In this document: positions 1 through 51,401 of the stretch, in pieces
Layout: every line of letters starts with the position of its first letter
Numbering within the stretch: the first letter of the stretch is position 1
Virus record (IMG/VR): IMGVR_UViG_3300047444_000650
Span: 1-51,401 of that record
Reading direction: 5' to 3' (one strand)
DNA from: a virus
DNA: 51,401 nucleotides
Notes under the pieces: model-generated
What the model was told of the DNA's origin: nothing
Database searches by the model: none
What the model saw: the letters and a program-made list of their open reading frames with translations, nothing else
Made by a program: the position numbers and the translations under genes

Positions 1-120
1 GCCCTGGTCGCCCTGGTCGCCCTGGTCGCCCTCAGCCTCGCCCTGGTCGCCCTGGTCGCCCTGGTCGCCCTCAGCCTCGCCCTGGTCGCCCTGGTCGCCC
101 TCAGCCTCGCCCTGGTCGCC
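1..120. repeat. Tandem 9-base repeat coding for a Gly-Asp-Gln linker
   Basis: The first ~126 bases are near-perfect tandem GCCCTGGTC units. Runs of two or three units are separated by GCCCTCAGCCTC. On the minus strand they read GDQ and GEAE inside the CobT-like gene. The repeat touches the end of the window, so copy number may be under-counted by assembly collapse. Confidence 0.9.
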
Positions 121-852
121 CTGGTCCGGGTCAGCCGGCGCGGGCGCGGCGGGTGGCGTGGCGTCCTGGATCATCTGGCGTTCCATGCGCTCCAGTCGCA
201 GGGCCAGGCGGTAAACGTCCCGAGTTGACTTGCAGGTCCGAACCTCAATCAAAGCCAGGTCCACCAGGCGCGCGACGTCCGGGTGCAGGTTCCGGCGTAA
301 GCCCCGGGCGGTGGGCACCTGGTACTTGTTCGCCACGCGGCCCAGGACCGCGAGGCAGTAAGGCGCGTCGGCAAGGCGAGCCCCAATGGTTCGGCCCATT
401 TCAGCGGCCTTGGCCAAACCCTGGTAATGCAGGTGGTCCATCGTGGCGGACAGGATGCCGCGCAGGGCCGGAAAGTGACCGGCCCGTAGTTCTTTCGCTT
501 CGATCCGTACATCTTCCAAACAGTTTGCCCAATGCCGCACGCGCTCGCCCGCTTGCACGCAAACACTCCACCATTGCCAGTCAGTGTGCAGCACATGCAA
601 ACACTCATGGGCGACAAACCCCAGCATACGATCCGCTTCGGACCTGGACAGCATGGTCGACGCTGGCATCGTGGGCAGGTTCATGGTCACGATGGGACCA
701 CTGACACTGACAGAAGCCGTGGGGCCTCCCTTGGCGCCAACAGTGACGCGCAAGGGCGGGCCTCCCCTGATCCCCTTGCGTTGGGCGATGATCTTGCTCG
801 CCGTTTCAACGGCGGCGGCGGTTACTTCAAGATATAAAATCGAGGTTGTCAT
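1..852 (-). CDS. cobT: CobT-like metallopeptidase/VWA protein, N-terminal part (continues at 51401)
   Basis: The ATG at 852-850 lies three bases after the TGA of the CobS-like gene, and the frame stays open to base 1. Residues 1-240 match the N-terminal half of CobT-type proteins. There is a gluzincin-like HECLH (residues 82-86, HExxH) and then NCLEDVRIE (110-118), where the family usually reads N-x-LEDxRIE. Residues 245-284 are an acidic linker of GDQ triplets interrupted by GEAE, like the acidic linker that separates CobT domains. The reading frame at base 1 matches the VWA-coding frame at 51401, so both parts are read as one 544-residue protein cut by the linearisation point. In cobaltochelatase CobT partners CobS and CobN, but no CobN is present. 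Its role here is probably metal- or ATP-dependent protein remodelling. The gene name marks homology only. Confidence 0.85.
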   Translation of the reverse strand, partial: MTTSILYLEVTAAAVETASKIIAQRKGIRGGPPLRVTVGAKGGPTASVSVSGPIVTMNLPTMPASTMLSRSEADRMLGFVAHECLHVLHTDWQWWSVCVQAGERVRHWANCLEDVRIEAKELRAGHFPALRGILSATMDHLHYQGLAKAAEMGRTIGARLADAPYCLAVLGRVANKYQVPTARGLRRNLHPDVARLVDLALIEVRTCKSTRDVYRLALRLERMERQMIQDATPPAAPAPADPDQGDQGEAEGDQGDQGEAEGDQGDQGDQGEAEGDQGDQGDQG

Positions 853-855
853 GGT

Positions 856-2394
856 TCACACTCCCTCGCCCGTGGCACTATCAGGCGAGACCAGGTCAAA
901 GTCAGAAGCGGCGGGGCTCAAGGGCGCGGTGCCAACAGGGGCGAGGGCCTGGCGGACAGTATGCTTGTCAACCGCCAAAAGGCATTGCTGGCGCAAAGCC
1001 TCTTGCTCCCCAGCCGGGACGCAGTTTTGCACGGCGCAACGGAAAGCAATCTCCGGGTCGATACCATCGGCCAACAATTCCGCCCAACTAAAGAGCCGGC
1101 GCAAACCCAAACCCTCGGTAATCACCTGCTGGTCAGCCGCCGCGCGGGTCGTTGTCGCGGCCTGAACAAGCAGGTCAGCCAATGCCCGGGTGCAGCCCGG
1201 GACATAGGACATTAAAATCCCGGCTTCGGTGGCGGCATCATGCCACCCCAGGGCGATCCGCACGCCAAACCTGTCCAGCGTGGCCGCGTTCAACGCCTGT
1301 GTCCCATGGTATCCGGTCCGGCTTCCTCCACCCATGCCAGCGGTATTATCAGTGGCCAGGAAGACCACACCAGGCGCAACCTTTACCTTCTGGCCAGTCT
1401 CTTGAATGTAAAGGCTACGGTTGGCAGTCAAAACATTCTGTAACGCGAACAAAGCCCCGGGACGCGCGATGCTGGGTTCGTCGATGCAAATCACGGCGCC
1501 AGGGGTTTGAATGGCGCGGACAAGTTGTCCCGGCTGAAACGATACGCCCTTACCGTCGCGGGCCGGAACGGTCATGCCGACAAGCGTGGCGGCGTCGGTG
1601 CTGGCATCGCACGAAATCAAAACAAAGGGCCGGCGCAGTTGAGCAGCGAGTTGTTGGCTGAACTCCGTCTTACCCGTTCCCTTCGGCCCATACAGCAGGA
1701 CATTCTTGCCCCTCTTGATTTGTGTCAGAGCAACAACGGTTTGATCCGGCCAGACATAACGAGGGTTCACCATGGGCGTATCAGGGTGAACTCCGTCCCA
1801 TACCGTGCAGGTCTCGGCCCCATGGGCGCCCTTGACGCCAAAAGCTTTTTTCCATGTGACCACCTGGTCAGTCGGGGCGGACTGTGGCGTCGATGATCCA
1901 TCCTGGTCCCGTTCAACTTCAACCCGGACAGTCTGGGTCACGATTTTGACGACAGGCGGTTTCCGCGCGGCAATGACCAGGTCCCGGAGTTTCTGGTCCA
2001 GGCTGGCAAAGCCTCCGCCCATGATGTCCGCCCGAACGGCGGAAACTTCGGCTTCAATGGCGGCATCGTCATCAGCCGGCGCGGCATCGGTCCCGGTGGC
2101 GTCCGGCGCGTCGGGCGGCGTCATCAGGTCCCGGGCGTTGTCGTCGGTGGCATCGTCATCATCAGCCATGGGCGGGGCTCCAGCGGCGGTGGCGGGGCGC
2201 AAGGCCATGGGATCAATCCTGGCGATGCAAAGCAATGTTCGTAAGTTTTCCTTGGTCAGGTTGTTAATCAGCCGTCCGCCCAGGTGATGGATGACGGCGT
2301 CATGGTCAGGAGTGCCGACGTTGGCGCGGATAAATCCACGCAATGCGTCACGCATGGCGGTGCGCCAGATGGCGCTAGGTGTAGGGTTTGTCAC
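856..2394 (-). CDS. cobS: CobS-like MoxR-type AAA+ ATPase
   Basis: A 512-residue AAA+ ATPase of the CobS/MoxR branch. The Walker A motif is GPKGTGKT (residues 236-243) and Walker B is VICIDEPS (Asp305-Glu306). The sensor region ATDNTAGM and the following YHGTQALNAATLDRF are characteristic of CobS. Bacterial CobS is about 330 residues; this one has an extra ~180-residue N-terminus with a helical start and an Asp/Ala-rich linker (about residues 75-120). The GTG start at 2394 is preceded by GGAAAG; an internal ATG at 2355 is the alternative. The CobT-like gene starts three bases after its stop, so the two are co-transcribed and presumably act as a motor-adaptor pair. Cobaltochelatase activity is unlikely without CobN. 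The family call is firm; the role is unknown. Confidence 0.88.
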   Translation of the reverse strand: MTNPTPSAIWRTAMRDALRGFIRANVGTPDHDAVIHHLGGRLINNLTKENLRTLLCIARIDPMALRPATAAGAPPMADDDDATDDNARDLMTPPDAPDATGTDAAPADDDAAIEAEVSAVRADIMGGGFASLDQKLRDLVIAARKPPVVKIVTQTVRVEVERDQDGSSTPQSAPTDQVVTWKKAFGVKGAHGAETCTVWDGVHPDTPMVNPRYVWPDQTVVALTQIKRGKNVLLYGPKGTGKTEFSQQLAAQLRRPFVLISCDASTDAATLVGMTVPARDGKGVSFQPGQLVRAIQTPGAVICIDEPSIARPGALFALQNVLTANRSLYIQETGQKVKVAPGVVFLATDNTAGMGGGSRTGYHGTQALNAATLDRFGVRIALGWHDAATEAGILMSYVPGCTRALADLLVQAATTTRAAADQQVITEGLGLRRLFSWAELLADGIDPEIAFRCAVQNCVPAGEQEALRQQCLLAVDKHTVRQALAPVGTAPLSPAASDFDLVSPDSATGEGV

Positions 2395-2554
2395 GATATT
2401 TTGCTTTCCGGTTGGGGTGTTTCGTGGGGTGGGTAAGCAGGACAGTCGTTAGTCAAGGCAAGGCGAGACACCTAAATGCGCCAACACAACAAGAGACACA
2501 ACAGCAAACCGGCCCGGGGCTTGTCTTTTTTCCAGGCGCCAGCATGATCTGGTC
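2395..2554. other. Divergent intergenic region (cobS-like / zinc-knuckle gene)
   Basis: 160 bases between the leftward cobS-like gene and the rightward gene at 2555, lower in G+C than the flanks. It must hold the leftward promoter of the CobS/CobT operon and possibly the rightward one. I find no convincing sigma70 pair, so no promoter is placed. Confidence 0.5.
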
Positions 2555-2956
2555 ATGCCACCAGGACAGAACGGTGGATGGCAGGGCCATCCGAACTCAA
2601 TCGCCACCCTTCACAAGTACCGGGTCAGCCTGGCCAGTCCCGCGTTGCGCCGATGCGTCCGTTGCCGGCAGGTGGCCATGCGAGGGCGCGCGGTTTGCCG
2701 GGTGCATGACACGCAACGCAAACCGGACACGCCAGGGCGCAGGGCGCGGCGGGTTCTGGCGCAGATGGGGCGACGCGGTTTGTTGCCGGTGGAACTCGCG
2801 ACCATGGCAGGATGGCGGGACACGGAGTCGTTGCCGTGGGACACGCGAGAGCGACTGCGCCTGGCGCTTGTCCTGGCGTGGGACAGGCGGGACAGCGAAC
2901 CGTTGGCCTGGCACAAGGTTTGGCGCGCGGCGCTTGAAGCGGTCCGGGCGGCATGA
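2555..2956 (+). CDS. Hypothetical zinc-knuckle protein
   Basis: 133 residues, basic. The centre carries a C-x2-C-x10-C-x2-H knuckle (CVRC ... CRVH, about residues 35-52), a pattern common in small phage proteins beside packaging genes. The rest is helical and rich in Arg, Leu and Trp, with no membrane segment. It overlaps the next gene by ATGA, which indicates translational coupling. No good ribosome-binding site precedes the ATG, so the exact start is uncertain. It may bind nucleic acid in packaging or early takeover; function not recognised. Confidence 0.6.
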   Translation: MPPGQNGGWQGHPNSIATLHKYRVSLASPALRRCVRCRQVAMRGRAVCRVHDTQRKPDTPGRRARRVLAQMGRRGLLPVELATMAGWRDTESLPWDTRERLRLALVLAWDRRDSEPLAWHKVWRAALEAVRAA

Positions 2957-3276
2957 CGAAGCCGCGCGGGACCGGGACCGGGACAGGACAGGCGGGACAA
3001 CGCGGGACAGCCGGGACACGCGGGACAAGGCCAGTGGACAGTGTCCCGGGACAAACTGTATCAGTGGAAGCAGCCCTATCGGATTTAATCCGAGATCCAT
3101 CAGCCGGGGCTCAGGCCAGAGCATCAGCGGCCCGAACACTGGCGGAAATGCGCGGCTTAGTGGGTCGGCATCAGGCGAGACCTGACAGAGCAAGCGAAAC
3201 GCCAGTCGATGAACTCAGCCGGGACGACCTTGTCCTGGAACTGTCTCGCCTTCGGTCCCGGGTCGCGGTCCCGTAA
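2953..3276 (+). CDS. Possible small terminase subunit-like protein
   Basis: 107 residues. The first ~35 are low complexity (Gly, Thr, Arg) encoded by repeated CGGGAC-type words. The body reads VEAALSDLIRDP, then ARASAARTLAEMRGLVGRHQ, then a C-terminal helix LSRDDLVLELSRLR. A helix ending AARTLLEMxGxLG followed by a short C-terminal helix is seen in several small terminase subunits, and no other TerS candidate lies upstream of the large terminase. The gene is ATGA-coupled to the zinc-knuckle gene and ends just before a hairpin. It is about 7 kb from TerL, which is unusual, so the functional call is tentative; that it is a gene is more secure. Confidence 0.45.
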   Translation: MTKPRGTGTGTGQAGQRGTAGTRGTRPVDSVPGQTVSVEAALSDLIRDPSAGAQARASAARTLAEMRGLVGRHQARPDRASETPVDELSRDDLVLELSRLRSRVAVP

Positions 3277-3277
3277 C

Positions 3278-3297
3278 AGTGCTGATATTTCAGCACT
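3278..3297 (+). terminator. Perfect 8-bp hairpin after the TerS-like gene
   Basis: AGTGCTGA-TATT-TCAGCACT is a perfect inverted repeat beginning one base after the stop of the preceding gene. No T-run follows, so it could be a weak terminator, an mRNA-stabilising hairpin or a protein-binding site. Confidence 0.5.
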
Positions 3298-3744
3298 CGT
3301 GACACCTAAGCCCTTGATATGTATGGGCCAGGCGCAGTTCTACCCGAACTGTGTCGCGGTCCCGCGCGGTCCCGGCCCCGGGCCGTCCGCCCCCCGGGGG
3401 GTCCGCGCCGCAGGCGCATTTTCCTCTCACTGGTTTGGCTACCTCGCTGGCATTGCTCAGCTTTTCGTGCCGGAAGCGGAAAGGTTCCGGGCTTTGAGCG
3501 TTTGGCACATTTTGCTGTGGATACTGGGTTTGTGGTTTTTGCTGTGGTTACTCAGCTTTTCGTGATGCTGGGCGAACGATCTGGGGGTGCCGTGGGCTGA
3601 TGGGAGAAAGCGAGCGTGCCGGGCGCGCTCCGAAGCGTCCCCGACTCGCGTTCACCCCCCGAGTCGCGCGCGCGGAAGGGGCTGGTGTCGGGCCAACAAT
3701 GCGCCTACAGGCGAAACACGCGCCCAACTCGGGGGAAACGGCTT
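3298..3744. other. Low-coding-density interval before the tail-fibre genes
   Basis: About 450 bases with locally lower G+C and weak codon bias. It contains a direct repeat CTCAGCTTTTCGTG (near 3458 and 3551) and two copies of TTTTGCTGTGG. A small membrane ORF may lie inside (listed separately). A late promoter for the structural genes would be expected here, but I cannot point to one. Confidence 0.4.
3323..3565 (+). CDS. Possible small membrane protein
   Basis: 80 residues from an ATG at 3323. The N-terminal half is Pro/Gly-rich. The C-terminus ends in one strongly hydrophobic segment (SVWHILLWILGLWFLLWLL), a plausible transmembrane helix; SVWH at its head recalls TatA-like and small phage membrane proteins. 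Codon use is poor for this genome (many codons end in T) and no ribosome-binding site is obvious. Overlapping frames are also open. A holin or superinfection-exclusion peptide is possible, as is a chance ORF. Confidence 0.3.
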   Translation: MGQAQFYPNCVAVPRGPGPGPSAPRGVRAAGAFSSHWFGYLAGIAQLFVPEAERFRALSVWHILLWILGLWFLLWLLSFS

Positions 3745-5406
3745 ATGCCAGACGGCCCTGTACCCGGTAAACTCGTGGCCCCCGAGCCCGTGCCCCCCGT
3801 ACGGCAGTACTCGTTCACGGATTGGCAGGTAAACAACCCGACCGCCCCGCCCCCCGGTGACAGGCTGGATGCCGAGTTTGACCGCGCCAACCAGTCGATT
3901 GCCGAGACTATCGCGTGGACAGGGACCAGTCTCAATACTGATGGGACGCTTCGTACCGGGATAGTTGACGAACAACAGCTTGTCCCGGGCCTTTTCGACC
4001 ATATCGCGGACGATGCCGTCGCTCAGGTGCAACCTCTGGTAGATCAGGCCGGAAGTTATGCAACTCAGGCGCTGAACTCAGCCACGGCGGCGCAGTCCTA
4101 CGCCGGGTTGGCCGGCGGGAGTGCTACCCAGGCCGGGCAGGCCGCGACCGATGCGCGGACCGCCGCGACAACGGCCCAGGGCGCGGCGACTGGCGCCCAG
4201 GGCAGCGCGTCGGCGGCGGCGGCGTCGGCTTCGTCGGCCAGTACCAGCGCCAACCACGCGGACGGCGTCGAGGCGGTGTGCGAGGATTATGGCCTCGTGA
4301 CCCAGGCGTGGGCCGAACACATGCCCGACACGATCCCGCCCAACATTCTGGCCGTCATGGGGGTCACGGGCGAACACTGGTCCTCGCGATGGTGGGCCAA
4401 CCAGGCCGATCTGACCATCAACCAGGGCCTGGACGACCTGATCGCTCAGGGTAAACTCATCCTGGCCGAGATGGAAAAGCTGTTCCTGGGCGGGCACCCG
4501 AGCCCGCCCACTCAGGACAGCCAGGGCAATCCGCTCACCGTGGGCTCGATCTATTACGACGAGACCCTGGGGACCATGTTCGTCTGGACCGGCGATGCCT
4601 GGAAACCGGTGGCCGATCCCTTGCCCACCGTGACCTATAAATACATTTTCGTGGCCCTCGCCGGGCAAACCCTGTTCCAGGGCGCCGACCGGGGCGGGGT
4701 GATCCTGAAGTTCAACCCCGGCGCCGGCCAGGACATGGCGGTGTTCGAGAACGGTGTCCTCAGGACGCCGACTGACGATTACGTGACCCAGATCGACCAG
4801 ATGGCGATGCTCCAGCCCTGCCAGGCCGGTGATATTGTTCAGATCTGGGTCCAGACCGTACCGGTCATCACCTATAACTGGACCACCGTGATGCTGGACA
4901 CGTCGGGCTGGGTGTTCGACGGGGTTCAGACGTTCTTCCCGCTGGTGGATCGGGCCGGCGACACGGCCCTGGTCCAGGGCGCCGTGGACCTGATCCTGTC
5001 CCGGGACGGGGTCTGGCAGCAATCCGGGGTGGATTACACGACGTCCGGGACCGGTTTGCACTTCACCACCGCGCCCCACCCCGAGGCCACGGTGTTCGGT
5101 GCCGCCATCGTCGTGACGCCGCCCAAACAACTATCAACCACGGGCACCACGGCGCTGGACACGTCCGGCTGGGTGTTCAACGGGACCAATACGATGTTCC
5201 CGCTCCTGGATCTGGCGGGCGCCGCCGTCACCCCGGGAAAAGCCGAGAACCTGTTGATTTCGTTGGGCGGTGTCTGGCAGGCGGCGTATCGGGATTACAC
5301 GGTCTCAGGCAGCGCGATCCAGTTCGTCACGGCGCCGGGGGCCGATACCCAGGCGTTCGCGGTCTCGGGTCTGCCCAGCTTCAGCGGCGCCGGGGCCACG
5401 ACATGA
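3745..5406 (+). CDS. Tail fibre protein, virion-proximal
   Basis: 553 residues. The ATG at 3745 is preceded by GGGGGA at good spacing; the frame is open further upstream but lacks a better start. The N-terminus (YSFTDWQVNNPTAPPPG, then DRLDAEFDRANQ) is a widespread tail-fibre or tail-spike attachment head in alphaproteobacterial podophages. An Ala/Ser/Thr-rich heptad region (about residues 120-175) probably forms a trimeric coiled coil. The C-terminal half holds two similar beta-rich modules, each starting with LDTSGWVFDG or LDTSGWVFNG, about 85 residues long. It overlaps the next fibre gene by ATGA. It probably attaches the fibre to the tail, with the next two proteins as distal parts. Confidence 0.75.
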   Translation: MPDGPVPGKLVAPEPVPPVRQYSFTDWQVNNPTAPPPGDRLDAEFDRANQSIAETIAWTGTSLNTDGTLRTGIVDEQQLVPGLFDHIADDAVAQVQPLVDQAGSYATQALNSATAAQSYAGLAGGSATQAGQAATDARTAATTAQGAATGAQGSASAAAASASSASTSANHADGVEAVCEDYGLVTQAWAEHMPDTIPPNILAVMGVTGEHWSSRWWANQADLTINQGLDDLIAQGKLILAEMEKLFLGGHPSPPTQDSQGNPLTVGSIYYDETLGTMFVWTGDAWKPVADPLPTVTYKYIFVALAGQTLFQGADRGGVILKFNPGAGQDMAVFENGVLRTPTDDYVTQIDQMAMLQPCQAGDIVQIWVQTVPVITYNWTTVMLDTSGWVFDGVQTFFPLVDRAGDTALVQGAVDLILSRDGVWQQSGVDYTTSGTGLHFTTAPHPEATVFGAAIVVTPPKQLSTTGTTALDTSGWVFNGTNTMFPLLDLAGAAVTPGKAENLLISLGGVWQAAYRDYTVSGSAIQFVTAPGADTQAFAVSGLPSFSGAGATT

Positions 5407-7085
5407 CGGCGCGCACCCAGCAGGCCCGCACCGGGACCAACCTGACGCCGCCGGGGACCGGCACCCTGCTCCCGGGCCAGCTTTACCTGGAAATGGGCAC
5501 CCCGGCGCGGCTCTGGTTCGGCGTGCCCCCCGCCATCGACGCCACCGGGCGGAAACTCTTGTACGACGCCGACGCCAACACGGCGGCGATCAGCGGCAAG
5601 GTCAACCGGTCCGGCGACACCATGGGCGGTCCCCTGGTCCTGGCGGCGGACCCCGCCGCGAACATGCAGGCGGCGACCCGCCAGTACGTTGACGCCGTGC
5701 GAACCGCCATGGTCCCGCTCGCCGGGGGCACGATGACCGGGCTTTTGCTCCTGTCGGGGGATCCCACGGCGGCGTTCGGCGCGGCGACGAAGCAGTACGT
5801 GGACGGGCGGGACGCGCTGAGATTGCCGCTCACCGGGGGCACCCTGACCGGCGCCCTCACTTTGGCGGCGGACCCCGCCGTGGCGCTTGGCGCGGCGACG
5901 AAACAGTACGTGGACGCCAAGGTGGCCGGGGCGACCTACCCGTATTTACCCCTCACCGGGGGCACCGTCACGGGCGCTCTGACCGTGAACGGCAACACGG
6001 GCGTCGGCGGTCCACCGCCCGCGACCGCCAACACCGGCACGCTCTACGCGGCGCGGCAGATGACCGCGTCCAGTCATGTCTGCAATGCTTACCTGGATAA
6101 CACGGGCGGTGTCTGGCGCTACGTGGTCGCCGCCCCGGCGGCGCTGCTCACGCTGGGACCGGTGGGGGCGGAACTGGCGTCCGCCGCGTCCGGCGCGGTG
6201 GGCGCGGCGGTGAACTGGAATGGCACGCTGATCTTTGACGCGGCGGGTAATGCCGCGTTCAACAAAGACGTCAACGTCGCTGGCGCGGTGACGGGCGCCG
6301 GCGGCCTCATTGTGAGCGGGGGTTTCGGCCTGTCCAGCGGGGCGGGGGTTAATTATTTGTCTTTCGCGTCGGGATATGGATGGGGCTGGAACACGTCCAA
6401 CGGCCTCCTGACATGGACAACGGGCAGTAACGGCACGGTGCTGACCGTCGACCCCGCCGGGTCCGTCGTGGCGAACGGCAACATATCGGCGGGCGCCTCG
6501 GTGTACGCCACGGCACAGGTGCGCGGCAACGCCGGGGTGTTCGCCAACGCGGCGGCGAACTTTGGCCTGTACAGCGGGTCAGGTAATAACTACCTTCAGT
6601 TCGCCCCGTCGTATTACTGGTCCTGGGCCGGCGCGGATGGCACGCTGGGGTGGTACGTCGGCGCCGGCCTTTTCTGGAACTTCAGGAACAATGACTTCGC
6701 GGCGGTGAACAACCTCGGTGTCGTCGCCGGCAACGGGGCCTACGTGAACACCGCCTCGGATGAGCAGCACAAAACCGACATCGCGCCGGCCCCGCACGGG
6801 CTGGATGAGATCCTGGCGATTGAGCCGATCACCTATCGCAAATTTGATTTCAGGACGCGGGCCATGAGCGACCGCGTGGAACTCGGTTTCGGCGCGCGTC
6901 AACTGGCGACGGTGCTACCGGAAGCCGCGCCGCTGACGGGCGCGCGGAACCCCAACCTCCCGCCGCCCGCGCAGGGCGAGCAACCGGCGCGCGGGCTGGT
7001 GATCGAGCCCATCGTCGCCGCCCTGGTCAACGCGGTGAAGACGCTGAGCCGGCGGCTGGCGGTCCTGGAGGGAGCCCCGGCATGA
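5403..7085 (+). CDS. Tail fibre/spike with C-terminal S74 auto-cleaving chaperone
   Basis: 560 residues, overlapping the previous gene by ATGA. Residues ~50-200 hold repeats of the form GGTxTGxLxLxxDP followed by GAATKQYVD, a hallmark of phage fibre shafts. The middle is beta-rich and glycine-rich. The C-terminus is a peptidase S74 intramolecular chaperone: Ser452-Asp453 with Lys457 (SDEQHK) forms the usual Ser/Lys cleavage site, followed by LDEILAIEPITYR and ELGFGARQ. S74 domains help trimer folding and then cut themselves off. The mature fibre therefore probably ends near residue 451. Family assignment is firm; the receptor is unknown. Confidence 0.85.
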   Translation: MTARTQQARTGTNLTPPGTGTLLPGQLYLEMGTPARLWFGVPPAIDATGRKLLYDADANTAAISGKVNRSGDTMGGPLVLAADPAANMQAATRQYVDAVRTAMVPLAGGTMTGLLLLSGDPTAAFGAATKQYVDGRDALRLPLTGGTLTGALTLAADPAVALGAATKQYVDAKVAGATYPYLPLTGGTVTGALTVNGNTGVGGPPPATANTGTLYAARQMTASSHVCNAYLDNTGGVWRYVVAAPAALLTLGPVGAELASAASGAVGAAVNWNGTLIFDAAGNAAFNKDVNVAGAVTGAGGLIVSGGFGLSSGAGVNYLSFASGYGWGWNTSNGLLTWTTGSNGTVLTVDPAGSVVANGNISAGASVYATAQVRGNAGVFANAAANFGLYSGSGNNYLQFAPSYYWSWAGADGTLGWYVGAGLFWNFRNNDFAAVNNLGVVAGNGAYVNTASDEQHKTDIAPAPHGLDEILAIEPITYRKFDFRTRAMSDRVELGFGARQLATVLPEAAPLTGARNPNLPPPAQGEQPARGLVIEPIVAALVNAVKTLSRRLAVLEGAPA

Positions 7086-7125
7086 GCGCGATGGCATCTC
7101 ATGTGAGCGAGCGGAGCGAGCGAAC

Positions 7126-8832
7126 ATGAGCGGATCGGCGCCCCCGGATAACAGCCTGCTTCCGCAGCAGTTTTTCTTTGATACCAGTGGGTCCGGCAAG
7201 ATCTGGGCCGGGCTGGTGGGGGCGCCGGGCCGCAAGCGCCTTGTCCTGGACACGGCGGACGTGGCGAACAAGGTGCCCGTGGCCGGCGGGACCATGACGG
7301 GGCTGCTGATCCTGTCGGGCGATCCTGTCGCACCATTGGGCGCCGCGACCAAGCAATACGCGGATGCCAGGCTACCTTTGGCCGGGGGCGCCCTGACCGG
7401 CCCGCTTTCGCTCCCGAACGGTTCCGCGAGTGCCCCGTCCCTCGCGTTCGCCGCCGCCAACAATGGGATGTACTATTCTGGCGGCATCCGCTTTGTCCTC
7501 GCCGGGCTCCAGAAACTACAAATCGCCAACCAGATCATCGGCGCGGTGCCGTTCCTGGCGCCCGCCGGCACGCAGGCGGCGCCTGGGCTGGGCGTGAATG
7601 ACGTGGGCTCCGGTTTTTTCGGTAAATCCGCCGGTTCCATATCGTTCGCGACGGCGAACACTGAAGTCGTGAACTGGCAGGCGGGCGGGATCACCGCGTA
7701 CGTGCCGGTCACGCTGGCGGCGGACCCCACCGTGGCGCTGGGTGCCGCGACCAAGCAATACGTGGATAACCGGGCACCGCTGGGCGGGCCGTACCTGCCG
7801 ATCGCCGGGGGCATCCTCACCGGCAGCCTGACGGTGGGATCGGTGGGTGCCACCCCGGCCCTGAGCATTGGCAATAACACCGCGACCGGAACAACCATGT
7901 GGCTTGCCGGCGCGGTCAGCACAGGCCGGTCATTCATCTATACGACCGCCGGTCTGCGGCGGTGGCTCCTGGGGATGGGCGCCGGGGCTGAACCCGGGTC
8001 GAACGCGGGCGGGGATTTCTGGATCAGGGCCTACGCCGACGACGGGGTGACCGTCGCCTCGACACCGCTCTATTTCGCTCGTCAGACCGGGCTTGTAACG
8101 GTTGTCGGAGACCCTACCAACGCCCTCGGCATTGCCACCAAGCAATACGCGGACAAATTCGCGACCGGCGTCGTCCCAATGACCGGAGGGCTGAGTTTCG
8201 GCAGTAATGTCGTGGTTTCGACCACTGACCTGAGCAAGCACATCGCGCTCTACAGCACGACGTTTGGGTTCAGTGTCACGTCGGCCCGGCTGAATTACCT
8301 CGTCAGCAGCGGTTCGCATGTTTTCGTCGTGGCCGGCGTGGACATCGCGACGGTCTCGAACACCGGGCTGGCCGTGAACAGTGGCGCCCTCGTGACAGGT
8401 AATTTCAGTGTCGGCGCGGTGGGCGGTTCCGCCACCGTGAACCTTGGTAACAATACGGCGACCCAAACCACCATCACCATGAATGGCGCCGCCGCCACCA
8501 ACCGGCAAATCATCTGGGCGACCGCCGGGGCGAACCGCTGGAACCTGACCCTGGCGGGCCTGGAAAGCGGTTCGGATGCCGGCGGCAACCTGAACCTGGT
8601 GCGTTTTAGCGACACCGGAACGAACCTGGGTTCCACGCTGACCATCAACCGAAACACGGGCTTGATCCTGGTGCAAAACGCGCTCCAGGTGAACGGCAAT
8701 GTGGGTTTCAACGGTGTCGCTCCCCCGGCCCGGCCCGCCATCACGGGCTCGCGCGGCGGTAACGCCGCCCTGGCGAGCCTGCTCACCCAACTCGCCAGCA
8801 CCGGCCTCATCACCGACACCACCACCGCCTGA
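7126..8832 (+). CDS. Second tail fibre paralogue lacking S74
   Basis: 568 residues. It shares the shaft motif of the preceding gene (GGTMTG, then GAATKQYAD or GAATKQYVD, at least three copies) and alternates it with beta-rich Gly/Asn/Thr modules containing IGNNTATGTT and LGNNTATQTT. The C-terminus (GSRGGNAALASLLTQL) is a short helical cap rather than an S74 chaperone. It lies 40 bases after the S74 fibre and has a weak ribosome-binding site. It may co-assemble with the S74 fibre or be an alternative receptor-binding protein. Confidence 0.75.
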   Translation: MSGSAPPDNSLLPQQFFFDTSGSGKIWAGLVGAPGRKRLVLDTADVANKVPVAGGTMTGLLILSGDPVAPLGAATKQYADARLPLAGGALTGPLSLPNGSASAPSLAFAAANNGMYYSGGIRFVLAGLQKLQIANQIIGAVPFLAPAGTQAAPGLGVNDVGSGFFGKSAGSISFATANTEVVNWQAGGITAYVPVTLAADPTVALGAATKQYVDNRAPLGGPYLPIAGGILTGSLTVGSVGATPALSIGNNTATGTTMWLAGAVSTGRSFIYTTAGLRRWLLGMGAGAEPGSNAGGDFWIRAYADDGVTVASTPLYFARQTGLVTVVGDPTNALGIATKQYADKFATGVVPMTGGLSFGSNVVVSTTDLSKHIALYSTTFGFSVTSARLNYLVSSGSHVFVVAGVDIATVSNTGLAVNSGALVTGNFSVGAVGGSATVNLGNNTATQTTITMNGAAATNRQIIWATAGANRWNLTLAGLESGSDAGGNLNLVRFSDTGTNLGSTLTINRNTGLILVQNALQVNGNVGFNGVAPPARPAITGSRGGNAALASLLTQLASTGLITDTTTA

Positions 8833-8849
8833 ACAAAGGAGCCCACCCC

Positions 8850-9203
8850 ATGGCCGCGCTCATCATTTCCAATACGACCAGTTACGGCGGCATGACCAAC
8901 CAGACGACCGCGCGCTTGCTCAGTCTCAACACCACCATGGAGCGGCTGAAAGACGCCATCGCGACCGCGTCCAGCGGCTACGACGGCGTCGCCGGGACAC
9001 AGTTCGAGACCGCGATCCCGGACGGGCTGAACATGATGCCCATGCCGAACAATTTTGGCGTGGCGCCGGACCCCGCCGCGCCGGGCGCGAACGGAGAGGA
9101 GTACCGTTACGCGGTGGACACGCTTGCCCAGGCGTGGGCGGCGTTTTGGGTGGCGGCGGAAGCCTCGATCAATCAACTCGATAACGGAACGATGGCGTTC
9201 TGA
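8850..9203 (+). CDS. Hypothetical small fibre-associated protein
   Basis: 117 residues with a clear AAAGGAG site upstream. It is mixed polar with no membrane segment. The N-terminus is Thr/Ser-rich; the C-terminus (AVDTLAQAWAAFWVAAEASI) is an amphipathic helix. It sits between the fibre genes and a series of short genes, so a fibre chaperone or minor virion role is plausible. No family recognised. Confidence 0.6.
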   Translation: MAALIISNTTSYGGMTNQTTARLLSLNTTMERLKDAIATASSGYDGVAGTQFETAIPDGLNMMPMPNNFGVAPDPAAPGANGEEYRYAVDTLAQAWAAFWVAAEASINQLDNGTMAF

Positions 9204-9217
9204 GGGAGGACGAAAAC

Positions 9218-9469
9218 ATGGACGCGAACGACCGCCTGAGCGTGAACCTGACAGCCGGCGAGTGGAACAGTCTGATGACGGTGCTGGGCGAGGCGCCCTT
9301 TCGCGTGGTCGCGCCCTTGATCCAGCAGATCCAGTCCCAGTGCATGGCCCAGTCCCAGGACCAGGTAAACATGGCTCAGATGGCGGGGTCGGTCCCGAAC
9401 GGGGCCGGGACCATGGGGCACCCGGGACCGTTCCCGCGCATGGTCGATCCGCCGGACGCCAGTGCCTGA
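9218..9469 (+). CDS. Hypothetical small protein
   Basis: 83 residues, start supported by GGGAGGA. The first half is helical (LTAGEWNSLMTVLGEAPFRV, then a Gln-rich helix); the C-terminus is Gly/Pro-rich. The next gene starts inside it at a GTG. The N-terminal pattern resembles small phage proteins of unknown function; nothing more specific can be said. Confidence 0.6.
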   Translation: MDANDRLSVNLTAGEWNSLMTVLGEAPFRVVAPLIQQIQSQCMAQSQDQVNMAQMAGSVPNGAGTMGHPGPFPRMVDPPDASA

Positions 9470-9677
9470 GAGCCCCCACCAGGATACCGGGAAACCCCCC
9501 GCGTGGCCGCCAAACCGCATCGCGCTGATCCACGCGCTGAGCCGCCAGCCCAGTCAGTTCATCCTGTTGGTGGCGCTGATCCTGGGGCTGGGATGGTTCG
9601 TGCATAGCGAGAACCGCCACCGGGAAGCGGTTTACGCGCCGCTTTTGGCGGCTTGTCTGCGTGTGATGGAGAAATGA
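9462..9677 (+). CDS. Small single-span membrane protein (holin candidate)
   Basis: 71 residues from a GTG overlapping the end of the preceding gene by 8 bases. Residues ~33-47 (FILLVALILGLGWFV) form one transmembrane helix, with a polar Pro-rich N-terminus before it and a charged C-terminus after it. No catalytic lysis gene is adjacent, but it is one of very few membrane proteins here and lies in the late region. Holin or spanin-like roles are possible; function unproven. Confidence 0.55.
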   Translation: MPESPHQDTGKPPAWPPNRIALIHALSRQPSQFILLVALILGLGWFVHSENRHREAVYAPLLAACLRVMEK

Positions 9678-9678
9678 A

Positions 9679-10221
9679 ATGTCCGATGTCAATAATCCGC
9701 CCTATGAGCCGCCCCTGGGCCACGCCGACGCCCCGCCGCCGGTCCCGAAAGAGGCCAACCCGGACCCCCAGACCCAGGACTACCTGGACGGGTTCGCCAA
9801 ACCCCCGGACCCGCGCGATCCGCCGGTCAGCGAACTCACCCCTGGGGACCTCAACCCGCCGACGACGAACGAGGGTGACGCCCCGGCGACGGTCCCGCCG
9901 GTCAACGTGGACGTGCCGGTCGTGTCCCAGGACGGCGCCACGCTGCAATGCACCATGGGCAACTGGGACGGCGTGCCTGAAACCTATGCGTATCAGTGGA
10001 ACGGCGGCGGCGTTGATGTGGGTGACGGCACCGCCAGCCATCCCGTCACCGAGGCCGACGCGGGCGTGGATTTTTACTGCACCGTGACGGCCACGAACGC
10101 CGCCGGTTCCACCGAGGCGCCGCCCTCCAACACGCTGACGGCCACGGCGCCCGCCGCGCGGGAGGCCAGCCACAGGGGCCGGCGCCACAAGGCCGACGAT
10201 AAGGGCGAGGATCCGTTCTGA
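9679..10221 (+). CDS. Ig-like domain protein, probably virion-displayed
   Basis: 180 residues. The N-terminal ~75 are Pro/Asp-rich and probably extended. Residues ~80-150 form an immunoglobulin-like domain: GATLQCTMGNWDG, then YAYQWNGGG, then ADAGVDFYCTVTATNAAGS, with the two Cys and the Trp expected of the fold. The C-terminus is basic. Ig-like domains in phages decorate capsids, tails or fibres and give weak surface binding. It overlaps the next gene at a shared TGATG. Confidence 0.7.
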   Translation: MSDVNNPPYEPPLGHADAPPPVPKEANPDPQTQDYLDGFAKPPDPRDPPVSELTPGDLNPPTTNEGDAPATVPPVNVDVPVVSQDGATLQCTMGNWDGVPETYAYQWNGGGVDVGDGTASHPVTEADAGVDFYCTVTATNAAGSTEAPPSNTLTATAPAAREASHRGRRHKADDKGEDPF

Positions 10222-10595
10222 TGGCCCTCGCCCCGCCCCCGCACCCCTTCAGTAAACTCCGGGTGCTGAAGCAGGCCGCGCGGGAGTACATGGCCAGCGG
10301 CAACGCGGTCACGCTCACCATCAACGCCATCGCCAACCAGGCGGCGTCGGCGCCCCTCACGGTGGCCGGCGCGGCCCTGGTGGACCCGGCGACGCCCAAG
10401 CCCTTCCTGGTGCATGTGAGGTTGATCCAGGGCGGGCTCACCGTGGCCGAGCAACGCGTGCCCACCAACGCCACCACGGGGGCCTGGACCACCTTGCCGT
10501 TCGCCGGGGGCACCCTGGCCGCCGGGACCGCGACGGCAACAGCGACGGTGTCCTATGCGCCCGTGGTCACGTCCAACACGGTCACGTTGACCTGA
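10221..10595 (+). CDS. Beta-sandwich (Ig-like) minor protein
   Basis: 124 residues, translationally coupled to the Ig-like gene by TGATG. After a short basic leader, residues ~25-124 alternate beta strands rich in Val, Thr and Ala and end in SNTVTLT, as in bacterial or phage Ig-like domains; the usual Trp and Cys are not obvious. TerL starts two bases after its stop. A decoration or minor tail role fits; function not known. Confidence 0.5.
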   Translation: MALAPPPHPFSKLRVLKQAAREYMASGNAVTLTINAIANQAASAPLTVAGAALVDPATPKPFLVHVRLIQGGLTVAEQRVPTNATTGAWTTLPFAGGTLAAGTATATATVSYAPVVTSNTVTLT

Positions 10596-10596
10596 A

Positions 10597-12165
10597 ATGA
10601 CCCCGGACGAGACCCGCTATGAACTGGTCCTGAAACGGCTGATCGCCGTCAAGGACGCCCGGGACGACCTGCTGGCGTTCACCCGGCTGATGATGCCGGT
10701 CCCGGGCTACACCCAGGACCCGGACTTCTCCCGCTATGACGCCCAGCGGTTCCACAGGATCATGTGCGCGGGGCTGGAGGAACTGGAGAAGGGCAACATA
10801 AGGCGCCTGATTATCAGCCTGCCGCCCAGGCACGGCAAAACCGAACTGGCGTCCAAGAAGTTCCCCGCGTGGTTCGTCGGGCGGAACCCTGAAAAGAGCC
10901 TGATTTTCGGCACCTACAACGAGAAGTTTGGCCAGGACATTGGCCGCGCGGTCCGGGACACGATGCTCACCCCCGCGTTCGCCCAGGTTTTCCCCGATGT
11001 TATCCTCAAGCAAGACAGCCTCGCGAGCGACCGGCTCCAGACCCGCCAAGGGGGTATCATGGCGTTTGTGGGCAGGGGCGGCACCACCACCGGGCGCGGC
11101 GGCGATGTGCTTATCATTGACGATCCGCTCAAGGACCGCCACGAGGCGGACAGCCCGACCATCCGGGACACGCTCTGGACCTGGTTCACCCAGGTCATCG
11201 CCTCACGTTTGATGGACGAAACCGGGCGCATACTCTTGATCCAGACGCGCTGGCACCAGGACGATCTGGTGGGCCGGCTCACGGACCCGACGAACAGTTA
11301 TTACGACCCCGAGGAAGCCGCCGAGTGGCGCATCATCGACATGCCGGCCCTCGCCGTGGACGCTCAGAAAGACCCGTTGAAGCGCGCCGAGGGCGACCCT
11401 CTGTGGCCGGGGCGGTTCGGGCGTAACTTCCTCCTGGGTTTGCAAAGGCGTGACGCTCGCGGCTTCAGCGCACTCTACCAGGGCAGGCCCAGCCCCGCCG
11501 GGGGCACCTTCTTTTCATCCAAGTGGATCGCCACCTACCGGCCCGCCGAACTGCCCACCAACCTCCGCATATACGCCGCGTCCGACCATGCGGTGAGCAT
11601 GAAGCAGGACAGCGACAAGACCTGTCTGATGTGCGTCGGCGTGGACGAAGACGATAACATCTGGATCCTGGCGGACCTGATCTGGCGGCAAATGACCGCC
11701 GAACAAGCGGTGGAAGCCATGCTCCGCATGATGCGGGCGCACAAGCCCGTGTTCTGGTGGGCGGAACGATCCATGATTTCCAAATCCATCGGGCCTTTCC
11801 TCAGAAAGCGGATGCTGGAGACCAAGACGTTTTGCTCCATCATCGAGATGCAGCCGATAGCCGACAAGCAGACCCGGGCGCAGTCCATTCAGGGCCGCAT
11901 GTCCATGGGCAAGGTCCGCTTCCCCGAGCGGGCGGCGTGGTGGCCGGCGGCGCGGGACCAAATGTTGAAGTTCCCGTACGACGCGCACGATGATTTCGTG
12001 GACACCCTCTCCTACGTCGGCCTGGGGCTCACCTTGCAGATCGGCGCGGGCCGGTTCCGCGAGCGCAAGGACGAGAATGTCGAGGGCACGTTCGGCTGGA
12101 TGAAGAACGAACGTGACATGGCCGAGCGGGCCGTCCGCCAGGGCTTTGGCACGGGAGGCTGGTGA
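10597..12165 (+). CDS. terL: Terminase large subunit
   Basis: 522 residues. The ATPase domain has Walker A PPRHGKT (residues 76-82) and Walker B VLIIDDP (Asp175-Asp176); TRWHQDDL lies at the domain junction. The C-terminal nuclease domain ends with DAHDDFVDTLSY, which carries late acidic residues of the RNase H-like nuclease. It cuts concatemeric DNA and pumps it into the prohead through the portal. The portal ATG follows its TGA after one base. Length and motifs are typical. Confidence 0.93.
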   Translation: MTPDETRYELVLKRLIAVKDARDDLLAFTRLMMPVPGYTQDPDFSRYDAQRFHRIMCAGLEELEKGNIRRLIISLPPRHGKTELASKKFPAWFVGRNPEKSLIFGTYNEKFGQDIGRAVRDTMLTPAFAQVFPDVILKQDSLASDRLQTRQGGIMAFVGRGGTTTGRGGDVLIIDDPLKDRHEADSPTIRDTLWTWFTQVIASRLMDETGRILLIQTRWHQDDLVGRLTDPTNSYYDPEEAAEWRIIDMPALAVDAQKDPLKRAEGDPLWPGRFGRNFLLGLQRRDARGFSALYQGRPSPAGGTFFSSKWIATYRPAELPTNLRIYAASDHAVSMKQDSDKTCLMCVGVDEDDNIWILADLIWRQMTAEQAVEAMLRMMRAHKPVFWWAERSMISKSIGPFLRKRMLETKTFCSIIEMQPIADKQTRAQSIQGRMSMGKVRFPERAAWWPAARDQMLKFPYDAHDDFVDTLSYVGLGLTLQIGAGRFRERKDENVEGTFGWMKNERDMAERAVRQGFGTGGW

Positions 12166-12166
12166 A

Positions 12167-14659
12167 ATGTCGGGCAGCGGACCACCCCCTTACCCAGGCG
12201 CCCCCGGCGTTCCACCTGCTCCGGGCATGGGGGGAGCCATGCCCGGTGCGATGCCAGGAGTCATGCCGGGGATGGCACCGCCCCCGGCGGCTCCTGGCGG
12301 GGGGCTGTTCGGCGCGCCGCCCCCGCCGCCGCCCCCAGAGGGCGGCGGCGGTATATCCGGCCCAGGGACGTTCCAGGGCGGTCCTGGCATGGTCAGGCCG
12401 CCCATCACCGACACCAACCCGAACGCCAAACTGGTTTCGCGCGACCCACCGGAGCCGTCTGACGCCCGCGCCGCCCTGGTCAAACGCTGGCAAACCCGCG
12501 TGCGCGAGGCGCGCACGCACTGGAAACCCAGTTTCGACCGGATGCGGGCGAACATGAACTTCGTCAACGGGGACCAATGGGAGACCGAGACAAGGCGCCG
12601 CCGTAGGCGCCGCCGGGACAGTGAGCGGGACGAACGCTATGTGGCGAACATCGCCCTGAGACATGTCCTGAAGCGCACGGCGGAACTCTACCCGAACAAC
12701 CCCACGGTGAAAGCCAAGCGCCGGGACAAGATCCTGGCCAAAACCTGGGACGGTTCCGAACAGGCGCTGCAACAAGCGCAACAAGCCCTTCAGGTCGCCG
12801 CCCAAACGGGGATGCCGCCGCCGCCCAACATCCAGGCGGTGCTTCAGGACGCGGCGATGGTCAAGCAATACGACCAGTTGATGGACCGGCTGGCCAAGAC
12901 ACTGGAAATACTCTACGAGTACGAGGTCCAGGAGCAGACGCACAGCTTCAAAACCATGATGAAAATGACCGTGCGGCGGTCGATCATTACTTCGGTTGGC
13001 TATGTGAAACTGGGTTTCCAGCGCGCCATGAAGATGAGCCCGGCCATCGAGGCCAGAATTGCCGACATGAGCGAGCGGCTGGCGAACATCGAACGGCTGT
13101 CCCAGGACATCGCGGACGGCGAGATCGAAATGGACAGCGCCGACGCCGAGGCCCTGCGCCTGGCCATCGCCGGGCTCACCCAGGAAGGGCAACTCATCGT
13201 GCGCGAGGGGCTGAGTTTTGACTACCCCGACAGCACCGCGATCATCCCGGACAAGAAGTGCCGCACGCTCAGGGGTTTCCTGGGATCGGACTGGGTGGCC
13301 CAGCAGTACATCCTGACCCCCGACGAGATCCAGGAGGTCTACGGCATCGACGTGGGCAAGGGGTACTCAGCTTACGACAAGGACGGCAACAGCACCGATA
13401 CGATGCCGGTTCGGCACTACGAGGCTGGCGGCAAGGATGAACATGACGGAGCCGGCGGCGACGCCTGTGTCTGGGAAATCTATCATCGCAAAGACGGCCT
13501 GGTTTACGTGATCTGTGACGGTTACAAGGATTTTCTCCAGGAGCCGAGCCCGCCGGACGCCGAGATCGACCGGTTTTACCCATGGTTCGCCTTTGTCCTG
13601 AACGAGGGCTACGACGAGACCGTATTATTTCCTCAGTCTGACATTGACCTTTTGCGGGACATGCAACTGGAACTGAACCGCGCCCGCCAGGGCCTACGCG
13701 AACATCGCCGGGCCAACCGGCCCAAAACCGTGGTGGCGGCTGGCATTTTGGAGGAAGTGGACAAGGACAAACTTAAAACTCACCCGGCTAACGCGGTCCT
13801 GGAACTTAACGCCCTGGCGCCAGGGCAGAAGATTGACGATGTCCTCCAGGTGGTCAAGAACCCGCCGATTGACCCGGCGGTTTACGACACGGCGCCCACC
13901 TATGAGGACCTGTTGCGGGTGCTGGGATCTGACCAGGCCGACCAGGGGACCACTTCGGGAGCGACAGCGACCGAGGTTTCCGTGGCCCAGTTCGCCCAGC
14001 ATACCGACACGTCCTCCATAATCGACGACATGAACGACCTGATGACCGATCTGGCCCGCGCCGCCGGGCAACTTCTCTTGCTCAATGTGAGCGCCCAGGT
14101 GGTCCAGGAGATCGTCGGCCCCGGCGCCGTCTGGCCGCAGATCGACCACGAGACCGTGGCGAAGAACGTCTATCTGGAGGTCGAGGCCACGGCTGACAAC
14201 GGCCCCGACAAGCAGCAGGACGTCCAGAACATGGTCCAGTTGCTGCCCATACTCCAGCGCATCCCGGGCATCTCGCCGGAGTGGATGGCGCGGCAACTCA
14301 TAGCCCGTATGGGCGATGATCTGGACCTGACCGATGCGTTCAGCGAGGGCGTGCCCAGCATCGAGGCGCTGAACCAGATTATGAGTTCGCCCCCCGGCGT
14401 CCCGGGACAGGCGGGCGAGGGTGAGGGACCACCCGAGGGCGCCGGCAAGGGTCCACCAAGGCCCGGGGACATGGAGCAAGATCCCAGTTCCCAGGGACCG
14501 CAGGGTATGACCAACGCCACGGGCGGTCCCGGGACCCAGGGACCGCTGGGACCAAGAGTGCCCCCCATGCAAGTATTTGGCCGCAACGGTAATCGTCCCG
14601 GGACCGGCGGCGCCATGCCCCGGATGCGGGCTTCATCTCAGGGGATGCCCACGCCATGA
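12167..14659 (+). CDS. Portal protein (podovirus type)
   Basis: 830 residues from the ATG at 12167, one base after the TerL stop. The open frame extends upstream inside terL but lacks support. The first ~85 residues are an unusual Gly/Pro/Met-rich tail with a run of prolines. The core has long helices, the DxDGNSTDTMPVRHYE region and a C-terminal helical barrel. The last ~90 residues are again Gly/Pro-rich and probably disordered. Its position after terL and before scaffold and capsid, and its large size, fit P22-like or other podoviral portals that form the 12-fold packaging ring. Confidence 0.82.
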   Translation: MSGSGPPPYPGAPGVPPAPGMGGAMPGAMPGVMPGMAPPPAAPGGGLFGAPPPPPPPEGGGGISGPGTFQGGPGMVRPPITDTNPNAKLVSRDPPEPSDARAALVKRWQTRVREARTHWKPSFDRMRANMNFVNGDQWETETRRRRRRRRDSERDERYVANIALRHVLKRTAELYPNNPTVKAKRRDKILAKTWDGSEQALQQAQQALQVAAQTGMPPPPNIQAVLQDAAMVKQYDQLMDRLAKTLEILYEYEVQEQTHSFKTMMKMTVRRSIITSVGYVKLGFQRAMKMSPAIEARIADMSERLANIERLSQDIADGEIEMDSADAEALRLAIAGLTQEGQLIVREGLSFDYPDSTAIIPDKKCRTLRGFLGSDWVAQQYILTPDEIQEVYGIDVGKGYSAYDKDGNSTDTMPVRHYEAGGKDEHDGAGGDACVWEIYHRKDGLVYVICDGYKDFLQEPSPPDAEIDRFYPWFAFVLNEGYDETVLFPQSDIDLLRDMQLELNRARQGLREHRRANRPKTVVAAGILEEVDKDKLKTHPANAVLELNALAPGQKIDDVLQVVKNPPIDPAVYDTAPTYEDLLRVLGSDQADQGTTSGATATEVSVAQFAQHTDTSSIIDDMNDLMTDLARAAGQLLLLNVSAQVVQEIVGPGAVWPQIDHETVAKNVYLEVEATADNGPDKQQDVQNMVQLLPILQRIPGISPEWMARQLIARMGDDLDLTDAFSEGVPSIEALNQIMSSPPGVPGQAGEGEGPPEGAGKGPPRPGDMEQDPSSQGPQGMTNATGGPGTQGPLGPRVPPMQVFGRNGNRPGTGGAMPRMRASSQGMPTP

Positions 14660-14901
14660 GCCGTGATACGTTCGCCGAGCCCGCCATCACGATCAATGGT
14701 GTGGCGCTGACCACCGCTCAGGCCATGACGGTTCGCGTGGCACTGGGTAGCTTCGCGCTGAGCCTCCAGGCGGCGGACAGCCTGGGTGAAGACGAACACG
14801 GCAAGGCCATGACCAAAGGTTACAATGGCGCTTTGCGTGAAATCTTCAGGCTAATGGCGCTGCCCCAAGCTGTTTCACCGAGGGCCGGGCCAGCCCGATA
14901 G
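14656..14901 (+). CDS. Hypothetical small protein after the portal
   Basis: 81 residues, ATGA-coupled to the portal gene. Residues 1-35 look like beta strands (ITINGVALTTAQAMTVRVAL), followed by helix LSLQAADSL and a second helix. Very similar short proteins follow portal genes in other high-G+C phages, to my recollection, with no assigned function. A strong hairpin overlaps its last codons and may end the packaging transcript. Confidence 0.6.
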   Translation: MSRDTFAEPAITINGVALTTAQAMTVRVALGSFALSLQAADSLGEDEHGKAMTKGYNGALREIFRLMALPQAVSPRAGPAR

Positions 14902-14914
14902 TCTGGGCTGGCCC
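14887..14914 (+). terminator. 10-bp perfect hairpin at the end of the portal transcript
   Basis: GGGCCAGCCC, an 8-base loop, then GGGCTGGCCC followed by TT. The stop codon of the preceding gene lies in the loop. It is GC-rich with a poor T-run, so it is a terminator or a 3' mRNA boundary. Confidence 0.6.
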
Positions 14915-14947
14915 TTGCCCTACCTACGGACTATCGTGACCACGATC

Positions 14948-14976
14948 TTGACTGAGACCGTGATACGCACGATAAT
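14948..14976 (+). promoter_or_regulatory. Near-consensus sigma70 promoter
   Basis: TTGACT (14948-14953), a 17-base spacer, then GATAAT (14971-14976), differing from TTGACA/TATAAT by one base in each hexamer. It lies between two hairpins and about 205 bases before the scaffold start. Transcription would begin near 14983. Confidence 0.65.
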
Positions 14977-14982
14977 CCGAGG

Positions 14983-15060
14983 CAGGAGTTTGTGATGCTT
15001 GCTCATCACTTGCTCTCCACGGTTGCGCCCGCCAGATCCTGGCGGGCGTTTCCGTTTTGG
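14983..15060 (+). ncRNA. Candidate small RNA or attenuated leader
   Basis: The interval from the predicted start of the promoter at 14948-14976 to the T-rich tail after the 15026-15048 hairpin is ~75 bases. It contains a 6-bp stem (GTGATG ... CATCAC, near 14992-15009) and then the terminator stem. A short ORF opening with GGAG-spaced ATG at 14995 runs through it, so a leader-peptide attenuator is an alternative to a free RNA. No known RNA family recognised. Confidence 0.35.
15026..15060 (+). terminator. Rho-independent terminator upstream of scaffold
   Basis: A perfect 10-bp stem CGCCCGCCAG-ATC-CTGGCGGGCG (15026-15048) followed by TTTCCGTTTT. This is the most canonical terminator on the plus strand here. 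It lies downstream of the promoter at 14948 but upstream of the scaffold gene, so either scaffold/capsid transcription reads through or another promoter lies in 15061-15179. Confidence 0.75.
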
Positions 15061-15179
15061 CGTCGTTCCATGTGTCGGTCAACCGAGCGGCGTTTGTGTT
15101 GGTTTTCTCGCCTGACCCACTGGACAGCCACGGAAAACACGGCCCATAAGCGAGTCTGGTTCCATCCAGGATCGCGCAA

Positions 15180-16283
15180 GTGGCGGAAAACGACACCAAC
15201 ACCAGCACGACCGACACCCAGACGGACGACGCGTTCGCGGACTCGTCCCCCGCGCCTGGAACCACGACCGACACGCAGCCCTCGTCAGGCACCCAGACCA
15301 GCGACACGAAAGACGCGCCCTCGTCAGGCGACACCCCACTGTCTGATCGCGAGGGATTGCTTGAAGCAGTCCGCGCGGTGGTCAATGTCAAGGAAACGCC
15401 CGCGCTCTCCGAGAGCACCGCGACACAAGGACAGGACACGGACACGGCTGGGACCACCCCGGGAGCGACCGGGGATCCAAAACCGGATGCACACCAAACC
15501 TTACCAGTCGCTGATCCGACGCCGGATGAACTCAAAAAGTTACGCCCTGAGACCCGCCGCCGGTTCGAGCAACTGTTATCCCAACGTGACGAAGCCCGTA
15601 CCACCCTGAGCGCGTTGCAGCCTGAGATAGACCAGCACCGCCAGCTACAGGGCTACCTGAAACAGCACCAACTCGCCCCCGACGACGTGAACATGCTCCT
15701 GGGGGTGGGGGCGGCGCTACGGCGCGGCGATTACCAGGCGTTCCTGAACGGCGTCACGCCCTACGTGATGGCGGCCCAGGAGGCCATTGGCCTGCGCCTC
15801 GCGCCGGACATGCAAAAGCAGGTGGACGAAGGGCTTATCACCGAGGAAACCGCGCGTGAGGTCACGCGAACACGTTTTCGGGCCAATCAGTCCGAAGAAC
15901 GGCTTCGCACCGAGACCACCACGCGCGCCCAGGAGGACCAGGGCCGCGCACTGGAAGCGGTCCGGTCAGCGGTATCGACCTGGGAAGAAGGCATCCGGGG
16001 GAGGGATCCCGACTACTCCCTCAAAGCCGTTGCGATCCGGCGTTTCTCACAAGCCCTCCTGCAAGAGCGAGGGGCACCGACGACGCCCCAGCAGGCGGTC
16101 GCGCTTGTCGAGGAAGCCTACCGGGAAGCGACCGAGCAGTTCGCGCGGGCGAGACCGCCCCCGCGACCGACTCGCGCCGTCCCGTCCGGGATCAACGGCA
16201 CCGCCCACGGCGGCGTCCCGGAACCCAGCACCATGAAAGAAGCCGCGATCATGGCGCTGCAAAACATGAGGCGCGCGTCGTGA
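15180..16283 (+). CDS. Scaffolding protein
   Basis: 367 residues from a GTG start with CCAGGA upstream. The first ~115 residues are disordered and rich in Thr, Asp, Ser and Pro. The centre (about 115-290) is highly helical and charged, with coiled-coil character. The C-terminus is a basic, Pro-rich segment with a final helix (STMKEAAIMALQNMRRA), as expected for capsid-binding scaffold tails. It sits directly before the capsid gene, between portal and coat, the canonical place. It guides prohead assembly and is then lost. Confidence 0.8.
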   Translation: MAENDTNTSTTDTQTDDAFADSSPAPGTTTDTQPSSGTQTSDTKDAPSSGDTPLSDREGLLEAVRAVVNVKETPALSESTATQGQDTDTAGTTPGATGDPKPDAHQTLPVADPTPDELKKLRPETRRRFEQLLSQRDEARTTLSALQPEIDQHRQLQGYLKQHQLAPDDVNMLLGVGAALRRGDYQAFLNGVTPYVMAAQEAIGLRLAPDMQKQVDEGLITEETAREVTRTRFRANQSEERLRTETTTRAQEDQGRALEAVRSAVSTWEEGIRGRDPDYSLKAVAIRRFSQALLQERGAPTTPQQAVALVEEAYREATEQFARARPPPRPTRAVPSGINGTAHGGVPEPSTMKEAAIMALQNMRRAS

Positions 16284-16302
16284 TCCACGGGATCACAAGG
16301 AC

Positions 16303-17385
16303 ATGGCTTTCACAGCCGGCGAACTCGCGAACATAGCCAACGCAGCACTGGACTTTTACTACAACAAGGGAGACACCTTCAAACAGTCGATCCAGGCCAA
16401 GCCGCTCCTGAAGTGGGCCGAGGCGTCAGCCAAATCGTTCCCAGGTGGCAAGGGTAATATCTCCCTGGCCGTGAAAGGCGATTACGGCGCGGGCGGCACC
16501 AACGATCATGTCGTGGGCTACACCCATAACGACACGGTGAACTTCTACACGCCCGCCAACATCAAGCGGGCCAACTATCCGTGGCGTGAACACCATATCG
16601 GTTTGACATTGACCCACACCGAACTGAAGATCGACGGTATTTCGATCACGGATGACGCCGGCAACGGTTCGGACATGAGCAATCATTCCGACCGCGAAGT
16701 GACTGTCCTGGTGAACCTGCTCCAGGACAAGCTGGAGGACTTCGGTGAACAGTACGCCCGCAACATGAACGGACTTCTGTGGGCCGATGGCACCGCCGAC
16801 CCCAAAGCCTTGGCCGGGATGCAGTCGATCATCCTGGACAGCCCGGCGGTGGGCACCACGGGCGGCCTTGCCAGGACCAACACCTGGTGGCGCAACCGCG
16901 CGGCCACGGCGGCGTTCGGCGCCGCCGGAGGACGCGGTCCCGTGACGTCCAGCCCGACCAACGGCGGCGCGTTGATCGAGTTCCTGCAACAGGAGTACCG
17001 CCAGTTGATCCGGTATGGCGGCAAGCCCAGCAAGGCCCTGGCCGGGAGCGACTTCATTTCGGCCATGGAAATCGAGTTCCGCGCCAACGGTAACTACTCG
17101 ATGACCGGTTTCACGGGCACGCAGGATGGCTCCATGGGGCAACTGAAACTCCCCGGCGGGACCACCATCGAGTACGACCCGACCTTGGACGACCTGGGCA
17201 AGAACAAGCGCCTGTACTGGTGGGACCCGAGGCACATCTACCTGATGAAGATGGACGGCGAGTGGGATCACAGGTTCACCCCCGCGCGGCCTTATAACAC
17301 CTTCGTCATGTATAAATCGCTCACCCACACGGGACAGATGTGTGCCCAGCAACTGAACGCGTCGGGCGTTTACGACATCGCCTGA
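16303..17385 (+). CDS. Major capsid protein (HK97-fold, probable)
   Basis: 360 residues, 19 bases after the scaffold. The N-terminal helix is MAFTAGELANIANAALDFYY. A loop rich in Gly and polar residues is followed by beta strands, and the C-terminal part (YDPTLDDLGKNKRLYWWDP ... WDHRFTPARPYNTFVMYKSL) looks like the P-domain/A-domain strands of coat proteins in podophages. Position after scaffold and before adaptor genes supports the call. No decoration-protein gene is adjacent. A hairpin follows the stop. Confidence 0.8.
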   Translation: MAFTAGELANIANAALDFYYNKGDTFKQSIQAKPLLKWAEASAKSFPGGKGNISLAVKGDYGAGGTNDHVVGYTHNDTVNFYTPANIKRANYPWREHHIGLTLTHTELKIDGISITDDAGNGSDMSNHSDREVTVLVNLLQDKLEDFGEQYARNMNGLLWADGTADPKALAGMQSIILDSPAVGTTGGLARTNTWWRNRAATAAFGAAGGRGPVTSSPTNGGALIEFLQQEYRQLIRYGGKPSKALAGSDFISAMEIEFRANGNYSMTGFTGTQDGSMGQLKLPGGTTIEYDPTLDDLGKNKRLYWWDPRHIYLMKMDGEWDHRFTPARPYNTFVMYKSLTHTGQMCAQQLNASGVYDIA

Positions 17386-17402
17386 AGTCTTGCCTTTCGA
17401 CC

Positions 17403-17426
17403 GGGCGGGACAAGCGTGTCCCGTCC
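17403..17426 (+). terminator. Intercistronic hairpin after the capsid gene
   Basis: CGGGACA-AGCG-TGTCCCG, extended by three further pairs including one G-U. No T-run follows. It probably dampens read-through or protects the capsid mRNA 3' end, giving more capsid than downstream products. Confidence 0.5.
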
Positions 17427-17454
17427 GGGACCACCCGGGACAGGAGGATGCCCC

Positions 17455-17700
17455 ATGGCGCACGTTTACGAGGACCAGCCTGATGGCCGGCAAAGCCCAG
17501 ATGTTATCTCCACGACCCGGTTCCGGCCTCGATACCGGGCGCTGACGGACGACGAGAAGGCGTTGCACGACAAGATCAAAGCCCACGCCGACGCGATGGA
17601 ACTGCTCTACGCCGAAGTGAAGCCAGGCCGGTATCATTCGCTCGCCATCACATCCCTGGAACAAAGCGTCATGTGGATCGTGAAGGAACTGACATCGTGA
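17455..17700 (+). CDS. Acb2/Tad1 hairpin-domain protein, putative anti-CBASS/anti-Thoeris sponge
   Basis: 81 residues from the ATG at 17455, which follows AGGAGG. After a ~20-residue leader, two helices are predicted: YRALTDDEKALHDKIKAHAD, then a break (KPGRYHS), then LAITSLEQSVMWIVKELT. This YRxL-E-IK ... LExxVMWxVKxLT layout matches the small Acb2/Tad1 hairpin family, often encoded beside phage capsid genes. Published Acb2 proteins bind cyclic nucleotide signals and block CBASS; Tad1-like ones bind Thoeris signals. Tyr27 and Lys42 are 15 residues apart, the same spacing as the ligand-binding Tyr and Lys I recall from Acb2. Family by eye only; activity is inferred. It overlaps the next gene by GTGA. 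Confidence 0.6.
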   Translation: MAHVYEDQPDGRQSPDVISTTRFRPRYRALTDDEKALHDKIKAHADAMELLYAEVKPGRYHSLAITSLEQSVMWIVKELTS

Positions 17701-18380
17701 ACTTTCAGCTTTTGCGCTGCGCCGTGGCGCTGGCCGGCGACCCTGAACAGGTGGTCGTGCGTCATCGGGGCAACCCCATTGTCTTCCCCGAACTGATCGT
17801 CCTCCAGCATCTGCACGGCGAGGAAGCCATCCAGGACGTGCATGTGGTGGGCGAGTGGGACGCCACCCAGGCCGAAGTGCTGGAGCGTCTGAGGTTGATC
17901 TATGGGTCCGACGCCGTGACGGCGGTGTTCCCGGGCGCGAGGCCCAGGTTGCCCATGGCGGACGGGTCGATCCCCATGTGCGTGGAGCCCATTCATGTCC
18001 CGGGACCGACCCGGCCCGACAGCCCCGATCCCATACTTAAACCTTTGGATCAGTTCACCATGGCCAACCCGGCCACGCCGCGCGTGGTGAGCAACTACCA
18101 GGACGACCCGCCGCCCCCCGACCTGACCCTTGACCAGATCGCGGGTCACGAGGCGGACGAACTGGGCGACGATCCGCTGGGGATCGCGGACGTGGTCGCC
18201 GGGCCTAAACCCGAGATGCCCGACGCGGCGAGTTTCCGGGCGCGGGACAATGTGCGGGGCGAGGGCACCAGCGCGCCCAGGACAGCGGACCACCTGCCCG
18301 ATGTGGCCAGCGGTAGTCTGAGACACGAGACCGTGAACGTCCTGGCCGCGCGCACCACCAGGGCGGCCCGCAATGGGTAA
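17697..18380 (+). CDS. Hypothetical structural protein (neck/head completion?)
   Basis: 227 residues from a GTG overlapping the preceding stop (GTGA). Residues 1-95 look folded, with alternating strands and helices (VNFQLLRCAVALAGD ... HVVGEWDATQAEVLERLRLIYG). The rest is Pro/Asp-rich and low complexity. It lies between the capsid-linked gene and the adaptor gene, where podophages often encode an unassigned virion protein. No family recognised. Confidence 0.55.
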   Translation: MNFQLLRCAVALAGDPEQVVVRHRGNPIVFPELIVLQHLHGEEAIQDVHVVGEWDATQAEVLERLRLIYGSDAVTAVFPGARPRLPMADGSIPMCVEPIHVPGPTRPDSPDPILKPLDQFTMANPATPRVVSNYQDDPPPPDLTLDQIAGHEADELGDDPLGIADVVAGPKPEMPDAASFRARDNVRGEGTSAPRTADHLPDVASGSLRHETVNVLAARTTRAARNG

Positions 18381-19116
18381 GCAACTGCGCGACATGCTCA
18401 CCGATCTGCGCGCCGAGATCGGGCACTCGACCAACGTGGCGCACGGCATCAACGACCGGGACACGCTGCTGTACTACCTCAACCGCACGCAGTTGGACCT
18501 TTACCGGGACTATGACTGGCCGCAACTGATCGTGGATCGGGACACCGAAATGGTCCAGGGCCAGCGTTACTATCAATACCCCCAGGATCTTGGTTTCGAG
18601 GACATATCCAAACTCTGGCTCATATCCAACTCAAATATGTGGATCAGCAATGTCACCTACGGCATCGGTCCCCGGGAAATGCGGCTCTACGACAGCGAGG
18701 CCGGCGATCAGTCCTGGCCGCCCCGGCGCTGGATGCACAATGCCGACAGCGGCATGTTCGAAGTCTGGCCCATACCTGACGCCACGACCACCGACCATGA
18801 TGGCCGGCTCAGGATGCGCGGGACCAAGACGGTCAAACCCATGATTAACGACGCCGATCAGGCCACGTTACCGGACCACCTGATCGTCATGTTCTGCGCG
18901 GCTGAGATCCTGGCCCGGGACGACGCCAAGGACGCGCAACTGAAGATGACCAAGGCGAACGAGTTAATGCGCCGGCACCGGGTCCGGCAGTTCTCCCATA
19001 AGCGCGAGCCCTTCGTCATGGGCGGCGGCGGCGGGGACGCGCGGGCGCCCATGGGCGAGTTTGATACCGGCGTGGTGGGCCTGGATTACATCCCGCCAGG
19101 TTATCAAAGCGGCTGA
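18373..19116 (+). CDS. Head-to-tail adaptor / tail tubular protein A-like
   Basis: 247 residues. It begins with a helical segment (LRDMLTDLRAEIGHS ... DRDTLLYYLNRTQLDLYRDYDWP). Then comes a beta-rich centre whose RDTEMVQGQRYYQYP and MFEVWPIP strands are typical of P22 gp4 / T7 gp11-like adaptors, and a C-terminal helix (LPDHLIVMFCAAEILAR). It would form the ring between portal and nozzle. The final ~45 residues are Gly-rich. It overlaps the previous gene by eight bases and is followed at once by the nozzle gene. Confidence 0.78.
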   Translation: MGKQLRDMLTDLRAEIGHSTNVAHGINDRDTLLYYLNRTQLDLYRDYDWPQLIVDRDTEMVQGQRYYQYPQDLGFEDISKLWLISNSNMWISNVTYGIGPREMRLYDSEAGDQSWPPRRWMHNADSGMFEVWPIPDATTTDHDGRLRMRGTKTVKPMINDADQATLPDHLIVMFCAAEILARDDAKDAQLKMTKANELMRRHRVRQFSHKREPFVMGGGGGDARAPMGEFDTGVVGLDYIPPGYQSG

Positions 19117-19117
19117 T

Positions 19118-20530
19118 GTGGGCAAAGTCTTTTCCATCACCGACTTCAAGGAGGGGCTGGACGTCCGCAAGTCGGCGCTGACGGCCCCAGGTGGATCGTT
19201 ACGTATCCTGGACAACGCGTGGCTGACCCAGGGCGGTGAGATCGAGAAGCGTCCGGCGTTTGTCCCCGTGGCGACCTTGCCCGCCAACACGGGGATGATC
19301 TTCGGGCAAGGTGGCTCGTTGCACGTCTTCGGGGTGGGCCTGGGCGTGATTGATCCCGGGGTGGCGCCGCACCCCGTCGTGGGACACGATCTGGCGGCGC
19401 CACCCGGCGGGGCGCCCGTGAAGATCGAAGACGTCGAAGCCTTCGACACGGGATTTTATGTCTCCGGGACAGCGGCGGACGGCAGCAAGGTCATCTGGTG
19501 GAACGGCGTCATCGTGTATGAAGTGGGGGGCACCCAAAGCACGGGCACCTACAGCCGCACCTACAAAACCAAGATGTACAGGACGGACGGCAAGTATTTA
19601 CGCTTCTCGGGGGTCAACGATCCGAGCCAGAACGATCCATCGAACGTGGCCTCGCCCGGCGCCGGTTTCATCAACGTGGCGACCAACGACCCCGACGGCG
19701 AGAACGTGGTCTCGATGGAGGTCTTCTACGATAAGATGGCGGTGTTCGCTCGGCTGATGACCCAGCTTTGGTCCCTGGACCCGGACCCGACCAAGGACCA
19801 GTTGGGCCAGGTGCTTCGTATTGGCACCGTGGCGCCGCGAAGTGTTCTTCAGTTCGGGACCGGCGATATTTTGTTCCTCTCCGACTCGGGCGTGCGGAGC
19901 CTCAAATCCCAGACCGTTACCCTCACGGCGGGCGTGTCCGACGTGGGTTCGTCCATCGACCCGCTGATGACCACGGCGATCCGGCTCAACCCCGCCGCCG
20001 CCGACGAGGCCCAGGCGGTGGTGCAGCCCATCGCCGGGCGTTACTGGCTGGCGCTGGATGACAAGGTTTATGTGCTGTCCTTCTTTCCGGCGGGCAAGAT
20101 CACGGCATGGTCCCAGTTCACGCCGGGCTTCGTGGTCCAGGAGTGGGCCACCGTCACCAACCGGATTTATACCAGGGGACCGGACCAGACCCTCTATCTG
20201 TTCGGCGGCGTGGACAACACGGGGTATGACAGTTGCCGCGTTACCGTGCGGACGCCGCACATGGAAATGGAAGGCCCCACCACCAGGAAATACATCCAGA
20301 GCGTGGATCTGATGTGCCAGGGCCAGTGGAACGTCAGCATGGGAATGTTGCCAAACAATACCGACGCGTTTGAACCGGTGGCCACGGTCCAGGACAATAC
20401 GTTTGGTTTACAATCCATCCCCTTCGCCGGCTACGGGACGCACGTGGGCCTGGAACTGATCCACGAGGCGCCGGGACCGGCCCTCCTGGCTTCGATCCAC
20501 CTGAACATGCGGGAAGGATCGGTCAAGTGA
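19118..20530 (+). CDS. Tail nozzle / tail tubular protein B-like
   Basis: 470 residues from a GTG at 19118, one base after the adaptor stop; the frame is open further upstream inside the adaptor gene. The protein is almost all beta strand with repeated blade-like units (FSITDFKEGLDVRKSAL, LHVFGVGLGVIDPG, YWLALDDKVYVLSFFP, LYLFGGVDNTGYD), as expected of the beta-propeller-containing nozzles of T7 gp12 or P22 gp10. The opening DFKEGLDVRKSAL followed by LRILDNAWLTQGGEIEKRP is typical of such proteins. It overlaps the next gene by four bases. Confidence 0.78.
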   Translation: MGKVFSITDFKEGLDVRKSALTAPGGSLRILDNAWLTQGGEIEKRPAFVPVATLPANTGMIFGQGGSLHVFGVGLGVIDPGVAPHPVVGHDLAAPPGGAPVKIEDVEAFDTGFYVSGTAADGSKVIWWNGVIVYEVGGTQSTGTYSRTYKTKMYRTDGKYLRFSGVNDPSQNDPSNVASPGAGFINVATNDPDGENVVSMEVFYDKMAVFARLMTQLWSLDPDPTKDQLGQVLRIGTVAPRSVLQFGTGDILFLSDSGVRSLKSQTVTLTAGVSDVGSSIDPLMTTAIRLNPAAADEAQAVVQPIAGRYWLALDDKVYVLSFFPAGKITAWSQFTPGFVVQEWATVTNRIYTRGPDQTLYLFGGVDNTGYDSCRVTVRTPHMEMEGPTTRKYIQSVDLMCQGQWNVSMGMLPNNTDAFEPVATVQDNTFGLQSIPFAGYGTHVGLELIHEAPGPALLASIHLNMREGSVK

Positions 20531-21246
20531 TCCAGGACCGGGTCACGCGCGAGCCCGTCACGCGCGCGGCGGTGGATCATATCATCGCCAACCTGCGCGA
20601 GCATGACGCCCGGGAAATCTACGCGCAACGCTGGGACGACAACCCCGTGACCCTGGCTGACTACGTCATGGTACTGGCGTGCAACGATCTGTGGCGGGTG
20701 TTCCTGGCCGATGGCGAGCCCGCCGCGATGATCGGCGCCACCTTGATCCGCCCCGGTGTGTGTGTGCTTTGCGGTTGCGGGACCAACCGCTGGGGCCGCG
20801 TCATAAGACCGCTGACGCGCTACGTGCTGGACGTGATGATGCCCGCCGTGCTGCGCGCGGGCGTGCATCGCGCCGAGTGCCAGGTGATGGCGTCGAACAC
20901 CCAGAACCTGCGCTGGATCCTGAGTCTGGGCGGCGAGATCGAGGGGACGCTACGCGGCTACGGGCGCGGCGGTGAGGATTTTCTGGCCCTGGGGTGGAGA
21001 CGAGACAATGTGCATGAGTCATGGCGGCGGCACGCCGCCGCATCCGGCGATAGAGCCCGGGATACCGGGGCAATACTTGAACCGGGGTGCGACCACGGTG
21101 GCCCAGGCCCAGATGATGGCGCAGCAGGACGCGTCCGACCAGCAACTGGCTCAGCAGAAACAACTGTCCGACCAGCAACTGGTGTTCAATCAGCAGCAGG
21201 TCACGGACCAGAAGGCCCAGCAGGACGCGCTCCAGGCCCAGGCTGA
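20527..21246 (+). CDS. GNAT-like internal virion protein (T7 gp13/DUF2833-like) with overprinted tail
   Basis: 239 residues from a GTG coupled to the nozzle gene. Residues 1-165 resemble the GNAT-like DUF2833 family (T7 gp13): a central beta hairpin with CGCGTNRWGRVIRPLTRYV, a helix (VMMPAVLRAGVHRAECQVMA), NTQNLRWILSLGGEIEG, and GRGGEDFLALGWRRD. In T7 this protein is ejected early. After about residue 165 the composition changes to Gly/Pro/Ala/Arg and the frame runs 239 bases over the next gene. That tail is probably overprinted or not translated, so the true end or a frameshift should be considered. Catalytic residues are not evident. Confidence 0.65.
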   Translation: MIQDRVTREPVTRAAVDHIIANLREHDAREIYAQRWDDNPVTLADYVMVLACNDLWRVFLADGEPAAMIGATLIRPGVCVLCGCGTNRWGRVIRPLTRYVLDVMMPAVLRAGVHRAECQVMASNTQNLRWILSLGGEIEGTLRGYGRGGEDFLALGWRRDNVHESWRRHAAASGDRARDTGAILEPGCDHGGPGPDDGAAGRVRPATGSAETTVRPATGVQSAAGHGPEGPAGRAPGPG

Positions 21247-21913
21247 CGCCCAGGCGAAGCGCCAGTCCGACTACGACACGGGCCGCGCCGGTTTGCTCGC
21301 CACCGGCACCCAGAGCATCAACGACGCATTCGCGAAGTTCAGCCCCGATTACTTCAATCAATACACCAACGACTATATGACCAAGGCCACCGACGACATC
21401 ACCCGGCAGCGTGACCTGGCCAGCAAGCAGTTGTTATTTGGTTTGGCCCGGCAAGGGCTGGGTTCGTCCCAGGCCGGCGTGGATCAACAGGGCCTGTTGG
21501 AGGAAGACACGGGCCGGGCCAAGGCGGTGCAGTCGCAAAACGCGCTGGACGCGACCAACACGCTCAAATCCCAGGTCGCCGGGACCAAGCAGAACCTCCT
21601 GGGACAGGTCACGGCGGCTGAGTCGGTGTCCCCGCCCATCGCTGGGGTGAACGACCAGGCCATCGGTTCCGCGCTGGATACCACTCGCCAGGCGATCTCG
21701 GGTGTCACCAACAGCGCGGGTGACACCATCGCCTCGCTGGGCGGTGTGCCCACGGTCTCGCCTTTGCTGAACATCTTTACCAACGTCCTGGGCAGCACCG
21801 GGAGTTTCGTGTCAGGCCAGAACGCGCTGGGCGTGACAAACGCGTTCCAGAACACGAAGAACGCCGGCCTGGGCGGGACCGATCCCGGCGGCGGCAGCAC
21901 GGCGGTCAGATAG
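21008..21913 (+). CDS. Internal virion protein, Gln-rich coiled coil
   Basis: 301 residues from the ATG at 21008, with GGAG eight bases upstream. After a short Gly/Pro leader, residues ~30-95 are an extreme Gln/Asp/Ala coiled coil (AQQKQLSDQQLVFNQQQ). More Ala/Gln helices follow, and the C-terminus is Gly/Thr/Asn-rich. Such helical, Gln-rich proteins after the nozzle gene are typical of ejected inner-core proteins in podophages. It starts inside the GNAT-like ORF. Confidence 0.6.
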   Translation: MCMSHGGGTPPHPAIEPGIPGQYLNRGATTVAQAQMMAQQDASDQQLAQQKQLSDQQLVFNQQQVTDQKAQQDALQAQADAQAKRQSDYDTGRAGLLATGTQSINDAFAKFSPDYFNQYTNDYMTKATDDITRQRDLASKQLLFGLARQGLGSSQAGVDQQGLLEEDTGRAKAVQSQNALDATNTLKSQVAGTKQNLLGQVTAAESVSPPIAGVNDQAIGSALDTTRQAISGVTNSAGDTIASLGGVPTVSPLLNIFTNVLGSTGSFVSGQNALGVTNAFQNTKNAGLGGTDPGGGSTAVR

Positions 21914-21925
21914 GGAGCCACGCGC

Positions 21926-23020
21926 ATGTGTACTGGTGCTGAAATTCTCCCCGCCCTGGCCGCCGCCGCGCCCTACATCGCCGCGACGTCGGCGGCGGTG
22001 GGCACGGGGGCGACGCTCTATGGCGCCCAGCAATCATCCCAGGCGCAGAGCCGCGCCGCGCAAGCGGTCCGGGACCAGAACCTCGCCACGTCCCAGGCGC
22101 AGAACGAAGCCTTCAACCAGCGTATGCAGGCGACCCGGGACCAGTCCGACGCGCAGTTCGCCACGGGCCAGAAGGAAATCCAGGACCGGACCACGGCGGC
22201 GATGGCGACCCGTTCGGCCCAGATGTCGGCCTTGGACCGGCAGAACCAGACCGTCACGGCGGAAAACCAGAGCGCGGAACAATTACGCACGGCGGCGGAC
22301 CAGCGCGCCCAGGAACTGCTCACCCAGACATCGGGACCCACACTCGATCAGTCCCAGCAAGGCGCCCAGGACCGGGCGGCGGCGTTGCTGGCCTCGTCCC
22401 AGGCGCCTGGTCCCACCGGTCCCGTGGCCACCGACCCGTCAGGGTCAGGCGCGTCCACGTCCACCAACGACCCCGTGATGAAGACAGCCATCGCCCGGCG
22501 TATGGGCATCGCGGCGGCGAACATCCGGCAATATGGCGGCGACATCGCGAAAGTCGCCTCTTACGGCGAGCCCCTGAGTGATGTGAACCTCGCCATCAAG
22601 GGCAACCAGACGAACATCATGCCCACCCAGGAAGCGGCGAAACTCCTGGCCAGCGGCTCGCAAATCCGCTTGCTCCCGTCCCAGGTCGCCTACACCAACG
22701 CCACGGATTATGGCGGCGCGGTGGACCAGTCCATCCAGCAGCGCGCCGCCGGGGAAAACACCTTCGCCGGCCTGAAGTTCAGCAACACGACCGGCGGCGC
22801 CAACCTGGGGCAATCCGACGCCGACACCCGCGCCGCCAACATCGCCGCCCAGGCCAAGGCCGACTCGGCATGGCAGTCCCAGGTCGCCGGGCTGTTCTCG
22901 GGGATCGGCAATCTGGGCCTCTACGGCGCCGGGCGCTACGGCCCGGCGATCCTGCCCGGCGCGGACGGCAAGTTACCGTCCACCATAGACACCAGCGGCT
23001 TCAAGATAGGGGCACCCTGA
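21926..23020 (+). CDS. Internal virion protein with N-terminal hydrophobic segment
   Basis: 364 residues. The first ~35 (EILPALAAAAPYIAATSAAV...) are hydrophobic and could insert in membranes during ejection. Residues ~40-140 are an Ala/Gln/Arg coiled coil. A conserved-looking block, NIRQYGGDIAKVASYGEPLS, near residue 190 recalls a family of phage structural proteins downstream of GNAT-like genes. The C-terminal ~100 residues are Gly/Ala-rich. Likely part of the inner-core or ejection apparatus; not assigned to a named family with confidence. Confidence 0.6.
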   Translation: MCTGAEILPALAAAAPYIAATSAAVGTGATLYGAQQSSQAQSRAAQAVRDQNLATSQAQNEAFNQRMQATRDQSDAQFATGQKEIQDRTTAAMATRSAQMSALDRQNQTVTAENQSAEQLRTAADQRAQELLTQTSGPTLDQSQQGAQDRAAALLASSQAPGPTGPVATDPSGSGASTSTNDPVMKTAIARRMGIAAANIRQYGGDIAKVASYGEPLSDVNLAIKGNQTNIMPTQEAAKLLASGSQIRLLPSQVAYTNATDYGGAVDQSIQQRAAGENTFAGLKFSNTTGGANLGQSDADTRAANIAAQAKADSAWQSQVAGLFSGIGNLGLYGAGRYGPAILPGADGKLPSTIDTSGFKIGAP

Positions 23021-23023
23021 ACC

Positions 23024-25210
23024 ATGGCGATGTTCGCGACCGGCAACGCCGGCTGGGACCAGGGGCTGAACACCCTGGCGGGGAGCCTGTTTCCCGACCC
23101 GTCGAAGCAGGCTCAGGCGGGCTACTACGGCGCCGAGACGGCCAACGCGCTCATCAAGGGCTACCAGGCCCGCGATCAGATGGGGCAGCAACGCTACCTC
23201 CAGGATCTGATGGCGAAGGGGGGCACCGGCCCCACGCCGATCCCGGGCGCGGCGGCTCCGCCGGGACCGGACGCGCCACCGGGGCTTGTCATACCTCAAG
23301 GGGGACCCGCCCCGGCGCCGCCGCCCCCGACACTGGCGGCGACGGTCGCGCCGGGACCAGTGACGCCACCAGCCGCGCAGCCCGTCCCGCCGGGGGTGGG
23401 CACCAACGGCCAGCCCACGCCGCCGGACCCGTCATTCTCCACGGGACCGATGCACCCCGGGACGTTCCAGCCGCCCGGCGGCGGCGTCAAACAGTCGCCC
23501 CCGGCCCAGGCCAACGGTTCGCCCGCGCCTTTGATGGTCAACCTGCCCTACCTGATGGCCACCGCCGCCCGGGCCGGCATGGACCCGAACGTGGTGAAAC
23601 TCCTGGGAACGTCCTGGATCAACGGGCAAATCCAGAGCGGCGCCATGGACAAGGCCACGGGCGAGCGGTTCCTGTCCGGCGCCGGGGACAGCGCGCCCTT
23701 GAATGCCACGACCCAGATCACGACCACGGGCATGAACAACGCCACCACGCTTGAGCAGACCCGCATCCAGGGCGCCAATGCCGTGCGGAACACCCAGGAG
23801 CAGGGCGCGCAGACCCGGGAGACGAACGACAACGAACTTATGTCCGTGGTTCCGGTGGGCCAGAACCAGCCGGTCAGCAGGACCAAGGGCTACATCAAGG
23901 CCCACCCGCAAGAGTTCACCGCCTACGACAGTGCCCGGGCGGCGGCGGGCGACGCGCCCGCCATCGTGTCGGGAACACCGGGCAGCACCACGGCACCGCC
24001 TACCTACGTGCAGACCAGAAACCTTCCGGGGCAAACACCTTACGACCAGAAGCAGGCCGAGGCGGACGCGGCGACCGTTACCGTCGTGAAACCAGACGGT
24101 AGCCGCGTGGGCATGAAATACGGCGATTACCGCCAGAACCCATCCGTGGGGCGCATCGAGAACGCGAACGACCAGGGCACCACGACGGTTATGAAAGACG
24201 GGCGCCCCACCGTCACCTCAACGCCCCAGGCGGTGGCGGGTGGCGCGCAGGCGGCACCCACCGGCACCGATCAACTCGCCGCGACCAACGCGGCGGGGGT
24301 GACGCAGCTAAGCCTGACCAACCCCCCGGCGGTCCCGGCGATGACCGAGGCGGTGCGCGCGGGGCAGGAGAACATCCAATCCAGGACCGCGCTGACGCCG
24401 GACCAGGAACTGCGGATCAGCGGCATGGTGGACCAAACGGTTCAGCAGATGTATCCGGTCCCGAGCGGCACGCATTTGAGCCGGTCCACCGCACCGAGGG
24501 CGCTGGACGCGACCCTCAAGGCCGAGGTCCTCAGCCGGGTCCGGGATCTGGCGGCGACCGCCAAATACAGGAACGACCCCGCCGCCGCCGTCCCCGCCGT
24601 GCTTCAGCAGATGCAGGCGGAAGGGAAACTGCCCAGGTCGGTGGACAGCAGTATCGGGTATCTTTCCTGGTCGGACCCCAACCTCACGGGCAGCGGCAAG
24701 GACGCCCGCTACATCGTACACGCGCCCAGCGTGGCCGGCACCGTCACACAGTCCATGCCGGGCGGGGGCGGTCCCCAGCCGGCTCCCGCTCAGGCGGCCC
24801 CCGCGCAGACACCGCCGGCCCAGGACACGGGACCGCCCGTCGTGGCCGGGACCGCCGCCACGTCCGCCAGGGGATCGGCGCCGGGGTCTTCCCTGGGTGA
24901 CATCATCGCGGCGCCGGGGCGCTTCGTCAGCAGCCGCATGACGCATAAACCGGGCGTGATGACGGGCAGACAGGCGCCGGGCGCCGCGCCGGCTCCGGGT
25001 CCGATGAACCGGGCGATCACGACGCCGGACGTGGCGGGCGCCGGGGGCAGAACCGCCGGCGCGCCCATGCCGCCCGGCGCGTTGGCCCCGGCCCCGCCGG
25101 GCGCGGTCGAAGGGCAGACCGGCACCGGCCCGAACGGTGAAAGAGCCGTGGTGCAAGGCGGTTGGATGATGCCCTTGCCCGTCGCCGGGGCGACGAGTGC
25201 GTCACGCTGA
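23024..25210 (+). CDS. Large internal virion/ejection protein
   Basis: 728 residues, starting three bases after the preceding stop. The N-terminal ~70 residues are helical (GWDQGLNTLAGSLFPDP). Residues ~75-165 are Pro/Gly linkers, the centre is helical with repeated Gln/Thr, and the last ~150 residues are again Pro/Ala/Gly-rich. No enzyme motif is visible. It sits directly before the transglycosylase and the giant protein, so an ejected scaffold that spans the envelope is the natural hypothesis. Confidence 0.55.
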   Translation: MAMFATGNAGWDQGLNTLAGSLFPDPSKQAQAGYYGAETANALIKGYQARDQMGQQRYLQDLMAKGGTGPTPIPGAAAPPGPDAPPGLVIPQGGPAPAPPPPTLAATVAPGPVTPPAAQPVPPGVGTNGQPTPPDPSFSTGPMHPGTFQPPGGGVKQSPPAQANGSPAPLMVNLPYLMATAARAGMDPNVVKLLGTSWINGQIQSGAMDKATGERFLSGAGDSAPLNATTQITTTGMNNATTLEQTRIQGANAVRNTQEQGAQTRETNDNELMSVVPVGQNQPVSRTKGYIKAHPQEFTAYDSARAAAGDAPAIVSGTPGSTTAPPTYVQTRNLPGQTPYDQKQAEADAATVTVVKPDGSRVGMKYGDYRQNPSVGRIENANDQGTTTVMKDGRPTVTSTPQAVAGGAQAAPTGTDQLAATNAAGVTQLSLTNPPAVPAMTEAVRAGQENIQSRTALTPDQELRISGMVDQTVQQMYPVPSGTHLSRSTAPRALDATLKAEVLSRVRDLAATAKYRNDPAAAVPAVLQQMQAEGKLPRSVDSSIGYLSWSDPNLTGSGKDARYIVHAPSVAGTVTQSMPGGGGPQPAPAQAAPAQTPPAQDTGPPVVAGTAATSARGSAPGSSLGDIIAAPGRFVSSRMTHKPGVMTGRQAPGAAPAPGPMNRAITTPDVAGAGGRTAGAPMPPGALAPAPPGAVEGQTGTGPNGERAVVQGGWMMPLPVAGATSASR

Positions 25211-25782
25211 TGGCCGTCGACATCGAGGGCCTGATCCGCGCGGCGGCGGAACGCTACAACCTGGATCACGGGATTTTTCGCCGCATGTTGGTGACGGAAA
25301 GCGGGCTGAACCCGAACGCGATCAACCCGAAGACGGGCGCCGCCGGTATCGGCCAGTTCATGCAGGCCACGGCACGGGGTATCGGGATTGACCCGATGGA
25401 CCCGACCCAGGCGATCCCGGCGTCAGCACAGTATTTGCGTGAGGGCCTGAACAAGTTTGGCGGTGACTACACGCACGCCCTGGCCGCGTACAACTGGGGA
25501 CCGGGCAACGTGGCGAGACATGGCGTGGATAACATGCCCGCCGAGACCCGAAACTACGTGGGCAAGATCCTGGGGGGCAACGATCAGCCAATCCCGGTCC
25601 CGCCCATCCCCCCATCAACGCCCCCGGCGCAGGGGACGTTGACGGCGGGGCCAGACATGGCTGGTCCTCCCTTGCCCCTGGCCCCGCCGACCCCTGAAGC
25701 ACCCCCGGGCCTGCCGAACGTGCCCGCGACGCTGGCCGATGCGTTCACGCTGGCGGCGAAGCGCGCCCAGGGGCTCGCGTAG
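25210..25782 (+). CDS. Lytic transglycosylase (SLT domain), virion-associated
   Basis: 190 residues. The ATG at 25210 overlaps the preceding TGA. Residues 1-120 are an SLT transglycosylase domain: catalytic Glu30-Ser31 in VTESGLNPNAI, then GAAGIGQFMQ (about 43-52), then the LAAYNWGPGN motif (91-100). The last ~65 residues are a Pro-rich tail. It cleaves peptidoglycan glycan strands. Its place among ejection proteins suggests a virion enzyme that opens the wall for DNA entry, though it could also serve in lysis. The giant polyvalent gene starts immediately after its stop. Confidence 0.9.
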   Translation: MAVDIEGLIRAAAERYNLDHGIFRRMLVTESGLNPNAINPKTGAAGIGQFMQATARGIGIDPMDPTQAIPASAQYLREGLNKFGGDYTHALAAYNWGPGNVARHGVDNMPAETRNYVGKILGGNDQPIPVPPIPPSTPPAQGTLTAGPDMAGPPLPLAPPTPEAPPGLPNVPATLADAFTLAAKRAQGLA

Positions 25783-28700
25783 ATGCCCCCGCCCCTGGAC
25801 GGCTGGACGATGGACCCGCTCCCGGAGCAGCCCGCCGCTCAGGCGCCGGGTGGGTGGAGGATGGACCCGCCCCCGGCCCCTGCCCCGCAACCGCCCCCGG
25901 CGCCCCCTCCAGCCCCCGCCCAGGCCGCCCCGGCGGTCGGGGGGTGGACGATGGACCCACCCCCGGCGACCGCTCAGCAGCCGCCCCAGGCCGCGCAGCC
26001 GGGGGAAGCGCCGACCCCCGAGGGCTTCCTGTCTTCCCTGTTCGGCGGTATCGGCGCGTCGGGTCGTGAAGCCGGGCAACTCGCCACGGGGAGCGGCTTC
26101 GATCCCGCCAATGTCCAGCCGCAGCCCGAGCGCACGTTCATGGGCGGCGTGGGCTACGGGCTGGGGCACAGTTTCCCGACACTGGCCGGTATGCTTCTGG
26201 GCGCGGCGGGCGGCGGCGCGCTGGGAACCGGCGCGGAGCCCGGTGTCGGCACCGTGGTAGGCGGCGCCCTGGGCGGCGCCGCCGGGGGCGGTATCACCGA
26301 TTTCGTGCAGAGCCTGGTCCCGGCCTATCAGGACGCGATCAGGCGGGGCGCGTCCCAGGACGAGGCGGTGGACGAGGCGTACAAAGTGGCTGGCGCGTCC
26401 GGCGCTTTCACCGCTGCCACCGCCCCGTTGTTCGGTTGGAGCCCCTTAAAAAACGTCGTGAAGGATCTGCTTTTCCACACCCTTGTAACGGGTCCCGGGA
26501 CCGGCGTGGTCAAACAGGGCGTGATCGACCCGGCGGTGACGGGCCAACCCACCCCCACCCTGGGCGAACTGGCCGAGGGCGCCGCGCAGAACGCCATCGG
26601 CGGCGCCATCGCCGGGGGTGTCATGCACTACGGCCCCCGGTTGCTCACCAGAGGCGGTGAGACAGCCACAGAAGGGTCGCCAGGGACACCAGGAACGACG
26701 CCGCCGCCCATACCAGGGCAACCCAGCACACCCATCCCACCACGCCCCACCCCCTTCTCAGATCTGGTCCGTCCCCCGCCCGATGCTGGCGTGGTGCCGG
26801 GCGAGGCCGTGCCCACGCCCACGCCGACGCCTACCCCTGAACCACCCTCACCCCAACCAGGGACACCCCCCAATGGTAGCACAATCCCAGCAGAGCCCAG
26901 CGCAACACCTGTCATCCCAGAACCCCCAACCGTTGTCGGTGCACCCGGCGTACCGGGCGCCCAGCCTGGTGTGGAGCCGGCCCCCGGAGCAACTGGACCT
27001 GTTCCCGTGGATGGCGGGCCACCCGTCGAAGTTCCCCCGGTCCCACCCGGCCCAGACGTTCGACCCGGATCAGCCCCTTCTGCCCCGGAACCAACCCCAG
27101 CCGCCCCCGGCGTAGAGCCCGCTGTCCCGGGACAGGACCAGCCTGTCCCGGGACCAAAGACGCGACCACCCAGCAGCCTCACCCCAGACGAGATCGAGGC
27201 CCGGAACGCTGATCTGCGTGGGAGGTTCCCGCTTCTGGGGCAGAACGCCGCCGGGGAAGACGTGCTTCAGCGCCCGGACGGCAAACGCATCACGATCCAC
27301 GGCGACGGCTGGATTTCCAACGAACACGGCGGGCTGTCCGGCGGGGAGGAAGGTCTCTACGGCCAAGGCGGCGGCGAGAACCCGATCTTCAAGGTCGTCA
27401 CGCCGGTCCCGGGACCTGGGGAAACCAAGGGACCCACCCCCACGGGAACGGAGGGCGAACAGACCCCCCGGACGCCCGTGTCCGGTGGATCTGGAACAGA
27501 ACCGGAAACCCCCGCCAAACCTGAGCCGACTCCAGGAACGCAGGGCGAACAAACCACGGCGCCAACGTCGGAACGACCCGCTCACGAAACGCCCGGGACG
27601 CCGGCCTATAAACTGGCCGAACTGGACCGAACCAACGCGCCTGACGAAGCCTACCGGGATGCGCTCTCCACGGGCTCCAAAGACCCGCTCAAACCGGGCG
27701 AGACGTGGCGGTCCCGCCTCGTCAAGTGGGTCGAGCAAGAACGCCCGACCGAGACCACGTCCACGTCCACGAACCGCAAGGTGGATTACAGGTGGGAGGT
27801 CCGCGAGGCGGACGCCCTGACCCCCGCCGAGGGCGATCTACAGCCCCGGGACCGCCAGAGCCGCATCCAGGCCCAGGACCAGCAGAACGACATCTACGCG
27901 AACTTTGACCCTGAAAGATTGCACGCTTCGCCCGAGGCGGACCGTGGCGCGCCCATCGTGGCGCCGGTCAAAGAAGATCCCATGAACACCATCGAGGCGG
28001 GGAACAACCGGGTCGAAGTCCTGAAGCGGATCCACGCCGGGACCGAGCAGGGCGATATGACCCGGTCCTCCATGTATCGGGACATGATCCAGCGCGTCAC
28101 GGGACAGGACGTTTCCAGGATGACCGCGCCGGTCCTGGTGCGCCGCCGGGTCACACCCATGACGCCCGAGGAACGCCGGGCCTTCGTCCAGGAAACCAAC
28201 GTCGGCGCCACGCAGCGCATGTCCGCCACCGAACAGGCCCAGGTGGACGCGTCGAACATCACCCACGACCACCTGGCCACCCTGGACCCGAACAAGGAAC
28301 TGACGTCGGCGGCGAACCGGGACTTCGTGAACAAATGGGTAAGCACGCTGCCCCAGACCGAGCGCAACGCGGTCCAGGACGCGGACGGGTATCTCTCGGC
28401 TGAGGGCGTGCGCCGGCTGAACGCGGCGATCCTGGGCAAAGCCTACGGCGATAAGGGTTCCCTGGCACGCGGCCTTGAGTCCACCAACGATGAAATCAAG
28501 AGCATATCAGGCGCCATGGCCGACGCCGCGCCCGCCATCGCGAAACTCAAATCCGGCGTCGAAAAGGGCGACTTCCCCAAAGAGTATGATATTTCCTCAA
28601 ACATAGCCGACGCCGCTGAAAAAGTGCGGATCGCCCGTGAAAAGGGCGTGAAACGCGATGATATCCTGAACCAGGCTGACGCGTTCGATCCCCTCCACCC

Positions 28701-31700
28701 CGTCACGGGCGAACTGGTCCGCTCCATGTTCAACAAGGACGGGACACGGGCGGCGTCGCGCACCGCCATGGCCGACACCCTTCGTCAGTATGCCCGTTCC
28801 GCCGCCACCGAGGCCGAGCCCAAGGGTTTGCTCCCCGGCGACAAGGGGCTGTCACCCCTGGACATACTCAAAGCGATCAACGACGCGAGGGACGCCGCCA
28901 TCGGCAAAAAGGGCGCCAAGGCGCCGGGACAAGGGGGCCTGTTCGACACCGAAAGCGGGATGCGGTCCGACGCCCTGACCGCGCGGGACATGGCGCACCT
29001 GAACGCGCGGGCCGATGTCGTCTCGCCCCGGGACTTTGTCCTCTCGGGACACGAAGACCCCGAGCAACTGGCGGCGGTGATACTTCCTGACGGAAGGCTG
29101 TTCCAGTTCCGGCCCGACGCTTACGACATCGAGACCAGCCACCAGGGGTTCAACGAGCACACGGACGGCAACAACTACGCCGAGGTCACGGCATACAAGA
29201 AATCCATCGGCGTGTCGGTGCAGGGCGACAGTACCCCGGCGATGGAGCAGACAATCAATCGTTTGCGCGCCCAGGCGAAGCGCGAAGCCGTGGCCTTCCA
29301 CACCGATGAAGACCTGTACGGGTCCAGGTCGGAGCGGCTGAGCGACCAGGAAGTGGATGACATGCTGGCGTCCCGCCGGGGCTTCCGGCGCAAGGCCCCG
29401 GCGCCGGGCGAGCCTGAAAGATTACCGCCCCGGGCGAAGCCACAACCCCATCTGGAGCCCGTCGTCACGCCGAACGTGGGCGACCCGCTCACATTCGAGG
29501 ACCACGCGTACAGCCCCGGCACCCCCGAGTATCGCAAGGCGTTCCACGACGCGCTGAGAGGTTCAGGCCGTGACCCGGACACCATGGTCAACGCGCCCAT
29601 CGAAGAACAGAACCGGGTGCTGGCGAAGCAACTTGAGGATGAATACGGTTTCGCCAAGGTGAACGTGGACCCGAAGGTGGACCCCAAGGTCACGCGGGAC
29701 CAACTGCTGAACATGCACAACAACATGAACAACATGGCGGCGGCGCTGGGCTGGTCCCGCGAGACCATCGCGCTGAACGGCAGACTTGCCTTGCATCTGG
29801 TGCCATACAATTTCAGGGGCGAAAGCTGGTATGGCGCCTATAGCTTCGCGGACAGGACCATACATATTTCGGGCGGGTCAAACAGTTATGCTCACGAGCA
29901 TTGGCACGCGATTGATGATTACTTAACGGACCTTCTGCACAACAACCCGAACCGCAAGCAGTTACTTACGTGGAGCGCCCGGGCCGGGGCGCTGGACCCC
30001 AAGGATCCCGTGCAAAGCGCGTTCGCCCGCGTGCTGAACGCCATGTCCTACAACCGGGGCGAAGAAATGCTGCGCCGGCTCAGGCTTGAGCAGACCGCCA
30101 TGAAACTCACCAAGGCGGGTCAGCCCACGGGACCGGCGCTCGCCGCCCGGCGTGAAATCGAGAACCTGGACAAGGGCGCGAGCAAGCTGCGTATCGGGCC
30201 GTCCGACCTGCGCAAGGAAGCCCTGGGCGGTCCCAGCCCTCAGTACTGGGCCAGCTATCACGAACTCTTTGCCCGCGTGGGCGAAGCCTACACCGCCTAC
30301 CGCATGGAAGCGGCGGGGCACGACACGGCGGGCGTGGTGAAATCGAACAAGGCTTACCAGGACCGCGCCCTGGCCGAAATCCGCCACCGATACCCCAACT
30401 GGATGGATCGGTTGGACATGTTTCACGCCTTTGACCAGTTGACCGCCGAACTCGACCACGCGTCCACGCTGAGCCGGGGCCAACCCCGGGCCACGCCCAC
30501 CAGCGAGATGTACGATCTGAAGCCGTGGGGGACACGTCCGGCGGACATGCGGCCCGGTATGCTTACCAGTCTCCGCGAAGACCTGGGCGCGCTGCGTTGG
30601 AGCAATCTTTTCGGCAAGGATCACGAACCCGTCTTCCGCGACCCGAACGCCCCGCCGCCGCCGCCCACCTACGACACGCGCCAGGGAGAGAAGAAGGGCC
30701 TGCCCACGCCCAAGAGCCTGGCCGTGCGTAAAGCTGACGACATCGCCATGACCTGGAACAGCGCCCTGGGGAACCTGGAGCGCATCATCCGCCAGATCCC
30801 GCCCAAAGCCCGGCCCTACATCCAGGCGCTGCGGGACAAACTGGGGGTGGACCCCGGGACCGGGCGCCTGATCGGTCCCACCTACGAAGAACGCACGCGC
30901 ATGTACGAGCGCCCCGCCGTGTCCCAGTTCGAGGACATTATGAAAGACACCGGGCTGGTGGGGAGGATCACCAAACGGCCCTACCTGACGGCGGAACAGA
31001 ACGCGATGCTCAGGCACACCCTTACCACGGGTGAGATGACCTACCCCGTGAACGCGCACGACCTCACGGGCACGGGACCCCGGCTGGCCATACCGCCGGA
31101 GATACGCAAAGCGGCGGCGGCGATACGTTCCCACGTCCTGGACGCCCATTACGACCGGATGAAAGCCGCCGGGATGGACGTGCCCTATGCAAAGTCCGGG
31201 TATTTCCCCCGGGTCTACAACGACAAGGCCATCCTCGCGGATCACGCCGGCTTTGTCCGGGACAGGGCCAAACTCAACCAGGTCATCTTCGACAAGGATC
31301 TGGACAACGCGCCGGACTCTGTCTCGCGCCTCAACCAATGGTGGCGGGAAACCGACGCCAGCACGCGGAACAGTGGTCTGTTCGACCCCGACGCGCGGGA
31401 CGCGATGAACCAGACGACCCGTAACTTACGACGCATCAGGGCCATCGACGAAGAACTCGCCGCCGGGGGCGCGATCAACCCGAACACGCATGATCCGATC
31501 AAACTGGGCGCCGAGCGGGACAAACTGGTCCAGGAAAACCAGGACCTGCATGACCTGTGGCGGGACCACGTCCGGGACCAGTTGGCCCGGCACGAGGCCG
31601 AAAACGTGTTCGACGCCATCGCATCGGGCAATCCCACCCGGTTCAACACCCTGGGGCCGGACAGCAAGTTCACCAAGGGAAGAACCTTACCTCCCGAGGC

Positions 31701-33576
31701 GGACCAGATCATGCGCGCCTGGATGCACCATGACGTGCTGAGCATGATCCCGGGTTATGTCCATGGCGTGTCCCGCAAGGTCGCGTTCACCGAACTGTTC
31801 GGCCAGGACGGGCACGGCATCCAGAAAGCCATCACCGACGCCATCGAACTGGGCGGGATGCACAGCGCGTTCAACGAGCCGATCAAGCAGATCGTGGAGA
31901 CCGTCACGGGCCGCTCGATGCGGAGCAACAACCCGGCGCTGGAGCGCATCACCAACCTCGCCTCGTCGGTGGGCGCGCTTATCACCCTGCCCGGCGCTTC
32001 GATCAGCGCGATAGGCGAGCCCTTCGGGACGCTTCTCGCGGGCGGCTCGCCAAAGATGCTGTTCAAGACCTTCGCCAATATGTCCGGCGCCGCGTTCCGC
32101 ACGGGCACCGCCGCCGAGCGCATGGCGGTCCTGCGGGCCATCGGCGGCACCCAGTCCCGGCTCCAGGGCGCGGCGTCGGCGTCCCGGTTCAGCGATTACT
32201 CCGGCTCGCCCACCATCGAAAAGTTCATGCATAATTACTTTGAACTGGCGCTGAGCCCGGCGGTGCGCTGGATCCGGGCGGCGACCCTGGGCGCCGGGAC
32301 CGATCACATGAAAGTCCTGTTGCGATTGGCGACTGATCCCGCCAAAGGCCGTTACCAGCTAAACCGCCAGGCGGACGCGAAAACCTTGCTGCGGGACTGG
32401 TTCGTCAACGACGCGCAGATGCCCGAGATGCGGAAGTTCCTGGAGACCTTCCCCGATCTGCCTACCCGCGAAGCCATCGAAAACCACCCGATGGGCGGGC
32501 TCTACGAGGTCGCCGCGAACCGTATGCTCAACCGCATGTCGCAAGATCCCACGGCGGCGGAGAAACCCATGGGCGCGCTCCAGAACCCCATGGTGAACAT
32601 GATGGCGCAACTGACGGCGTTCCCTTACGGCTTCTGGCGCAACGTCATGGAACCCGTGCTGCACAAGGCGGGGCACGCCCGGCAACGCGAGTGGGACCGC
32701 CAGATCGCCAACGGCGCCAACCCCGGGGGCGCGGCGTTCCAGGCCGAGGCGGCGCGGTTCAGGTCATGGGTGGGGACCGCCATGGCCGGCATGGCGCTGC
32801 TCGCCGGGACCGGGCTCATGTACGTCCCGCGCACCTACCTGTTCAACCATCCCGCGTGGAAGAAGCACGAAGACGACGGCGACCTGGGCGACTGGCTGCT
32901 GTCCAACACCGTCAGCGCGTCGGGCATGGCCGGTCCCCTGGACGCCGTGGGCCAGGCGATCACCAGTCTGCGCTACAGGTCGGACACGAGCGCCTTGATG
33001 GAAGGCCCCTACCTCGCCACCGAAATGCGCTACCTGACCGACATCGTGAAAGGCGTTGGCCACGCCATCAGTGGCAAGGGCGACGTGGGCACCAACACCG
33101 AGGTCTACAACGCCGTCCAGGCGCTGGGGCAACTGACCGTCAAGCCGGCTTTCCTGGCGGGACTGACAGCCCTGGCCAACAGGGTGCCGGCGGGGGGTCC
33201 ACTTTCAGGGCTGCTCGCGGCGGCGTCGGTGGCGGGAACCTCGACCACGGTATCCCGCGCCATCACCGACAGCATCGCGGGCGAGCGGGGCACCACGATC
33301 AAGAAGGAACCGAAGGACCCCTTCGCGCCGCCGCCCCTGGAGGGTCTGCCGCCGCTGGATGAGTCGGTGTCCGGCCAGGAGGACGCCGCCGCCGGGGGGC
33401 TTCCCTCATGGATGCTGGGGCTCACCGATGACGTGCTGATGCCCATGCTCAAGATCGTCCCCGGCGCCGGCAAGCTGGCCATCGGCGGGGCGGCGGCGGC
33501 GAGCGGCGTTGGGCTCCTGGGCTACCGGGGGCACCAGTACAAGACCCGGGGTGAGCCGCCCGAAAAGGCTCACTGA
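25783..33576 (+). CDS. Giant polyvalent protein (ddrB/ParB-like, HExxH peptidase-like, LPD domains)
   Basis: 2597 residues. The N-terminus has three copies of GGWxMDPxP in a Pro-rich region (residues 1-60), then a Gly-rich hydrophobic stretch (about 120-175) that may insert in membranes, then long Pro/Gly linkers (to about 640). Around residues 725-860 lies a ddrB/ParB-like domain (GNNRVEVLKRIHAG). Residues 1371-1375 read HEHWH in SYAHEHWHAIDDYL, an HExxH peptidase motif of the LPD1 type, with a later YHELFARVGEAYTAY supplying a likely third ligand. The C-terminal third is helical and LPD38-like (MAQLTAFPYGFWRNV). Polyvalent proteins are thought to be co-ejected with DNA and to neutralise host functions. 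Domain calls are by eye. Confidence 0.75.
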   Translation: MPPPLDGWTMDPLPEQPAAQAPGGWRMDPPPAPAPQPPPAPPPAPAQAAPAVGGWTMDPPPATAQQPPQAAQPGEAPTPEGFLSSLFGGIGASGREAGQLATGSGFDPANVQPQPERTFMGGVGYGLGHSFPTLAGMLLGAAGGGALGTGAEPGVGTVVGGALGGAAGGGITDFVQSLVPAYQDAIRRGASQDEAVDEAYKVAGASGAFTAATAPLFGWSPLKNVVKDLLFHTLVTGPGTGVVKQGVIDPAVTGQPTPTLGELAEGAAQNAIGGAIAGGVMHYGPRLLTRGGETATEGSPGTPGTTPPPIPGQPSTPIPPRPTPFSDLVRPPPDAGVVPGEAVPTPTPTPTPEPPSPQPGTPPNGSTIPAEPSATPVIPEPPTVVGAPGVPGAQPGVEPAPGATGPVPVDGGPPVEVPPVPPGPDVRPGSAPSAPEPTPAAPGVEPAVPGQDQPVPGPKTRPPSSLTPDEIEARNADLRGRFPLLGQNAAGEDVLQRPDGKRITIHGDGWISNEHGGLSGGEEGLYGQGGGENPIFKVVTPVPGPGETKGPTPTGTEGEQTPRTPVSGGSGTEPETPAKPEPTPGTQGEQTTAPTSERPAHETPGTPAYKLAELDRTNAPDEAYRDALSTGSKDPLKPGETWRSRLVKWVEQERPTETTSTSTNRKVDYRWEVREADALTPAEGDLQPRDRQSRIQAQDQQNDIYANFDPERLHASPEADRGAPIVAPVKEDPMNTIEAGNNRVEVLKRIHAGTEQGDMTRSSMYRDMIQRVTGQDVSRMTAPVLVRRRVTPMTPEERRAFVQETNVGATQRMSATEQAQVDASNITHDHLATLDPNKELTSAANRDFVNKWVSTLPQTERNAVQDADGYLSAEGVRRLNAAILGKAYGDKGSLARGLESTNDEIKSISGAMADAAPAIAKLKSGVEKGDFPKEYDISSNIADAAEKVRIAREKGVKRDDILNQADAFDPLHPVTGELVRSMFNKDGTRAASRTAMADTLRQYARSAATEAEPKGLLPGDKGLSPLDILKAINDARDAAIGKKGAKAPGQGGLFDTESGMRSDALTARDMAHLNARADVVSPRDFVLSGHEDPEQLAAVILPDGRLFQFRPDAYDIETSHQGFNEHTDGNNYAEVTAYKKSIGVSVQGDSTPAMEQTINRLRAQAKREAVAFHTDEDLYGSRSERLSDQEVDDMLASRRGFRRKAPAPGEPERLPPRAKPQPHLEPVVTPNVGDPLTFEDHAYSPGTPEYRKAFHDALRGSGRDPDTMVNAPIEEQNRVLAKQLEDEYGFAKVNVDPKVDPKVTRDQLLNMHNNMNNMAAALGWSRETIALNGRLALHLVPYNFRGESWYGAYSFADRTIHISGGSNSYAHEHWHAIDDYLTDLLHNNPNRKQLLTWSARAGALDPKDPVQSAFARVLNAMSYNRGEEMLRRLRLEQTAMKLTKAGQPTGPALAARREIENLDKGASKLRIGPSDLRKEALGGPSPQYWASYHELFARVGEAYTAYRMEAAGHDTAGVVKSNKAYQDRALAEIRHRYPNWMDRLDMFHAFDQLTAELDHASTLSRGQPRATPTSEMYDLKPWGTRPADMRPGMLTSLREDLGALRWSNLFGKDHEPVFRDPNAPPPPPTYDTRQGEKKGLPTPKSLAVRKADDIAMTWNSALGNLERIIRQIPPKARPYIQALRDKLGVDPGTGRLIGPTYEERTRMYERPAVSQFEDIMKDTGLVGRITKRPYLTAEQNAMLRHTLTTGEMTYPVNAHDLTGTGPRLAIPPEIRKAAAAIRSHVLDAHYDRMKAAGMDVPYAKSGYFPRVYNDKAILADHAGFVRDRAKLNQVIFDKDLDNAPDSVSRLNQWWRETDASTRNSGLFDPDARDAMNQTTRNLRRIRAIDEELAAGGAINPNTHDPIKLGAERDKLVQENQDLHDLWRDHVRDQLARHEAENVFDAIASGNPTRFNTLGPDSKFTKGRTLPPEADQIMRAWMHHDVLSMIPGYVHGVSRKVAFTELFGQDGHGIQKAITDAIELGGMHSAFNEPIKQIVETVTGRSMRSNNPALERITNLASSVGALITLPGASISAIGEPFGTLLAGGSPKMLFKTFANMSGAAFRTGTAAERMAVLRAIGGTQSRLQGAASASRFSDYSGSPTIEKFMHNYFELALSPAVRWIRAATLGAGTDHMKVLLRLATDPAKGRYQLNRQADAKTLLRDWFVNDAQMPEMRKFLETFPDLPTREAIENHPMGGLYEVAANRMLNRMSQDPTAAEKPMGALQNPMVNMMAQLTAFPYGFWRNVMEPVLHKAGHARQREWDRQIANGANPGGAAFQAEAARFRSWVGTAMAGMALLAGTGLMYVPRTYLFNHPAWKKHEDDGDLGDWLLSNTVSASGMAGPLDAVGQAITSLRYRSDTSALMEGPYLATEMRYLTDIVKGVGHAISGKGDVGTNTEVYNAVQALGQLTVKPAFLAGLTALANRVPAGGPLSGLLAAASVAGTSTTVSRAITDSIAGERGTTIKKEPKDPFAPPPLEGLPPLDESVSGQEDAAAGGLPSWMLGLTDDVLMPMLKIVPGAGKLAIGGAAAASGVGLLGYRGHQYKTRGEPPEKAH

Positions 33577-34013
33577 AGTCCCCGGTTTGTCCTGAACCAA
33601 CACATTCTCAGAACCCGGGACCGCAACGGAAAAACCGTGCGATTTCAACAGGCTTAAATTTCACAAGTGTTACAGTGCGTGAAAATGAGCACAAAACATT
33701 TCAGGACAAACTCAAAAACATCTGTCAGATCAAGTAGTTGCAGTCTATATGTTGCGTTTGGCAGCAGATTGCAAAGTTTCGTGACCGCCCAACATTGTCC
33801 CGCGTGTCCTGTGTCTGGAAAGTCGGAAAACCCTGGAAAATCCGGCACTTTTTGACGTGCGGACAAGTGTGTCCCGCGATGTGTCTCGCGGTGTATCAGG
33901 TGTGTTTTGTGACAGGTTTTCGGCAGAAATTTAAGTATTAACCGCAACGAGTCAATGGTCACGGGCCTCGCCGGGCTTGTGCGGAAATTTGTGCGGAAAC
34001 GCCGTGTCCTGTT
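33577..34013. other. AT-rich spacer between convergent operons
   Basis: 437 bases of clearly lower G+C between the end of the late genes and the end of the early operon. It ends with a tandem TTGTGCGGAAA repeat (33977-33987 and 33989-33999). Short ORFs occur on both strands (a GTG-started 102-residue frame, 33654-33962 minus, is the longest), but codon use and starts do not support any. Regulatory sequence, a bidirectional terminator region or a remnant insertion are all possible; no clean hairpin terminator was seen. Confidence 0.5.
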
Positions 34014-34589
34014 TCAGACGCGCCTGAACACGAGGACCGCGCGGAACTGGTGGTTGGTGGAGCCGCTGACCAGGATCATCGCTTCCTTACGGAAACATTC
34101 TGATTGATACATCGGGGAGACCTGATCCAGCCACACCACATGCGCGTCAGTTCGTAGCCGCTGAAGCGCCCGCATGACCTTCGCCCGATCCGGCATGGGC
34201 ACGCCGTACCGCGCCGCGTGGGTCGGACCGTAGGGCGGGTCCGCGACCACGAGGTCGTAGCTTTCCAGCGGCACCCCATCAAAGGTCTGGCAGTCCGCCA
34301 CGAAAGTCGGATTGAGGTCCGCCCGCAGATCCACCGTGTCGCCGGGCAGAACTCCGGTGTCGACCATGCCGGCGAACGCGTGCAGCACGCGGCGTTTGTC
34401 GGGGAACAGCGCGGCGATGCGCTTCAGGTAGTCACCTTGGTAGCCGCCATAATAGTCGTTCCGTTTTCGGTAACTGTTGCCGATGGACCACGCGCCCGTG
34501 ACCCAGCCATCCGGCCACGCGGTAAGGTATGCGTGCCGGTGCGGCATGACCGTTTCATAATGCGCGATGCGTTCCGGCCATGTCAGCAT
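34014..34589 (-). CDS. DNA methyltransferase (DPPY type, probably N6-adenine)
   Basis: 191 residues from the ATG at 34589, overlapping the DNA polymerase stop by ATGA. The catalytic motif DPPY is at 117-120 within VVADPPYGPTHAARYG. HAFAGMVDTG (about 70-79) resembles the AdoMet-binding FxGxG motif, and DLRADLNPTF follows as the acidic loop. DPPY marks amino-methyltransferases, usually adenine. No cognate restriction gene is present, so it is an orphan enzyme that may protect phage DNA or tune gene expression. It is the last gene of the early operon. Confidence 0.8.
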   Translation of the reverse strand: MLTWPERIAHYETVMPHRHAYLTAWPDGWVTGAWSIGNSYRKRNDYYGGYQGDYLKRIAALFPDKRRVLHAFAGMVDTGVLPGDTVDLRADLNPTFVADCQTFDGVPLESYDLVVADPPYGPTHAARYGVPMPDRAKVMRALQRLRTDAHVVWLDQVSPMYQSECFRKEAMILVSGSTNHQFRAVLVFRRV

Positions 34590-36592
34590 CACGCGGCCTC
34601 CTTGCGATAACGTGGCCCCACGGTCGCGGCGGCGGCGACGGGGAGCCCCGGCGCCCATTTCGGTGCCCGGTTCATCGCCCGCATGAGCCAGTCCCGGGCG
34701 TCCAGGGCTCGCGCGGCGGGCACTTCGGCTATGAGTTCGTCATGCACCGTGGCGACCAAAGGTGGACCCCGGCGGTGGCATCGGATGATCGCCTCGCACA
34801 TCACATCGCGGGCGATGGCCTGGACCAGATTTTCGACGAGTTTGCCGGGCCAGGACCGCAGCCACGCCCAGCGCCCTTGCTCGACACCCCGATACACCAG
34901 TTCCACGTGGCCGTGATCGGGGTGACGCATGAGCCGGGCCTCGCGATAGACCAGCACGGTGCCGCTCGGCAGGATGATTTCCAGGCTCGCGGCGGTGCGC
35001 CGGAAGGTCAGGCCCCGATAGGTTTCCGACGCGCCCGGGAGCCCCGCCGTCACGCGCGAGGCGACCTGATGCGCCTGCCACCAGAGCGTGACGACATAAT
35101 GGTTCAACCGGCGCCAGCCTTGCACGGCGTCCTCTGACTCGGTCTCGGTCAGGTTGACGCCAAAGGTCCGCGCCGTGGCCTGGAACCGCGCCGCGCCCAT
35201 GCCGAACCCGGTCGCCAGGACCAGCACCTTGCCGAACTGGCGGTCCCGCGAGCCCAGCAGGTTCGCGGTATAGGTGTAGACGTCCTCACCCCGGCGGAAG
35301 ACATCGACCATGTCATCCTGCCCGGCCAGCCACACCAGGACGCGGGCCTCGATCTGGGAGAGATCACAAGAGACCAGTAAACACCCCGGCGCCGCCTCGA
35401 TGGTGCTTCGCAGCATACTCGCCAGAACCCCCATGGGGCTGTCTTCAAAGAGCAAATCCAGGGTCTCGACGTCGGCGCCGTCGTTGACGAGGTCCACCGC
35501 GCCATGCACGTCCTTGATCGTGCCCCGGGGGAAATTTTGCCATTGCACGCCCCGGCCCGCCCAGCGGCCCGTGCGGTTGGCGCCATAATACTGAAAGCCA
35601 CCCCGGACCCTGGCGTCGGGGCCGACGCGGTTCCTGATGGTGGTGAGTTTCGCGGTGGATGAGCGAGACACGTCGCGGCGGCACCGTAGGACCGCCGGGA
35701 CGTGTCCTGGCAGGCCCGGGGTAGCGAGCATCATATCGACCGCCTGAGCCCCCAGGGTGGGCCTGGGAGGGCTCCCATCGGCCTGCTCCTTGGTGGGCAC
35801 GGCGACGCCCTGGTCCGTCAGCCACTCGACCAGCCGCCTGACCTGAGCGCCGGACGTGACCTGGCCGTTGGTGAGGCTGTTCAGTCTCGCGTTGATGCGG
35901 GCTTTCTCGGCGTCGCTCAGCGTCCGCATACGATCCACCAAGGGCAGATCCACGCGCAAACCGCGCTGATTGATCGCGTGATCGGCCAGGAAGATTTCAT
36001 ACTCGCGAGGGCTCAGGTCCGGGACCGCGTGATCCAGTGCCCGCTCAGCCGCCACGTCCTGGGCGCAGTAGGACACCAGGGCGGCGAAGCGCGCGGGATC
36101 GGTCTCGTGCCACCAGGTCAGCGGGCTCAGGCTCCGGGGCCGGGCGAAGCGCAACATGAGGTCCCGCGCCGACGTGTCTTTCTGGATCGCGAGGCCCAGC
36201 GCGTACCCAGCCATCTCCAGGCTGGCGGGGAGGCCGGCGACCAGCGCGCGGGCCATGGTGCAGGACCATTGCCATAAAGCAATGTCGGGGAACCCCAGGG
36301 GCTCCAGGACCGCCGCCCAGATGTTCAGTTCAAAAAGATAGTTATGCGCAACGACCGTGGCGCCGGCCAGGATCGCCGCGCGCAGATCGTCAGGGCAAGG
36401 CCCGCCAGTCCAGGACCGGACGGGGCCATTACCAAGGGCGTAGCAAAGCACGGTGACTTTGGTGGACGGGTCGCGGGCGTAAACATGAACCCCCGTCACG
36501 CGCAGATCCACCAGCGACGTGGTCTCCAGGTCCAGGACAAGCCTTGTCCCGGACACGCTCACCCTACCGTCACCAGAAGTCACCCACGACAC
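34589..36592 (-). CDS. DNA polymerase family A with 3'-5' exonuclease
   Basis: 667 residues. The N-terminal DnaQ-like exonuclease has DLE (Asp21, Glu23), AHNYLFELN and YCAQDV. In the polymerase domain, motif A is SCDLSQIEAR (Asp410), motif B is the FGKVLVLATGFGMG helix, and motif C is VHDE (617-619). There is no 5'-3' exonuclease domain, as is usual for phage replicative PolA. It replicates the phage genome together with the DUF2815 protein, helicases and the primase-helicase. Its start overlaps the winged-helix gene by 23 bases. Nothing suggests a 2-aminoadenine genome, since no PurZ-like gene was seen. Confidence 0.92.
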   Translation of the reverse strand: MSWVTSGDGRVSVSGTRLVLDLETTSLVDLRVTGVHVYARDPSTKVTVLCYALGNGPVRSWTGGPCPDDLRAAILAGATVVAHNYLFELNIWAAVLEPLGFPDIALWQWSCTMARALVAGLPASLEMAGYALGLAIQKDTSARDLMLRFARPRSLSPLTWWHETDPARFAALVSYCAQDVAAERALDHAVPDLSPREYEIFLADHAINQRGLRVDLPLVDRMRTLSDAEKARINARLNSLTNGQVTSGAQVRRLVEWLTDQGVAVPTKEQADGSPPRPTLGAQAVDMMLATPGLPGHVPAVLRCRRDVSRSSTAKLTTIRNRVGPDARVRGGFQYYGANRTGRWAGRGVQWQNFPRGTIKDVHGAVDLVNDGADVETLDLLFEDSPMGVLASMLRSTIEAAPGCLLVSCDLSQIEARVLVWLAGQDDMVDVFRRGEDVYTYTANLLGSRDRQFGKVLVLATGFGMGAARFQATARTFGVNLTETESEDAVQGWRRLNHYVVTLWWQAHQVASRVTAGLPGASETYRGLTFRRTAASLEIILPSGTVLVYREARLMRHPDHGHVELVYRGVEQGRWAWLRSWPGKLVENLVQAIARDVMCEAIIRCHRRGPPLVATVHDELIAEVPAARALDARDWLMRAMNRAPKWAPGLPVAAAATVGPRYRKEAA

Positions 36593-36896
36593 GCGTAACC
36601 ATTCGGGCTACGTAATAAACATGCGCCCACCGCGCCGATCTGGTCCGCCGGATGTCTTTGTTCGTTAACACCCAGCCGCTGAGTTGAAGTTCCCGCAACC
36701 GCGCGCTGGCGGTCTGGTGGCGTAGGTTCAACGCGACCTCGATTTCATCACAGGTGGCACCGCGCGGGCTTCCCGCGATAAAACTGTAGATGGCACCGCG
36801 AAGCGTGGCCAGGTCAGGCTCGCGTAAACTACCCGCGGCGGCGGCGCTTGTGTCCGAACCCTTCACATAACCCGGGCGTGAAGGGTAGCCGCTCAC
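36570..36896 (-). CDS. Winged-helix DNA-binding protein
   Basis: 108 residues from a GTG at 36896 that overlaps the preceding stop (GTGA). Residues ~35-85 form a winged helix: IYSFIAGSPRGATCDEIEVALNL, then RHQTASARLRELQLSGWV. It ends inside the polymerase start. Small MarR/ArsR-like wings of this kind occur in phage replication operons, probably as regulators or replisome-associated DNA binders. Confidence 0.7.
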   Translation of the reverse strand: MSGYPSRPGYVKGSDTSAAAAGSLREPDLATLRGAIYSFIAGSPRGATCDEIEVALNLRHQTASARLRELQLSGWVLTNKDIRRTRSARWAHVYYVARMVTRVVGDFW

Positions 36897-37150
36897 GGCG
36901 GCGGCGCGGGCGCGGGCGAGCCCTCCCCAGTCCAGGCGATGCGTAGCTTCTCGACCAGCCGGCACTCATTCCAAAGGTGAAACAAGGGTCCGCCCATGCC
37001 GTAGTGCTTCATCGCGTCGGCCATGGGCGTGTCCCAGGGCAACGGGCGCGTGAGCGAGGCCCGCAACCCATGGTGCGCCGCGAGTAAATCGTTGATCGAC
37101 CGGCCCAGCAAGGGCAGATCGACCAGCATTTGTTCAGCGCCCTGAGCCAT
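36893..37150 (-). CDS. Hypothetical small early protein
   Basis: 85 residues; ATG overlaps the TAA of the preceding gene. It is mostly helical (LLGRSINDLLAAHHGLR; MADAMKHYGMGGPLFHLWNECRLVEKLRI), with a Pro-rich C-terminus. No family recognised. The tight overlaps with the DUF2815-like and winged-helix genes show it is a real member of the replication operon. Confidence 0.6.
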   Translation of the reverse strand: MAQGAEQMLVDLPLLGRSINDLLAAHHGLRASLTRPLPWDTPMADAMKHYGMGGPLFHLWNECRLVEKLRIAWTGEGSPAPAPPP

Positions 37151-37758
37151 TACACGCCCACCAGGGCCGGGCGCCAGACCGCCAGGAAAGGCGCCTCGTC
37201 GTCATCATCATAATCGCCCGCGCCGCCCTCGCCGTACGGATCGAACTCGTCTTCGGCCTTTTTGCGATCATCGAGGCGGGGACCATCGGTTCGGCAGATT
37301 TGTATGTTGTTGAGATTAAAGTTCACGCCCTTGTTGCCGCTCACATCGTAAGCGAAGGGCCGCACCGTGGCCCGCGCCATCTGTCCCGGCCACACGTCGC
37401 CGGGGACCGTCACGGTCTGCAAACGAGCATCCACCACGCCGGGCCTGTCTTTCGACCAAGGTTGAATGTAAATGCCGCCCGCCATCTCGGCATAGCCCTT
37501 GGCCTTCTTGGCCTCGGTCCGCCTGAAGGGCGAACGGATGCTCTGCACGAAGGCCCGGTCCCGGGACTTGCCGGCGCCGAAGAACTCGTCGATCACCGCG
37601 CCCACGGACTTACGCAGTTCCATGAACGCCGGGTCTTTCTGCGCCGCCGCGTCGAACAACAGCGCGCAACTGAACCTTGGGTCCGCTCCCGGCGCCGCCG
37701 GGCGGGCCACGAACAGATGCGGATAGCTAAGCAAACCGATAGGCGTGCGGACGGCCAT
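37150..37758 (-). CDS. DUF2815-type single-stranded DNA-binding protein
   Basis: 202 residues. RTPIGLLSYPHLFVARPA near the start, FSCALLFDAAAQ, the middle segment SIRSPFRRTE, GYAEMAGGIYIQP and GQMARATVRPFAYD are the blocks expected of DUF2815. That family replaces SSB in many siphophage replication modules and is usually next to DUF2800 and PolA, as here. The C-terminus has a strongly acidic tail (about residues 165-188), typical of ssDNA-binding proteins that recruit partners. GGAG precedes the ATG. Confidence 0.82.
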   Translation of the reverse strand: MAVRTPIGLLSYPHLFVARPAAPGADPRFSCALLFDAAAQKDPAFMELRKSVGAVIDEFFGAGKSRDRAFVQSIRSPFRRTEAKKAKGYAEMAGGIYIQPWSKDRPGVVDARLQTVTVPGDVWPGQMARATVRPFAYDVSGNKGVNFNLNNIQICRTDGPRLDDRKKAEDEFDPYGEGGAGDYDDDDEAPFLAVWRPALVGV

Positions 37759-37795
37759 GGTGTGGCTCCATTGTGAGGGTTCCAGATCGGTGAAG

Positions 37796-37820
37796 CGGAG
37801 AAGACGGAGAAGCGGAGAAG
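37796..37820 (-). repeat. Tandem CTTCTCCG octamers upstream of the DUF2815 gene
   Basis: Three copies of CTTCTCCG on the minus strand (37796-37803, 37805-37812, 37813-37820) in the 63-base gap before the DUF2815-like gene. The same octamer is doubled in the next gap upstream (38269-38284). A shared regulatory site is likely; its nature is unknown. Confidence 0.6.
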
Positions 37821-37821
37821 A

Positions 37822-38250
37822 TCAGTGCGGCGTGGCGGGGCCAGGGGTTTCCAGCATGAAACGGTCAAACGCCTCCCAGCCCGCCTGCTTGAACAACATC
37901 CCACAGGCGATGGACTTGCTCATCATAAAAGCCGAAGGCGCTTTTTTGCCTCTGCCGCACGCGTTTGACATTGTCTGAAACCACCGTCGCGTCCACACAT
38001 TCCTGGGCTCGTAAACGTCCTCCCACGCCGCCGCGACAACAATCGAAGCGTCAACGGGCACGCCCGCCATCCGCGCGAGACTTTCCTGGCTGGGCTCCCG
38101 CCACTCCATCGGCGCGTCAGGGTGCTTCGCCAGAAACCTGATCGACGCGATTATCATGCGTCGCACGGCGTTGGTGTACTCAGGATTACCGGAGTCAACC
38201 GGATCGGCCCAGAGCGGGTTCCACGCATACGTTGAAGGGTCTGGCGGCAT
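37822..38250 (-). CDS. Hypothetical early protein
   Basis: 142 residues, with AAAGG upstream of the ATG. It has an aromatic N-terminus (YAWNPLWADP), helices around residues 25-45 and 55-80, and a C-terminal part (WTRRWFQTMSNACGRG ... AFDRFMLE) that looks folded. No motif recognised. It is flanked on both sides by the CTTCTCCG repeats. Confidence 0.55.
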   Translation of the reverse strand: MPPDPSTYAWNPLWADPVDSGNPEYTNAVRRMIIASIRFLAKHPDAPMEWREPSQESLARMAGVPVDASIVVAAAWEDVYEPRNVWTRRWFQTMSNACGRGKKAPSAFMMSKSIACGMLFKQAGWEAFDRFMLETPGPATPH

Positions 38251-38268
38251 GGCGGTTGGTGCCTTTCA

Positions 38269-38284
38269 CGGAGAAGCGGAGAAG
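38269..38284 (-). repeat. Second CTTCTCCG octamer pair
   Basis: Two tandem CTTCTCCG copies on the minus strand, 19 bases before the ATG at 38250 and followed by the same GATC context as the first cluster. Confidence 0.6.
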
Positions 38285-38295
38285 ATCGAACGTCG

Positions 38296-38484
38296 TTACG
38301 CGGTCCCGATGATGCCGCGCTCCATCATGCCGCGCCGCAGGCTGGCGCGTTCCTCGGGCGAGACGGTTATTTCGGACAGCCACTGACAGCCGGCGCACCG
38401 ATTGGCCGGACCGTGCCGGGGACCGGGCGAGATCACATGCACGCCGCAGTCCTCACAGTCGAACTCCCGTTCATCCTCAGGCAT
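38296..38484 (-). CDS. Zinc-ribbon protein
   Basis: 62 residues. Two CxxC-type knuckles (CEDC near residue 10 and CAGC near residue 30) flank a His/Pro/Arg loop and form a small zinc ribbon, followed by a basic helix (EERASLRRGMMERGIIG). Such proteins are common in phage early operons and may bind DNA or RNA polymerase. It overlaps the end of the upstream gene by eight bases. Confidence 0.65.
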   Translation of the reverse strand: MPEDEREFDCEDCGVHVISPGPRHGPANRCAGCQWLSEITVSPEERASLRRGMMERGIIGTA

Positions 38485-38686
38485 AAAGTTTGGCCTCGAT
38501 GCGCTTCAGGATCGCCCATTGCTTTTCCGAGACAAGCGTGTCAACGCCGTAACGGACAACCCGGTCCCGCAGGCTGTCCATGAACTCGCTTTCCCAGGCG
38601 CTCAGGCGCGTGGTGCCCTCGGCGTCGTAGAGCAGTTCCACCACATGGTCGTGCTGGTCGCCCAGCTTGTCGTCGTAAACGGCCAT
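38477..38686 (-). CDS. Hypothetical small early protein
   Basis: 69 residues, acidic and helical: FMDSLRDRVVRYGVDTLVSEKQWAILKRIEAKLY. Its C-terminal half resembles short phage helical proteins that follow DUF2800 genes in replication operons, with LSxxQxxxLxxIxxK-type helices. It lies five bases after the DUF2800 stop. Function unknown. Confidence 0.6.
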   Translation of the reverse strand: MAVYDDKLGDQHDHVVELLYDAEGTTRLSAWESEFMDSLRDRVVRYGVDTLVSEKQWAILKRIEAKLYA

Positions 38687-38691
38687 GGCGC

Positions 38692-39888
38692 TCAGCCCTC
38701 CAGGTCGTCAAACAGGCCCATGTCGTCACCCCCATCCGAAGTCACGCGCGCCAGTTTGGTCCCGGAGGATTTACTTTCCACGAAGGGCTCGACGGTCCGC
38801 CAGATCGAGGATCCCTTTTTGACCAGCTTCTCGATCTGGGCGGGGGATTTGAGTTCAGCTTTCCAGGCGTCCACCCCGGCGCTTGTCAGGGTTTGACTGA
38901 CGGTGTCGGTGTCAGTCCACCCGCGCGTGGGACGCGTGGGCACTTCGGCCCAGCCCGGGACCTCGACGCCCTCCCTGATACGCTCCAGGCCATACCCTTT
39001 CATGGCCCCGGCCCAGAGCAGGACGGTCTCGGCCAGATGAAGTCTGGTGGCGATGGTCTGACCTTCGGCGCTGTCATCGAACTGGACTTTGGCGGCGTCC
39101 TGGGCGGCGAGCAGAAGCATGGGACAGGCGTGGGCGACGGGACAGAACCGGCACCAGGGTCCCGTCACATAGGGCGCCTCGGGATCTTCGCAAGCGCGCA
39201 CCGCCGGGATCAGAACCTCATCCACCCACATTTCAACGTCCAGCGCGGTCAGATCCTGGCTCCTGATCTTTTCGGGGGTTCGGGCGTTGGGCTGCACCAG
39301 GGTCAGGCGGACATTGGCCGGCCAGATGCCCAGGCCGATCAGTTCGGCCAGCACGCCCGCGCTGTAATACATCAGTTGTACGTTATCGGTGACGCTGACC
39401 AGCACGCCCGAACCGTTCTTGTAGTCAGCGATTTCGACAAGGTCATGCGCGAGAAAATGCACGTCGCAGCGCCCGAACATGCGAACCGGCGGCGGTGAGC
39501 CAGTGAAGTACTTATCCAGGAACACCGTGCGCTCAACCCGGGGCGAGACTTTCAGTTCGCGCGACCGGGTCATCACGTACTCCAGCATGACCCGCACGCC
39601 ATCGGTCATCGCCTCGTCCACGGTGACGTCGTAACCGTCAACCGTCGTCGTGATGCCCTGGTTGGCGCGCAGTTCCTCGAACGGATCGCCCCCCTGCCCC
39701 AGTTCATGGATCGCGCGCTCCAGCACGGCATGGGCGACCGTCCCCGTGGCGGCGTGGATCGTCGGCGCCTTGTGGCGCTCGCGCTGGGACAGGCCAAAAC
39801 TCGCGGGACAATGGGACCACCGCTCCATGCTCGACGCGCCCAGATCCGAGTGCGCCGGCAGCATGTCGTCCCCGACCATGAGGATCAT
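38692..39888 (-). CDS. DUF2800 Cas4/RecB-like nuclease
   Basis: 398 residues. It begins with [11 protein letters not shown], the family opening. It then has GTVAHAVLE with its active-site His, [20 protein letters not shown] with the Asp and ExxDYK of the PD-(D/E)xK fold, and a late pair [11 protein letters not shown] that may contribute to an Fe-S cluster. DUF2800 proteins are Cas4/RecB-like nucleases encoded beside DUF2815 and PolA and are thought to act in recombination-dependent replication or end resection. ATGA coupling to the HAD-like gene supports the start. Family call is strong. Confidence 0.85.
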
Positions 39889-40298
39889 GGTTTCCCCCCG
39901 GCGTTCCAGGGCCTGAACGCGCGCATGGCGTCCGCCGTCAGTTCCGGCGCCAACCAGTCGCCCTTGAAACAGATCGCCCGATCATCAATCGTGAGCCACG
40001 CGGCGGGCTTTTCGTTAGCGAACTCGAATGTCAGAGGCTTCTGCGGGTGACGCACGCCGCCCGACTGGAGCCAGAGGTTACGTTGCTCGTGGAGCCAGTA
40101 GCCCATCTCCAACACACCCACGTCATCTTTGGACCGAGACGAGTAGATCACCAGCCTGAAACGGTCCCGCACCGTTTCGACCCACTCGAAGAAGCCCGGC
40201 ACGACGGTTCCGTAGATCGTTCCGTCCTGCCAGCCCTTTTCGTAACTGTGGATCACGCCGTCGAAATCGACGCACAGCGTGGGTTTGAACTCGCTCAT
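39885..40298 (-). CDS. HAD-superfamily hydrolase
   Basis: 137 residues from the ATG at 40298; the frame is open upstream but reads like shadow sequence. [11 protein letters not shown] carries the nucleophile pair Asp11/Asp13 of HAD phosphatases, SSRSKDD supplies the second motif and LTIDDRA the acidic fourth motif. Phages often encode such minimal HAD proteins in early regions, where they are annotated as nucleotide or polynucleotide phosphatases. The substrate cannot be told from sequence. It is coupled to the DUF2800 gene. Confidence 0.8.
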
Positions 40299-40300
40299 GG

Positions 40301-40948
40301 TCAGAGCCCCGCCGGGATGTTCACCTTGAATTTCTGAGCCAGCGCCAGCGCCTCCTTCCACAACCCGGGGGCCTGCGCCAAGGGCACGTCGATGAACTTG
40401 GAGACCTTGTAAACCTTCTGAAGCGCCTTCACCGCGTCGCCGCCGCCCGCCAGGGGGAACACCTGGCGAAGTAAAACCACCGCCCCGTCCATGCACTCCT
40501 TGGGCGTGCGGACCTTGTCCTGGACCGCTTGTTTGGAGGCGGGACCGGGCGGCGCGGGCGCGGCGTCATCCTCGTCAGCGAAGGGATCGCCCGCACCGGG
40601 ACCATCGCTGGCACCCAGCAGCGGATCGTCGGCGTCAGCGGCGGCACCGTTGCCCTGGGCCTTGGCCCTGGCCTCGGCCTCGGCCTTTTCCTTCGCGGCC
40701 CGGCGTTCGGCGGTGCGGTCCCGGACACGCTTCGTGCCGGTCTGGGCCTGAACCGGCGCCGGGTCGGGGGGATCGGGGCTCGGGTCCAGGGCCGGGTCGT
40801 CATCCACCGGAAGAACATCAGGCGACAGCACGGTGGCGGTCACGCCCCGCCTCTGGAGTTCGGTGGCGAGATAGCTGAACGCGTCCAGGACGGCGCCGGC
40901 CTCATCGGGCTGACCGGGATCAAAGTTCAGGGTGATCGTGGCGCTCAT
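40301..40948 (-). CDS. Hypothetical early protein with acidic linker
   Basis: 215 residues from the ATG at 40948 (ATGA overlap with the helicase; the frame is open to 40960). Residues 1-35 look like a beta-alpha unit ([17 protein letters not shown]). Residues ~45-130 are a Pro/Asp/Ala low-complexity linker with a charged helix. The C-terminal ~65 residues are a compact helical domain ([19 protein letters not shown] ... [19 protein letters not shown]). Its position suggests an accessory factor for the SNF2 helicase or nuclease. Confidence 0.55.
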
Positions 40949-42396
40949 ACCGTTTCGCATGTTGAACTTTCCCCTGTGGGTTTTTCGTAGAGTTCCATCA
41001 GTTCAGCCGCCTTGCGGCGAAAGGCCCGCATGATCCGCTGGTCCAACGATCCGGGCAGATACAGGAAACTCGCCAACACGGGCCGGGCCTGTCCCAGCCG
41101 CCATGCCCTGGCGATAACCTGGTCGTTCTCACCGGGCACCCAGGAGGGTTCCACGATGCCCACCTGCGCCGCCGCCGTCAGCGTGATCGCGGAGCCCGCC
41201 GCCTTGACCTGGCCAATGAACACCCTGGTTTGGGCATCGTTCTGGAACAGGCCCACATTGCGTTCGCGTTCCTCGGTCCCGGTCTGTCCCGTGATCGTCA
41301 CGGGACCGAAATCCACCAACTGGTATTTCAGCCGGTCAATGACATCAATGTGCCATGCGAAAAGCAGGATTTTATCAACGCCACACTCCAGCCGCTCGCG
41401 CGCCCATTCAGCCGCCAGCGTGACTTTCATGTCGCCCAGCAAACGCCGCAGCGTCGCCAGATGGATCTCGTCGGCGCGAAGTACGTCGGGCAGCGCGTCC
41501 ACCGGGACCGCCATCAGGCGCTCAACGGTGTCCCGGTGGGACAGGTAGATGTTGCTCATGCCGTTCGGCGGCGAGAACCCCAGGGGCACGTCCTCGACCT
41601 GGAGGGGCGGCAACTCCGGGAGGACGTCCTTGCGGCGGCGGCGAAGTATGACCGGCGCGAACGCCTTACGCAGAACCTCCTGGCCCTGGGAGCCATGCAC
41701 GGCCCGGCCCCAGGGACCATCCGTGTATCTGGTGTATCTTTCCTGGAAATCAGCCTCGCCCAGGGGTTTGCCCTCATGGGTGAGCAAATCCGGCCAAAAG
41801 GTCCGGTAATGCGGGAACAACTCCCCGGCGTGGTTGGGTGTGGGCGAGCCGGTAAGCAACAACACCCGGTCCGCCTGAGCCTGGATGCCCAGGTGCCCCG
41901 ACCGGCCCCCGTAGATGGCCACCGTACGGTTCGACAGGTTTTTCAGGTAGTGCGCTTCGTCCAGGACCAACAGGTCCCAGCGGCGCTCCCGTAACGGCTT
42001 CGCCCAGCGGCGCATGGCGGCGGGCTGGGAGAACACATCATAACTCAGGATCAGCAGCAAATCATCGTTCACGATCCAGTCGCCGGGGGTGCCGTTGTAC
42101 GGCGGCACCCTGGTATGGGTGAGCATCCCAGGCCAGAACTTGCGGACCTCGATGGGCCAACTGACGCGCCCTATGGCCGGCGCGACGACCAGGATGCGCC
42201 GGGCGTTCAGCCCCTGGGCCACCAGGACCGCCTGGAGGGTTTTACCCAGGCCCGGATCGTCCGCGAGCATCGCCGCGCGGTGGGACGGTCGCGTGTTGTG
42301 TCCTGGACCGTATTTCGGGGACAACGCGTCCAACACAAACCGCGCGCCTTCCGTCTGGTAGTTCCTCGGCCCAGGGATATGTCCTTGATGCGCCAT
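40945..42396 (-). CDS. SNF2-family DNA helicase/translocase
   Basis: 483 residues. Motif I is DDPGLGKT (46-53). Motif II is DEAH (146-149) within LLVLDEAHYLKN, followed by RVLLLTGSPTPNHAG (motif III region) and HYRTFWPDLL. In the second RecA domain, VFIGQVKAAGSAITLTAA and DQVIARAWRLGQ are SNF2 motifs V-VI. Small phage SNF2 proteins of this type accompany DUF2800/PolA modules and remodel DNA during replication or recombination. There is no strong ribosome-binding site. Confidence 0.9.
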   Translation of the reverse strand: MAHQGHIPGPRNYQTEGARFVLDALSPKYGPGHNTRPSHRAAMLADDPGLGKTLQAVLVAQGLNARRILVVAPAIGRVSWPIEVRKFWPGMLTHTRVPPYNGTPGDWIVNDDLLLILSYDVFSQPAAMRRWAKPLRERRWDLLVLDEAHYLKNLSNRTVAIYGGRSGHLGIQAQADRVLLLTGSPTPNHAGELFPHYRTFWPDLLTHEGKPLGEADFQERYTRYTDGPWGRAVHGSQGQEVLRKAFAPVILRRRRKDVLPELPPLQVEDVPLGFSPPNGMSNIYLSHRDTVERLMAVPVDALPDVLRADEIHLATLRRLLGDMKVTLAAEWARERLECGVDKILLFAWHIDVIDRLKYQLVDFGPVTITGQTGTEERERNVGLFQNDAQTRVFIGQVKAAGSAITLTAAAQVGIVEPSWVPGENDQVIARAWRLGQARPVLASFLYLPGSLDQRIMRAFRRKAAELMELYEKPTGESSTCETV

Positions 42397-42478
42397 GCGA
42401 AACTTCTCTGACGGAGCGGTGTGGCGGGGTGAGCGGTGTTGGTCGTATGTCCTGACTGTATGCCTGTTGTTGGGCGTG

Positions 42479-42967
42479 TCAACCCGTTTTGTTGGTCCCG
42501 TCCCGAACCGTCATCAGGCCGCACGCCGCGATCAGCGCGGCCTCGGCCCGGTCGTGGTCCCTGACCCGTGTAAAGTAATGCCCGGCGTCGGGGAACAGCC
42601 TGACAGCCATGGCCCGCGCCGCCGCTTTGTCCTGACCGAGTTTCATGGTTCGCTTCCACTGGGCGGGCGCGATCAGATGCACGGGCACGCGAAGCGCGCC
42701 CAGCACGCCCAGCACCACGCCGTAGCTGCGCCCGAACGAGAAGACACTGGAGACACCCTGCTTGGGCATGGCGCCGACCCGCTCGATGAAGCACACGTCC
42801 GGCGCCGTGTCCCGAACGATGTCCGCCACGAACACGGGGATCACTTCCTTGCGCGAGCCCGTGCCCGACAAGGCCACGGGCATGTCCCAGACCAGGAGCA
42901 GATCAAGGCTTGTCTCGATCACCGCGAACGCGCCCGTCAGGCCGGGGTCCACGCCCAGGACGCGCAC
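42479..42967 (-). CDS. RuvC-like Holliday-junction resolvase
   Basis: 162 residues from a GTG at 42967 after the Cro-like gene. VLGVDPGLTGA carries the first catalytic Asp; CFIERVGAMP supplies the Glu, and the helix DHDRAEAALIAACGL the last acidic pair. Length and layout are standard for RuvC. It resolves recombination intermediates before packaging. An 82-base gap separates it from the helicase gene. Confidence 0.88.
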   Translation of the reverse strand: MRVLGVDPGLTGAFAVIETSLDLLLVWDMPVALSGTGSRKEVIPVFVADIVRDTAPDVCFIERVGAMPKQGVSSVFSFGRSYGVVLGVLGALRVPVHLIAPAQWKRTMKLGQDKAAARAMAVRLFPDAGHYFTRVRDHDRAEAALIAACGLMTVRDGTNKTG

Positions 42968-42970
42968 CCC

Positions 42971-43237
42971 TTACGCCCCCGCCATCGCGGGGGCCGCGTC
43001 CCCGACGCCGAAAGGGTCGCTGGCGTCCACGAGCAGTTCGCCCAGGGCATGGCCCCGTTGTGTCATCAAATAAAGCACGGGGACGATCCAGGCGGCGGGC
43101 ACGGACTCACGCTGCCGCCACATTTGGACGGTGGCATATTTCAGGTCCACGCTGGGTTCGCTGCGGCGCAACAAATCCAACATCGCGCTGGACCCGCCCA
43201 CGGCGTCCCAGATATATGCCACGTCCAGCGTCAGCAT
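42971..43237 (-). CDS. Cro-like/YdaS-type regulator
   Basis: 88 residues from the ATG at 43237, which has GGGAAAG upstream; a GTG at 43264 is possible but badly spaced. The motif YATVQMWRQRESVPAAWIVP is the recognition helix and following turn of small Cro/YdaS regulators. It is the first gene of the minus early operon, divergent from an XRE repressor, exactly where a Cro-type protein belongs. A TGACA-G-TGTCA palindrome lies 16 bases upstream of its start. Confidence 0.72.
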   Translation of the reverse strand: MLTLDVAYIWDAVGGSSAMLDLLRRSEPSVDLKYATVQMWRQRESVPAAWIVPVLYLMTQRGHALGELLVDASDPFGVGDAAPAMAGA

Positions 43238-43531
43238 TTCCGCCACTTTCCCTGACAGTGTCACCCCTTGGACATATCACGTTAGGGGACAACCCTGGCG
43301 GCGTCCAGCCTGTTTGGGCACAACCACCCCACAAAAATGTCGGCTGGCGGACAGACATATCATTTAACAAATACCACCAAACCAACCCCACAAAGGCGTT
43401 GACAAAACAACACGGGCGTTGTCTTGTCGCCCCGACGCGCGCTCCCTTGACACCGACTCGGGAGCAAGCCCGTCAAGCCCGTCAAGCCCGAGACGACCTT
43501 TTCCCGCTATCCCGCTTCATACGGCTACCCC
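43238..43531. promoter_or_regulatory. Divergent immunity/control region
   Basis: 294 bases, AT-richer than the flanks. It has a TGACA-G-TGTCA palindrome (43253-43263), a direct repeat GACATATCA (43271-43279 and 43354-43362), a rightward TTGACA (43399-43404), and an 11-bp-arm palindrome overlapping it. Tandem CAAGCCCGT units sit inside a CTCGGG ... CCCGAG stem near 43459-43492. It must contain the lytic and lysogenic promoters. Confidence 0.65.
43401..43428. promoter_or_regulatory. Operator-like palindrome overlapping a -35 box
   Basis: GACAAAACAAC, a six-base spacer, then GTTGTCTTGTC: 10 of 11 arm positions match. Its first bases overlap TTGACA (43399-43404), so a bound dimer would block that promoter. 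It is the best operator candidate of the switch. Confidence 0.6.
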
Positions 43532-44137
43532 GTGAGTACCCATCCCATGTCCTCCACTCTCGCCCGCCCGCCCCACATGATGACCCAGGCCGACCTGACC
43601 CCGCCGCTCCCGGATCTCGTGAAGTTCCGGGACAACCTGGTCAAAGCCATGACAGACAAACGCATGTCCGCGTCCGACGTGGCCCGCGCCGTCTGGGGCT
43701 CCAAGCCCAACGCCCAGGGCCGCATGGTCGCCCGCAACCGCGACCGCATGACGCATTACCTCGCGGGCAAAGGCTATCCGCGCCCGGAAACGGTCCTCAA
43801 ACTGGCTGAAGTCCTGGGCCTGGACCCGAAAGACCTGGAGCGCGAGTACGACAAGGCCGCGCCGCCGCGCCCCTTCGTGTGGGGGAACGCCGCCGGGTCC
43901 GGCGAGAGCCGGCCCACCTGGCAAGCCCCCGAGGCGCCCGCGACCGGCGCCACCCACCCCCCGCACCATGCCGCCGCCGCGTTTAGTTTCAGACTGAACA
44001 AGCGGGGCCGCGTGCATTTCAGCTACTCGGTCGAAGTGGACACCGAAATGGCGATCCGCCTGATGGACGCGATCCGCGCGGTGGACCCGACGCTCGAAGG
44101 CGAGATACCCAGCGCCGACGATCCCACGGACGCATGA
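43532..44137 (+). CDS. XRE-family repressor
   Basis: 201 residues from a GTG at 43532 (ATG at 43547 alternative). The HTH is about residues 33-100: LVKAMTDKRMSASDVARAVWG ... DRMTHYLAGKGYPRPETVLKLAEVLGL. The loop between helices is longer than usual. The C-terminal ~50 residues (FSFRLNKRGRVHFSYSV ... RLMDAIRAVDP) form a small beta-alpha domain resembling the end of the second XRE protein at 45822. It lacks a LexA-like peptidase. Divergent from the Cro-like gene, so it is the probable lysogeny repressor. Confidence 0.75.
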   Translation: MSTHPMSSTLARPPHMMTQADLTPPLPDLVKFRDNLVKAMTDKRMSASDVARAVWGSKPNAQGRMVARNRDRMTHYLAGKGYPRPETVLKLAEVLGLDPKDLEREYDKAAPPRPFVWGNAAGSGESRPTWQAPEAPATGATHPPHHAAAAFSFRLNKRGRVHFSYSVEVDTEMAIRLMDAIRAVDPTLEGEIPSADDPTDA

Positions 44138-44526
44138 TCGAACTGGTGACACAACGAGAGGCGGCGACACTCTTGCGTTGCGGTGTCTCGAAAATCCAGG
44201 CGCTGCGGCGCCGGGGCGAACTCGCCTTCATACCTGGACGACCGGTTCTCATACCCCAGACGGAAATCGACAAATGGCTCTTAAAAAACATCAGGCGGTC
44301 AAACCCGCCGCCAGCCGCCGCCGCCCCGGCGAGAACGCCGTCGAATGGACGGTTCGGACTGCGTATCTTCACCAGAAACCCACCGGGCGCTGGGTCATCA
44401 AACACACCGTCGTCACCGACACACCCGGCGGCGAGACCAGTTACCGCACCGCCGAACAAGCCTGTTTCACCCGGGACGAGCGCGAAGCCGGGGACAGGTT
44501 CGCGGCGTGGAAACAAGCCTGTCTGA
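44134..44526 (+). CDS. Excisionase-like (MerR/AlpA-type) HTH protein, long overlap with integrase
   Basis: 130 residues, ATGA-coupled to the XRE repressor. Residues 1-57 are a winged-HTH typical of Xis/AlpA: LVTQREAATLLRCGVSKIQA, then RRGELAFIPGRPVLIP, then IDKWLL. The remaining ~73 residues are Pro/Arg/Ser-rich and run 253 bases over the integrase start. Either the protein has an overprinted disordered tail or a shorter product is made. It would control the direction of site-specific recombination. Confidence 0.65.
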   Translation: MIELVTQREAATLLRCGVSKIQALRRRGELAFIPGRPVLIPQTEIDKWLLKNIRRSNPPPAAAAPARTPSNGRFGLRIFTRNPPGAGSSNTPSSPTHPAARPVTAPPNKPVSPGTSAKPGTGSRRGNKPV

Positions 44527-45485
44527 CGGCAAGCCAACCGAAGGCGACACGGTTCACGTTCAGGCTCGTGGCCAACGATTACGCGGCGGCGACCCGTCCA
44601 CGGCGCCTGACCCGGGCTCAGGAACATACGATCAACAAACTCAACCGTGCCATCGGGGACCACCCGGCGGATGGGATAACGGAACAACTGCTCGCGGAAC
44701 TGCACCAGGACCTGCTTGACGCCGGCTGGAAAGAAGGCACCGCGCGGCGGCATCTGAGCGTGGTGCTGACGGTCCTCAAATGGGCGGCACGGAACAAGAT
44801 CATTTCCATGGACGCCGTGCCCTTTTATCGGATGCCCTCGGTCTCGCCGCCGCGCGACTACACCCTGACAACCGAGGAAGACGCCCGCGTGTTCGATCTG
44901 GCGGCGGAATGGCTGGACCGGACCGGCGACGACGTGGCCCGCCGCGCCGGGTTGTTCGCGTGCATCGCGCTGGACAGCGGGCAACGCCGGGACGCGATCC
45001 TGGAACTGACCTGGGACCGTATCAACCTGACACCGGGGCATGAGTACATGAACTTCGTCAACCCGGCGTATCGACCCAAAAACAAAAAACGCTGCGGCGA
45101 TGTCTTCGTGACCGACCGGTTGCTCGCGATATTGAAGCGCGAAGCCCTCCGCGCGCCGAAAGCCCACGGCAAGCCGACCGGACCTTTGTTCCCAAGCCAT
45201 CGCCTGATGCGCGGCTTTGACAGGTTCAAGGCGGAAGCCGGATTACCGCGCCTCACGCCACACGTCTTCCGCCACACCTTCGCCACGCTCAGGATACAAC
45301 GGGGCTGGACCGTGGCCGACGTGGCGCACATCCTCGCGGACAACCCGGCGACGGTGGCCCGTGTTTACCTTCACAACGCGGGCGTATCGGTTCGCGAGAA
45401 CGCGCGGCGGATCGACACCATGCGGCAAGCCTGGAACAACAACACGAAGGTCAACGACAATGTGGCTACCACAGGCGCTGATTAA
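44274..45485 (+). CDS. int: Tyrosine-family integrase
   Basis: 403 residues from the ATG at 44274; an upstream in-frame start lies inside the excisionase. A SAM-like core-binding domain spans about 95-180. The catalytic residues are Arg238 (SGQRRD), HVFRH (His330, Arg333, His334) and the nucleophile Tyr365 (ARVYLHN). The position normally occupied by the second His/Trp, in LGH, reads LAD (Asp356). That substitution may lower activity. It inserts the phage into the host chromosome. The attP site could not be located. Confidence 0.9.
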   Translation: MALKKHQAVKPAASRRRPGENAVEWTVRTAYLHQKPTGRWVIKHTVVTDTPGGETSYRTAEQACFTRDEREAGDRFAAWKQACLTASQPKATRFTFRLVANDYAAATRPRRLTRAQEHTINKLNRAIGDHPADGITEQLLAELHQDLLDAGWKEGTARRHLSVVLTVLKWAARNKIISMDAVPFYRMPSVSPPRDYTLTTEEDARVFDLAAEWLDRTGDDVARRAGLFACIALDSGQRRDAILELTWDRINLTPGHEYMNFVNPAYRPKNKKRCGDVFVTDRLLAILKREALRAPKAHGKPTGPLFPSHRLMRGFDRFKAEAGLPRLTPHVFRHTFATLRIQRGWTVADVAHILADNPATVARVYLHNAGVSVRENARRIDTMRQAWNNNTKVNDNVATTGAD

Positions 45486-45825
45486 GGACGTGACGGACGC
45501 CGGGATCAAGGTGTTTTATGTATCCTACCCCGCCACGCGCCGTTGGGCGGTAGAGCGGGACAAGGGCCAGCCCCTGATCTTCTCAGGCTGGTACTGGGGC
45601 CTGGGACCGCGCGAGGGCGGTCCCTTCAAATCCCAGAGTTCAGCTTACCGGGACGCCTGGTTTCGCGTGGTACGAAAACACGCGCCGCCCGCGATCATGG
45701 CGCGTAACGAAGATTTCGAGCGTGGCCGGAACATCGAGGCCAACAAGCAACGCGCGAAGCAGCGTAAACAGGTTGCCCCGCGTGTCCCGCGCCCGGCGAC
45801 GCGAGAGGAACTCCAGCCGCGATGA
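45460..45825 (+). CDS. Hypothetical protein after integrase
   Basis: 121 residues from an ATG that overlaps the last 26 bases of the integrase gene. The centre is aromatic (FSGWYWGLGPREGGP, then YRDAWFRVV), with a strongly basic C-terminus (EANKQRAKQRKQ), suggesting nucleic-acid binding. ATGA-coupled to the next XRE gene. No family recognised. Confidence 0.55.
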   Translation: MWLPQALIKDVTDAGIKVFYVSYPATRRWAVERDKGQPLIFSGWYWGLGPREGGPFKSQSSAYRDAWFRVVRKHAPPAIMARNEDFERGRNIEANKQRAKQRKQVAPRVPRPATREELQPR

Positions 45826-46388
45826 GTACTGTTCATGTCAAACCGCATTTCCTTCCCCTGGCGAAACGGCTGAAAGCGTGCATCCAGCGGTCGGGCATGA
45901 CCCGCCGGGAACTCGCGGCCCAGGTGGACGTGCATCAAGCCGCCCTGTCCCACTACACGGCGGGCCGCTCCCTGCCATACGGGGACGTCCTGGAGAGGCT
46001 GGCCAAGGCCCTCGACCTCGACGCCAAACTCGTCGCGGCGTTGGAGGCGGTGCCCCACAATGCCGTGGCGACGACCCGAGCGCGCGCGCCAGGCCGCGTT
46101 GGGCCGGCGCAACAGGCGGCGGCGCTGCACGCGGCCCGGGGAGACCATATCCAGGTGCTGGCGCCCCCGCCGCGCCACGGCACGGGCAACGGGCATGACA
46201 CCAGCGGGGTGTTCGGGATGCGCGTCGATGAAGACGGGACCATGCACCTGTGGCTGCGGACCAAACTGCCCTTCGATAAGGGAAGCGTCTTGCTGCGAAC
46301 GCTGCTGGATTTTGGGCTCGTCACCGGAAAGGAGGACACGGATGGCCAGATGGGAAATGACGCTGCTGTGGTTGAGCGTGATCGGTAA
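45822..46388 (+). CDS. Second XRE-family regulator
   Basis: 188 residues. A compact HTH lies at residues ~14-66 (LAKRLKACIQRSGMTRRELA, then AALSHYTAGRSLPYGDVLERL). A Pro/Ala linker leads to a C-terminal beta-alpha unit (FGMRVDEDGTMHLWLRTKLP ... LLRTLLDFGLV) that resembles the end of the repressor at 43532. It may regulate the downstream genes or modulate the switch; there is no peptidase domain. Confidence 0.7.
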   Translation: MSTVHVKPHFLPLAKRLKACIQRSGMTRRELAAQVDVHQAALSHYTAGRSLPYGDVLERLAKALDLDAKLVAALEAVPHNAVATTRARAPGRVGPAQQAAALHAARGDHIQVLAPPPRHGTGNGHDTSGVFGMRVDEDGTMHLWLRTKLPFDKGSVLLRTLLDFGLVTGKEDTDGQMGNDAAVVERDR

Positions 46389-46560
46389 CTTCGCCGGGTC
46401 GCTGTGGGCGTGGCACCAGGGCAACCGGTTCGCCCGGGCGCAACGCGCGTTGCGGGAAATATGCTTCATGGCGTGGCCGTTCCGGCGAGACCCAAGGCTG
46501 GCCCGCCTCTACCTCAGCACGATAGGCCGCGCCCATGCGAACCCACCCGACACTGAATGA
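46342..46560 (+). CDS. Small single-span membrane protein
   Basis: 72 residues. An excellent AAAGGAGG site lies six bases before the ATG, inside the 3' end of the XRE gene. Residues ~6-24 (MTLLWLSVIGNFAGSLWAW) form one transmembrane helix, followed by a basic cytoplasmic-like tail. A superinfection-exclusion or lysogenic-conversion role fits its place among lysogeny genes; a holin is less likely. Confidence 0.6.
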   Translation: MARWEMTLLWLSVIGNFAGSLWAWHQGNRFARAQRALREICFMAWPFRRDPRLARLYLSTIGRAHANPPDTE

Positions 46561-46789
46561 TCCGCCCTGGGGGCCCACCCCCCTCCCGCGAGGCGCCCGG
46601 CGGCTGCTGGAGCGGTTGCGGGACCAGGGACCCGCCGCGATAACCGGGGACCGCCCCACGGCGCTCCAGACGCGGCTGGCGCGGCTGGGCTACATCCAGG
46701 CCGGCCCCCGGCCCGGCTCCTTTGGAGAAGCTACGCGCTGGATCGAGATAACCACGGCGGGCCGGCTGGTGCTGAGCCCGCTGGAGTAG
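46535..46789 (+). CDS. Small winged-helix-like protein
   Basis: 84 residues. ARRLLERLRDQGPAAITG, then ALQTRLARLGYIQ, then a beta hairpin (RWIEITTAGRLVLS) look like a minimal winged helix. It overlaps the membrane-protein gene by 26 bases. Probably a DNA-binding accessory protein; function unknown. Confidence 0.55.
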   Translation: MRTHPTLNDPPWGPTPLPRGARRLLERLRDQGPAAITGDRPTALQTRLARLGYIQAGPRPGSFGEATRWIEITTAGRLVLSPLE

Positions 46790-46811
46790 CGAACCGAAAG
46801 GAGACCGCCTG

Positions 46812-47036
46812 ATGATAAACGCCGTGGTCACCGCCCCGGATGGACGGAGTGTCCTGCTGATCGGCCTGAGTTTCAGGAACCTGGACAATTTGCGCGCCAG
46901 CCCGATGGACGATCATATCAAAATCGACGGGGCGAAACTGGGCCTGTCCCACGACATCATCATCGTGGCGGGCGAGACCGAGGACGCGATCATGCGCGTG
47001 CTGACGCTTGGGCTCCCCGCCATGGGGCGGGGCTGA
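46812..47036 (+). CDS. Hypothetical small protein
   Basis: 74 residues with GAAAGGAG upstream. Alternating strands and helices (VVTAPDGRSVLLIGLSFRNLDNLR, then IIIVAGETEDAIMRVL) suggest a small alpha/beta fold; the segment LGLSHDIIIVAGETEDAI recalls short phage proteins of unknown role. TGATG-coupled to the next gene. Confidence 0.55.
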   Translation: MINAVVTAPDGRSVLLIGLSFRNLDNLRASPMDDHIKIDGAKLGLSHDIIIVAGETEDAIMRVLTLGLPAMGRG

Positions 47037-47233
47037 TGGTTTCAGGTTCCGGCAAGTACGCGAGTATCATCCTGGAGCGGTTCACGGGCGATGATCTGGC
47101 GCTCATCGTCAATTACGCCGAGGCGCTGAAACGCGAGGCCCGGATCGAGGCACTGGAGGCGGCGGCGGCGAAGTTTTCTGGCGAGTCAATGGTCAGCTCC
47201 CGCGTCGCCGCCGCCCGTGTTCGCGCGGCGTGA
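47036..47233 (+). CDS. Hypothetical small helical protein
   Basis: 65 residues, translationally coupled by TGATG. It is mainly one long Ala/Glu/Arg helix (YAEALKREARIEALEAAAAKF), with possible coiled-coil character. It ends just before a very strong terminator, so it is the last gene of the lysogeny-side operon. Confidence 0.5.
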   Translation: MVSGSGKYASIILERFTGDDLALIVNYAEALKREARIEALEAAAAKFSGESMVSSRVAAARVRAA

Positions 47234-47236
47234 GTG

Positions 47237-47288
47237 ACGCAGAAACGCCCGGCGCGCTGTTGTGAAACCGCGCCGGGCGTTTGAGTCA
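47237..47288 (+). terminator. Strong bidirectional terminator
   Basis: A perfect 14-bp stem: AAACGCCCGGCGCG (47243-47256), a 12-base loop, CGCGCCGGGCGTTT (47269-47282). Outer GTGAC/GTCAC arms extend it. AAA at one foot and TTT at the other make it usable on both strands. Confidence 0.8.
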
Positions 47289-47562
47289 CGGAACACACCC
47301 CTGCATCCCGCGATTACGGTCCTGCAACCCCAAGGCACGCGGTTCTGACCCGCGCACGCTGGAAAGCCGGGCATATTTAGTTAACCCGGCGCCGCGCCGC
47401 AAGGGCGATCTTATTTCCGCATTGTCGCCGCCCCGGGCTTGACCCGTGTTGGCCACCGGGCACAGGGTCGCCACCCCCGCGCGGTCCAACACGCGCGGAC
47501 CAGACGACACGGACCCCGCAACCCCCATTTGGAAAGGCGCGCCTGAAGGCGCGTGCCGCACC
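47289..47562. promoter_or_regulatory. Leader of the primase-helicase gene
   Basis: 274 non-coding bases between the terminator and the primase-helicase start. It contains one copy of CGCATTGTCGC (47418-47428), the motif repeated in the putative origin at 50211-50268. No tRNA or clear sigma70 promoter was found, though a promoter must lie here or upstream. Confidence 0.4.
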
Positions 47563-50070
47563 ATGCCCAGAACAATACAAACCAACCGCGAGTTCCTGGA
47601 GATAATCTTCGGGGACGACTGGGCCGACGCCGAAATCTGTTCGGTCCCGGCGCTGGGACAGGACGATAAATACAAAACCTACTGGAACACCGCCCCCGCC
47701 GGGCTGGCGCTGGCGTACATGCCCTCAGGCTGGAACAATTACTTTTGTGTCTCGACCATGACGCACCCCGGCGTGCGGCGAAAGTCGCACTTCAAGGCGC
47801 TGCGCGTGCTGGTGGTGGACGATGTCGGCCCCAAGGTGGAACCAACCAAGGTGCTGAGCGAACTGGGGGCGCCCACCTACCGCGTGGAGACCTCGCCCCA
47901 GAACCAACAATGGGGCTACGTGCTGGACCCGCCCGTGACCGACCTGAACCGCGCCGCGGCGCTGATCGACCGGACCATCCACGCGCTCACGGGCGGTAAA
48001 GATCCCGGCATGAAGGGCGTCACGCGGCTGATGCGCCTGCCCTTTGGGAGTAACACCAAACACACGCCCGCGCACACGGTTCGCATTGTCGCTTCGGACG
48101 GCCCCGTGCGCGATCCGGCGGACCTGGAGCGCGGTTTGCCCATGTTGCCCGGCGCCGTGCCCATGGCGAGCCCGGGGTCTGACAGCGAGCCCTTTGATCC
48201 GTTTGGGCCGCTTCCGGTCCAGGGACCGATCATCACGGGATCGCTGGTCCCGTCCCCGGCCCCTGTCCCGGGTCCTTCGGACAAGGCTTCGCCAGGACCA
48301 CGAGGACAGAGCCAGGCCGATCCCACGCTCCGGGCCATGCGCCGGCTGGGCATGGTCCAGGGCAACGAACGCCGGGCCAGTCAGGGCACGGGCTGGGACG
48401 TCAGATGTCCGTGGGTGCATGAACATTCGCCCTCAACCGCCGTGGACACGGGGACGTTTTACTTTCGGGGCGGCGGCTTCAAGTGCTGGCACGGGCACTG
48501 TGATAAACGCTCCCCCGAGGACGTCCGCGCCAGGGTGAACGAGTTGCTGAGCGAGGCCACGGGCGGTTTGTTCACGCTGGACGATTTCGACCCGAACAAG
48601 CTGGACGCGGTGGACCCGGACCAGGTGCCCGCGAGCCCTTTACCCCCAAACCCCGCCGTCGCTGAGTTCTGGGACCGCATCGTCTATCACGCGTCCGAGG
48701 AAAAGTTCATCAACCTCGTGACCGACGAGGCGCTGAGCGAGCGGGGTTTCAACTCGGTGTGGACGATCCGGCTGGGCGCCGAACTCCCGCCGACCGCCAA
48801 GGGGGACAAGCGACTGACCCCCGCGCAATGGTATCTACGCGACGACCGGCGGCGGCTGGTCCATGCCAGGACCTGGGCGCCGGGCCGGGACCGGGTGTTC
48901 AGCCAGACCATGGAGGATGGTTCCCGCCGGGACTATCTCAACATCTGGCGCGAACTGCCCCGGTCCCTGGCCACGGCGCCGGACGCTGATCTGGACACGC
49001 ACGCCCGGAACAGCGACTGGTGGGCGCTCATACACGCGCTCACCGGAACCAACACCCACGAAGAACAGGAGAACGCCCGCAGGCTGCTGTCCTACATGGC
49101 CATGCTCGTGGGGGCGCCGCACGTCAAGCCGGGCCACAACCCGTTGCTCATAGGCAAACAGGGCGTGGGCAAGGACCAGGTATGGTCCCCGCTGATGAAA
49201 GTCCTGGGACCAGAACGATCCATTACCGTATCGCATCACATGTGGAACAGTCAGTTCAACCCATGGATGATGAACCGGCTCGTGATGATGCCCGAACTGA
49301 GGATGACCACGCGGCTCACGGCGACGGCGCATGACCAGTACGAAACGATCAAGCGCATGTGCGACCCGGGCCGCGAGTTCGACAGCATGAACGAGAAGAA
49401 CCTGCGGGCGGTCAACGTGGTCAACGTGTTCGTCCTGGTGATGACCACCAACGAGGAAACCCCCATGACGCTGCCCGAAGACGACCGGCGCATCTGGGTG
49501 ATTAACGTGAAAGACCCGGGCTGGCCGGTGTCCCGCCACCAGGCACTGGCGGCGTGGTTGAACGAACCCTCGCCGTGGGGCGCGACCAACGCGCACGCCG
49601 TCGTGGAGTGGTTGATACGTTACTGGCATGAAGGGCTCATGCTGGACGAGGTCCAGGGACCGGCGCCCATGACTCAGGACAAGGAGATGCTGGTCAAACA
49701 CAGCACCGACCCGATCCAGGCGTGGCTGGAGGATCGGCTGGCCCAGGTGCTGCCGAGCCCGCTTGCCCTGCCCGACGTGTTCTCGGCCCAGGACATCGTC
49801 AACATCGCCAACGCCGCCGTAAGGTCCGGGACAGAGGGTTTATCCACGCGCACGTTTGTCCCACAGGTCGATGCCATGTCCCACATCCTGATCCGGTTGC
49901 GGTGCCGACAGGTCAACAAGGGACAACCCGTGTCCACGAAGGCCGGACGCCGCCGCCTGTGGGTCCGGTCAGGGGCTGACCGGATGTACGATACAATGTT
50001 GGGAGCGGGCCTCGCGCAAGTCGTTGATAACGGGGCAAATCACCGCGCGACAAGTGCGTTTGGTCCTTGA
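47563..50070 (+). CDS. Primase-helicase (RepB/AEP-like primase plus DUF5906/VapE-type helicase)
   Basis: 835 residues from the ATG at 47563; the frame is open upstream but those codons look non-coding. The N-terminus (FFDD-like segments, VLVVDDVGPK, YRVETSPQNQQWGYVL, VTRLMRLPFGSN) fits a RepB/AEP-type primase. A Cys/His block near residue 280 (CPWVHEHSP ... FKCWHGHC) is a likely zinc finger. The C-terminal AAA+ helicase has Walker A GKQGVGKD (531-538), then MPELRMTT and VFVLVMTTNEETPMTLPEDDRRIWV, as in DUF5906. Such proteins start phage DNA replication. The putative origin follows its stop. Domain boundaries are by eye. Confidence 0.82.
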   Translation: MPRTIQTNREFLEIIFGDDWADAEICSVPALGQDDKYKTYWNTAPAGLALAYMPSGWNNYFCVSTMTHPGVRRKSHFKALRVLVVDDVGPKVEPTKVLSELGAPTYRVETSPQNQQWGYVLDPPVTDLNRAAALIDRTIHALTGGKDPGMKGVTRLMRLPFGSNTKHTPAHTVRIVASDGPVRDPADLERGLPMLPGAVPMASPGSDSEPFDPFGPLPVQGPIITGSLVPSPAPVPGPSDKASPGPRGQSQADPTLRAMRRLGMVQGNERRASQGTGWDVRCPWVHEHSPSTAVDTGTFYFRGGGFKCWHGHCDKRSPEDVRARVNELLSEATGGLFTLDDFDPNKLDAVDPDQVPASPLPPNPAVAEFWDRIVYHASEEKFINLVTDEALSERGFNSVWTIRLGAELPPTAKGDKRLTPAQWYLRDDRRRLVHARTWAPGRDRVFSQTMEDGSRRDYLNIWRELPRSLATAPDADLDTHARNSDWWALIHALTGTNTHEEQENARRLLSYMAMLVGAPHVKPGHNPLLIGKQGVGKDQVWSPLMKVLGPERSITVSHHMWNSQFNPWMMNRLVMMPELRMTTRLTATAHDQYETIKRMCDPGREFDSMNEKNLRAVNVVNVFVLVMTTNEETPMTLPEDDRRIWVINVKDPGWPVSRHQALAAWLNEPSPWGATNAHAVVEWLIRYWHEGLMLDEVQGPAPMTQDKEMLVKHSTDPIQAWLEDRLAQVLPSPLALPDVFSAQDIVNIANAAVRSGTEGLSTRTFVPQVDAMSHILIRLRCRQVNKGQPVSTKAGRRRLWVRSGADRMYDTMLGAGLAQVVDNGANHRATSAFGP

Positions 50071-50098
50071 AACACAACGCCTATGTTGTCACACACAG

Positions 50099-50180
50099 CA
50101 CACCTTATTTTTACCCTATATGAGAGAGAGTAAAGAGAAGTACTAAGTACATATACATAAGAGTATGGGAATAAGGTGTG
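50099..50180. repeat. Long inverted repeat downstream of the primase-helicase
   Basis: CACACCTTATT (50099-50109) and AATAAGGTGTG (50170-50180) are perfect 11-bp arms around ~60 AT-rich bases. Together they form a long hairpin, or a DNA-unwinding element in a strongly AT-rich stretch. Confidence 0.65.
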
Positions 50181-50210
50181 TGTGTGCGTGTAAACGGTGC
50201 CGTTGTGTTC

Positions 50211-50268
50211 TCGCATTGTCGCTTTCTGTTGTGGTGATTTCGCATTGTCGCTTTCGCATTGTCGCTTT
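50211..50268 (+). repeat. Three iteron-like 15-mers
   Basis: TCGCATTGTCGCTTT occurs at 50211-50225, 50240-50254 and 50254-50268. The core CGCATTGTCGC also appears at 47418-47428, and a 14-base match lies inside the primase-helicase gene at 48081-48094. Repeats of this kind next to a replication initiator gene are typical of origins. Confidence 0.7.
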
Positions 50269-50321
50269 GGGGGAGCCGAGGCACGGCGCCCGGCGGCGCG
50301 CGGGCCAGGGCGGGCCAGGGC

Positions 50322-50411
50322 GGGCCAGGGCCAGGGCCAGGGCCAGGGCCAGGGCCAGGGCCAGGGCCAGGGCCAGGGCCAGGGCCAGGGCCAGGGCCAG
50401 GGCCAGGGCCA
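50322..50411. repeat. GGGCCA hexamer array (15 copies)
   Basis: Fifteen perfect GGGCCA units (90 bases) preceded by two CGGGCCAGGG units. The plus strand meets the G3N3 pattern of a G-quadruplex. ORFs through it give only dipeptide repeats (GQ, GP, AL), so it is not coding. Confidence 0.9.
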
Positions 50412-50416
50412 CGCGA

Positions 50417-50448
50417 AAACGCCACCTGCCCGGGGGCAGGTGGCGTTT
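50417..50448 (-). terminator. 15-bp perfect bidirectional terminator
   Basis: AAACGCCACCTGCCC and GGGCAGGTGGCGTTT are perfect complements around two bases. The T-run on each strand lets it end the CobS/CobT operon leftward and the primase-helicase transcript rightward. Confidence 0.85.
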
Positions 50449-50472
50449 GATCGGCGCGGCGGTTGGCCAGGG

Positions 50473-50622
50473 TCAGGGCTGGCGGGGCGGGGCCTTGGGC
50501 GGCGCTTCCCTCGCCACGCGGTCCGTCATGGCCTTGTGGCGCGCCAGCCGGCGCGCCACGCGTTGGGCGCGCGGTGCTGGGTTCGGGTTCACCAGTCGCC
50601 CCGGAGGGGCGCGGCGCGTCAT
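50473..50622 (-). CDS. Small basic protein coupled to the CobT-like gene
   Basis: 49 residues. The ATG at 50622 overlaps the TGA of the CobT-like gene (ATGA), and the stop at 50473 lies 25 bases before the strong terminator. The sequence is very basic with a helix (RVARRLARHKAMTDRVAREAPP) and a Pro-rich C-terminus. The tight coupling and operon-end position support a real gene; it may bind nucleic acid or the acidic CobT linker. No family recognised. Confidence 0.5.
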   Translation of the reverse strand: MTRRAPPGRLVNPNPAPRAQRVARRLARHKAMTDRVAREAPPKAPPRQP

Positions 50623-51401
50623 GCCGCACCTTCCGGCGCGGCTTCCTCCAGCATCCTCGCCAGAACCCCTAGCCCCGTTTGGCCAAGGGTGGCGAGGTCG
50701 TTGACGTTGACACTGTGGCCACCAGGGAAAGCGTGGACCACGTTCGGCGCGGCCATGCCCAGGGCGACCACTTCAACGCCCCAGGTCCGGGCGACAAGGC
50801 AAGCGTCCGTCACGGCGCCGTTGCCGTAGTTACAATCTCCATCGGTCAGGACCATCATCAGATGCCGGGTGGCGTCCACCGTCCGCAACACTTCAGCCGC
50901 CCCCAGGATGGCCGGCGACATGGGCGTTGTGACCTGCGGGTGGATAGCGCTCAGTCGGTGGGCATTGGCTCGCACGGGCAAACCAAAGGGCAGGATTTCA
51001 ACCAGGCGAGCCATGGCGACGGTCCCGTCATCTTCGCCATGGTCGATGAAACCAAATACCGCGACCTTGGCGCCAGCGTCTTCGGCGGCGGCGGCAATGT
51101 GAAACGCGGTCACGCACGCCATGGCATGGCGTTCGCCAGACATGGAACCGGACAGGTCCAGCAACACAAGCAGGGCGGTATCCATGCCGGGTGTCTCTTG
51201 TTTCCGGCTGAATACGTCCAGGGCTCCCGTTCCAAGCCGTGCCAGGGCGCGGCGATCCAGCCGGCCCGATGTTTCGCGGTGCGTCACCTGGACTCTCTCA
51301 GGCGAGACCAGAAGCCGGGAAATCTGGCCATGAAGCACGGCGCGTCCTGGTAGCGCGGCATTGTATCCCGTGACATCGGCGAGGGCGTTGCCGGGCAGGT
51401 T
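50619..51401 (-). CDS. cobT: CobT-like protein, C-terminal VWA part (continues from base 1)
   Basis: The frame is open to 51401 and continues in register at base 3 of the window, completing a 544-residue protein. By full-length numbering, residues ~310-360 (RLLVSPERVQVTHRETSGRLD, then LARLGTGALDVFSR) match the segment before the VWA domain in CobT. The metal-ion-dependent adhesion site is complete: DLSGSMSG (Asp366, Ser368, Ser370), a TPMSP Thr and LTDGD. The VWA module typically docks onto AAA+ partners such as CobS. The C-terminus is short and helical. The GTG at 51338 is not the true start. Confidence 0.85.
   Translation of the reverse strand, partial: NLPGNALADVTGYNAALPGRAVLHGQISRLLVSPERVQVTHRETSGRLDRRALARLGTGALDVFSRKQETPGMDTALLVLLDLSGSMSGERHAMACVTAFHIAAAAEDAGAKVAVFGFIDHGEDDGTVAMARLVEILPFGLPVRANAHRLSAIHPQVTTPMSPAILGAAEVLRTVDATRHLMMVLTDGDCNYGNGAVTDACLVARTWGVEVVALGMAAPNVVHAFPGGHSVNVNDLATLGQTGLGVLARMLEEAAPEGAA

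Follow-up and report, generated by a model that had tools for sequence, protein, structure and literature searches.

A CobS/CobT-like gene pair in a phage genome may encode a peptidase-type motor system that works without CobN

We analyzed a virus genome of 51,401 bases, the entire IMG/VR record IMGVR_UViG_3300047444_000650 (hereafter, the window), which encodes a CobS-like AAA+ motor and a CobT-like protein with a VWA domain. We think that the two proteins are probably a peptidase-type motor pair that does not depend on CobN. Sequence comparisons give good support to the view that the pair works without CobN and makes no cobalamin. A protease-motor system was among the possibilities raised by a first-pass annotation of this DNA, and it fits best because HExxH...EDxxIE is kept in the copies on mobile elements, while HExxH is absent from the true chelatase CobT. 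The pair itself is not novel: the literature already describes such pairs in Mae-Yong1326-1, in cyanophages and jumbo phages, and in archaeal viruses, and the window contains a further conserved member.

Results

The motor gene and its split partner

The motor is encoded at 856-2394 on the minus strand (512 amino acids, with a GTG start). It matches AAA_5 (2e-18) and CbbQ_C (2e-8), both above the cut-off, and its Walker A (GPKGTGKT) and Walker B (IDEP) motifs lie within conserved alignment blocks. Residues ~1-175 precede the CobS-like part, which confirms the long N-terminal extension in the first-pass annotation. That annotation placed the whole CobS-CobT pair at 856-2394, which holds only the motor.

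The CobT-like partner adjoins the motor on the same strand and is split by the ends of the contig. Its N half (1-852, minus strand, 284 residues seen) begins with an ATG at 852, just 3 nt past the stop codon of the motor gene, and continues past the end of the record. It holds HECLH (residues 82-86, at 595-609, minus strand), which is an HExxH metal-site motif; NCLEDVRIEA (residues 110-119, at 496-525, minus strand); and a tandem repeat that codes for an acidic GDQ/GEAE linker (1-126, minus strand), within which the record terminates. HExxH with a conserved downstream glutamate is consistent with a gluzincin. The C half (50619-51401, minus strand) is the VWA domain, with 260 residues seen plus the stop codon. 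It has the MIDAS motif DLSGSM (DxSxS; 51141-51158, minus strand), TTP, and TDGD, whose MIDAS aspartate is at 50841-50843 (minus strand). The halves with HExxH and with the MIDAS are thus not contiguous in the record.

The break in the linker sits in a tandem repeat based on 9 bp. Two near-complete relatives (behind loci L007 and L008) are interrupted at this repeat too, and the other end of their contigs holds the C half, so the window is most likely a circular or permuted genome that was opened by the assembly at this repeat. When the ends of the window were compared, no exact terminal repeat was found. Intact copies of the partner, with 662-670 amino acids, are present in four relatives (L002, L005, L006, and L010). 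Joining the ends of the window directly gives a protein that is in frame, but it lacks about 60 or more linker residues relative to the intact copies, so we did not accept it as a complete CobT.

The first-pass annotation also gave the operon its own terminator, and this is plausible. A perfect 15-bp hairpin (50417-50448) lies about 170 nt beyond the CobT stop codon, with T residues after it on the minus strand (fold of -41.4 kcal/mol, z = -6.7). The hairpin came from a search for inverted repeats; a scan with the terminator consensus found sites at chance level only. About 19 tandem copies of GGGCCA (50302-50411) directly adjoin it, between CobT and the convergent gene for a primase/VapE-like protein (47446-50070, plus strand). 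Mae-Yong1326-1 has the same primase neighbor, which we mention as context only.

The pair is conserved

The pair is under purifying selection, beyond chance. Among close relatives, dN/dS was 0.07-0.17 for CobS, 0.10-0.24 for the N-domain of the partner, and 0.11-0.19 for its VWA domain, with synonymous sites near saturation in several of the comparisons that involve the window. In the alignment of relatives, HExxH, NCLEDVRIE (which includes EDxxIE), and the MIDAS residues (both DLSGSM and the aspartate of TDGD) are invariant through Mae-Yong1326-1, whose CobT is 34% identical, so close relatives have lost neither HExxH nor the MIDAS.

Across 64 aligned N-domains, with identities down to about 15%, E113 and D114 are invariant, N110 is conserved in 63, and E118 is conserved in 60. 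This conservation suggests that E113 is likely the third metal ligand. The rows of this alignment (A4) were picked for HExxH, so we read it only for these four residues and dropped the invariance of HExxH itself as evidence; HExxH was counted instead by a tally of partners.

HExxH separates mobile copies from chelatase CobT

For that tally we drew 241 loci from viral contigs, bacterial genomes, and phage and plasmid records; most of them contain a CobS-like gene. A scan of the genome contigs (A1) found no match, and tblastn against phages found two records with the N half and none with the VWA half. These sequences are too divergent for tblastn, so we used profiles. After clustering the CobS proteins at 60% identity, the VWA partner or its N-domain was readable in 34 clusters.

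The partner has HExxH in 31 of the 34 clusters. The main exception is the chromosomal chelatase-type group; the other two are a lineage of Acinetobacter phage-plasmids and an odd protein (L196). To recognize bona fide CobT, we used TIGR01651, an NCBIfam equivalog with a cut-off of 759 bits; PF06213 matches the mobile copies as well, so it was rejected as a marker of the chelatase. Bona fide chromosomal CobT proteins from five bacterial genomes scored 747-1113 bits (one of them slightly below the cut-off), while the C half from the window scored just 22.1 bits. HExxH is absent from all five. Sequences like CHNDRIH or SHDPDIH take its place, and EQARVE or a close variant is kept. In four of these five genomes there is also a copy of the phage-plasmid type with HEVAH; in the remaining one, Devosia sp. 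66-22, a prophage copy has HEAGH. These comparisons favor labeling the partner as a peptidase rather than as part of a chelatase.

The Acinetobacter phage-plasmids (L036, 3634-5556; L120-L136) retain the pair with QEVAK in place of HExxH and thus form a naturally occurring variant that lacks the presumed active site. Because this lineage keeps the pair, it appears that peptidase activity of the partner is not always needed.

In a confident model of the N-domain from the window (pLDDT 94.6, pTM 0.90), HExxH is on a predicted helix at 70-89 and E113 is on another at 103-124. A search of the PDB with this model found nothing significant. The weak but plausible matches were to zincins (selecase, projannalysin, M61, MATCAP, and IrrE). 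In a library of viral structures, the predicted fold matched other viral CobT/VWFA proteins, including those of haloarchaeal viruses, and then SprT-like proteins. With a second N-domain model, taken from a different clade (pLDDT 95.5), the zincin pattern did not clearly recur. Given the non-significant PDB matches and the unclear second model, we dropped fold searches as proof of a peptidase.

The motor is distant from chelatase CobS

The motor scores 92.9 bits against TIGR01650 (CobS), an NCBIfam equivalog whose cut-off is 558 bits. In our tree, chelatase CobS is its own clade (support 100) and the motor from the window falls elsewhere. Among its best matches listed from 289 genomes, all but the Devosia prophage are about 35% identical or less, so this CobS does not appear to be a recent capture from the Alphaproteobacteria that were sampled.

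Other motors of this family vary at their N termini and in their partners. In phage-plasmids of E. coli and Klebsiella (L025, 8151-9386; L024, 4575-5804), the motor begins with CxxCGKxFH...H, which resembles a zinc finger and differs from the extension in the window. In Listeria, crAss-like, and Mycobacterium phages (L026, 4758-6710; L027, 4536-6490; L028, 2151-4440), the gene downstream of the motor encodes a different protein of about 270-300 amino acids, without HExxH, which makes a second, uncharacterized kind of pair.

Most carriers of the pair lack CobN

As the first-pass annotation had noted, CobN (PF02514) has no match in the window. It is also absent from the 15 other mobile records with CobS-like genes that we checked (16 of 16, counting the window), so a CobN-like partner that would use the pair as a chelatase was not found in any of them. 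Among 18 bacterial genomes that carry CobS-like loci, 10 lack CobN; because some of these are draft genomes, any one absence carries less weight than the overall pattern. CobN is also missing from E. coli, which was part of the control set, yet a pair with HEVAH is present in PhiR41_1, recorded with E. coli K-12 MG1655 as its host. Conversely, Devosia sp. 66-22 encodes both CobN and CobT itself, with a chromosomal CobS-like gene adjoining that CobT, in addition to its prophage pair. This pair is in a collinear prophage-like region (G020:C23, ~20-66 kb) that is related to the window phage (terminase, 58%). The phage and its relatives also lack a gene for the large chain of ribonucleotide reductase that would profit from B12.

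Neighboring genes and the rest of the phage

The search for the same pair in other phages, which the first-pass annotation had suggested, was productive: the pair is common to phages, phage-plasmids, and conjugative plasmids. In a BLAST tally against annotated neighbors, 26 of 33 clusters have a replication or recombination gene within 7 kb of the pair, although many of the clusters linked to replication (to DnaE) are related phage-plasmids and are not independent. The annotated examples agree. Structural genes near the pair were searched for with the window phage's own proteins only. Some plasmid versions (L030, 10848-12125; L033, 7393-8577; L035, 7046-8149) have an extra DUF3150 gene between or near the motor and the VWA partner; ssb, bet/recT, and exonuclease genes are also nearby.

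Homologs of the window phage's terminase, portal, capsid, polymerase, helicase, nuclease, and integrase genes are present in Rhizobium phage RHph_N65, but CobS and CobT are both absent. Because RHph_N65 shares the virion genes without the pair, the CobS/CobT module is accessory, and the window's type of virion can form without it.

The window phage is probably temperate. It encodes a homolog of the integrase of Mae-Yong1326-1 (44178-45485, plus strand) and an HTH repressor-like gene (45822-46388, plus strand). A 2597-amino-acid protein (25783-33576, plus strand) has weak matches to virion proteins; its homolog in Mae-Yong1326-1 (2441 amino acids) is annotated as a peptidoglycan transglycosylase. 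AATKQYVD segments recur in three large tail-fibre-like genes (3616-8832, plus strand), where there is also a 111-bp tandem repeat. The second of these genes may end like an S74-type self-cleaving chaperone.

Comparison with known systems

Viral CobST pairs are known from Mae-Yong1326-1, from T4-like cyanophages (cobS plus a 'peptidase'), and from the Druskaviridae and Saparoviridae (PMC8651126, PMC9503304). Like the window, they have adjoining genes for a CobS-like AAA+ protein and a CobT-like VWA protein. Mae-Yong1326-1, where the pair is annotated as ORF3/ORF4, has most of its genome and the primase neighbor in common with the window, but its CobS is only 40% identical. Both Mae-Yong1326-1 and P-RSM4 have HExxH and EDxxIE. 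PMC8651126 describes clusters of cobST in tailed viruses that infect hosts of eight orders, with the pair being core in cyanophages; it calls the annotation of viral cobT as a peptidase mistaken and proposes that the pair uses the host's CobN. Our comparison does not support this chelatase label. Jumbo phages carry a MoxR AAA+ protein along with a vWA protein that is fused to a metallopeptidase (PMC7824862, as described there). The window shares this architecture, judging by the description, but its phage is just 51 kb.

The aerobic cobaltochelatase CobNST, which has been solved (PDB 9uka and others), has a CobS AAA+ core and a CobT VWA domain that are homologous to those of the window. It differs in that the window encodes no CobN alongside the pair, in that the window's CobS is in a separate clade, and in that the chelatase CobT lacks HExxH. 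The MoxR-VWA activases NorQ/NorD and CbbQ/CbbO also combine an AAA+ protein with a MIDAS-VWA partner, and NorD is the best PDB match of the CobT profile. Unlike in those systems, no nor or cbb genes are annotated or matched in the phage, and there was no match to their N-terminal parts. Finally, Wss1 is a metalloprotease that has an AAA+ motor, Cdc48, as its partner (PMC4559962). Wss1 or Spartan with Cdc48 might work similarly to our pair, as a small gluzincin-type metalloprotease with an AAA+ motor; this is an analogy, and we do not claim homology.

Discussion

If the pair is a protease-motor system, then the CobS-like protein would form an ATP-driven motor, presumably hexameric like others of its family. 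By analogy with CobST, NorQD, and Midasin, a metal-bridged acidic residue might let the partner dock, with its VWA/MIDAS end, on the motor or on a substrate. The N-terminal domain, on its flexible acidic linker, would be a gluzincin-like metallopeptidase, judging from its motifs. The machine would most likely unfold and cleave, or strip, proteins that take part in DNA transactions, namely those of replication or recombination or host factors bound to DNA. The gene neighborhood hints that the substrate is DNA-bound, which we consider possible but on the doubtful side; the neighborhood and the precedent of Wss1 with Cdc48 suggest how such action on the DNA side might look.

The published alternative is that the pair is a set of auxiliary metabolic genes: viral CobS and CobT would join the host's CobN as a cobaltochelatase and raise the output of cobalamin (PMC8651126). 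We think that this is very improbable. The homology to CobS and to the VWA domain of CobT is real, and some carrier hosts do have CobN, but CobN is missing from every mobile record checked and from more than half of the carrier genomes, an E. coli phage carries the pair in a host without CobN, and Devosia already has its own CobN, CobT, and neighboring CobS-like gene. The motor's score is far below the CobS cut-off, the partner retains the HExxH that chelatase CobT lacks, and neither the phage nor its relatives have a gene for a large chain of ribonucleotide reductase that would profit from B12. The proposal for jumbo phages, that the motor and its peptidase-VWA partner remodel and process structural proteins during virion assembly or maturation, has a MoxR-vWA precedent in an archaeal virus (PMC7824862) and accords with the HExxH of the partner. 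The first-pass annotation had likewise listed virion proteins as possible targets. Three observations weaken this idea: RHph_N65 shares the virion genes but not the pair; conjugative plasmids carry the pair and make no virion; and the neighbors are mostly replication or recombination genes, with structural genes sought by means of this phage's own proteins only. We consider it quite unlikely, and our comparisons did not support it for the window.

Another alternative keeps the metal and gives up the proteolysis: HExxH would only bind metal, and the pair would mature a target or insert metal into it, like NorQD or CoxDE. By sequence, the solved proteins nearest to the motor include CobS, CbbQ, and NorQ, and those nearest to the VWA part include NorD and CobT; the fold searches gave no proof of a peptidase, and one lineage retains the pair after losing HExxH. 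Yet nearly all mobile clusters whose partner could be read keep the catalytic glutamate of HExxH, and metal binding alone would not demand a glutamate, so we give this explanation little credence. Lastly, the machine might dismantle or cut a host defense protein or a DNA-bound silencing protein. This counter-defense role overlaps with the protease-motor explanation and differs in its target. It would suit a pair that is accessory in the window's phage lineage and is shared by phages, phage-plasmids, and conjugative plasmids, but very different hosts retain the pair, and the matches of the motor in PADLOC are short, cover the P-loop only, and score 26 bits or less, with no full-length match. 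We view it as unlikely.

More broadly, and as a conjecture that we doubt would hold in full, the mobile AAA+ and minigluzincin-VWA pair might clear or cleave proteins on DNA, as a counterpart of Wss1/Spartan-Cdc48. Hundreds of viral records would then be wrongly labeled as cobS or as porphyrin biosynthesis, and the chromosomal CobT would be a relative that lost its peptidase site.

The phage-plasmid PhiR41_1 makes the question testable in E. coli, a laboratory host without CobN, and IncC plasmids are a second system. Surveys of viromes often count cobS as an auxiliary metabolic gene for B12, and in T4-like cyanophages the gene is regarded as core. If the mobile pair is a CobN-independent protease-motor system, then phages and plasmids share a widespread machine without a known job, and those counts of B12 genes are wrong.
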